Positions 1 through 64,000 of a stretch of 64,000 nucleotides of DNA are shown here, piece after piece (positions within the stretch are counted from its first letter, which is position 1; each line of letters starts with the position of its first letter). The notes under the pieces are model-generated. The model did not search any database. It was not told the origin of the DNA and worked only from the letters and a program-made list of their open reading frames with translations. The stretch covers positions 21,250,089-21,314,088 of the forward strand of contig JAJEKV010000005.1 of assembly GCA_021234155.1 (NCBI GenBank), written 5' to 3'. This DNA comes from Isoetes taiwanensis. Its lineage: Eukaryota; Streptophyta; Lycopodiopsida; Isoetales; Isoetaceae. The translations under genes and the position numbers were made by a program.

Positions 1-218
1 GTGAACCATATAAAACCATACAAACATATTAAATATAACCATATTAAATCATACAACCATATTAACTAAAATCATATAACCATATTAAACCATACAACCA
101 TACTCATTCTAAACCATATGTAAACATTGTAACCATATATAACCATTGAAACTATTCAACCATTGAAACCATATTAAATATATAAGGTAACATATATAAA
201 AACATATAACCTAACCTT
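1..218. repeat. AT-rich low-complexity tract with ACCATAT-like words
   Basis: The stretch is a run of degenerate AACCATAT / CATATTAAA words without a stable period. It has no reading frame of note. It could be a decayed minisatellite or the edge of an AT-rich transposon; nothing in it decides between these. Confidence 0.6.
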
Positions 219-1200
219 TCATATCTTGTCATGGCCACGTGTATTCCTCGTAGGCTGAAAGCGCCATGTCAAGAACCCGCGACCGCCACGCCATGGAGGG
301 CATGGCCCACACGCGATGTTTATTATTGCACTTTTTATGAGGTTCGAGGGTGCGGCCAGTGCTTCGCACCCTCTTCCTCTCCCCCGACCATTCTTCCTCC
401 CCTGTTTCTTCGAGCTCAGATTTTCCTTTAAGCGCGCCGCTTTTCCGATCAGGCGATCGACGAACCGAAGCCATTCCAAGGCCATCTTATGACAAGAGCT
501 TGGTCGACGGATCGGACGCCCAAATACCCAAAGTTCTCGCCAGATTGAGTGTTCGAAATGCGGCGCATCGCCTCGTAAGAAAGTGAGGCCCTTTTTAGTG
601 TCGCTTTTAGTTTTTCTCAAGTCCTTTATCGCATTTTTACTTATATTCTCGTTGTTAGAGGCTCTTATTAATCCCCTCGATACAATTTACGTACCGACAA
701 ATCCTTATTCACGCTTTGCGAACGACTATACCCACATGGAATCGAACACGAAGCCTCCTCCTCATCCAAAGAAATCCGTGTATGTTTTTGTAATATCATA
801 CCCTTTTTTAATCTCATTTCTCTTCATCAGACGTTCTCTGCTTTCTCATTAATCTCATTTGTCTCCACTGTTTCTCTATTTTCTCATTAATCTCACTAAT
901 CTCTCTCATATCTGCTTTTCCTTTTGTATTGTTTTCTCGCTTTTTGTTATCTTTTTCTTTCTTGGGTTGAATTGAATACATTGTACGTGCAAAAGTGAGA
1001 ATAGTGGTTAGAGTAGTAGCAAGCAACCGAGATGTCACTCATCGAGACGTGTTTTAGGAAGTAAGATATTGCGTAGCATTAATGTAAGAGATTCACAAAA
1101 GATATAGCTAAACCTGCCTAAGAATGTTTCATAACGTAACATAACTAGGAATGTTTTTCTCCCAGTAAGAACTAAGAATAGGAATTGCTTCACAGAATCT
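219..1200. other. No gene recognised; non-coding sequence
   Basis: The first half (about 230-590) is GC-richer and the second half is T-rich (about 590-1000). Short open frames occur on both strands but none looks like a known protein, and they overlap one another in opposite directions. I see no terminal inverted repeat, LTR edge or RNA gene here. Confidence 0.5.
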
Positions 1201-2520
1201 GCATTTCTAACTCACAGCATATCCTCCACTGCAGGAGACATGCAGGAGTGGCGAGTTGAGAATACTTCAGCTTGCCAAATTCGAGAAGTATTGTGCCTTC
1301 TTCTCAACTCGCGAGAAGTCGAGAACTTCTCGACTCGGGCGAGGCGAGAAGAGGGAGTGTACACTACGGACTGCTGGCCGGTTGAGGGATTCTCGACTCG
1401 CGATTCGGGATTGCACACAGCTACCCAATGTCTTCACATTCTTTTTAAGCTCGTTGCAGCCTTCTCGACTCGTGAGTCGAGAATGTCATACCCTCGTCAA
1501 TGGCCCTTTGTGCAAAAGCAGTGCCTCCACCCACCGAAATCACTCTCCTTCAACCATGCTCATCGAATATTGCGAAGAGGACCGGGTCCGACCGGGTGGA
1601 GGCCTCCGGCGACTACCAACTTTCTCGACTGCGGAGTCGAGAAAAAAACGCAGTTCTAGTGCACTTAGAGTTGGGCTGAGACGCCTTTTAACCACTCTCC
1701 CTTCTATCTTTCTGACATTGCGGCGGGAAGTGGTTTTGACCGGCTCAAGCAGGCCAACCTAGCAACCCACTCCTCTCGGTGTGGTCGCAGTGGCCTCTAC
1801 CCAATCAAAGACCGCCTCCTTCGAACCATCTTCGCCGTTATTTTAAGTAAGGGATGGGCTCATTGGGTGGAGGCCTCTACAACTAACCACAGTGGAAACC
1901 ACGTAGCTTGTTGGGGAGCATTTCCTTCTGGCCATGAAAGCGGGAATGCCTTTACCCAACCGCACTCCATGTGTACCATCCTGAGTTCTCGATGGAAGGC
2001 ATTCTCGACTTAAGAGTCGAGAATGTAGATACAGTTAACAATCGATTCTCGTGTAACCGCTAGTCGAGAATCCTCTCAGCCACTTCCCCCTGGTGGTGGA
2101 ATGCTAGTTAACTCCTACCCAGTCAGATTCCTCGAACCATCTTCGACGAATATCGCTGGGGGAGGGGCTCTGACCGGGTGGAGGCCTCTACAACCAACCA
2201 CTGGAAACCATTAGAAGCTTGTTGCCCGCGATTCTCGACTTTGCGAAGTCGAGAATGTAGACAGGAAGCCAAGCATTCTCGACTCGCAAGTCGAGAATCC
2301 CTTACAGCCAATTCTCCTGTCGAGAATCCCTTACAGCCAAGGCTTGCATTCTCTACAACTACTGCACTTTCTGTTCTCCTGTTTTTAGTCCCAAGTGCCT
2401 CTAGCCCGTAGAGCCACTCTCCTTCGAACCATCTTCCTCGAATATTGCGAAGAGGAGTGGTTCCGACTGGGTGGAGGCCCCTCCGACTAACTACAAGAGG
2501 ATGCATTTGAACCGCATCTC
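1201..2520. repeat. Degenerate minisatellite (period about 260-320 bp) carrying dense palindromes
   Basis: A recognisable block recurs near 1545, 1807, 2125 and 2409. It contains CTTCGAACCATCTTC, then a variant of GAATATTGCGAAGAGG, then GGGTGGAGGCCTC and an ACTAACCACA-like end. Between the blocks lie palindromes with arms TTCTCGACTC / GAGTCGAGAA near 1301, 1330, 1461, 1621, 2003, 2231 and 2275, with broken ones near 1389, 2042 and 2310. The copies are divergent. Open frames crossing the block (for example 1240-1659) change frame between copies and look non-coding. Confidence 0.65.
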
Positions 2521-3357
2521 CTGGGCCTTAGACCTAGCCTGATCTATGTACAACATTCCAAGAAAACAGTCCAAGAAAAAATACACCTAAAACGGAATCG
2601 TTTTTACCCCGATCCATTGTTTCTAGCCGAGCATCTCTCAACCCGTAGAGTAAATCATCTCTCGGCTGAAAATGTTGGACAAGGAAACGATGAATCTGGC
2701 TCGAGCTTATCGCCAGCTCCATTATTTAAACACGCATCGGCATGTTCTACCAAATAAAATAACGAGGCATCTCCTCAAACTCACCTCTTCACGCTAGAAT
2801 TCCTTGGGCCATCAGATCACGGATCCCGCAGCCTCACCTAGAGTCTTTGCTTCTTCACGGTCTCATCAAGAGTGTATTCGCGATCTAATACTTGTGTCAT
2901 CACGATTCTCGCCAGATCCCCGCTCCATGGCGCAGCAGAAGTAGAGTTCCCGTGTTCCGCGCCTCCTCCGGGCTTCCTACCTTAGTCCGCGTCATCGATC
3001 AAATCAATCGCTTGCAATAGGACGCTACGGTCGAAAAACACACATATGCAAGGCGCCATAGCGCACCATCATGCCAGGGGCCATTCCTAAATCGCTATAC
3101 GATGCTCGGCCCTTAACTCAAGGTCGCCAATGTCGCAAATAAGATAAACTACGCCCGCCACTAAGTCCCTTTGATGTGATTAAATTTCGAATAGTGTTTG
3201 GGCGGGCTAAAGGCGCACCGTGGCCGCACTTTAGCCCGCTTTTTTCATAAATGATTGCATGTCCTTAAATTCAAACTAAAGAACACGCCCGATCTTTTTA
3301 CATGCAGTCCTAAAACTCACAACGCTACGAGGAAACTTAATTTACGTAAGGGTCCGA
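2521..3357. other. No gene recognised; spacer before the phosphatase-type gene
   Basis: Mixed-composition sequence with short unrelated open frames on both strands. The only structure I can support is the hairpin at 3202-3239. A possible 3' splice site (GATCAG before 3361) precedes a lysine/arginine-rich frame, so the right part may be an intron of the following broken gene. Confidence 0.4.
3202..3239. repeat. Perfect 11-bp stem hairpin followed by a T run
   Basis: GCGGGCTAAAG at 3202-3212 is the exact reverse complement of CTTTAGCCCGC at 3229-3239. The loop is about 16 nt and the right arm runs straight into a T tract. In a bacterium this would read as a terminator. In this plant-like setting it is more likely part of a fold-back or miniature transposon end. 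Confidence 0.6.
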
Positions 3358-4660
3358 TCAGAAGAGGATGAGGGGGCATACAGACATGGCGACTTGGGGA
3401 AGGCATATCCCAAGAAGCGAGGCCGAGGGGATGCTAGTTCTAGCGGCACCAAGAAGAAGAAGACAAACACCCCATGTGAGCTCGAGGTTTATCTTTTGTC
3501 GGAATACCTTAACCGATCCATCCTTTCTTCTTGGCAAAGATTCACCGCGACTCACTAGTGATCACCGGCCTAACTCCGCTTCTTCGCCATCGAGGGACCG
3601 AGATAGAGCTTCTTGACACACCAGCAGATTCTTGGTGGTATGTCGAGGTATCAACAAGTGGGAAGGAGAAAGATCTGCTTTCTCCACCAAAGAGACAAGA
3701 AGAGCTCCCGAGACAAGTACAAGAAAATCGGTGTTGTGCTCTCCGCCTCCGCCAGATTCAAGCATTTAACACTACATGTCGAGGACTACCGTAAGAGTAA
3801 GTTCTATCACACCAAAAAATTATCGGTTTCAAATTATTCTCACTCTTCCATGAGCAAGGCTATGGGCACCAAAAAAGGCAGCGCCTTTAAATTGTCAAAA
3901 CCTTTGGGTGGAAGGATCCGAAGGGATGAAGGAGGCCGAACCCTAACATCCGTGGAGCTTGGAATGGAGATTTCCGTGAGTCAAGGAAAAACTGCTCAAT
4001 ACGGGAGCTTCACTTCTACCGCTCAAGACTCTACAACACTCGCAGTGGGGGAATGAAGTTGTGGTTCATACGTAAAAAAGTCCGCCAAAGACCAAAGATG
4101 GAGAAGATGACACCACACGGAGGAATCGATGACGAAGGAGAGACGAAGATATGGTCGACTTCAATAATGGATCCGTATGATTAGATCGATTTCACGTAGA
4201 GGGGCACGTAAAATGGAGCGGCCGGCTCAAGATATCCGCTGGGAATATCACACAAGCCGCCGCCGGACATTAGGGCCGCTGAAGGTTTGCACGGAGATGC
4301 CGCCTTGTTCAACCACGAAATTTAATCCAAAGACACATGCCGGAGATTCTCGAACTCGATGGTGCGACATCCCGCTGCGATCCAATGCCCGCGATGTCAT
4401 ACCTTTTAGCGATCGACCGGGTCAGCTTGTTCACCGAAGTCCGAGGAAGACCTCGGCGGGAAAAGACGCCCGTTCGGTAGTGGACGGCCAAGATTCGCGA
4501 GGGCGGCGCAAGTATTGCGCACGGAGAAGGAGGTGCCGCAGCGATCAAGGATAGATATGCCGCGCAGAGTGCAGTTCTTTTCACGGAGACGCCAAAGAAC
4601 CGAACCGGCCAAGATTAGTCAATGCTAACACAATAGCAGCCGAAAGTGCCGCCACGTGAG

Positions 4661-4905
4661 GTAAATAACTCGATTTTTCCATTCTCGACTTGAAGTCGAG
4701 AAAGCCATACCATCCTAACATTTCCCGATTATCATCGGGTTTCGACCGCGAGTCGAAAAGCCGTGGGAACACGTAAAATCAAAGGATGTAGAGTTTTCTC
4801 GACTTCGAAAACGAAAACCTAGAGAAATTTAGATTTCAAGGACTTTCGACTCATGAAATCGAGAAACCCCGGGCTACTATTTACCGCTTATTTCGGTGTT
4901 TGTAG
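4661..4905 (+). other. Probable intron containing four palindromes, copy A
   Basis: The segment starts GTAAATAAC after GAG and ends TTTGTAG before ATACTATC. Inside are four copies or relics of the TTCTCGACTC / GAGTCGAGAA palindrome, near 4681, 4741, 4796 and 4846. The corresponding segment in copy B is 9739-9993. Intron status is inferred from splice-like ends and from loss of coding character. Confidence 0.5.
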
Positions 4906-6518
4906 ATACTATCATGCTCGACATTGGTACATTGACCGAATGCAGCCTTTATCCCCGACTCGCATCATACACGCCAGGGCAACAAAGGAAAGCATTGGGT
5001 TGTCCTCGCCCTAAAGGAAAAACAGTGGCTCCCTGATAAGTGGAAGACCTTTGAGAAACTATGCGATATGTTCTCACTGAGGGCCGTGAAGATGATGAGG
5101 GAGAGGATGAAGAGGAGAAGAAGAAGAGAACACCAAGGAAAGGCAGGAGTCTCTCTCAGACCAATATGACCTCATTCTTAGCACCGAGGCGGTCCGGGAG
5201 AAATGGACCCAGATATGGGCTCAATGGACAAGAGGCAAGTCAAGGACAAAGAATGGAGAATTTCCATCCGTGCCGGACCCCAAGTTGTTTGACAAGCGCT
5301 CATGAAGAGGATACAGGGGCCTCACCTGACAAAGAAACGCTTTGACCCGCAAGGCGTAATCTTGGATGGAACAATCCCGCTAAGGAAGACTAGGAGTTCT
5401 AAAATGCAGATCTAAAGGATTATGCCACGCCCTAAAGCGACAAAATAAGTATGTTAGAAGAAGGCATCACTTGAGTTCTCGCAACGCTGCATCTAATGAA
5501 TACCATGACTTTGATTTTTACAAGGAAAAGGCTGCCCTTGATGAGGAAGACATGAAGGAATTGAACCGCCTATGTCAACCCTACATCAACACCAAGTCAA
5601 GCGCAACGCCAAAACCCTTCCTTTCCCCGAACGCAGCTATGGCAATTCTCAAGAGGAAGCTTGGATTCGGTGGTCCCATTTAAGGCCGACGATAGCTCCC
5701 CATTTCTCGTAACTTTGGGACACAAGGGATTTGGTGGTCCGAACCGCACTGACCAAAGGCACTATTTGTCATCAATATGATCAAGACCCCACCCTTTTTA
5801 TGACAAAGCCGACATAGAGCAAAGTACAAGACGGTTCCGACATGACCGACCGATACTTTCAGCCTTTTGTCTTTTGCATGCCGCAATCGACAACCGCCGC
5901 CTCCCAATGGGCACCGATATTAACTTCACCAACAAGATCATGTACTCCATATACCTAACTTGATCATGAGTGTAGACTTGGCTTGCCAAGGCACCAAGCT
6001 TTGCCAACATAGTTTTGGTTTTGATTTCAAGATCGGTCAGACCTCGATAAGTGGTGGTCTAGCGAGCATCATTATCTCGACAGTTCATGATCTCTCAAGA
6101 GCGTATGGAACCCCGAAGGGGGCAGATTTATGGAGGATGTTCCATCGATGGACAAGGTCAGCAAAGATGGTGCGACAGTGTCCTATACATAGAATTCCTA
6201 TCCGCCAAGAGTTATCAAGTACTTCATAACCACCGGGTCGAGGAAGATCAAATTGTATGCGAAGTGGTACATGAATGGTCTGTTCTCTCGTGGGGCTATG
6301 CCGCTTGGAATGAAACCTATATCCGTGGTTGGAAATAAGGACATGGTTGAAACCATTCTATTATACCCGATCCGCTTCATGAGCATTTCAAGGGGAGGAA
6401 GACAAATGGAAGCAAAGAAAGACGACGAGGACGAGGGAGACCAAGCCGACGAGACGTGAATGTCGGCGGGTTTAGACAAGGATGTCAGCCAACACATTCT
6501 TGAGAATCCGAGATTGAG

Positions 6519-6638
6519 GTGAGTTTACTTTGTTTATCGGTGTTTCTCGACTCACGAGTCGAGAAAACTCGCTTCCTTTCAATACCTTTTTTTTTCATTC
6601 TCGACTCACGAGTCGAAAAACTCGCTTCCTTTCTCGAC
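6519..6638 (+). other. Probable intron containing two palindromes, copy A
   Basis: The segment starts GTGAGTTTAC after GAG. The copy B version ends CGACAG before ATGTCATC; in copy A the final AG is missing, which may be a sequencing loss. Two palindromes occupy about 6544-6565 and 6599-6620, each followed by ACTCGCTTCCTTTC. Confidence 0.5.
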
Positions 6639-6858
6639 GATGTCATCATTTCGTGGAGTTCCATGTCAACGACTCGGATCATTGTCATTGATACCGGCGT
6701 TCACGCCGCGAGGAGGAGAGTGCACTCCACAAAGACAATCCAGAGCAAGACACCGCCACGCCTTAAAGGACCCGAAAAGATAATGATCCCGCATTTGGAT
6801 CCCGGCGAACCGGAAATATGGTCGAGCCAAACTCCAACCGATCCAAACCGGTCCCGCC

Positions 6859-7487
6859 AAGCTTGTAATATTTGACGCCAATGGAGTATTAGCTGCAGAT
6901 ACCACGATAAAGACGCCCCCGAGATTAACACCTCGCATCCCGACCGAATCGGAGCATAAAATAGTGTATCCGAGGCCTAGAGCTAAGGAAATTATTGAAT
7001 GGTGCATTGAACGGGATTCAAGTGGGCATATGGTCTTGTATGGCAAAGAAAAATATTGTCAATGTTCTTGGTGTTCTCGCATTTCAGTTTTGAAGTTCAA
7101 GTTCGCTTTGGGGAAGCCGAAGGGTCGAGCATGTGTCGGACCTCGATCCAGCCATCACAAAGGGGAAGCCTATAATGGTGAAAAGGTCGACAGGTTTATG
7201 AGCAATTCCAGACTATGGCAAACACAACACGCTGATCATAGACGACTCCGCCTACAAGTGCTATCATAACGCCAAAAAATACAATCATTGCTAAGCCATA
7301 TCGACCAAGAATATGAGACGGATAGGTGGTTGTCCTTCTGACCGTGTCCTGCCTTGGCGGAATTCCTCTTTGCCATTCTTGTCGCCGATGTGATTAGGAA
7401 CTATCCGAGCCTCACTAACCCGATCCGTAGAGCAAGGCGATCATGAAAGCTATGGACGACAAATATTTTGGTGAACAAGAAAAGTGA
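6859..7487 (+). pseudogene. FCP1/NLI-interacting-factor-like HAD phosphatase domain, copy A
   Basis: FCP1-homology domains are HAD-superfamily phosphatases that remove phosphate from Ser/Thr, classically on the RNA polymerase II tail. The domain opens with KLVIFDANGVLA at 6859-6894, matching the DxDx(T/V) motif I position but with Asn where the second Asp normally is. KIVYPRPRAKEIIEWCIER follows (about 6959-7016), the usual 'RP...FL..C...F' segment. LIIDDSAYKCYHN (7232-7270) matches the conserved late IDDSP.K motif. The end reads FAILVADVIRNYP, with a stop at 7485-7487. Frames shift at least twice in the middle (about 7015-7200). The Asn replacement makes catalysis doubtful, although plant relatives with DLNG exist. 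Confidence 0.65.
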
Positions 7488-8249
7488 CCTCTCGCCGATA
7501 GTCAAATTGTGTGAATATTGTAAACAAACGTGAAATGTATTGAACATTTTGTAATGAATATACTTGTATATTGAGTTGATGCCTTTCGACTCACGAGTCG
7601 AAAAGGCATGCTTGTCCCGTTGATGAGACCATTTGTATGTTTGATTGTGACCGGATGCAGCCACAATCTATTATGATAATGCTTCTACGCTATGTTGGCC
7701 TTTCTCGACTCAGCGAAGTCGAAAAGGCACCGGGTTGTACTTTCACTTTTATACCCTTTCTCGACTCGCGAAATCGAAAAGACACTACTTCCCACGCCAT
7801 TGGATGCAGCTTGTATGGAATGAATGTTCTCCATTGTAATTTGATTTCAACATTCTTTTCTTCGCTTTGACTAATGGCACCGTGAATTGTTAATCATACT
7901 CCCTTGCTCCGTGGTTCGTGCACGATCCCACACCAGACGCATCCCGCCAGCATCACGTAGACCGCCCAGCGGGTAATGATCCCGCCAAGGCGGAAGAAAT
8001 ACCATTCGCACGTATCCCTACACGCTACACTCTTGCCCTACTTTGAGATAAAGTTGCTCGAATTCGTGAGGTTGCTCGCTACACCCCTCGGGATAAAGAA
8101 CAGCGAAGAACAAAGAGAAAGTCCAGAAGCTCAAAGCATCTTGCAAGCATTGCATAACATCCACGGAGGTTGGGGAAGGAGCATATTCGATGGAAGGTCA
8201 TGGAGGCGAAAGTGGAGAAGTCTCCGTGGACAGTCGGCCGGTAGCTCCA
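7488..8249. other. 3' flank of the phosphatase gene, with three palindromes and a coding-like tail
   Basis: Palindromes lie near 7583-7607, 7700-7725 and 7759-7782. From about 7960 to 8249 the sequence regains a coding look on the plus strand (KSRSSKHLASIA-type text in copy B), but I cannot name it. It may be a further exon or a neighbouring broken gene that the CACTA element interrupted at 8249/8250. Confidence 0.4.
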
Positions 8250-8586
8250 CACTACAAAAACGTTGAGCCTTTTCGACGCCTATATCGACCTTTGAACGCC
8301 GATGCAACGCCGATCATCGACGCTCAAAGGTCGACGGTAAACCTCTATATCGACGCACGACCGCCGACATCGACGACCAAAACCGCCGAAATACGCGGTC
8401 GAAATAGCGGCGCCGATGGTCGACGATGAATCGCCGATCATCGATCGCCGGACGCGGGCGATGCCACGGCGATGCCACGCTGCCGCCCAAAGTCACCACC
8501 TAATCAACGCCGATGATCGACGCCACCGGCGTACTATGGTGGCGCGCTTCACGCCGAGGTTCGGGCCGCGTAAAGTGCGCACACGG
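8250..8586 (-). mobile_element. Truncated CACTA element terminus (copy A)
   Basis: The terminus begins CACTACAAAAACGTTGAGCC, a CACTA-type terminal sequence preceded by CCA. Dense CGACGCC / CGCCGATCATCGACG subterminal repeats follow. It matches the left end of the full element at 13362 but stops at 8586, where tandem copy B starts in mid-gene. It is a fragment that cannot transpose alone because the other end is missing. Confidence 0.85.
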
Positions 8587-9738
8587 TCCATCCTTTCTTC
8601 TTGCAAAGATTCACCGCGGACTCACTAGTGATCACCGGGTCAACTCCGCTTCTTCGCCATCGAGGGACCGAGACAGAGCTTTTGACACACCGCCAGATTC
8701 TTGGTGGTATGTCGAGGTATCAACAAGTGGGAAGGAGAAAGATCTGCTTTCTCCACCAAAGAGACAAGAAGAGCTCCGAGACAAGTACAAGAAAATCGGT
8801 GTTGTGCTCTCCGCCTCCCGGCCATTCAAGCATTTAACACTACATGTTGAGGACTGCCGTAAGAGTAAGTTCTATCACACCAAAAATTATCGGGCCAAAA
8901 TTATTCTCACTCTTCCATGAGCAAGGCGATGGGTTCAAAAAAGGCAAAGCGCTTTTAAATTGTCGTAACCTTGGGTGGAAGGATCCGAAGGGATGAAGGA
9001 GGCCGGAACCCTAACATCCGTGGAGCTTGGAATGGAGATTTCCGTGAGTCGTGGAAAAACTGCTCAATACGGGGAGCTTCACTTCTACCGCTCAAGACTC
9101 TACAACACTCGCAGCGGGGGAATGAAGTTGTGGTTCATACGTAAAAAGTCCGCCAAAGACCAAAGATGGAGAAGATGACACCACACCGGAGGAATCGATG
9201 ACGAAGGAGACGAAGATATGGTCGACTCCCCAATAATGGATCCGTGATGATCGATCAGGATTTCACAGAGAGGGGCACGTAAAATGGAGCGGCCGGCTCA
9301 AGATATCCGCTGGGAATATCACACAAGCCGCCACCGACATTAGGGCTACCGGTTTGCACGGAGATGCCGCCTTGTTCAACCATTGTGGAATTTAATCCAA
9401 AGACACATGCCGGAGATTCTCAACTCGATGGTGCGACATCCCGCTGATCCAATGCCTCGCGGATGTCATACCTTTTAGCGCATCGACCGGGCCGCTTGTT
9501 CACCGAAAGTCCGAGGAAGACCAAGGGAAAAGACGTCCGGCTCGGGTAGTGGACGGGCCGCATTCGAGGAGGGCGGCGCAAGTATTGCGTGACGAGAAGG
9601 AGGTGCCGCAGCGATCAAGGATAGATATGCCAAAGCGAGAGTGCAGAGTTCTTTCACGGAGACGCCAAAGAACCGAATCGGCCAAAGATTAGTCAATCGC
9701 CGTAACACAATAGCAGCCGAAAAGCCGCCCACGCGAGG

Positions 9739-9993
9739 TAAATAACTCGATTTTTCCATTCTCGACTCAGCGAAGTCGAAAAGCCATACCATCCTAACAT
9801 TTCCCCGATTATCATCGGGTTTCTCGACCGCGAAATCGAGAAAGCCGTGGGAACACGTAAAATCAAAGGATGTAGAGTTTTCGACTCGCGAAAGTCGAGA
9901 AAACCTAGAGAAATTTAGACATTCAGGACTTTCTCGACTCGCGAGTCGAGAAACCCCGGGGCTACTATTTATCGCTTATTTCGGTGTTTGTAG
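9739..9993 (+). other. Probable intron with four palindromes, copy B
   Basis: GTAAATAACTCG to TTTGTAG, the counterpart of 4661-4905. Palindromes lie near 9759, 9822, 9880 and 9931. The last is a clean copy with CTCGACTCGCGAGTCGAG at its core. Confidence 0.5.
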
Positions 9994-11610
9994 ATACTAT
10001 CATGCTCGACATTGGTACATTGATCAATGCAGCCCTTATCCCGACCGATCATACACGCTAGGCAACAAAGGGAAAGCATTGGATTGTCCTCGGCCCTAAA
10101 GGAAACAGGCTCCCCTGATAAGTGGAAGACCTTTGAGAAACTATGCAGATATGTTCTCACCGAGGGCCGTGAAGATGATGAGGGAGAGGATGAAGAGGAG
10201 AAGAAGAAGAGAACACCAAGGAAAGGCAGGGAGTCTCTCTCAGACCAATATGACCTCATTCTTAGCACTGAGGCGGTCTGGGAGAAATGGACCGAGATAT
10301 GGGCTCAATGGACAAGAGGCAAGTCAAGGACAAAGAATGGAGAATTTCCATCCGTGCCGGACCCCAAGTTGTTTGACAAGCAGCTCATGAAGAGGATACA
10401 GTGGCCTCACCTGACAAAGAAACGCTTTGACCCGCAAGGCGTAATCTTGGATGGAACAATCCTCGCTAAGGAAGACTAGGAGTTCTAAAATGTAGGACGA
10501 AAGGATTATGCCACGCCCTAAAGCGACGGCAATAAGGCGTTAGAAGAAGGCATCACTGAAGTTCTCGCAACGCTGCATCTAATGAATACCATGACTTTGA
10601 TTTTACAAGGAAAAGGCTGCCCTTGATGAGGAAGACATGAAGGAATTGAACCGCCTATGTCAACCCTACATCAACACCAAGCTGAAGCTGCACGCCAAAA
10701 CCCTTCCTTTCCCCTCAACGTGCTATGGCAATTCAAGAGGAAGCTTGATTCGGGTGGTCCCATTTAAGGCCGACGATAGCTCCCCCATTTCTGGTAACTT
10801 TGGGACACAAGGGATTTGGTGGTCCGAATCGCACCGACCAAAGGGCACTATTTGTCATCAATATGATCAAGACCCCACCCTTTTTATGACAAAGCTGACA
10901 TAGAGCAAAGGGTACAAGACGGTTCGACATGACCGACCGGATACTTTCGGGCTTTTTGTCTTTTGCATGCCGCAATCGCATTAACCGCCGCCTCCCAATG
11001 GGCAAACTGATATTAACTTCACCAACAAGATCATGTACTCCATATACGAACTTGATCATGAGTGTAGACTTGGCTTGTCAAGGCACCAAGCTTTGCCAAC
11101 ATAGTTTTGGTTTTGATTTCAAGATCGGCCGTAGACTGATAAGTGGTGGTCTAGCGAGCATCATTATCTCGACAGTTCATGATCTCTCAAGAGCGTATGG
11201 AACCCCGAAGGGGGCAGATTTATGGAGGATGTTCCATCGATGGACAAGGTCAAAGAAAGATGGTGCGACAGGTCCTATACATAGAATTCCTATCCGCCAA
11301 GAGTTATCAAGTACTTCATAACCAGCCCGGGTCGAGGAAGATCAAATTGTATGCGAGTGGTACATGAATGGCCTGTTCTCTCGGGGCTATGCCGTTTGGA
11401 ATGAAACCTATATCCGTGGTTGGAAATAAGGACATGGTTGAAACCATTCGGTCATACCCGGATCCGCTTCATGAGCATTTCAAGGGGAGGAAGACAAATG
11501 GAAGCAAAGAAAAGACGACGAGGACGAGGGAGACCAAGCCGACGTGAGACGGAATGTCGGCGGTTTAGACAAGGATGTCACCGACACATTCTTGAGAATC
11601 TGAGATTGAG

Positions 11611-11737
11611 GTGAGTTTACTTTGTTTATCGGTGTTTCTCGACTCGCGAAGTCGAGAAAACTCGCTTCCTTTCAATACCTTTTTTTTTTCATTCTCGACT
11701 CATGAAGTCGAGAAAAACTCGCTTCCTTTCTCGACAG
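11611..11737 (+). other. Probable intron with two palindromes, copy B
   Basis: GTGAGTTTAC to CTCGACAG, followed by ATGTCATC. Both splice-like ends are present, unlike the copy A counterpart. The palindromes are near 11636-11659 and 11693-11717. Confidence 0.55.
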
Positions 11738-11952
11738 ATGTCATCATTTCGTGGAGTTCCATGTCAACGACTCTCGATCATTGTCATTGATACCGGGCGT
11801 TCACGCCGCGAGGAGGAGAGTGCACTCCACAAAGACAATCCGAGCAAGACACCGCCACACTTAAAGGACCCGAAAAGATAATGATCCCGCATTTGGATCC
11901 CGGCGAACCGAAATATGGTCGAGCCAAACTCCAACCGATCCACCGTCCCGCC

Positions 11953-12587
11953 AAGCTTGTAATATTTGACGCCAATGGAGTATTAGCTGCGTGATACCAC
12001 GATAAAGACGCCCCCGAGATTAACACCTCGCATCCCCACCGTAATCGAGCATAAAATAGTGTATCCGAGGCCTAGAGCTAAGGAAATTATTGAATGGTGC
12101 ATTGAACGGGGATTCGGGGCATATGGTCTTGTATGGCAAAGAAAAATATTGTCAATGTTCTTGGTGTTCTCGGCATTTCAGTTTTGAAGTTCAAGTTCGC
12201 TTTGGGGAAGCCGAAAGGGTCGAGCATGTGTTCGGACCTCGATCCAGCCATCACAAAGGGGAAGCCTATAATGGTGAAAAGGTCGGGACGTGGTTTATGA
12301 GCAATTCCGTGACTATGGCAAACACAACACGCTGATCATAGACGACTCCGCCTACAAGTGCTATCATAACGCCAAAAAAATACAATCATTGCTAAGCCAT
12401 ATCGACTTGAAGAATATGAGACGGATAGGTGGTTGTCCTTCTGACCGGTCCCGCCTTGGCGAATCCCTTTGCCATTCTTGTCGCCGATGTGATTAGGAAC
12501 TATCCGAGCCTCACCCAACCCGATCCGCAGAGCAAGGCGATCATGAAAGCTATGGACGACAAATATTTTGGTGAACAAGAAGAGTGA
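11953..12587 (+). pseudogene. FCP1/NLI-interacting-factor-like HAD phosphatase domain, copy B
   Basis: The same domain as in copy A. KLVIFDANGVLA lies at 11953-11988, VYPRPRAKEIIEWCIER from about 12061, and LIIDDSAYKCYHN at 12332-12370. VADVIRNYPSLTQPDPQSK follows from about 12481, then MKAMDDKYFGEQEE and the stop at 12585-12587. Copy B preserves the final 30 or so codons without a frame break. The first Asp of the HAD nucleophile motif is present and the second is Asn in both copies, so this is a real feature of the gene and not a reading error. The domain length fits a single FCP1-homology domain. The function on a living protein would be Ser/Thr dephosphorylation or phospho-peptide binding; activity here is unproven. 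Confidence 0.65.
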
Positions 12588-13361
12588 CCTCTCGCCGATA
12601 GTCAAATTGTGTGAATATTGTAAACAAACGTGAAATGTATTGAACATTTTGTAATGAATATACTTGTATATTGAGTTGATGCCTTTCTCGACTCACGAGT
12701 CGAGAAAGGCATGCTTGTCCCGTTGATGAGACCATTTGTATGTTTGATTGTGACCGGATGCAGCCACAATCTATTATGATAATGCTTCTACGCTATGTTT
12801 CGGCCTTTCTCGACTCGCGAAATCGAAAAAGACACCGGGTTGTACTTTCACTTTTATGGGCCTTTCTCGACTCGCGAAATCGAGAAAGACACTACTTCCC
12901 ACGCCATTGGATGCAGTTGTATGGAATGAATGTTCTCCATTGTAATTTGATTTCAACATTCTTTTCTTCGCTTTGACTAATGGCACCGTAATTGTTAATC
13001 ATACTCTCCTTGCTCCGTGGTTCGTGCACGATCCGACACCAGCCGCACGCATCCCGCCAGTATCACGAGACCGCCCAGCGGGTACACGATCCCGCCAAGG
13101 CGGAAGAAATACCGCTTCGCATGCATCCCTGGCCACGCTTACACTCTTGCCCGCCTTTGGGATAAAGTTGGTCGAATTCGTGAGGTTGCTCGCTACACCC
13201 CGGGATAAAGAACAGCGAAGAACAAAGAGAAAGTCCAGAAGCTCAAAGCATCTTGCAAGCATTGCATAACATCCACGGAGGTTGGGGAAGGAGCATATTC
13301 GATGGAAGGTCGCGGAGGCGAAAGTGGAGAAGTCGGGTGGACAGTCGGCCCAGTAGCTCCA
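12588..13361. other. 3' flank, copy B, up to the CACTA-2 insertion point
   Basis: Counterpart of 7488-8249. It holds palindromes near 12679-12712, 12805-12828 and 12866-12889, then coding-like sequence (KVGRIREVARYTP and RTKRKSRSSKHLASIA) that runs to the CACTA terminus. The protein is not recognised. Confidence 0.4.
12679..12712. repeat. Longest perfect palindrome: 16-bp arms around a 2-nt centre
   Basis: ATGCCTTTCTCGACTC (12679-12694) is the exact reverse complement of GAGTCGAGAAAGGCAT (12697-12712), with AC at the centre. The copy A equivalent at about 7580-7610 has lost bases in both arms. This is the clearest member of the palindrome family seen throughout 1.2-12.9 kb. Confidence 0.9.
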
Positions 13362-13780
13362 CACTACAAAAACGTTGAGCCTTTTTCGACGCCTATATCG
13401 ACTTTTGAACGCCGATGCAACGCTGATCATCGACGCTCAAAGGTCGACGTAAACCTCTATATCGACGCACGACCGCCGATCGCCGACCAAAACCGCCGAA
13501 ATATGTGTCGAATAGCGGCGCCGATGGTCGACGATGAATCGCCGATCATCGATCGTTGCGGACGCGGGCGATGCCACGGTGATGCCACGCCGCCGCCCAC
13601 GTCACCGCCACCGAACGCCGATGATCGACGCCACCGGGCGCGTACATGGTGGCGCGCCACGCCGAGGTTCAGCCGCGCGGTGCGTGCACGGTGGCGTGCA
13701 CCGACGCCGATGATCGACGCCCGCGGGCGTGACGCATGCGCCATGGTGGACGCCGAAAGCATCGACGCCTCTAAATATTA
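13362..13780 (-). repeat. CACTA-2 3' terminus and subterminal repeats
   Basis: The terminal CACTACAAAAACGTTG is followed by many copies of CGACGCC, CGCCGATCATCGACG and similar words in both orientations, the usual transposase-binding layout of CACTA elements. The block ends in an A-tract near 13781, as does the 3' subterminal block of CACTA-1 at about 40150-40195 in reverse orientation. Confidence 0.85.
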
Positions 13781-14154
13781 AAAAAAAAAAATTAAAAAAT
13801 TAAAAATTTAATGGGTGCAATTTAAGACATATTAAGTTGTAAAGACTTCGAATTTTATTTATCAAATAAAATATTTGGAGAAATTTAAATTAATCAATTA
13901 AAATCTAATTAAAAACAACTAAAATCTAAATTAATCAATTAAAATCTAAATTAATCAATTAAAGATCGCTCTTAAAATAGACTTAGGTATCGAGGCGCAT
14001 ACCGTAATCAAAATATAAAAAAGTAGTGAGAAAATATACTTTCAAAATCATATTCAACAAAAGTTAATGTATCATTGAACTACAAAAATACGTAAAGTCT
14101 ATTCACCACACTTGAGTTGGAGAATAGCTAGACATAACATAAAAATCGAAGAGT
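13781..14154. other. AT-rich non-coding stretch inside CACTA-2
   Basis: An A-tract is followed by short imperfect repeats of AATTAATCAATTAAAATCTAA (about 13885-13965). No gene is visible. Its place between the last coding-like exon and the subterminal block suggests the 3' untranslated region of the element's gene. Confidence 0.5.
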
Positions 14155-14529
14155 TCAAGCTCGCGCTACCGCAGTGACCTCTCTCGCCTTCCTCGTCAGT
14201 CCCCGCCATGAAAACATATCACGGCTTAAAGCTAAATACTTGCAAAGAATTATGTAGTGAATAATACATACATCACCCTTTTCACCAAGAGCGATTCTGA
14301 TGGTCACGATTGCCCAATCGATTAGCCCTTTCGCGATCTTCTCTAGTCGCCGCCATTTAAGGATTGTTTGGCACAAGCCGTTAAAATTACTATAACCACC
14401 GTGATCCAACCATGTTGGTAGCATAGCGCCCGATTCTCGTCGTATCTTTGCGCCAAAGCCGGGCCGAAGTTGCCGCTTACTCCTCTCGATGACAATATGT
14501 TGGCCTTGCAAGACCGCAACACAACACAA
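14155..14529 (-). CDS. Coding-like exon of the CACTA-2 gene (unrecognised protein)
   Basis: A 124-residue open frame on the minus strand with a normal residue mix. It includes LRPGFGAKIRRESGAMLPTW, WLDHGGYSNFNGLCQTILKW and RIALGEKGDVCIIHYIILCK, and stops at 14155. Its length, composition and position next to the 3' end of a minus-strand element argue for a real exon. I do not recognise a family. The ATG at 14529 is unlikely to be the true start, since similar coding text continues to the right with a frame change. Confidence 0.45.
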   Translation of the reverse strand: MCCVAVLQGQHIVIERSKRQLRPGFGAKIRRESGAMLPTWLDHGGYSNFNGLCQTILKWRRLEKIAKGLIDWAIVTIRIALGEKGDVCIIHYIILCKYLALSRDMFSWRGLTRKAREVTAVARA

Positions 14530-14559
14530 GTCCTTAGTCCCTTTATATTATCTAGATAT

Positions 14560-15014
14560 ACGCCTACGACTTTGTGCTAAGCATTAGAGATGTACTACGA
14601 ATGACGCTTCGCTCATCCAATGGGGTCGAAGTCGCTTCTTCTATCTGAACATTTTCCATATCAAGATGTTTTATCGGTCTCTTCTTCCGGTCGTGGTTCG
14701 CATAACGTAAATCAAACATGAGTACGATATTGATCACGATTAAGAACAAGGGAAGGTAATACCTCATGGCTTTAACATGTTGACCAGCTCTCGCCATCAC
14801 GTCTTGAGGACATCTCTCCCTGCTTTGAGCCTCGATATTCCTCCTCTAGCCTATTCCTTAGTTCTATTTTCTCCGCATCAAATGAGTCATCCCTCCAAGT
14901 ACCCTTTGTGGACGTTGGTAACAATGTTGTTCGTGGAGGGCATTCAAATCCTATGAAATTCCTCTCCATCTTTAGTAGTGCCCAATGAAACTTGTGTTCG
15001 CTTTCACTCAACAA
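14560..15014 (-). CDS. Coding-like exon segments of the CACTA-2 gene (unrecognised)
   Basis: Two overlapping minus-strand frames read as one broken exon. The segment 15014-14772 includes HKFHWALLKMERNFIGFECP, TLLPTSTKGTWRDDSFDAEK and a charged helix ending EEEYRGSKQGEMSSRRDGES. The segment 14720-14600 includes DRKKRPIKHLDMENVQIEEA. A frame change near 14770 separates them. The charged stretch could form a short coiled coil. No known domain is visible. Confidence 0.4.
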
Positions 15015-15129
15015 AGAAAATCGACTTCAAAGTTAATACATATGAATAAGTGTTAGTGAACCATAAATTACGTAATTGAAGACGAACTCACTCATATAAG
15101 AAGTGGTGTGCACGCTCAAGGGCGGTCCG

Positions 15130-15535
15130 TGGAAGCCTCTAGCCAAGGTTTAAGAGGAAAGTCTGGGGACCTTATTTTGCCGCCGACGCCATTACCGACG
15201 CCCCTTCGGGAGGTTCCCGAGGCTTGCCCTGATATTCGCCAGTGTAGGCAAAGCTATGTCGAGCGGGAACACCCCTCGCCCTAGTTGCGGCGAGGGCCCT
15301 TTGCACCGCCCGGCGAATTCTTCAGCGACAACGCTGACGCCGAAAACTGGACCGCTTGGGGTGGTGTGCTTTCTTCCCCGCCGAGATCAGACGTGATATG
15401 ACGGAGATCCATACTGAGATCGTGGGATCCTCGCCCTCGAGATGAGCCCTCGCCTTTCTTATTCTTCTTGGTCAAGGGTTGCGCCCGGGTTGGTACCCAA
15501 ACAGCCCCCCAAATATAAGGGTGCAAACCAAGCAA
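15130..15535 (-). CDS. Coding-like exon of the CACTA-2 gene immediately left of the CACTA-1 insertion
   Basis: The minus-strand frame contains TKKNKKGEGSSRGRGSHDLS, MDLRHITSDLGGEESTPPQA and, after a frame change near 15280, a Gly-rich stretch. The sequence just upstream on the minus strand (15536-15557) reads TTCTTTTCTTAG, a plausible 3' splice site. CACTA-1 therefore appears to sit in or at the edge of an intron. The protein family is unknown. Confidence 0.4.
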
Positions 15536-15554
15536 TACCTAAGAAAAGAACAAT

Positions 15555-15557
15555 GGT
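15555..15557. other. Left 3-bp target-site duplication (GGT) of CACTA-1
   Basis: GGT directly precedes CACTACAAG at 15558 and is repeated directly after GTAGTG at 40597-40599. CACTA elements make 3-bp duplications, so this fits. A three-base match alone has a 1 in 64 chance, so it supports the call only together with the termini. Confidence 0.65.
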
Positions 15558-16110
15558 CACTACAAGGGATAGTCGACGTCCAACGACGCCGCTGACGTCA
15601 AGAACGACGGTCGTTGCCGAATATCGACGCATATCGTCGCTCAACGACGATAACGTTGCTTCGACGCCGCTCAACGACGCTTCGTATCGACGCGGTCGGA
15701 TTGGCCTCGGCGCGGCATGGTACCGCCGCCAAGCCGGGTAAGCGGCGCGGTCGCGGCATCGCGCACAAACGCCGCTTAACGCCGCCTCGCGGATCCGACG
15801 CGGCACATCCGGCCATAGGGCTTTGCCGACATGCCAGCCGCACGCCACCATGTTCTCACACGCCGACATGACGCCGCTGAACAACGACTAAAAAATCCGA
15901 CGCGACCACCGCCTTCGCGGGCTTGCCGACATGCCAGCCGGCACGCCAAAGTGTCCTCGCACGCCGACGGACGCCGCAAACGACGCTTAGAATATCCGAC
16001 GCGGGCGCTAAGCTTTGCCAGCCGCGGGTTTGATCGCCCGCGCCACGCTATTGTCGTAAGAAAGCGCCACGTATAACGCCATTTAACGACGCTACTTTTT
16101 TTTTTTTTTG
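15558..16110 (+). repeat. CACTA-1 5' terminus, subterminal repeats and T-tract
   Basis: CACTACAAG is followed by dense variants of TCAACGACG, CGACGCCG and ATATCGACGC, then blocks rich in CGCCGCAAACGACGC. It ends ACGACGCTAC, a run of about 14 Ts, GG and an A run (16094-16124). T(n)GG recurs at 38917-38940 before the second repeat cluster. Confidence 0.8.
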
Positions 16111-16163
16111 GAAAAAAAAAAAAACGCATTAAAAAACAAAATTAATACCGACGCCGCTATCGT

Positions 16164-19100
16164 TTGGAATGCCAAAATTACCCTATGGACTAAGTTACAC
16201 CTGGTTTGCAAAAAAACGACACACTTACGCCCTACATTGCGAGATTCGCCACCACCTCCTAGGCCAATTGACTACGAAAGTGTGTTGCACATGAGATAGT
16301 TTGGCGCTTCTTCGAGAAGGGGTGGGCTTACGGCCACAAAACTTGGTCCCTAGGGCAATGTTGACGTTAAAGGTCCATTGGCGAGACATCACTATTCGAG
16401 GAGGGAAGGTTCGTCCGCCCGGGGCCTTCGGAGAGGAATTTTGGAGCAAGCCGCTTCCGGGTGGTTTTAGGGTCCGTGCTCAAGCGCCAACACCCCCTCT
16501 ACCTCAAGACACGGGGTTAGGTCCTAGTCAAATCTAACAAGGATAGAGGCCTCAAACGTGAACCCTATGAGTTGCCGTGTTCTAGCCGGGGTTTGGCGTT
16601 TTGGGTGCCGAAGTTTTGGTCTTTTTGCACTTGGGACGTAATAATGATCACATGCGCTTGAGAACGCCAAGCAAGGGAAACCGACGGAATGGAGTTTGAC
16701 CTGCTCACTCCCGCTGTGGCGCTTAGAAGTCAAGGGCCGCTTTGCAAAGAGCAAGACATTCAGAATTCGTAATTAATGCATAGTACGGACTTAAATTCTG
16801 ATTTTTGTCACTAGCTTCCTAAGTCATCGCCAACATACAGCCAACTTTCAAAAAATTTTGATATGGTTTAGATCAAATAGTTTGCACTAGAACGGTCCGG
16901 CAGCCTGTTGTTGGGCAGCCGAAATGGGCACACTTGCCCAAGTCAAACAAGGCCAGACCGCAAGGCCTCCTCATTAGAGGGGAGAGTCCGAACCCCAGAG
17001 GCGAAGCCCAAAAAGCTTCCCGAGGCAGCCTTTTTCGGCAGCGCCCACCGGGGCGACGCTTAAAGACCACACTCCCGGATCTCGGTTCACGATCCGACCG
17101 TTGAATCCTTTGTTCCGTGAACCTGGGTCCGAGAAGGTCCAAAAATCCAACATCCGGCCCGGAGAAAATATCAAATCAAAGGCCCCCGCGGGCGACAAGT
17201 GTAGAAACTAAAGTGTTTTGTCGCTCGGACATTGCGGAAGCTCAAATGCCGATCCGACTTCGCCACATCGTCCGGAATGCCAAAATTACCCAAGGGACCA
17301 AGTTACACGGGCCAGTTTTGCAAAAAGAAAGAAACACTTACGCCCTACATTGCAAAGATTCAAAGCAGCCACCTCCTAGGCCAATTGACTCACGAGTGTG
17401 TTGCATGAGATAGTTTGGCGCTTCTTCTCGAGAAGGGTGGGCTTCCGCCACAAAACTTGGTCCCTAGGGCAATGTCGACGCTCGAGTCCATTGGCGAGAG
17501 AGATCACTTGCCCGAGAGGGGAAGTTGCCCGTCGCCGTGGCCTTCGGAGAGGAATTTTGGGGCAAGCCGCTTCGGTGGTTTTAGGGTCCGTGCTCAAGGC
17601 CCACACCCCCCTCTACCTCAAGACATCTACAAGTAAAGGTCCTAGTCAACCGGACAAGGATAGAGCCTCAAACGTAAACCCTATGAGTTGCCGTGTTCTA
17701 GCAGTGGTTTGCGCTTTTGGGTGCCGAAGTTTTGGTCTTTTGCACTTGGGACGGGCCGATCACATGCAGTTGAGAACGCTGAAGCAAGGGAAACTGACGG
17801 AATGGAGTTTGGACCTGTACTCCCCCATTGTGGCGCTTAGAAGTCAAGGGCCGCTTTTGCAGCAGAAAGACATTCAGAATTGTAATTAATGCATAGTAAT
17901 GGACTTAAATTTGACTTTTGTCACCTAGCTTCCTAAGTCATTGCCAACATACAGCCCAACTTTCAAAAATTTTGATATGGTTTAGATCAAATAGTTTGCA
18001 CTAGAACGGTCCGCAGCCCGTTGTTGGGCACCGAGCCGCACACTTGCCCAAGTCAAACAAGGCCAGACCTTGCAAGGCCTCCTCATTAGAGGGGAGAGTC
18101 CGAACCCCGTGAGGCGAGCCCCAAAAGCTTCCCGAGGCAGCTTTTTCTCGCAAAGCGCCCACGGGGGCGACGCTTAAAGACCACACTCCCCATCTCTCCT
18201 GCTCCGATCCCACCGCTGAATCCTTTGTTCCGTGAACCTGGTCCGAGAAGGTCCAAAAATCCAACATCCGGCCGGAGAACATATCAAACCAAGCCCCCGC
18301 GGCGACATTGTAGAAACTAAAGTGTTTTGTCGTCGGACATTGCGAGGTTCAAATGCCGATCCGACTTTCGCCACATCGTCCTGAATGCCAAAATTACCCT
18401 AGGGACCAAGTTACACCTGGCCGGTTTTGCAAAAAGAAAGAAACACTTACGCCTCTACATTGTAAAGATTCAGCAGCCCACCTCCCAGGCCAATTGACTA
18501 CGAAGTGTGTTGCACATGAGATAGTTTGACGCTTCTTCGAGAAGGGGTGGGCTTCGCCACAAAACTTGGTCCCTAGGGCAATGTCGACGCTCGAGTCCAT
18601 TGGCGCAGATGCATCACTTGCCCCTAGGGGAAGTTGCCCGTCCCCGCTGTGGCCTTCTGGAGAGGAATTTTGGGGCAAGCCGCCCGGGTGGTTTTTAGGG
18701 TCCGTGGCTCGCGCCCACACCCCCTCTACCTCAAGACACGGCCAAGGGTCCTAGTCAACCGACAAGGATAGAGCCTCAAACGAAACCCTATGAGTTGCCG
18801 TGTTCTAGCGGTGGTTTGGCGCTTTGGGTGCCGAAGTTTTGGTCTTTGCACTTGGGACGGGGCCGATCACATGCGCTTGAGAACGCCAAGCAAGGGGAAC
18901 TGACGGAATGGAGTTTGGACCTCATCTCCCCCATTGTGGCGCTTAGAAGTCAAGGGGCCGCTTTTGCAAAGAGCAAGACATTGTGAATTCGTAAATTAAT
19001 GCATAGTACGGACTTAAATTTGACTTTTGTCACCTAGCTTCCTAAGTCATCGCCAACATACAGCCAACTTTCAAAAATTTTGATATGGTTTAGATCAAAT

Positions 19101-22100
19101 AGTTTGCACTAGAACGGTCCCCGGCAGCCGTTGTTGGGCAGCCGAACCGCACACTTGCCCAAGTCAAACAAGGCCAGACCTTGCAAGGCCTCCTCATTAG
19201 AGGGGAGAGTCCGAACCCCGTGAGGCGAGCCCCAAAAGCTTCCCCGAGGCAGCCTTTTCGCAGCGCCCACGGGGCGACGCTAAAGACCACACTCCCGATC
19301 TCGCCTCGTGATCCGACCGCTGAATCCTTTGTTCCGTGAACCTGGTCCGAAAGGTCCAAAAATCCAACATCCGGTCCGGAGAACATATCAAACCGCTGCC
19401 GCCCCCCGCGGGCGACATTGTAGAAACCAAAGTGTTTTGTCGTTCGACATTGCGAGGTTCAAATGCCGATCCGACTTCGCCACATCGTCCCCGAATGCCA
19501 AAATTACCCTAGGGACCAAGTTACACCTGGCCGGTTTTGCAAAAAGAAAGAAACACTTACGCCCACATTGCAAAGATTCAAAGCCAGCCCACCTCCTAGG
19601 CCAATTGACTACGAAAGTGTGTTGCACATGAGATAGTTTGACGCTTCTTCAGAAGGGGTGGGCTTCGCCACAAAACTTGGTCCCTAGGGCAATGTCGACG
19701 CTCGAGTCCATTGGCGCAGATGCATCACCTGCCCGAGAGGGGAAGGTGCCCGTCCGCCGCCAGGCCTTCTGGAGAGGAATTTTGGGGCAAGCCGCCCGGG
19801 TGGTTTTAGGGTCCGTGCTCAAGGCCAACACCCCCTACCTCAAGACACGGCCAAAAGGTCCTAGTCAACCGACAAGGATAGAGCCCCCAAACGTAAACCC
19901 TATGAGCTGCCGTGTTCCAGCAGTGGTTTGCGCTTTGGGTGCCGAAGTTTTGGTCTTTTGCACTTGGGACGGGGCTTATCACATGCAGTTGAGAACGCCA
20001 AGCAAGGGGAACCGACGGAATGGAGTTTGACCCGATCTCCCCCAGGCGCTTAGAAGTCAAGGGCCGCTTTTGCAAAGAGCAAGACATTCGTAAATTCGTA
20101 ATTAATGCATAGTACCGGACTTAAATTTGATTTTTGTCACCTAGCTTCCTAAGTCATCGCCAACATACAGCCAACTTTCAAAAAATTTTGATATGGTTTA
20201 GATCAAATAGTTTGCACTAGAACGGTCCGGGCAAACCGCTGTTAAGCAGAAGCCGGCACACTTGCCCAAGTCAAACAAGGCCGACCTTGCAAGGCCTCCT
20301 CATTAGAGGGGAGAGTCCGAACCCCGTGAGGCGAGCCCCAAAAGCTTCCCGAGGCAGCTCTTTCTCGGCAGCGCACGGGGCGACGCTAAAGACCACACTC
20401 CCGATCTCTGCCTCGTGATCCGGACCGCTGAATCCTTTGTTCCGTGAACCTGGTCCGAAGGTCCAAAAATCCAACATCCGGCCCCGGAGAACATATCAAA
20501 CCACAAAGCGCCCCGGGGCGACATTGTAGAAACTAAAGTGTTTTGTCGTCGACATTGCGAGGTTCAAATGCCGATCCGACCACATCGTCCCGAATGCCAA
20601 AATTACCCTAGGGACCAAGTTACACGGCCGGTTTTGCAAAAGAAAGAAACACTTACGCCCTACATTGGTAAATTCAGCCCACCTCCTAGGCCAATTGACT
20701 ACGAAAGTGTTGCACATGAGATAGTTTGGCGCTTCTTCGAGAAGGGGTGGGCTTCGCCACAAAACTTGGTCCCTAGGGCAATGTCGACGCTCGAGTCCAT
20801 TGGCAGAGATGCATCACTTGCCCGAGAGGGAAGTTGCCCGTCCGCCGCTGTGGCCTTCTGGAGAGGAATTTTGGGGCAAGCCGCCGTGGTTTTAGGGTCC
20901 GTTTTCGCTCAAGGCCAACACCCCTACCTCAAGACATCTACAAGAAGGTCCTAGTCAACCGACAAGGATAGAGTCCCAAACGTAAACCCTATGAGTTGCC
21001 GTGTTCTAGGTGGTTTGGCGCTTTGGGTGCCGAAGTTTTGGTCTTTTGCACTTGGGACGGGTCGATCACATGCAGCTGAGAACGCCAAGCAAGGGGAACC
21101 GGACGGAATGGAGTTTGGACCTCGTATCCCGCTGTGGCGCTTAGAAGTCAAGGGCCGCTTTTGCAAAGAGGCAAGACATTCGTAAATTGATAATTAATGC
21201 ATAGTACCTGACTTAAATTCTGATTTTTGTCACCTAGCTTCCTAAGTCATCGCCAACATACGCCAACTTTCAAAATTTTGGATATGGTTTAGATCAAATA
21301 GTTTGCACTAGAACGGTCCGGTAGCCTCGTTGTTAAGCAAAATGAAATGGCACACTTGCCCAAGTCAAACAAGGCCAGACCTTGCAAGGCCTCCCATTAG
21401 AGGGGAGAGTCCGAACCCCGGAGGCGAGCCCCAAAAGCTTCCCGAGGCAGCCTTTTTTCGGGGGCCACGGGGCGACGCTAAAGACCACACTCCCTGATCT
21501 CTGCCCCGTATCCCACCGCTGAATCCTTTGTTCCGTGAACCTGGTCCGAAGGTCCAAAAATCCAACATCCGTCCGAGAACATATCAAACCGCTGCCCCCG
21601 GCGGCGCTTGTAGAAACTAAAGTGTTTTGTCGTTCGGACATTGCGAGGCTCAAATGCCGATCCGACTTCGCCACATCGTCCTAATGCCAAATTACCCTAG
21701 GGACCAAGTTACACCTACCGGTTTTGCAAAAAGAAAGAAACACTTACGCCTACATTGCAAAGATTCAGCCCACCTCCCAGGCCAATTGACTACGAAAGTG
21801 TGTTGCACATGAGATAGTTTGGCGCTTCTTCGAGAAGGGGTGGGCTTCGCCACAAAACTTGGTCCCTAGGGCAATGTCGACGCTCGAGTCCATTGGCAGA
21901 GATCGATCACGGCCCGAGAGGGGAAGTTGCCCGTCCTGCGTCGCTGTGGCCTTCTGGAGAGGAATTTTGGGGCAAGCCGCTCCTGTGGTTTTAGGGTCCG
22001 CGTTCTCAAGGCCAACACCCCCTCTACCTCAAGACACGGGCCAAGGTCCTAGTCAAATCCGACAAGGATAGAGCCTCAAACGTAAAACCCTATGAGTTAC

Positions 22101-23465
22101 CAAAATTCTAGCAGTGGTTTGGCGCTTTTGGGTGCCGAAGTTTTGGTCTTTTGACTTGGGACGTGGGCTTCATCACATGCGCTTGAGAACGCCGGGCAAG
22201 CTGAACTGACGGAATGGAGTTTGACCTCAGACTCTCCTGCCAGGCGCTTAGAAGTCAAGGGGCCGCTTTTGCAAGAGCAAGACATTCGTAAATTCGTAAT
22301 TAATGCATAGTAGGGACTTAAATTTGATTTTTGTCGCCTAGCTTCCTAAGTCATCGCCAACATACAGGCCAACTTTCAAAAATTTTGGATATGGTTTAGA
22401 TCAAATAGTTTGCACTAGAACGGTCCGGGTACCGTTGTTGGGCAGCCGAGCCGCACACTTGCCTCAAGTCAAACAAGGCTGACCTTGCAAGGCCTCCTCA
22501 TTAGAGGGGAGAGTCCGGAACCCCGTGAGGCGAGCCCCAAAAGCTTCCCCGAGGCAGCCTTTTCTCGCAAATAGCCTCACGGGCGACGCTAAAGACCACC
22601 CTCCTGATCTCTTGCCCTTTGATCCCGACCGCTGAATCCTTTGTTCCGTGAACCCGGTCCGGTAGGTCCAAAAATCCAACATCCGTCCGGGAGAACATAT
22701 CAAATCGCTGGCGCCCCGGCGCGCGGCGCGGTAGAAACTAAGTGTTTTTGTCGTCGGGACATTAAGTGAGGTTCGAAATGCCGATCCGACTTCGCCATTA
22801 TCGTCCGAATGCCAAAATTACCCCTAGGGACCAAGTTACACCTGGCGGGTTTTGCAAAGAAAGAAACACTTACGCCTCTACATTGCAAAGATTCGCCAAA
22901 ACCTCCTAGGCCAATTGATCTACGAGTGTTGCACATGAGATAGTTTGGCGCTTCTTCGAAAGGGGTGGGCCGCCACAAAACTTGGTCCCTAGGGCAATGT
23001 TGACGCTCGAGTCCATTGGCGAGACGCATCACCGCCCGAGAGGGGAAGTTGCACGTCCGCTGCCGTGGCCTTCTGAGAGGACTTTTGGGGCAAGTCGCTT
23101 CCGGTGGTTTTAGGGTCCGTGTTCACGCCAACACCCCCCCACGCCAAGACACCTGGCAAGGTCCTAGTCAACCGACAAGCATAGACCCTCCGGAACGAAA
23201 CCCCCATGAGCTGCCGTGTTCTAGCAGGGTTTGCGCTTTGGGTGCCGAAGTTTTGGTCTTTGCACTTGGGACGCGGGTCGATCACATGCGCTTGAGAACG
23301 CCGGGCAAGCGTAACCGACGAATGGAGTTTGACCTGCATCTCCCCGTTGGCGCTTAGAAGTCAAGGCCCGCTTTTGCAAGAGGGGCAAGACATTCAAAAT
23401 TGTAATTAATGCATAGTACCTGACTTAAATTCTGATTTTTTGTCCTAGCTTCCTAAGTCGCCTAG
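16164..23465 (+). repeat. Satellite array 1: about 6.6 tandem monomers of about 1.1 kb
   Basis: The marker AATGCCAAAATTACCCTAGG or a variant recurs near 16169, 17276, 18385, 19494, 20594, 21684 and 22807, giving a period of about 1.09-1.12 kb. Each monomer also contains GGTTTTGCAAAAAGAAAG, CCAATTGACTACGAAAGTG, AATGTCGACGCTCGAGTCC, TAATTAATGCATAGTA and TTTGCACTAGAACGGTCC. The last copy breaks off near 23455. Monomers are close to each other and only distantly similar to array 2. The many short open frames repeat with the period but shift frame between copies, so I do not call genes here. Confidence 0.9.
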
Positions 23466-23538
23466 CTTGTTGAGATAAACTACATCTTCGCATGTTGGTA
23501 GGGTATTAGTTCTCATAGCAGGGGACAAAATTAAAAAA

Positions 23539-23542
<4 letters not shown>
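23466..23542 (+). repeat. Left member of a direct repeat of about 50 bp flanking the 5.3-kb array
   Basis: GAGATAAACTACATCTTCGC and CATGTTGGTAGGGTATTAGT (about 23471-23525) recur as AAGATAAACTACATCTTTGC and CATGTTGGTAAGGTATTAGT at about 38691-38745, just beyond the right end of the 5.3-kb array. Confidence 0.75.

Positions 23543-23595
<53 letters not shown>
23543..23595. repeat. (AT)n microsatellite at the left edge of the 5.3-kb array
   Basis: About 26 AT units, followed by ATTAACAGCTGGTTTTGCCC, the same sequence that follows each later AT tract. Confidence 0.95.
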
Positions 23596-38916
<15,321 letters not shown>

Positions 38917-39030
38917 TATTTATTTTTTTTTTTTTTTTGGTCGTCGTTAAAAAAAACGTTACATAAACGCCGTTCAACGACGTTTTTTCGCCGCTTAACG
39001 ACGCCACGACGCCGTTAAACGACGACCCAC
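38917..39030 (+). repeat. T-tract plus internal CGACGCC/AACGACG cluster of CACTA-1
   Basis: A run of Ts ends in GGTCGTCGTT, then come AAACGCCGTTCAACGACG, CCGCTTAACGACGCC and CGCCGTTAAACGACG. These are subterminal-type repeats far from either end of the 25-kb element. A related cluster in reverse orientation lies at 55250-55370 in CACTA-2. Confidence 0.75.
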
Positions 39031-39039
39031 CGGATTTAA

Positions 39040-39185
39040 ATCGAAAACAGCGGTGCAATCCCGCCGCTTATTTTCGAAAGCAAGCAAAGCTTATGGAGGA
39101 GCCGCTTTTGAGGCGATTTTCGGCGGATCTACTTTGGGGTCTATTCTAAGTGTAAGACAAGCTTCATAAGGTATGTGCACCTGGA
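39040..39185 (+). promoter_or_regulatory. Conserved block upstream of the CACTA gene (promoter or first exon), CACTA-1 copy
   Basis: The sequence CGCCGCTTATTTTCGAAAGC...GGCGATTTTCGGCGG...AAGGTATGTGCACCTGGATC is matched in reverse orientation by 55230-55158 joined to 43585-43520. The retrotransposon has split the CACTA-2 copy. AAGGTATGTG looks like a 5' splice site. Conservation between two elements with otherwise different contents points to a promoter, leader or first exon. The exact role is inferred. Confidence 0.5.
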
Positions 39186-39560
39186 TCAACCAACTCGTTT
39201 TTTGAATCTAAACTTGTTTTTGGGTAGATTTAGGCTTTTTGTATTTGTTGTTTGTTCTTCCTTCAACCTTCATTCTTCTTCTTCCATTCTTGCATCCTTC
39301 TTCCATACATATTTTTTCCATTCCCTTTGTCATCTTCTTCTTCAATTCTTCCTCCTCTTATTCAAATTTTACTCTTAATCCTCCTCTTTATGCTTCATCT
39401 TCTTCTCAGATTCTTCCTCCCCATTTTCGGTTCCTCCTCTTCTTCTTAGCCTTTTCTTCTTCTTCGGAATTCTTCCATTCTTCTTCTAATTTTTTTTCCC
39501 ATCTAAGAAGACGTTTAAAAGATTTTAGACCCTTCTTCTTTCCAAAATTTTTTCCTTATT
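39186..39560 (+). repeat. Pyrimidine-rich (CTT/CTTC) tract in the leader region of CACTA-1
   Basis: A long CTTCTTC-type tract on the plus strand, matched in position and character by the minus-strand tract at 43430-43070 of CACTA-2. Serine/phenylalanine-rich frames through it are composition artefacts. Confidence 0.75.
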
Positions 39561-39925
39561 AGTTGTTTTATACTATTTCTTTCTAATCATTGAATTTTTT
39601 GTTTTGCATGTACACTCCTAGCAAAATGTGTTGTTCTTGCAAAACAAGTTGGCACCTCTTCCAGGTAAGGATTTAGTTTTTTTCAATACGCTAATAAAAT
39701 ACTAATGCTTTATTTAGGTTAAATTGTTATCCAAGAAGGGGACGTCATTGAAACCACCCTCCCCATTGATTTTCCATATTTTTTTTTTTTTTTCCTTTAA
39801 GTTGTTTATTTATACTAATATTTTACTAATCATTGAATTTATTGTTTTGCATGTACACTCCTAGCAAATGCGTTGTTTGTGCAAAACAACTTTGCCACCT
39901 TGTACCAGGTAAGCATTTAATTTTC
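39546..39925 (+). repeat. Locally duplicated exon/donor-site segment (two copies, about 245 bp apart)
   Basis: GTTTTGCATGTACACTCC to CAGGTAAGGATTTAG (about 39600-39670) is repeated at about 39843-39918, ending CCAGGTAAGCATTTAA. The same segment occurs once on the minus strand of CACTA-2 near 42965-42895. The CAG/GTAAG junction looks like an exon end with a 5' splice site, so CACTA-1 duplicated a small leader exon. Confidence 0.65.
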
Positions 39926-40194
39926 AATATGCTTAATGTATTGATTAATGTATTTAGCTTAATTTATTGATTAATGTATTTAGCTAAAAAAATTGGGGCT
40001 TCATTTATTTTTGTATTTTTTTAATATATTTAAGCGACATCATTTAATGACGTTAAAATCTTATATTTCTTTATTGGTTAAATTCATTTTATAGGCTTTA
40101 AATTAAATGTATTAACTTCATTCATAATAAATGTGTTATTATTATTTTTTTCAATTTATAAAAAAAAAAATTAAAAAAAAAAATTTTTTTAATA
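39926..40194. other. AT-rich remnant between leader exon and 3' terminus of CACTA-1
   Basis: Short repeats of TATTGATTAATGTATTTAGC (39940-39985) and A/T tracts at 40147-40190. No coding sequence. This is where the large gene of CACTA-2 would lie, so it marks the internal deletion. Confidence 0.5.
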
Positions 40195-40596
40195 CACGTA
40201 AGCAACGTCGTTAAAACGACGTTGTTAAGTGGTCGCCACGCCGCCAACGGGCTGCCGGCAACGCCGCCGCCGCCCGACCGCAAGGTCGCCACGACGTATA
40301 CGCGGACGCCGTTTAACGACGCCAAACACGTACGCCACGCCAGAACCCCGCCGACGCCATCGCTTTTAAGCCCGCCGCGGCAGCCACGCGTACGTGGCGG
40401 CGCCGTTGAACGACGCCGTCGCCGCTTTAAGACGCCATGCGGTTGCGTGCCAGAGAAGCGACGCATAAAGGTCGCTTATCGACGCCCGACGCCGAAATAG
40501 ACGTCGCTTTATCGACGCTTTGACGCCGATCATCGACGCCTAAACGACGCCTGGACGTCGTAATAGACGTCGTAACAGGGCTTTAATTTTGTAGTG
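40195..40596 (+). repeat. CACTA-1 3' subterminal repeats and terminus
   Basis: Many copies of AACGACG, CGCCGTTTAACGACGCC, CGATCATCGACGCC and AATAGACGTCG, ending ATTTTGTAGTG at 40596. The following GGT (40597-40599) is the right target-site duplication. The open frame at 40222-40500 follows the repeats and is not a gene. Confidence 0.85.
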
Positions 40597-40639
40597 GGTG
40601 GATATGCACCCTACATTTAGAAAAATATTTATTAGAATA

Positions 40640-40870
40640 TATTAGAAATAAACTACTAACCTAAATGTTAACCTAGCTAATAATGCATACCAAATCCGCG
40701 AAAATGGTTTAGGTGGCGGTGGCGGATTACGTCCCAACCAAGTACTTCCCCAAACGGGCTTAACGCCGGGTTTGTTGTCGTCCAAGAATGTTGTCAATCC
40801 ACCAAAGTAATGGGGTTGGCAACCCATAGTAGGTCACGCGACTAAAAAGCTCATGATTGCGGGACATGCA
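40640..40870 (-). CDS. Coding-like exon of the CACTA-2 gene, right of the CACTA-1 insertion
   Basis: The minus-strand text includes RNHELFSRVTYYGLPTPLLW, then, after a frame change, GVKPVWGSTWLGRNPPPPPK and PFSRIWYALLA, where a GT follows. It lies in the same orientation as the kinase-like exon upstream (41063-42122). With CACTA-1 removed, it would be followed by the exon at 15130-15535. No known family. Confidence 0.45.
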
Positions 40871-41062
40871 CAAGTACCCCTAAGTTATTAATATTGAGTG
40901 TGTTGAATGACATATTAAGAAATTAAGAAACCTTAATTACATAGAAACTTCATTGCACATTTAACAAGCTTTGTTTTATTATATTGACAGAATAAAAGTT
41001 TGACGATATTAACATGGCTCGACTTACAAATGTCTTTAAATATTTACTAGTTACACAACGCT

Positions 41063-42122
41063 CTAGACAAGGTATACAATGTCTAATTCATTCTTTAAGT
41101 CGCAAAACAACAACTTTGACATCTCCAAGGCATCCATGCACTTCATATGTCGTCTTTGTCTCACAACCATGGTGGAAGATATTCCAACACTTTGTAAGGC
41201 TTCAACAACTTCAGAAGCTTTGCATCGTTGTGTGAACACGTGCGCGTGATGAGCCATCATTCTTGTTTTTTGCTCCTCCAACTTGTCAAGACGTCGTTGG
41301 TACATATGTGTTGGATTGATGTATTGGCCATTGTCGACATTGTTAAACCACTCCATTCGTCGCATAGCTTGCACAAAATCAAGGAGCATGTCATAGATGT
41401 ATCCCAATGCATAGACATCATGAATTTCGTCCCCCCAAACACGATCATCATCCTTCGATTTCTCAAAGACACTTTTCTCGTACCAAGGATATTTCGCTTG
41501 TCCATCTGAAAGTGAGTATTGGCTCTTCAACATGGGACGACGTTCTTTGCAATAATAATGTAATGCGTCATCCCAATCACCAATTGCCACCCAAACATTT
41601 GTGTACTTGTCGTCAAAATGTAATTTGACTCTTTTGCAATTGAGCTTTGTGTGAGTAAAGTGGCCCTTGTGGATCTCAGCGACACCTTCTGCTAGGGCAA
41701 GAGCTATCTCCTCGAACATACCGATATACAACTCTCATTCGAGCCCTAACTTCAGCGGATATGTGTTTGGGAGGCCTTTTTGTCGTGTGGGCTATTGCGT
41801 TTGACCATCTCCTATAACGTGAAAGGTCCTGAGGTAAATAGTCAAACAAGTGTGCAAGTGTTTCTCCATTCATAAATGGTAGAATCACCATTGGCCCTAT
41901 GGTACCCCAGCTAGAGCTAGCAACTTCATAAGCAAGTCCAATGGGTGTAGCCAGTGCAGGATGCGGACTCTTGAAGCGTATATATTTTTGGGCCTTCTCA
42001 TATGACATGCTCCTATCTCCCCCTTTATAAACCCATCCAGCATAGAACTCATCATCTTGGAAGTGTTGTGTTCCAATGATCTTGATTTGATATGTGCTAT
42101 GAGTTGATCTCTCTTCAATCAA
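41063..42122 (-). CDS. Protein-kinase-like domain of the CACTA-2 gene, catalytic residues lost
   Basis: Two minus-strand frames (42122-41676 and 41731-41063) join through one frame change near 41710-41730. The upstream part has an N-lobe-like region and the hinge-like VILPFMNGETLAHLFDYLP. The downstream part has a helix EEIALALAEGVAEIHKGHF, a catalytic-loop position reading HTKLNCKRVKLHF, IGDWDDA in place of the DFG segment, and DEIHDVYALGYIYDML, like the 'DVYSFG' helix-F motif of kinases. Lys (about residue 29 of the second frame) stands where HxDxxxxN kinases have the catalytic Asp, so a pseudokinase is likely. A C-terminal charged helix (YQRRLDKLEEQKTRMM) follows, and the stop is at 41063. 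I infer a kinase fold from motif order. A weak match to kinases without activity, or captured host sequence, is the alternative. Confidence 0.55.
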
Positions 42123-42155
42123 AGATCAGCTCCTACGGCCTCTATGGGTATGGGT

Positions 42156-42680
42156 TCAACGAAGATTGATGTGTTCATGTGATTTTCCAAAGAAAAGTGG
42201 GGCATGCATGCTAGGCCCTGCTCCACTAGAGCTTCCCCCTTGATGCAAGGCGTTTCTTATTATCTCCAACTGACGTGCATTGAGATCCTTAATGACATTC
42301 TTGTGATCTACACGTCGCTTTTTGGAGGAATTCCAACTAGCTACCCATTCCTCGACACGAGCCTTTGCATTGGGACTTTGAAGTTGCACCAATGGTTCAA
42401 ACATGTCTCCGGTTCGACCATGGGGTTTCCAAGCATTGACTTTACATGTGTGTTCGTAAGAGATGTCAACATTTCCTCCCGGCCCGCCATTTTGATGCTA
42501 ACTCATTTTGACACTTCCTTTGGACATGCCTTACAAAATGGTCGAGACGCTGACCTGGGCTTGCGTCTCCCCGTCGGGACTTTCGCTGGCACATATCTCA
42601 TTTATGAGCACACGTCTAATCTCACTAAGCATTTGTGTCTTCACATTTGGGGCCATACCTACAAACCGAATTAAACTAAT
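42156..42680 (-). CDS. N-terminal exon(s) of the CACTA-2 gene (unrecognised)
   Basis: The minus-strand frame 42404-42156 reads MFEPLVQLQSPNAKARVEEW, then RRVDHKNVIKDLNARQLEII and a Gly/Ser linker (GGSSSGAGPS). Upstream sequence to about 42670 includes VKTQMLSEIRRVLINEICAS and CKVNAWKPHGRTGDMF, joined by frame changes. The segment directly precedes the kinase-like region, with no obvious intron, so it is probably its N-terminal extension. The open frame on the plus strand (42204-42674) is the opposite-strand shadow. Confidence 0.45.
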
Positions 42681-42689
42681 TTTATCGGC

Positions 42690-43585
42690 AATGCATAAAA
42701 CAATACAAAGAAAAGGAGGATTCGTGGATTAACCTAAATACATTAGCAAATAAATTTACAAGAGTAGTAGGTGAGCTTGGACCCCGAAGCACTTAGTCCC
42801 TCCACTCAAGGTGGAGTCGACCATGCCCCTTGCCCAAGTCTCCCAAGTTTTTAAACCTAAACAAAGCATTAAACTTAAACGATTAAAAATAAATTTTACC
42901 CGAATAAGTACAAGGTGTTCGTTGTCGCTCGCAAAAAGCAACGATTTTGTTAGGAGTTATGCATGCAAAACAAGACATCCAATGGTTAGAAAAAATATTA
43001 AACTAAGTAAGAAATAAAACATTGCAAGGTCGCTTCATCGACCTTGCATTAAAAAAAAAACAAAAACAAAGGAAGCCGCCCTTCATCGATGAAGAAAATA
43101 TAGAGGAAGAATTGAAGAGGAAAACTAATGGTGAAAAAGAATTCAAGAAGAAGAATGGAGGAGGAGGAGGAGGAAGAAGAAGAAAAATGGAGGAGGATGA
43201 TGAAGAAGAAATAGAAGAAGAAGAAGAAGAAATAGAGGAAGAGATGATGAGAGAAAGGGATGTAAGAATTGAAAAGAATATAGAAGAGGGAGGGATTTGG
43301 AAGAAGGAAGAAGAAGCAAGAATTTGGAAGAGCAAAGAAGCAAGAATAAAAAAAAGGCATGGCAAATATGAGGATAGAAACATTGGAAGGGATCAAAATG
43401 GAAAGGGGATGGAAGAATTAACTAAAAGAGGCCAAGATTGATGAGAATGGGAAGAACAAACAACAAGAACATAAATCCCTAAAACTTGGAAAAAAACAAG
43501 CATGGATTCAAAAAAAGAGATGGTTGATCCAAGCACATACCTTCCGAGCTTGCTTGGCAAAGGAAATGGGCTTCAAGACCGATGG
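42690..43585 (-). promoter_or_regulatory. Leader exon, purine tract and part of the conserved upstream block of CACTA-2
   Basis: Read on the minus strand from 43585, the region holds the half-block ending GGAAGGTATGTGCTTGGATC, a CTT-rich tract (43430-43070) and the leader-exon segment with TTGTTTTGCATGCATAAC (about 42965). The order matches CACTA-1 at 39100-39690. The plus-strand Glu/Lys-rich frame at 43022-43441 only reads the purine tract. The retrotransposon insertion at 43590 separates this region from its upstream half. Confidence 0.55.
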
Positions 43586-43590
43586 GCGCC
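43586..43590. other. Left 5-bp target-site duplication (GCGCC) of the LTR retrotransposon
   Basis: GCGCC precedes the left LTR and is repeated at 55156-55160 right after the right LTR. Five bases is the normal length for Ty3/gypsy integration. Confidence 0.85.
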
Positions 43591-45222
43591 GGGTGACGCC
43601 CTCGCTAAACATACGGGCACCGGCCGTACACTCGGCAGAAATCCCCGGTCCGCTCAACAACCGCATTGTGCCCTCCGCCTATCCCCGCAAGACTATGGAA
43701 CTCCCAGAGGCGAAAGGGGACACGAAGGTGTCTTGCGCGCCCTTCCCCTATGGGCTCCTTATCCTATCACAGCGGAAGCATAAACAACGTCAGAACTAGC
43801 AATAACAATACAACATACTACCTCGAAGGGTAGTCCATCACATATCCATATGAGCAAAGAAGATAATCATAAACCATAAAACATGAGAGCTCCTACCCAT
43901 GGCTCCACTGTAAGGAGGTAGACCGACCGATAGGTCTCAAGATAGAGCAGACCGAGTCATAACAATGGCGAGGGCTGGCATAAGACAATGGCTAGGGTTG
44001 ACCACTCCATCCGCCTCCTCGCGCATACTTTGCATGGGCTAAATCGTGCTCGCATGACTCTAGCCTTCCTGGATACGCAATCCCATGGCATCACCCATCG
44101 GGACTACTCCAGTTGCATCTCCCCGGGTCCGGATGAGGCAGAAGGGTTGCATCTCCCCTCCCCGTGGTCTAGAGGTTCCGCGGGCGGCTAGAGAATCGTG
44201 GGACACACACGATTCGCATTACCACTTAACCCCCAAAACGAGCCAAGCCGACACTTGCAGCCTCTCGAGAGGCGTGGCACCATTGCCCCAGAGGTGTGGG
44301 ACCCATGCTCGCCCACACGGTGATGACCACCATAAGCCTAGCCCACTATGGGATCCCCCGGCCCCCCACTCGGTGGATCCTCCTCCACATTCCCTCTAGC
44401 CCCGCTATGTGGTGCCGAGTCACAAAGATAGCCTCGAGAGCCCCGGTGGGCTCCTATGCACAAAGCCGCATCTAATAGGAACTAAGGGATCTACTCTAGG
44501 AGCATACTACATATGGCCCTAGGTCTCTACCCCCTTCCCAATACAAGAGGAGCAAACATGATCAACCAACATCACATAGTCATCGTATCCTAAGAATGAT
44601 CATAAGAAGAACATCTTAACCTAATCATACAATCTAACTAATGGTTAGGGTTCATTGATTAGGGTTCAAGATGTTGAATACGGGTTCTAGGATGGCTCTA
44701 CTCTAGATACAAGATACTAGCACATCTGGAATGCTAATTCCAAATGAGCTATCACAACTACTACCCTACATACCGCCCCCGATGCTCTCCCTCCGTGATC
44801 CGTGTGCCTCCATGGTCTTCGACTCACGGATGTCTGCTCTTGCTCCAAGAACGAGTCTACCTGCTGGGGCCGCCGCACTGCACTATGCCACGAAGAACGA
44901 TGCTCAAAACGGGGTTTCAACGAGTAGATGAGTCTCGGGTGCTAGGGCTGGAAAGAGGCCTAGGGTTAGGGTTCCGTACCATATAAGTTAGGTCCACCTA
45001 AGATGCCACGTGGCACCAATCGGGTGAGTCTCGTGTGGCGGGTGCCCAATAGGTTAAGGCCACGTGGAAAATGGTCTTAACCTAAGGTTGGCTAAGTTAT
45101 ATGAATAACTTAGTCACGCCCCCTAGTGCCACAATCTATGGTATACAAGGCTATGAAGATAGATTTGTATAGTGACGGGTCCGTGAATATACGTGATGCA
45201 TAGCGATATTCCCCGAACGTCA
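43591..45222 (-). repeat. 3' LTR (left copy)
   Basis: The copy begins GGTGACGCCCTCGC, where the other copy has TGTGACGCCCTCGC, and ends CCCCGAACGTCA. It is repeated over its whole length at 53511-55155. The consensus ends TGTGACG...CGTCACA are exact inverted repeats; both copies carry small losses. It contains CCTAGGGTTAGGGTTCC near 44960. Confidence 0.9.
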
Positions 45223-45237
45223 TTCTCCCCCCTTAGG
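45223..45237 (-). other. Polypurine tract
   Basis: On the minus strand CCTAAGGGGGGAGAA lies directly against the end of the left LTR. This is the usual plus-strand primer of LTR retrotransposons and fixes the orientation of the element. Confidence 0.85.
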
Positions 45238-46129
45238 ACAATGTTGTCCTCAAATTGCACTAAGGTGACGAACCTACCTTATGCCCGCAAAAACAACAAC
45301 ATGACATAACCCTTAGTTTACTTTTTAACAATCAAGTTTTATTAGTTAAAAGTCAAAATTTAGGCTATATTTGTACTTATACAAAATTATATAGTCTTAA
45401 CAATCAAGTATTTCTTACGCTAATTCAAACATTATTTTAAGAGTTATTAGGGTTCATAATCTAAATTATGGCTCCCCTATCTTCTCGTAACGCCTCCTCG
45501 TTGAAGTCCTCCTTCTACTTGCCTCAAAAAGGAGCACATTACGCTAGTTTAGTTAATAATTTGTGGTTTTAGGGGACCACCCCCTCTACCTCCTTGAGCC
45601 AACCATCGCTCAAGGTTGTCCTACTACCTTGCCCAAGATCATGGCCCTTTCGGATTTGAGCTTAGGGATCATTTAAGATGCTCCCATCATTGCCCATGAT
45701 CGAAGTGCTACCTTGTACACGATCCCCCGATCGAAAGTACACCCCAAAGGCATCATGCCCCAAGGGTTTTAAGCTAGGGAACGCCTCACGATCCCATCAT
45801 CGCCAAGATGATCACTTTCACCTTCACCATGACCCTCCTACGCCGGTGTGCGCCCCCGCATCGCTGCATAGAGAGCATCCGATCGATGTCTCATCATCAC
45901 CACCATGCCTCATTCCTCACTCACATGACCCTAATGGTCATGCGCACCTCTTTGGTGCGTGTTGGCCCTGAGAAATGCCTTGAAGGCGATCCCATCATCA
46001 GCCACACGTTTCAAGATTCCGCACATGCACTCTACTAACTAGAATACATGAGCCGAACTTAAGGCTAACTAAGAAACATACTAAGCTAACCTCCCCGGCG
46101 AAGTCGACGACGCGATTAGTTCGAGACGC
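45238..46129. other. Non-coding 3' region between integrase end and polypurine tract
   Basis: AT-rich with several CCCATCATCGCC-like words. Plus-strand open frames (45678-45971, 45808-46038) run against the element's direction and resemble nothing known. I see no extra gene in the element's own orientation. Confidence 0.5.
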
Positions 46130-46446
46130 ACTCGCCCATCAAACTCCTTCATAAACTCGGTATTGCTTCTCCAAATCTTGCTTCAATACCCATGTTATGC
46201 CTTCCACTGCAAGTGCTTCCACTTAACCAAATATTGGAGGAACTGAGACCTCCTAGTCCTCTTGAATGACTTATTAAAAAGTAATTCAGGCACTATTTCT
46301 ACTTGCTCCTCCGTCATTTCCAACAAAGTTGGGGTATCCAAAACCTCCTCAGGTTTAGGATCGTGCCTTTTTAATAAACTCACATGGAAGATCTTAAGGT
46401 GGCCAAGAGATCCAACTTGTAGGCTTGAGAGCCCACTCTTCTCCAA
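46130..46446 (-). pseudogene. Integrase C-terminal region with chromodomain-like end
   Basis: The minus-strand frame contains LGHLKIFHVSLLKRHDPKPE, the common 'HPVFHVSLLK' motif of gypsy integrases, then acidic linker text (TEEQVEIVPELL) and FLQYLVKWKHL, matching the chromodomain 'YLVKWKG' core. After a frame change, ITWVLKQDLEKQYRVYE continues the chromodomain-like helix. Chromodomains on integrases are thought to steer insertion to particular chromatin. Confidence 0.75.
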
Positions 46447-46829
46447 GATCGTGAACGGACCCGCCCACCTAGGGGCTGAGCTTCTTACAATTGCCGATGC
46501 TTCTTCCTTGCTTAACCTTTACTTGAGCCAACTTTATCTGCCACAACAAAACAACTCCCAAGGAGTTTTACCTCTATCCGCTTGACTCTTCAGATATGCC
46601 CATGCTGTTGAAGATACTCCCACACTTCTACCAAAAGCTACCGCATATATGCTGTCGTTGTTGAGAAACTTCCACCTTGGGCACTAAATTATGCCACATA
46701 ACTAGGGTCAAGCATTGATAACTCAGAACTAATCATGGGGAGACATCTTCGATGACTCTTGCTTCATATTATTGTAATGTAATTGACCAGATGGATGTAC
46801 TCGCCCATTTGGATTACTTGTTCCAATCA

Positions 46830-47300
46830 TAGTTTCTCAACGTGTTTCCAAATTTGTGTTGGTGCGGTCCCTTTGCCGATTTGACTCAATTGATAAGCAA
46901 AACTCATCAACAAGTTGGTGCAGCTCGTGTTGAAGAAGTCTTGCTAATCGTCGCTAAAGAACTTCGATCTCTATTGGTGATGATCGACTGCGCCTTCCAT
47001 GCAGCCTAAAAGAACTCTTTTTATTTAGACCACACCGACTATGGTCCAAGGCGTGTCTATGGTGTGGCATGGCAATTATGTGCCCTTTTGATAACTATGT
47101 ACCACCACCATCAAGGCTTCAAAGCTTCTTGTTGTCCTTGGAAGGCCAACTATAAAACCCATGTCAAGACTTCCCACTTGGCATCGGCAATCACCAAGGT
47201 TCCAAAACTCCTGAATTGGGTTGTTCCGCCCTTTGTTTGTCGGCTCCACCGACATTCTTGGGTATGTCTGATTATCCGCTTCTTCATACCGGGCGACGTA
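46830..47300 (-). pseudogene. Integrase catalytic core, degraded
   Basis: The minus-strand reading gives FIVGLPRTTRSFEALMVVV (about 47155-47105), matching the 'DFIVGLP...VVVDR' opening of gypsy integrase cores. Downstream text such as SFAYQLSQIGKGTAPTQIW follows. Stops and frame changes are frequent, and I could not place all three acidic catalytic residues. Confidence 0.55.
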
Positions 47301-47439
47301 GCTACTTCTAATCTTGAAGTAGGCCTTTATAAATTTTGCATGGCCGAAATAGGGCTATTATGCGTGTCATGGAAGATTTTTCTTACTTCTTATACTTTGG
47401 GTACATAATTGTTCTTTGATATTAAAGATTACCTTCCTT

Positions 47440-48110
47440 TTAAAATATTTGAAGGTTTCTTTTCTTAATCCGTTCTTGCATTCTTGTAAGGACTAGCCCA
47501 TCATGTGCTTGAACTCCAAGTTGGGGAAGATGGCTTCTTCTATCTTCTTGCGAATTCGGCTTGCCGAAGTGGAGATGGCATTGAAATAGCTGCTTCAAAA
47601 GCTTGCCAATGAGTGGCGACGCCTTTAACATCTCCACGGCTGCATGCTCTTCCATTGATTTGTCAGAGGTCACGATGTCGCCGAAGAGAATTGATGAAGA
47701 AATCATCCAAGGAATCTTCAAGATGTCGCTCCTCAAATGCATACAAGTTGGTGGACTTAGGGGCATTACTATGAAATCATAGTGCCCATACCATGTTCTC
47801 AAGGAGTCTTATAATTATCTTCCCCTTCATCCTTATTTGCCGATTGTCCGAGCTTACGCCGATTTTGCGTAAGAATCCTACTTTTTGGGGCTGATCCATT
47901 ATGTCGCTGTTTGTTGAGCTGCCCATGGTTGATATACATCTTTAGACTTCCATCTTGGCCGAAAAAGGATCCCCAAGTTGATCAACTCCTACAACCGCTT
48001 CTTGAGCTCTAGCTTCCGAAGTGCTGATTCTATAAAGAGCCTTTGCGATCGGCTCGGCCTCCAAAGCAAGAGTGATTTCAGACTCTATGCCTATATAGAG
48101 CAAAAGCTCT
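47440..48110 (-). pseudogene. Reverse transcriptase domain, degraded
   Basis: The minus-strand reading from 48110 gives EITLALEAEPIAKALYRIST, the entry to gypsy reverse transcriptase. SKDGSLKMYINHGQLNK-type text follows, resembling the KKDGSLRMCIDYR motif; part of it is frame-shifted. Then come QIRMKGED and RTWYGHYDFIVMPL (the 'TRYGHYEFLVMPFGL' motif). The active-site region reads FGDIVTSDKSMEEHAAV, where an active enzyme would have a double Asp. The element cannot make a working enzyme as read. Confidence 0.75.
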
Positions 48111-50360
48111 CAAATTTCACCTGAGATATATCATGGGGCTTCTTGATTAACTTAGAATTGGCCGAGGCAACCGCTTTTTTAGTAGCATCTTCCTTCTTAC
48201 TCTTGTAGTCGGGTCCATAACTTGTAGCTTGTGTACGACCTCATTCCTCATGATGTACTTAAGTAATTGCTTTACCCGACATGTTGTAACGATTGGAATT
48301 ACTTCCTTAACTTAAATTATAAGGTACTTGCTCTTTGGTGCCGGGATAAGTATCTCTTTGCTTATGATAATCAATTATTGCCTTAGCCACCTTTAATATT
48401 GCATGCTTATTATGAGGTCATAGTTGCCAATGTACATAAGTTGGTGCCGATGCTCTACTTTGCTTCGCTTTAAGGTTGATGTCTAACTTGACTCTTGTTC
48501 CGTTGGTGTTTGCTAATTACTTGGCCCTCGCTTAATTATCGGCCTAGATTTAGACTTAAAAGTCTTGCTCTTTAAAGATGTCTCGTCATCTAGGAGGTGC
48601 AAAATTACAAGTTAAAGAACTACTTACATAAATCCTATGGCCACAAGTTAGTCGGCATGACATTACTTTTGGGCACACATAGAAAACTATATGGTTAGAT
48701 AATTATTCTTGTTTTAGATCTAATCTATACTCTAGGATCTACCCTTTCTTAATTATTGCCCTCTTGAAATAGCCCCACCTTTGAGTGGATGCCATCTAAG
48801 AAGTTGGCCGGACTTATTAGATTGCTTTCCTTCATTTGGTCGGATTATTCCTTATGTTTGAAAGTACTGGTCATATACATGGTCGACGGTTATCCTTCTA
48901 TTGAATCCTTCTTAGCGAGGTGATCAAGCTCACGAAGAGGTTCCAATATGTTGGATATCTGCCAGCAATGTATACAATTATTGTACTCCATACATTTTCT
49001 TCCCAATACTTGAAGCTTTGCTCCATTCTTGGGTCCATCTTTCTAAAGGAAAAGACAAAAAAAATCTACCCGAAATTTCGTCCCCATCCCATCATGGATG
49101 TTATCACCCATAATTCTAATAAACTCAACTATCTGATAGGTCCTCTAGCTTGCTCAAAGCTGGTGTAGTCATTAGTCGTTGGAGTAGCAAGGCGATGATC
49201 CATAATTTGTTGAAAAGAATCTGCATCCTTGGAGTTGTTATATGATCATCCAAGTGCTCGCTTCCTTTCATTGACATATTCTCGACTCTACTGGCCCTTA
49301 ATGTTGATGTTGACTATCATCCTTAACATTATCCCTCTTAGTGGACTTGTTGATGTAGATAACATAACGCCGTCGCGATCCCAAGAGCTTGAGGGTAATG
49401 TTCACCATCAAGCAGAGAATCTTTCGTGGTTTAACTCATCCGCCTTTGAAGGTTATTAGATTCAAGGATGATTCTTCTAACCGCTGAATTGCTATTGTTG
49501 TGTTGAGCTTGTCGATTTGATTCTTCATCCCCGACGGCCACATGTCGCCAAGTTATAAGGTGAAGACAATGTCGAAAGTGCTTTACCACTTAATCGTGCA
49601 ACTTCTCTTGCCGAGAAGTTTATGTGCATCCATCCGGCAGGGACCAATCTTGACCGATCAATTAATAATGCCGGTATTTTGTCCCCCCATGATGCCTCTT
49701 CTTGATGGTGTTTGACCTCCAATCTCTAAGGTAGAAGATTATTGTGATCTTGAGATGGTGCCGCCGAGGTTGATGCAAATTGCTCAAGCATCGGGCCGAT
49801 GAGGAAGAAGTTTGTTGCAGCTTGCCATATATTTCTATTCTTGAGAAGCCCACCCTTGTCGGCTTGTAGTACCTCCTTAGTCAAGCATGTTTGCTTGAAG
49901 TCCAAATCTGATACTACTATGGCCCGATGCCTATGATAACTTCCTTCCGAGGAGGTATGTCCCGCCTCATCCTTTAGGGCTCTTGATATCATAAGTCGAT
50001 GAAGTCTACTTGTTGGTGGCGTAGGCCGGACATTATTTTTCGATGTGGGGCCGTTCCTCGAGACACTATGGCACTTGACTAGGAGGTGTTCCTCCCCTAA
50101 TGTCATCAATTTCATAAGTGCCACGATGCCCATTGGCTGTTGCATAGCCCTCTTGGCAAGTCTTGTGTCTATCTTTGATGTCGCAATCGCCCTTCCTTTG
50201 GCCTCCTCTTTATTATTTGTGTTCGGCTTCCCCTGTACACCTTCTTGGCCTTTGATTTGCTGAAGTTTCCTCCATAAGTTTGCCCTTTGCTTTCAATTCG
50301 TTGATGTTGTCGAGTGTCTCCACTGTCGAGGCTCGAGGATCTGTAACGAAGGTTCTCCTG
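48111..50360 (-). pseudogene. Gag-pol linker/protease-side region, poorly preserved
   Basis: Minus-strand coding traces include 50145-49726 (MQQPMGIVALMKLMTLGEEH, then RNGPTSKNNVRPTPPTSRLH) and Lys/Gln-rich text upstream of it (50263-50150, KGQEGVQGKPNTNNKEEAKG). I do not see a CCHC zinc knuckle or a clear aspartic protease DTG. Position between the reverse transcriptase and the 5' LTR makes gag or protease remnants the likely identity. Confidence 0.35.
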
Positions 50361-50930
50361 ACCTATTTTACTACCTTAAGAAGCACAAGGCAATTAATAC
50401 TACCATCACAATCAATTACTTATGTCTATTTACTCTAAAACCCATATTTTTATACCTTTATCCACTCTACCTCAAATGACCCGCTTGGCACTTTAGTAGG
50501 CACTGAGAAAGGTAATTATTTACTGTTATGGGGTGGTAGAAGGAGACTCATTCACTGGGTGTACTTGGTGTGCTAGACTGAATTGCCTAGATCGAATGAA
50601 TTCCTAGATAATTATCTATGATACAAAGGCATGGCTGAAGACACTTGATGATAGTCTACCTATAACGTGTGTTGGTGTACACTACCAACGTGTGACAACA
50701 ATTTCTAGGGCCTTGGCAACTAGCTGGGTTTCTACGAAAAAAAGTTTAATTATACTACCTGTATGCAGACAAGAAGACACTTAGCAAGATAAGAGTGACA
50801 ACTAAGCTATGATGAGTGCAGATGATGTCGCTATCTCGCTTAAGGACCTTGGTTCTAAGTTTAAGGCTTGGCCATTAATATTATTTAACTTGTTAAAGCT
50901 TAAATATAATTAGAGATTGTAATTCAAACA

Positions 50931-51010
50931 TAAACGATGCCCGCCTGGTTTGGCACCTGGGGTTTGGGGGTTCAACCCTCAGGTGGGAGGTTCAATTCCC
51001 CATCATCGTG
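50931..51010 (+). other. tRNA-like / SINE-head-like sequence
   Basis: AACGATG...CATCATCGT could pair as an acceptor-like stem. TGGTTTGGCACCTGG resembles an A box and GGTTCAATTCC at 50989-50999 is close to the B-box consensus GGTTCGANNCC. The middle holds a second GGTTCAACCC, so a regular cloverleaf with a clear anticodon arm does not form in my reading. A tRNA-derived SINE or chance similarity are both possible. Confidence 0.3.
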
Positions 51011-51130
51011 GGAATTCTTTTAAGATGAGGTTCAAATAGATTGAGAAGCTAGCATGGCAAGAGGCTAGCATGTGCACTAAGAACCTTTCAATGCATTTTT
51101 GCAAAATTTTTGGCCACAAACATATGAAAC

Positions 51131-51194
51131 CGGGTCAGAGCGCGCAAATGAGGTCTGCGTCTCCAACGCATATGCCTTTTGCGCGGTGTGACCC
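51131..51194. repeat. Long hairpin, first copy
   Basis: CGGGTCAGAGCGCGCAAA pairs with TTTTGCGCGGTGTGACCCG, with an inner stem TGCGT/ACGCA. A second copy lies at 51365-51431. Confidence 0.7.
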
Positions 51195-51364
51195 GATTTG
51201 CGTCTTCCGTGGGTTCGGGTAAGAGTTTTAGGGGATTTGAAGATGCTAACACGACTAATTGGGCAATTCATTTGAAGATGCTAACACGACTAATTGGGCA
51301 ATTCTGATCTAACTAGCAACTTTTTCCCATGTTCAAAGGATATCTAAGAATACAAATACAGGCA

Positions 51365-51431
51365 AATCGGGTCAGAGCGCGCAAATGAGGCCTGCGTCGC
51401 AAACGCAGAGGCTTTTTGCGCGGTCAGACCC
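51365..51431. repeat. Long hairpin, second copy
   Basis: CGGGTCAGAGCGCGCAAATG is repeated from the first copy and pairs with TTTTTGCGCGGTCAGACCCG. The inner stem is CTGCGT/ACGCAG. The two hairpins are about 235 bp apart inside the retrotransposon's 5' half. Confidence 0.7.
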
Positions 51432-51439
51432 GAGTTGAC

Positions 51440-51833
51440 CGTTTTTTGCTGTTTTTAGATATTTTTAACAAATTTAAAAGTGCTACACTGCATTTTTAGA
51501 CAATTTCTAAGCATTCTAACATCTTTTAATACGAAGTTTGGATCAATTTTGCCCTAAATCAAGTGACTCGGATGGGTTCGCCGATTTTGAGGCAATTTTT
51601 TTATTTCTATGTCAAAATTTTATGCTATTTAGCCAATTAAGAGCATTCTAAATAAGATGCAAAGGATTCTACTAGAAGTAATTTATACAAGAACATTTTT
51701 ATATCTTATAAGCAATTAATTTACAGTAATTTTATTTCTAATGAGTAAAAACAATGTACAGGGAAAAAAAACTTATATTTATATAGTTTGGTAGACTGGG
51801 CTCTTCACGACTTCTCCTTGTAAATTCTCCTCC
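51440..51833. other. AT-rich non-coding part of the retrotransposon
   Basis: No gene, repeat or RNA that I can support. Composition differs from the GC-richer charged-protein region to its right. Confidence 0.4.
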
Positions 51834-52570
51834 TCACCGGGTGGAGGTCTTTGGGCCTGCTTGGTATGGATCGCCAGAGGTTGCCTTCTTCAAAAGTTGT
51901 ATCAGCTCACCAGACCGCCTCCTCAGGCTCTGGACCATCAAGGGTGCATATCTTGGCCTCCCCGGCTTTGGCCGCTTCCTCGCGAGACCCCACCGCCGCT
52001 GATGTGGCTTGGTAGTCGAGCCCATCTTGAATTCCCGTGATAGACCTTTGATGTAGGCACTTTCGAAAAGAGACTTTCGGATCATCGACTGGTACTTAGT
52101 TGGCAATGCCAAATATCTTTGGCGAGCTTCTTGTCTTTGGGGATTTGGCCCATGGCGGACTTTCTTCGAGAATCGAGTCGAGGTGGTGGAGGCTTGCTTT
52201 TTGGACCTCGGTCGGCTACCTTGTCGATCCGGATCGGCGGAGATAAATCTTGCATGCCTTCTTCTTCTTCTCGTACTCCATATCTTGCTTCAGCTTTTAA
52301 GTAGCTTCTTCGCTGATGTTGCCCTCCTTTGGACTGCATTGGATATTGTTGTCGAAATGAGGTCTGTATCTCGTTCTTGACCTCCTCCTCCTCTTCTTCT
52401 TTAGCCTCTTGCCCCCTCTCTTGTTGTTGTGGTCTTTCCTCCTCGGGCTCGTCCTCCTCCAGTTAAATCTAGTTGTTGTTCTCTCCTTGCCGCATCTCTT
52501 CCTTCCTTTTCTTCTGCATTGATTGTTCGCCCTCCCCTGTTCTCCGTTCTGCACTGAGTTGTTGCTCGTA
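51834..52570 (-). pseudogene. Charged, Arg/Lys-rich coding traces, possibly gag
   Basis: Minus-strand frames include 52112-51834 (MALPTKYQSMIRKSLFESAY, then KPGRPRYAPLMVQSLRRRSG) and 52554-52297, an Arg/Lys-rich segment (KKRRRRSRTRYRPHFDNN). Gag proteins are basic and the position next to the 5' LTR suits gag. Without a capsid match or a zinc knuckle the call stays weak. Confidence 0.35.
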
Positions 52571-53498
52571 TTGTCGAGATTGCTCCTACTGCTTGCTGCT
52601 CACCTACACTTCCTGGTGTTGGGGTTGCTTCTGTTGCCGAGCTTGCTCTTGCTACTTGCCTTCACCTCCAGAAGCAGACGTTGTTAAGTCGTTGCTCCTC
52701 CTCGACTGAAACGATTCGTCTGAAGAGCTTGAGTGGCCAAGTTCGTCGTCTGACCTAGGTCGCAGGGCCTCAAGAATTTGCTTGTCGCCGCCCACCGTGA
52801 GTGCTTCGACGTTCCGGTGCAAGCTGGAGCTTCCAACCTTCCTAGCTACTTGTTTGGTCCTCCCAACAACTTAGCTTCCTTGATGGTGGCCTCTTCGAGC
52901 GATCTTGCCTCTATCTTCGCGGCTCCTTTGGGTCGATCTCGTCGGCTGTTCGTTCGGTGGACACTCTTATGGCAGCTTCGGAGATTAGCTTCTAATTCGC
53001 CTTACAAGGGTAAAGGAAAGGTTCAAGCTACTATTTGGGAACTTCTAAGGAGTAGAGGTGCTTCTATAGGTTTAATAGCTACTTTTTCTTAAGAGTAAAT
53101 TTTATTATAACTACGGGTTATTAATTAAGGTACTTCCCCCTAATCACTTAAACTATTTCCCAAAATTTCCTAATTCTTTTTGGGCCAAGTAGTGGTCATT
53201 TCACGCGATTTCTTTCAAGCTTTCTTTTGAGTGATTTCTCGCTCAATTTTTTTCGCTTGAAAGGTGCGGTTCATGAACAACTTGAGCTCAAATTTACTAG
53301 AAGGTTCCTTTGACTATCTTATTTCTACCACTTAGACTATACTTAATCTAATTACGACCCTACTAATGGGAAAAAAATTTTCTCCCACATTTTCATGGGG
53401 TCAAGACCGAATTCTCATTCCATTCATTAGCTAGGCCAGCTTAGTCTACCTATTCGTGGGATATGGTCGGTGCTAGCTCTTGGTCAACCAAGAACATT
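52571..53498. other. 5' leader side of the retrotransposon
   Basis: The left half (to about 53090) has mixed coding traces. The right half is AT-rich and leads to the primer-binding site. The plus-strand frame at 52778-53092 is against the element and resembles nothing I know. Confidence 0.4.
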
Positions 53499-53509
53499 GC
53501 TCGATACCA
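53499..53509 (-). other. Primer-binding site for initiator tRNA-Met
   Basis: On the minus strand TGGTATCGAGC lies one base from the end of the right LTR. It matches TGGTATCAGAGC, the common plant LTR-retrotransposon primer site, with one base lost. It marks the right LTR as the 5' LTR. Confidence 0.85.
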
Positions 53510-53510
53510 T

Positions 53511-55155
53511 TGTGACGCCCTCGCTAAACATACGGCGCCCGCCGTTACACTCGGCAGAAAATCCCGTCCGCTCAACAACCGCACAGTGCCCTCCGCCTAT
53601 CCTCCAAGACTATGGAACTCCCCAGAGTGCGGAAAGGGGACACGAAGGTGTCTTTATGCCCCTTCCCCTATGGGCTCCTTATCCTATCACAAATGAAGCA
53701 TAAACAACGTCGTGAACTAGCAATAACAATACAACATACTACCTCAAGGGTAGTCCATCACATATCCATATGAGCAAAGAAGATAATCATAAACCATAAA
53801 ACATGAGAGCTCCTACCCATGGCTCCCTTCTGTGGGAGGTAGACTGACCGGATAGGTCTCAAGATAGAGCAGACCGAGTCATAACAATGGCGCAGGGCTG
53901 GCATAAGACAATGGCTAGGGTTGACCACTCCATCCGCCCCCTCCCCGTGCATACTTTGCAGATGGGCTAAATCAGGCTCGCATGACTCTAGCCTTCCTGA
54001 TACGCAATCCCATGGCATCACCCATCTGGACTACCTGTGCTGCATCTCCCCGGTCCGATGAGGCAGAAGGGTTGCATCTCCCTCCCCTGTGGTCTAGAGG
54101 TTCCGTATGCTAGAGAATCGTGGGCGACACACGATTGCACTGACTTAACCCCCCCAAACGAGCCAAGCTGACACTTGCAGCCTCGAGAGGCAGGGCGGCA
54201 CCATTGCCCCTGTGAGGTGTCGGACCCATGCTCGCCCACACCTAAGTGACCGACCATAAGCCTAGCCCACTATGGGATCCCCCGGCCCCCCACTCTGGCA
54301 GGGATCCTCCCTCCACATTCCCTCTAGCCCCAAGTATGTGGTGCCGAGTCACAAAGATAGCCTCGATAGCCCCGGGTGGGCTCCTATGCACAGCCGCATC
54401 TAATAGGAACTAAGGGATCTACTCTAGGAGCATACTACATATGGCCCTAGGTCTCTACCCCCCCTTCCCAATACAAGAGGAGCAAACATGATCAACCAAC
54501 ATCACATAATCATCAGATCCTAAGAATGATCATAAGAAGAACATTTTAACCTAATCATACAATCTAACTAATGGTTAGGGTTCATTGATTAGGGTTCAAG
54601 ATGTTGAATACTGTTTCTAGGATGGCTCTACTCTAGATACAAGATACTAGCACATCCGGAATGCTAATTCCAAATGAGCTATCACAACTACTACCCTACA
54701 TACCGCCCCCCGATGCTCTCCCTCCGATCCGTGTGTGCCTCCATGGTCTTCGACTCACGGATGCCGCTCTTGCCCAAGAACGAGTCCACCTCGCGGGGGC
54801 CGCACTGCGCACTATGCCACAAAGAACGATGCTCGAAACGGGGTTTCGAACGAGTAGATGAGTCTCTGGGTGCTAGGGCTGGAAAGAGGCCTAGGGTTAG
54901 GGTTCCAGCCTATATAAGTTAGGGTCCACCTAAGATGCCACGCGGGCACCAATCGGTGAGTCTCGTGGTGGCGGTGCCCAATAGGTTAAGGCCACGTGGA
55001 AAATGGTCTTAACCTAAGGTTGGCTAAGTTATATGAATAACTTAGTCACGCCCCTAGTGCCACAATCTATGGTATACAAGGCTATGAAGATAGACTTGTA
55101 TAGTGATTTGGGTCCAGAATATACGTATGCATAGCGATATTCCCCGAACGCCACA
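53511..55155 (-). repeat. 5' LTR (right copy)
   Basis: TGTGACGCCCTCGC to GAACGCCACA, matching 43591-45222 end to end. It carries the element's promoter, read leftward. The minus-strand CTTATATAGG near 54907-54916 is a possible TATA-like site. Differences from the other LTR are mainly short indels. Confidence 0.9.
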
Positions 55156-55160
55156 GCGCC
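55156..55160. other. Right 5-bp target-site duplication (GCGCC)
   Basis: Identical to 43586-43590. The flanks read through into each other as the CACTA conserved block once the retrotransposon is removed. Confidence 0.85.
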
Positions 55161-55370
55161 AAAAATCGCCGGAATAAATGCTCCTCCAAGTTTCTTGCTT
55201 GCTCGAAATAGGTCACGGGGGTTTTCCGCCTGCTTTGAAATGTTACAGAAAGCAACGCCGATTATCGACGTCGCGACGCCGATAATCGACGTTCAGATAA
55301 ACGCCGATTATCGACGATATACCGACAAAACGGTCAATATCGACGCTTGGCCAAAAAAAAAAATTGTACC
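55161..55370 (-). promoter_or_regulatory. Upstream half of the CACTA-2 conserved block with internal CGACG cluster
   Basis: Read leftward, an A/T tract (55352-55362) precedes GCGTCGATATTG, CGTCGATAATCGGCG and related repeats. Then comes AGCAAGCAAGAAACTTGGAG and GGCGATTTTTGGCGC. This parallels 38917-39115 of CACTA-1 in opposite orientation. Confidence 0.65.
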
Positions 55371-56514
55371 TACAAAGGTTCAATTGAAGCAAAACCCCCG
55401 ACATCCAAAACCCTAGCCGCCTTCAAATATTCTTGGTTGAGGCAACAAGAGCTTGGCCGCTTCACATCTAGTTCTAGCAAGCATCCCAGCGCCTTTGGAG
55501 TGATCTAAGGTTACATTTTGTATTTCCTTTCTCTCGCAATCACTCCTTGTTCATTATCGCTTCTTCGCCCCTTATTTGCTGCTCTTTCTAATGTGAGGAT
55601 GCGGGATGCCTCGCCTACTATACCTAATAACGCCATTGGAAAGACGCTTGAGTATGGTTGATCGTGGTGCCAAAGAGCCACCACGAAATCCTCCAGAACT
55701 ATGCAGCCAAGAAGATGAAGCATTAGAGGAAATAGAAGACCAGCTAGAGTCGTTGAAGAAGAAGAGAGATGAATACAATAGCTTGCCCGATAATACCGCA
55801 CCCGGTATTTGGAGAGAAGTTGGCAAATTATGTGCGTGAGCTGAATTTCTTTGAAGGCATTATTGGATGTGTTGACGACATTGAGTGTGAGGTCGTTCCT
55901 TCCACCTTTGAGGCAACCTCACGATCTCGATATTTTTATGTGATATTTGTACTCTAATCATAGTATTTGAGCGACATTGGAGGGGTATTTGAGAATATTT
56001 GAGCATTTTGTTCAAGTTTTGGATCTTTATAATCAGTTATCTTTTGTTCTAGCATTTCTTATACTTATATTCTCATATTCAATCTAAGGATGTTATTGTT
56101 AGATAGGCTCTCGGTCTTGGATTGAAGTGGGAATAGCAAAGATCTCCTCTTGCATATGATTAAGCAGACTCATCTACATAGCATTGCAAAATCAAGATCC
56201 TATGCTCAAATTGAATGTGCAATCTCACCACATATCGACGTTAATTGGTTAAGCGCTCGATGGGGTCCGTCTCTTGGAGTAGGGTTAGGAGCTCGAATTT
56301 AACTCATGGCTTAGATAATGCTGAGATAGTTGATGACAATCAAAACCAAAGAGTAGAGAAAGAAAAGGATGGAGCGGATTCTTGCCTAGATGATGACAGT
56401 CAAAGCCAAGTATGTCAAGTATTGAAGATGGAGATAAGGGTGGAACGCCAAAATATTATTCTGTTGCATGGCTTAGATAAAGACAACATAAATGGTGTAT
56501 ATCCTAGTTCCTTT
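55371..56514. other. Unique segment with a possible plus-strand exon
   Basis: The frame at 55606-55839 carries an acidic coiled-coil-like stretch (EDEALEEIEDQLESLKKKRD). With one frame change it continues as VRELNFFEGIIGCVDDIECE to 55957. A second acidic frame lies at 56245-56529. The residue mix looks protein-like, but I recognise no family and the strand is opposite to the CACTA-2 gene. It may be captured host sequence. Confidence 0.35.
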
Positions 56515-56530
56515 CTTTGGAGAAATTGAC
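56515..56530. repeat. 16-bp inverted repeat, left member, next to satellite array 2
   Basis: CTTTGGAGAAATTGAC is the exact reverse complement of GTCAATTTCTCCAAAG at 63817-63832. The two copies sit at opposite edges of satellite array 2. Confidence 0.85.
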
Positions 56531-56584
56531 CGTGACATGGTCACTAAGCAGGCTGCATTGCACAGGACGCTCACGAGAATTAGA

Positions 56585-59500
56585 ATCTCGAGGATTTTAG
56601 GGTGCGTGCTCTGGCGTCAACACCCCCACTCCACGTCAAGTCACGGCGCAAGGTCCCGCCCGAATCTGACAAGGAGAGGGCCTCCAAAACATAAACCCTG
56701 TGGGTTGCCAGGTTCTAGAAGGGTTTGCGTTTTGGGGGGCCGAGACTTGGTCTCATTGTAACTTGGGACCTGGCCGAAGAAGCTGCAGCCGAATACGGAG
56801 CAAGGGAACCCACGACGGAGCGGAGTTTGGGCCCGTCCTCCTCCCGATGTGGCAAGTAGAAGTCGGGGGCGCTTGGTAAAGGGCAAGACATTCATAAATT
56901 CGCAATTAATGCATTGTACGAAAAATAAATTCTGATTTTTTGCCAGCTGATTCCTAATCCATCTCCAAAGACACAGCCCAATTTTCGAAATTTTCGAGAA
57001 GGTCTAGGTCAAAGGGTTAAGATTAGAATCTGCCGGGCAGCCCGCTGGTGGCAACCGAGCCGGCACCCTTCCCCAAGTCAAACGAGGCCGACCTTGCAGG
57101 ATCCCTCACAAGAGGGGAGAGTCCCCACCCCAAGACGCGGTATCCAAAAAGTTCCCGAGGCAGCCCTTCCCCCGCAGCCGCCCCCCGGGCCGCACGCTAA
57201 TGACCACCTCCCTGAGGCCTGCCCCCATCCCACCGCTGGATCCTCCGCTCAGGGCCCCTCTTCGAAGGCCCAAAAGATTCCAGATCGTCCGGAGAACTTG
57301 TCAAACCGCTGGGCGCCCCGAGGTCGGCCTTGTAGAAACCGCAGTTGTTTTGTCGCTTGTCGGGCACCGGGAGGCTCCTAATGGCAAATCGACCCCTGCC
57401 AAATCGTCCTAATGGCGAAATTACCCTAGGGAGCAAGTTACAAGGCCGGTTTTGCAAAAGAAAGAAACACTCATGCCCTCCACGACAAGATCCCCCGCAT
57501 CCACATCCTAGCCAATTGACTACGAAAGTGTGATGGAAGTGAGCTACTTTGGCTTCTTGAGGTCGGGTGGTCTTCGCCACGGAACTTGGTCCCCGTGGCA
57601 ATGTCGACGTTTTTGAGTCCATTGGCAGAGCCAAATCGCGATTCCGAGATGGGAGGTCGCCCGTCCGCCCCTCGGCCTTGGGGAGAGGAAATTCGGGCAA
57701 GCAGCCCGGGAGGATTTTAGGGTCCGTGCTCAAGGCCAACACCCCACTCCATCGCCAAGTCACGGCGCAAGGTCCCGCCTCGACCGACAGTGAGAGGGCC
57801 TCCAAAACGAAACCCGTGGGCTGCCGTGTTCTAGAAGGGTTTGGCGCTTTGGGGGCCGGGACTTGGTCTGCTGCACTTGGGACCCGGGTCGGTAAGCCGC
57901 AACCTCGAATACACGGAGCAAGGGGAACCGACGGAGCGGAGTTTGGGCCCGTCCCTCCTCCCGATGTGGCAAGTAGAAGTCGGGGCGCTTTTGCAAAGGG
58001 GCAAGACATTCATAAATTCGCAATTAATGCATTGTACGAAAATAAATTCTGATTTTTTGCCACCTGGAATCCTAATCCATTTCCAAAGACACAGCCCAAT
58101 TTTCAAATTTTCGGAGAAGGTCTAGGTCAAAGGATTAGTGATAGAACGGCTCGGCAGCCCGCTGCGTGGCAACCGAAGCCGCACCCTTCCCCAAGTCAAA
58201 CGAGGCCAGACCTTGCAGGGATCCCTCACAAGAGGGAAGAGTCCCACCCCAAGAGGCGGATCCAAAAGTTCCCCGAGGCAGCCCTCCCCCCGGGCAGCAG
58301 CCCCCGGGCTGCACGCCAATGACCACCCTCCCGAGCCTTGCCTCTATCCCACCGCTGATCCTCCGCTCAGGGCCCCTCTTCGAAGGCCCAAAAGATTCCA
58401 GATCGGGTCCGAGAACTTGTCAAACCGCTGGGCCCCCGAGGTCGGCCTTGTAGAAACCGGGCAGTTGTCTTGTCGCTCGCACCGGGAGGTCTCGAATGGC
58501 AAATCGACCCTGCCAAATCGTCCGGAATGGCTAAATTACCCTAGGGAGCAAGTTACAAGGTCGGTTTTGCAAAAGAAAGAAACACTCACGCCTCCACGAC
58601 AAGATCCCGCATCCACATCCTAGGCCAATTGACTACGAAAGTGTGATGGAAGTGAGCTACTTTGGCGCTTTGGAGGTCGGTGGTCTTCGCCACGGAACTT
58701 GGTCCCCGTGGCAACGCCGACGCTCGAGTCCATTGGCAGAGTCAAATCGCGACCTCGGAGAGGGGAGGTCGCCCGTCCGCTCCTCAATTGGCCTTGGGGA
58801 AAGGAAATTCGGGGCAAGCAGCCTGGGGATTTTAGGGTCCGTCACCGCGCCAACACCCCCCACTCCACGCCAAGTCACTCTGCAAGGTCCCGCCTCGACC
58901 GACAAGGAGAGGGCCTCCAAAACGTGAAACCCCGTGGGTTGCCGTGTTCTAGAAGGGTTTGCGCTTTGGGGGCCGACTTGGTCTCAAGGTGCACTTGGGA
59001 CCTGGCCGCAGAAGCCGCAGCCGAGAATACGGAGCAAGGGGAACTGACGAGCGGAGTTTGGGCCTGTCCCTCCTCCGATGTGGCAAGTAGAAGTCGGGGG
59101 GCTTTTGGCAAAGGGCAAGACATTCATAAATTCGCAATTAATGCATTGTACGAAAATAAATTCTGATTTTTGCCACTGGATTCCTAATCCATCTCCAAAG
59201 ACACAGCCCAATTTTCAAATTTTCTGAGAAGGTCTAGGTCAAAGGGTTAGATTAGAACGGTCGGGGCAGCCCGCTGCGTGGCAACCGAAATGGGCACCCT
59301 TCCCCAAGTCAAACGAGGCTAGACCTTGCGTGGATCCCTCACAAGAGGGGAGAGTCCGACCCCAAGACGCGGGATCCAAAAGTTCCCGAGGCAGCCTTCC
59401 TCGCAGCCGCCCCCCGGGCCGCACGCTTAATGACCACCCTCCCGAGCCCCTGCCTCTATCCGACCGCTGATCCTCCGCTCGGGGACCCTCTTCGAAGGCC

Positions 59501-62500
59501 CAAAAGATTCCGGGATCGGGTCCGAGAACTTGTCAAACCGCTGGGCGCCCCGAGGTCGGCCTTTGTAGAAACCGCAGTTGTCTTGTCGCTCGCACCGGGA
59601 GGCTCCAATGGCAAATCGACCCCGCCAAATCGTCCTAATGGCGAAATTACCCTAGGGAGCAAGTTACAAGGCCGGGTTTTGCAAAAAGAAAGAAACACTC
59701 ATGCCCTCCACGACAAGATCCCGCATCCACATCCTAGGCCAATTGACTACGAAAGTGTGATGGAAGTGAGCTACTTTGGCGCTTGAGGTCGGGTGGTCTT
59801 CCTGCCACGGAACTTGGTCCCCGTGGCAATGTCGACGTTTGAGTCCATTGGCGAGCCAAATCGCCATTCCCGAGGGGAGGTCACCCGTCCGGCCCCTGTG
59901 GCCTTGGGGAGAGGAAATTCGGGCAAGCAGCTTCCGGAGGATTTTAGGGTCCGTGGCTCGGCCAACACCCCCCACTCCACGCCAAGTCACGCGCCAGGTC
60001 CCGCCCGACCGACAAGGAGAGGGCCTCCAAAATGTAAACCCCGTGGGTTGCCAAAGTTCTAGAAGGGTTTGGCGCTTTTGGGGCCGAGACTTGGTCTGCT
60101 GCATTGGGACTGGCCGAGAAGCCGCAGCCGAAATACGGAGCAGGGAACCGACGAGCGGAGTTTGGGCCCCGCCCTCCTCCCGATGTGGCAAGTAGAAGTC
60201 GGGGGCGCTTTTGCAAAGGGCAAGACATTCATAAATTCGCAATTAATGCATTGTACGAAAATAAATTCTGATTTTTGCCACCGGATTCCTAATCCATCTC
60301 CAAAGACACCGCCCAATTTTTTCGAAATTTTTCGGGAGAAGGTCTAGGTCAAAGGGTTAGCATTAGAATCCGGCCGTGGCAGCCCGCTGTATAACCGAGC
60401 CGCACCTTCCCCAAGTCAAACGAGGCCAGGACCTTGCGGGGATCCCTCACAAGAGGGGAGAGTCCCACCCCAAGACGCGGGATCCAAAAGTTCCCCGAGG
60501 CAGCCCTTCCCCGGGCCCCCCCTGGGGTCGACGCTAATGACCACCCTCCCTGAGCCCTGTTCCCCTATCCAACCGCTGATCCTCCGCTCAGGGGGCCCCT
60601 CTTCGAAGGCCCAAAAGATTCCAGATCGGTCCGAGAACTTGTCAAACCGCTGGGCGCCCCGAGGTCGGCCTTGTAGAAACCGCAGTTGTCTTGTCGCTCG
60701 CACCGGGAGGTTCGAATGAAAAATCGACCCCGCCAAATCGTCCTAATGGCGAAATTACCCTAGGGAGCAAGTTACAAGGCCGGTTTTGCAAAAGAAAGAA
60801 ACACTCATGCCCTCCACGACAAGATCCCGCATCCACATCCTAGGCCAATTGACTACGAGTGTGATGGAAGTGAGCTACTTTGGCGCTTGGAGGTCGGTGG
60901 TCTTCGCCACGGAACTTGGTCCCTGTGGCAATGTCGATGTTCTCGAGTCCATTGGCGAGCCAAATCGCGATTCCTGAGGGAGGTCGCCTCGTCCGGCCCC
61001 TGTGGCCTTGGGGAGAGGAAATTCGGGCAAGCAGCTTCCGGGAGGATTTTAGGGTCCGCGGTCAAGGCCAACACCCCCACTCCACGCCAAGTCACCACGC
61101 AAGGTCCCGCCCGGACCGACAAGGAGAGGGGCCTCCAAAATGTAAACCCCGCGGGTTGCCGTGTTCTAGAAGGGTTTGCGCTTTGGGGGCCGAGACTTGG
61201 TCCGCTGTACTTTGGACCTGGCCGAGAAGCCGCAGCCGAGAATACGAGCAAGGGGAACCGACGAGCGGAGTTTGGGCCTGTCCTCCCTCCCGTGGCAAGT
61301 AGAAGTCGGGGCTTTTTGCTGGGCAAGACATTCATAAATTCGCAATTAATGCATTGTACGAAAATAAATTCTGATTTTTGCCACCGATTCCTAATCCATC
61401 TCCAAAGACACACCCCCAATTTTCGAAATTTTCGGAGAAGGTCTAGGTCAAAGGGTTAGATTAGAATCCGGTTTGGGCAGCCCGCACAGGTATAACCGAA
61501 AGCCGCACCCTTCCCCAAGTCAAACGAGGCCAGGACCTTGGGGATCCCTCACAAGAGGGGAGAGTCCCACCCCAAGACGCCGGATCCAAAAGTTCCCCGA
61601 GGCAGCCCTTCCCCGGCAGCCGCCTCCCTGGGCCGCACGCTAATGACCACCCTCCCGAGCCCTGTTCCCCTATCCGACCGCTGATCCTCCGTCAGGGCCC
61701 CTCTTCGAAGGCCCAAAAGATTCCGTGATCGTCCCGAGAACTTGTCAAACCGCGGGCCCCCCGAGGTCGGCTTTGTAGAAACCGCAGTTGTCTTGTCGCT
61801 CGGCACCGGGAGGCTCCTAATGGCAAATCGACCCCGCCAAATCGTCCTAATAGCGAAAATTACCCTAGGGAGCAAGTTACAAGGCCGGTTTTGCAAAAAG
61901 AAAGAAACACTCATGCCCTCCACGACAAAGATCCCGCATCCACATCCTAGGCCAATTGACTACGAGTGTGATGGAAGTGAGCTACTTTGGCGCTTCTTGA
62001 GGTCGTGGTGGTCTTCCACCACGGAACTTGGTCCCCGTGGCAATGTCGACGCTCGAGTCCATTGGCAGAGCCAAATCGCGATTCCGAGAGGGGAGGTCGC
62101 CTGTCCGGGCCCCGTGGCCTTGGGAGAGGAAATGGGGGCAGCCTTCCCGAGGATTTTAGGGTCCGGGTCGGCATCAACACCCCCACTCCACGTCAAGTCA
62201 CGCTAGGTCCCGCCCTCGACCGACAAGGAGAGGGGCTCCAAAACGTAAACCCCGTGGGCTGCCGTGTTCTAGAAGGGTTTGGCGCTTTTTGGGGCCGGTG
62301 ACTTGGTCTGCTGCACTTGGGACCGCCGAGAAGCCGCAGCACGGTGAATAGGGGAGCAAGGGGAACTGACGGAGCAGAGTTTGGGCCTGTCCTCCTCCCG
62401 ATGTGGCAAGTAGAAGTCGGGGGCTTTTGCAAAGGCAAGACATTCATAAATTCAAGCAATTAATGCATTGTAATAAAAATAAATTCTGATTTTTGCCACC

Positions 62501-63815
62501 GGATTCCTAATCCATCCCAAAGACACAGCCCAATTTTCAAAATTTTCGGAAAGGTCTAGGTCAAAGGGTTAGCATTAGAACGGTCGGGGCAGCCCGCTGT
62601 GGCAACCGAAGCCGGCACCCTTCCCCAAGTCAAACGAGGCCGGGACCTTGCAGTGGATCCTCACAAGAGGGGGAGAGTCCGGACCCCAAGAGGCGGGATC
62701 CAAAAAGTTCCCGAGGCAGCCCTTCCTGCAGCGCCCCTGGGTCGTGACGCTTAATGACCACCCTCCCGAGCCCTGCCCCCTATCCGACCGCTGATCCTCC
62801 GCTCAGGGCCCCTCTTCGAAGGCCCAAAAGATTCCGTGATCGGGTCCGGAGAACTTGTCAAAACGCGGGCGCCCCGAGGTCGGCCTTGTAGAAACCGCAA
62901 GTTGTCTTGTCGCTCGGCACCGGGAGGCTCCTAATGGCAAATCGACCCCGCCAAATCGTCCGAATGGCGAAATTACCCTAGGGAGCAAGTTACAAGGCCG
63001 GTTTTGCAAAAGAAAGAAACACTCATGCCCTCCACGACAAAAAGATCCCGCATCCACATCCTAGGCCAATTGACTACAAGTGTGATGGAAGTGAGCTACT
63101 TTGGCGCTTTCTTGAGGTCGGGTGGTCTTCGCCACGGAACTTGGTCCCCGTGGCAATGTCGACGCTTCGAGTCCATTGGCGAGCCAAATCGCGATTCCTG
63201 AGAGGGGAGGTCGCCCCCCGTCCCCGTGGCCTTGGGGAGAGGAAATTCGGGCAAGCAGCCCCGAGGATTTTAGGGTCCGTGTTCCCGGCGCCAACACCCC
63301 CACTCCATCGCCAAGTCACGGCAAGGGTCCCGCCTGAACGACAAGGAGAGGGCCTCCAAAACGAAACCCCGTGGGTTGCCGTGTTCTAGAAGGGTTTGGC
63401 GCTTTTGGGGCCGAGACTTGGTCTGTTACACTTGGGACCTGGCCGAGAAGCTGCAGCCGAGAATACGGAGCAAGGGGAACTGACGGAGCGGAGTTTGGGC
63501 CTGTCCTCCTCCCGATGTGGCAAGTAGAAGTCGGGGGGCGCTTTTGCAGTGGCAAGACATTCATAAATTCGCAATTAATGCATTGTACGAAAATAAATTC
63601 TGATTTTTTGCCAGCTGGATTCCTAATCCATTTCGAAATTTTCGGAGAAGGTCTAGGTCAAAGGGTTAGCATTAGAACGGTCGGGGCAGCCCGTTGCAGG
63701 GCAACCGAGCTGGCACCCTTCCCCAAGTCAAACGAGGCCAGGACCTTGCAGGGCCTTGGGGAGAGGAAATTCGGGGCAAGCAGCTTCCGGGGGGATTTTA
63801 GGGTCCGTGCTCTGG
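56585..63815 (+). repeat. Satellite array 2: about 6.5 tandem monomers of about 1.11 kb
   Basis: The marker ATGGCGAAATTACCCTAGGG or a variant recurs near 57411, 58527, 59638, 60746, 61852 and 62964, a period of about 1.11 kb. Shared landmarks with array 1 include GGTTTTGCAAAAAGAAAG, CCAATTGACTACGAAAGTGT, GTCGACGCTCGAGTCC, TTAATGCAT and TTAGAACGGTC. It is clearly the same family but a separate subfamily (GCGAAATTACC against GCCAAAATTACC). The final copy has an internal jump near 63751 and ends at 63815. Open frames repeat with the period and are not genes. Confidence 0.9.
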
Positions 63816-63816
63816 C

Positions 63817-63832
63817 GTCAATTTCTCCAAAG
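63817..63832. repeat. 16-bp inverted repeat, right member
   Basis: GTCAATTTCTCCAAAG, exact reverse complement of 56515-56530. Confidence 0.85.
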
Positions 63833-64000
63833 AGGGTAGAGGCCATTCGGGCAGTCAGGCGATTGGACTTCACCCTTATGTCCGGAGTGTCTAGGTGGCA
63901 TATGTTGGAGCCCGCGTGGAAGAAATTGCTTATGGAAGTTGCAATATTATTGTTGCCTATAGTATACACAAATAATCGTGTCAAAGTATTTTCTTATTCA
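63833..64000. other. Unique sequence at the right edge
   Basis: Short non-repetitive stretch after the satellite array. Too short to assign. No CACTA terminus is visible. Confidence 0.4.

Follow-up and report, generated by a model that had tools for sequence, protein, structure and literature searches.

A near-perfect palindrome recurs in a 64,000-nucleotide stretch of the Isoetes taiwanensis genome (hereafter the window), where it sits in introns and 3′ flanks of a seemingly duplicated gene, and the question that this locus raises is what such a repeated unit is. The original prediction described a dispersed palindrome family, and its reality was borne out by a scan of the window with both arms (11 + 11 bases), a centre of 0-8 bases and up to 5 mismatches in all. 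The scan returned 26 rows, which reduce to 24 distinct sites once overlapping alternatives at 4674 and 4676 are dropped. All lie within 1300-12887, whereas each of ten window shuffles (first-order Markov) held 0 or 1 such palindrome. None was found by the same scan in 14000-64000, in agreement with the earlier remark that none was seen in the CACTA elements to the right, and the longest arms are, as had been noted, of 16 bp (12679-12712, an extension of the site at 12684-12707).

The motif is a CpG-rich dyad of 24 bp with near-perfect symmetry. Its centre is less constant than its arms, position 12 being G-C in 83 of 119 sites and arm positions 5-10 being paired in 108-114 of 119, a count that is biased because most loci had been picked by a pattern of exact arms around an unconstrained centre. 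Some of the central variation looks like C-to-T change at the two central CpGs. Residual long-read errors may account for many of the 1-2 base indels, as the assembly is described as nanopore-based with Illumina correction (PMC8566536). Beyond the 24-bp core there is slight symmetry at offset 2 (59 paired; shuffle mean 42, maximum 56), and at other offsets the flanks are within the shuffle range or lower. Nothing in Rfam matched in the window, the exact palindrome with a 2-base centre was absent from the viral contigs and GTDB genomes, and a literature search by the motif letters gave unrelated subjects among the matches listed.

Alignment to a large element, C60, reveals that the duplicated gene belongs to the interior of a cut-and-paste DNA transposon (Table 1). 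The duplication itself stands, with copies offset by ~5.08 kb (an alignment of 4666 matches, 360 mismatches and 178 gapped columns), but its identity has changed: what is repeated in tandem is part of the transposon. The left end of the element falls beyond the window, at G000:C1056:21246903 (L033:804), and has an exact left terminal repeat; the right terminal repeat was not found in the window by an end scan of its first 20 kb. Within the window the placement of palindromes in introns and 3′ flanks is real, those of the 3′ flank being located past the stop of the last coding block, and it arises because the palindromes occupy the non-coding parts of the transposon. Three of the four proposed introns have both GT and AG, whilst AG is missing from the one around pair C copy 1. 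The intact homologous last coding block at L008 matches NIF (PF03031) at 1.2e-10. The stitched NIF read of the window gave no Pfam match and no meaningful PDB match, and ten window pieces of the gene gave weak below-cut-off Pfam matches only. Ten open frames at 33-62 kb, the region previously assigned to CACTA elements, yielded one weak below-cut-off Pfam match.

Table 1. Features of the window, with strand and supporting detail.
Feature	Position	Strand	Detail
Transposon interior	1..8233	+	C60 positions 3168-11355; blastn 85-87% identity
Palindrome cluster A, 8 sites	1300..2298	.	Two-arm scan; 1300-1326, 1326-1351, 1389-1412, 1461-1484, 1621-1644, 2001-2024, 2231-2256, 2275-2298
Probable intron around cluster B copy 1	4661..4905	+	GT...AG
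Palindrome cluster B copy 1	4681..4866	.	4681-4703 and 4842-4866, relics in between
Probable intron around pair C copy 1	6519..6638	+	GT start; no AG here, AG in copy 2
Palindrome pair C copy 1	6543..6620	.	6543-6566 (exact arms) and 6597-6620
Final coding block of copy 1, phosphatase like NIF (PF03031)	6862..7487	+	Frameshifted; L008 homologue
Palindrome cluster D copy 1, 3′ flank	7582..7781	.	7582-7605, 7701-7726, 7757-7781
Tandem second copy, right part of same element	8584..13344	+	C60 6528-11355; 88% identity
Probable intron around cluster B copy 2	9738..9993	+	GT...AG
Palindrome cluster B copy 2	9758..9953	.	9758-9783, 9820-9843, 9877-9902, 9930-9953
Probable intron around pair C copy 2	11611..11737	+	GT...AG
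Palindrome pair C copy 2	11635..11715	.	11635-11659 and 11691-11715
NIF-like last coding block copy 2	11956..12587	+	Frameshifted; L008 homologue matches NIF
Palindrome cluster D copy 2	12684..12887	.	12684-12707, 12806-12830, 12863-12887

Across the I. taiwanensis genome, 3659 copies of the palindrome have exact arms and 9725 sites are within 3 mismatches of TTTCTCGACTCGCGAGTCGAGAAA; reversed controls gave 0. With thousands of copies, the family is neither peculiar to one locus nor a random recurrence; the original prediction had named as counting against it a single locus, or random occurrence lacking intron enrichment. An unexplained dispersed palindrome becomes the signature of a lycophyte transposon family, of which the genome holds 2642 right ends and 2692 left ends, and the 24-bp motif, with its empty reversed control, is a handy genomic tag for it. 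The terminal inverted repeats of the family read AAGTCGTATTTAATTAAAGTGGGAC... and, among pairs drawn from the 100 right and 93 left ends among the matches listed, nearest left and right ends within 30 kb faced each other in 63 of 63 cases. Their spacing was mostly 3.5-4.6 kb (30 pairs) or 11-12.7 kb (17 pairs). Target-site duplications were exact over 4 bp in 19 of 20 sampled insertions and over 5 bp in the remaining one, versus 1.15 of the 20 expected to show 4 bp in shuffles. Six further complete elements had 4 bp in four cases, an 8-bp match in C14 and none in L021; a local search for degenerate partner ends at 12 loci gave no new pairs. In the samples taken, the family thus consists mostly of 11-12.7 kb and 3.5-4.6 kb elements with common ends and palindromes.

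Palindromes were restricted to the inner side of these ends, with 98 (up to 5 mismatches) in 128,843 bp inside versus 0 in 62,694 bp outside. This count covers 25 of 28 non-overlapping stretches, namely those holding an end, of which 20 were picked by palindrome and 5 by end. The density of half-sites was 1.3-4.1 per kb in six complete elements, versus 0-0.17 per kb outside at four loci and 0.06 in the window from 14 to 64 kb. Four short elements have in common with C60 only 57-110 bp of the left end, 73-241 bp of the right end and matches at palindromes; the other matches of at least 40 bp, on both strands, each overlap a palindrome. Within the four, the layout is subterminal and asymmetric, with positions (up to 7 mismatches) recurring 508-588 bp from the left end and, on the right, both 145-166 and 653-1284 bp from the terminus. 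In C60 the 4.4 kb next to the left end hold no palindrome, and two of the five loci picked by right end alone (L027, L031) have none within ~1.5 kb of that end.

The reading that we prefer, at a probability of roughly 0.6, is that one cut-and-paste transposon family carries the palindromes in its interior as a repeated cis motif, to which a dimer likely binds. The other readings weighed here carry odds that are not mutually exclusive. It had been proposed that the units descend from a very short fold-back transposon preferring introns, that is, a separate micro-element with both the larger element and introns as insertion targets. The identical motif does occur in differing immediate flanks and in thousands of copies, but the palindromes have no excess of 1-4 bp flanking duplications: 4-bp duplications accompany 1 of 119 sites, versus 4.4 in shuffles. 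Those of 5 bp accompany 2 of 119 (0.7 in shuffles, maximum 4) and those of 6-8 bp none of the 119. As the palindromes also keep to the inner side of the larger element's ends in all 25 stretches, this candidate was rejected as highly improbable. Hairpins in RNA, the motif acting in transcripts through splicing, transcript ending or small-RNA production, would suit the window sites, which lie in NIF-gene introns and 3′ flanks, and all two-sided arm changes keep pairing. However, these number only 4, against 109 one-sided changes among 1190 cells, which points to symmetry of sequence rather than of pairing; this proposal is weakened accordingly and we regard it as quite unlikely.

It is also very unlikely that the motif consists of sites for a host protein, such as a transcription factor, insulator or silencing factor, carried to drive or tame expression of the transposon. 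Its CpG-rich, symmetrical dyad would be apt for such a protein, yet copies are absent from the sampled sequence outside the element (a small sample) and from 14-64 kb of the window, though a host factor should have sites in the host. Passive spread, in which a functionless recombination- or replication-prone unit was multiplied within the transposon by slippage and gene conversion, seems to us unlikely, if less so. It would account for neighbouring duplicates, such as the 54-56 bp repeats of pair C and near-tandem units in short elements, and for palindrome copy number differing between homologous elements. The cores are also not clearly more conserved than their flanks between homologous copies (79-92% in seven cores versus 73-92% in 60-bp flanks), which tells against the preferred reading too, although drift is expected in dead copies. 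Set against this, the four palindromes of cluster B copy 2 lie 53-62 bp apart with dissimilar intervening sequence, and positions relative to both ends recur in the four short elements.

Paired binding sites for a dimeric protein, the remaining proposal, fit best of the three readings originally offered, and by analogy with TNPA we infer dyad sites for an element-encoded dimer as the best mechanism for the preferred reading. The two-fold symmetric motif would be bound by a homodimer that the large element encodes, be it the DUF7869 protein or another one. Joint binding of the spaced arrays close to both ends would pair the transposon ends and permit or control excision, the role ascribed to TNPA on CACTA subterminal repeats. 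Coding exons presumably cannot tolerate palindromes, which would explain why those of the large element lie in introns and 3′ flanks. If the palindromes do serve as binding sites, a common cis code ties large gene-carrying elements to their short derivatives, much as happens in CACTA elements.

The candidate transposase encoded by C60 is a protein whose only Pfam match is DUF7869, and the C60 family carries the NIF phosphatase gene. DUF7869 gave 9903 first-look candidates in the genome, and 150 of 150 scored matches were above cut-off. It went unnamed in the literature searched, had no match in PDB by sequence, and none of 37 pattern matches in viral contigs was confirmed as a relative; the AlphaFold model (mean pLDDT 36) was too poor to use. 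In the alignment, D32 is identical in the 6 rows covering it and 7 copies show no variation at D112, D151 and D154; judged from sequence, these aspartates could form a DDD triad. A concrete, testable role is hereby offered for DUF7869. No palindrome occurred at eight further DUF7869 loci, which were stretches of 2.1-3.5 kb rather than whole elements, so the motif is not tied to DUF7869 in general. The three strong NIF loci examined elsewhere all lacked the palindrome, an end and DNA similarity to C60. NIF has therefore also been amplified in other settings, and its tie to transposition is weak. We offer only tentatively, as a rather doubtful extension, that DUF7869 is the transposase, NIF a regulator of transcription or activity and the arrays of the CpG-rich 24-bp dyad synapsis and regulatory sites, a CACTA-like architecture arisen independently in another superfamily that also picks up host gene fragments.

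The likeness to CACTA (En/Spm) elements and TNPA lies in a short motif in inverted pairs forming palindromes, in its subterminal placement, asymmetric between ends (in the four short elements, not near the C60 left end), and in motifs that differ between families. The soybean CACTA element Tgmt*, as described in the published passages, has 4 subterminal repeats on the left able to form 2 palindromes, 24 on the right forming 12 palindromes, and a 3-bp target-site duplication (PMC2613891). In contrast, the quillwort ends are AAGTCGTATT... rather than CACTA, the duplications are of 4 bp, the motif is one 24-bp dyad, and the palindromes reach deep into the large element, in its introns. Nor was a CACTA transposase found: eight translated pieces of two large elements, with broken frames, gave no tnp2-type match in Pfam. 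By published descriptions, the 4-bp duplication length fits the Sola superfamily. Sola elements are reported with 4-bp target-site duplications, AT-rich in the described Sola2 cases, with sizes of 2-9 kb and some >15 kb, and in seed-free plants such as Physcomitrella (PMC10741241, PMC3627910), and in the fern Azolla more than in Salvinia (PMC6786969). Duplication length, large size and a seed-free host are common ground, to which a DDD triad in DUF7869 might add, whereas the Sola passages mention neither palindromic arrays nor a NIF gene.

Fold-back elements and MITEs are likewise palindromic, high in copy number and non-coding, but the quillwort palindromes lack duplications of their own and turned up solely within a single larger element. 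Bacteria have many-copy families of short dispersed palindromes in their REP and Rickettsia palindromic elements; here the carrier is instead a eukaryotic transposon. Pack-type gene-carrying transposons are known from Mutator, CACTA and further superfamilies, whose ends and duplication lengths differ from those seen here. A likeness to these is seen in the possibly captured NIF of the large element and in gene fragments of one short element, L020. Six open frames from the four short elements were scanned, and the only matches came from two frames of L020, in which a Myb/SANT-like fragment scored 1.7e-14 and a RING-like one fell just under cut-off.

The palindrome is real and genome-wide, and a family of DNA transposons with 4-bp duplications, in which it recurs as an internal repeat, explains it in its main lines. 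Twenty four distinct two-arm sites with a short centre were found in the window, whereas ten shuffles of it gave 0 or 1 apiece, which bears out the original observation of a palindrome family at 1.2-12.9 kb. In both copies of the NIF gene they occupy two introns and the 3′ flank, and a further cluster sits upstream of that gene. The two gene copies are spaced ~5.08 kb apart, and their alignment has 4666 matching columns, 360 mismatching ones and 178 with gaps. The intron positions first proposed match GT...AG motifs; the one exception is 6519-6638, which in that copy lacks its acceptor AG. A genome-wide scan for the two-arm pattern, as had been proposed, covered 1,658,258,908 bases in 1110 contigs; a passage of PMC8566536 describes the Isoetes taiwanensis assembly, built with nanopore and Illumina data, as 1658.30 Mb in 204 scaffolds and 909 unplaced contigs. 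The pattern (exact arms, centre 0-8 bases) gave 3659 matches and its reversed control 0, while the perfect 24-mer at up to 3 mismatches gave 9725 (control 0). Among the matches listed the centre was mostly GC, followed by AC or GT, the pattern that C-to-T change at the two-base CpG steps in the middle of TTTCTCGACTCGCGAGTCGAGAAA would produce.

The first 24 loci, which represent 23 distinct places (locus L004 lies inside L008), were all picked via exact-arm palindromes, and every one aligned to others over at least 150 bp. A shared stop point, ...ATGAGTCCCACTTTAATTAAATACGACTT with small variants, was present in fourteen inspected loci, and the other element end, ...ATTTGTCCCACTTTAATTAAATACGACTT, is its inverted relative. 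Genome-wide, the right end was found 2642 times and the left end 2692 times at up to 2 mismatches (reversed controls, 0). When 100 listed right ends were compared with 93 from the left-end list, 63 lay no more than 30 kb from a left end, and the nearest pairs faced each other in every case (63/63). The spacing of these pairs was 3.5-4.6 kb in 30, 11.0-12.7 kb in 17 and other values, from 5.1 to 26.7 kb, in 16. Exact 4-bp duplications flanked 19 of the 20 insertions with both flanks examined, the other having 5 bp; shuffled flanks gave 1.15. Given the facing end pairs and the 4-bp duplications, the carriers of the palindrome form a family of cut-and-paste transposons. The outermost terminal bases, AAGTCG, have AGTCG in common with the palindrome arm GAGTCGAG; one protein might recognise both tips and arms, or the sharing might be by chance.

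The suggestion that the palindrome is itself a very short fold-back transposon was rejected, because flanking duplications were looked for and none were present. Its distribution was counted in 28 stretches that do not overlap (four others that did were left out), 25 of which contain an element end. These 25 held 98 palindromes on the inner side of the end and 0 on the outer; 20 of them were chosen by palindrome, which inflates the inner count and leaves the outer zero unaffected. The three stretches without an end held 12 more. Six complete elements had half-site densities of 1.3-4.1 per kb, versus 0.06 per kb at 14-64 kb of the window. At three of five loci picked by the right end alone, a palindrome lay within ~1.5 kb inside that end, and 20 of 50 listed perfect palindromes lay at most 5 kb inward of one of the exact right ends listed (chance ~0.8% each). 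In these samples the palindromes belong to the transposon family.

A complete large copy, C60, measures 11,809 bp, and its duplication is TTTA. Its left part encodes, on the minus strand, a DUF7869 protein (PF25273; one translated piece matched at 1.5e-20). Its right part carries a plus-strand gene, the final coding block of which matches a NIF-type phosphatase when taken from the homologous copy L008 (PF03031, 1.2e-10). The C14 and window copies both align to C60 across left and right parts; the large element is described from these copies. The window begins inside its element copy, in which the right part is tandemly duplicated; the right end of this copy was looked for and not found. What four complete short copies (3663-4242 bp) have in common with C60, both strands compared, is confined to 57-110 bp at the left end, 73-241 bp at the right end and matches of at least 40 bp, and every such internal match overlaps a C60 palindrome. 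With up to 7 mismatches allowed, all four carry palindromes at similar positions: one or two at 508-588 bp from the left end, two to five at 653 to 1284 bp from the right end and, closer to the right end at 145-166 bp, a degenerate one. Neighbour distances below 400 bp were 46-74, then 99 upward (next group 99-127), with one at 31. Several left-end palindromes have a variant centre from which most right-side copies differ, and the two element ends may carry distinct site versions; the L010 stretch, one of those concerned, holds no element end. One of the four short elements, L020, carries domain fragments that look to have been captured from host genes.

Locations of palindromes, elements and neighbouring repeats
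Feature	Location	Observation
Palindromes in window	window 1300 to 12887	
Left end of window's copy	G000:C1056:21246903	3.2 kb before window
Short element	L020:4192-8433	Myb/SANT-like domain fragment (1.7e-14); RING-like fragment just under cut-off
Left-end palindromes	L024:2425, L021:2878, L020:7828, L010:2899	variant centre, e.g. CTTCTCGACTAGTGAGTCGAGAAT
Insert within an element copy	L023:5170-7210	alignment gap; translated piece resembles hAT-type protein, presumably a nested transposon
Adjoining element, outside its right end	L013:375-1456	translated pieces (reverse strand) resemble a Gypsy-type polyprotein
Tandem array	window 16400-23500	period ~1.09-1.12 kb; six or more units, which differ by many small indels
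Match to genomic stretch L011	window 22393-23459	71% match to L011:5758-6823
Recurring peptide	window 57000-64000	HALHDKIPHPHPRPIDYECDGSELLW... in translations

The mobile family, its ends and duplications, and the confinement and position of the palindromes were shown on samples; for function, our best inference is that the palindromes are protein docking sites, putatively dyad sites for a dimer that the large element would encode. This is favoured by their exact two-fold symmetry, by arm positions better kept than the centre (a comparison biased by how the loci were found), by their being common to elements with unrelated interiors and by their subterminal, asymmetric layout. Changes are one-sided and not compensatory, which points to the DNA sequence rather than RNA pairing and so also to dyad sites. 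However, the palindrome cores had no clear extra conservation between homologous copies, two of the five right-end-picked loci had no nearby palindrome, and there are none near the left end of C60, all of which count against docking. Excerpts of PMC2613891 describe subterminal palindromes in an asymmetric set in the soybean CACTA element Tgmt*, like the layout in the four short elements, and subterminal repeats of En/Spm recognised by TNPA.

The 4-bp duplication does not match CACTA (3 bp in Tgmt*, in the same excerpts) or Mutator (7-12 bp, in a passage of PMC10741241), but agrees in length with Sola (passages of PMC10741241 and PMC3627910). Sola elements are known from Physcomitrella (PMC10741241, same passage) and are more numerous in the fern Azolla than in Salvinia (an extract of PMC6786969). 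Within the DUF7869 protein, D32 was conserved in all six rows covering it and D112, D151 and D154 in seven of seven copies; these could form a DDD triad, although the structure model of the protein was of too low quality to reveal its fold. DUF7869 is hugely amplified, with 9903 first-look genome candidates, all 150 of those scored above the cut-off and open frames of up to 987 aa. Eight other DUF7869 loci had no palindrome, and the motif therefore marks one lineage; CACTA families likewise differ in their subterminal motifs. The NIF phosphatase, too, is amplified, with 151 matches, many of which are dispersed, score ~65-80 bits and have open frames, and the three NIF loci examined (L084, L085, L086) had no DNA similarity to the transposon. 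Elsewhere in the window, the recurring peptide suggests a second tandem array.
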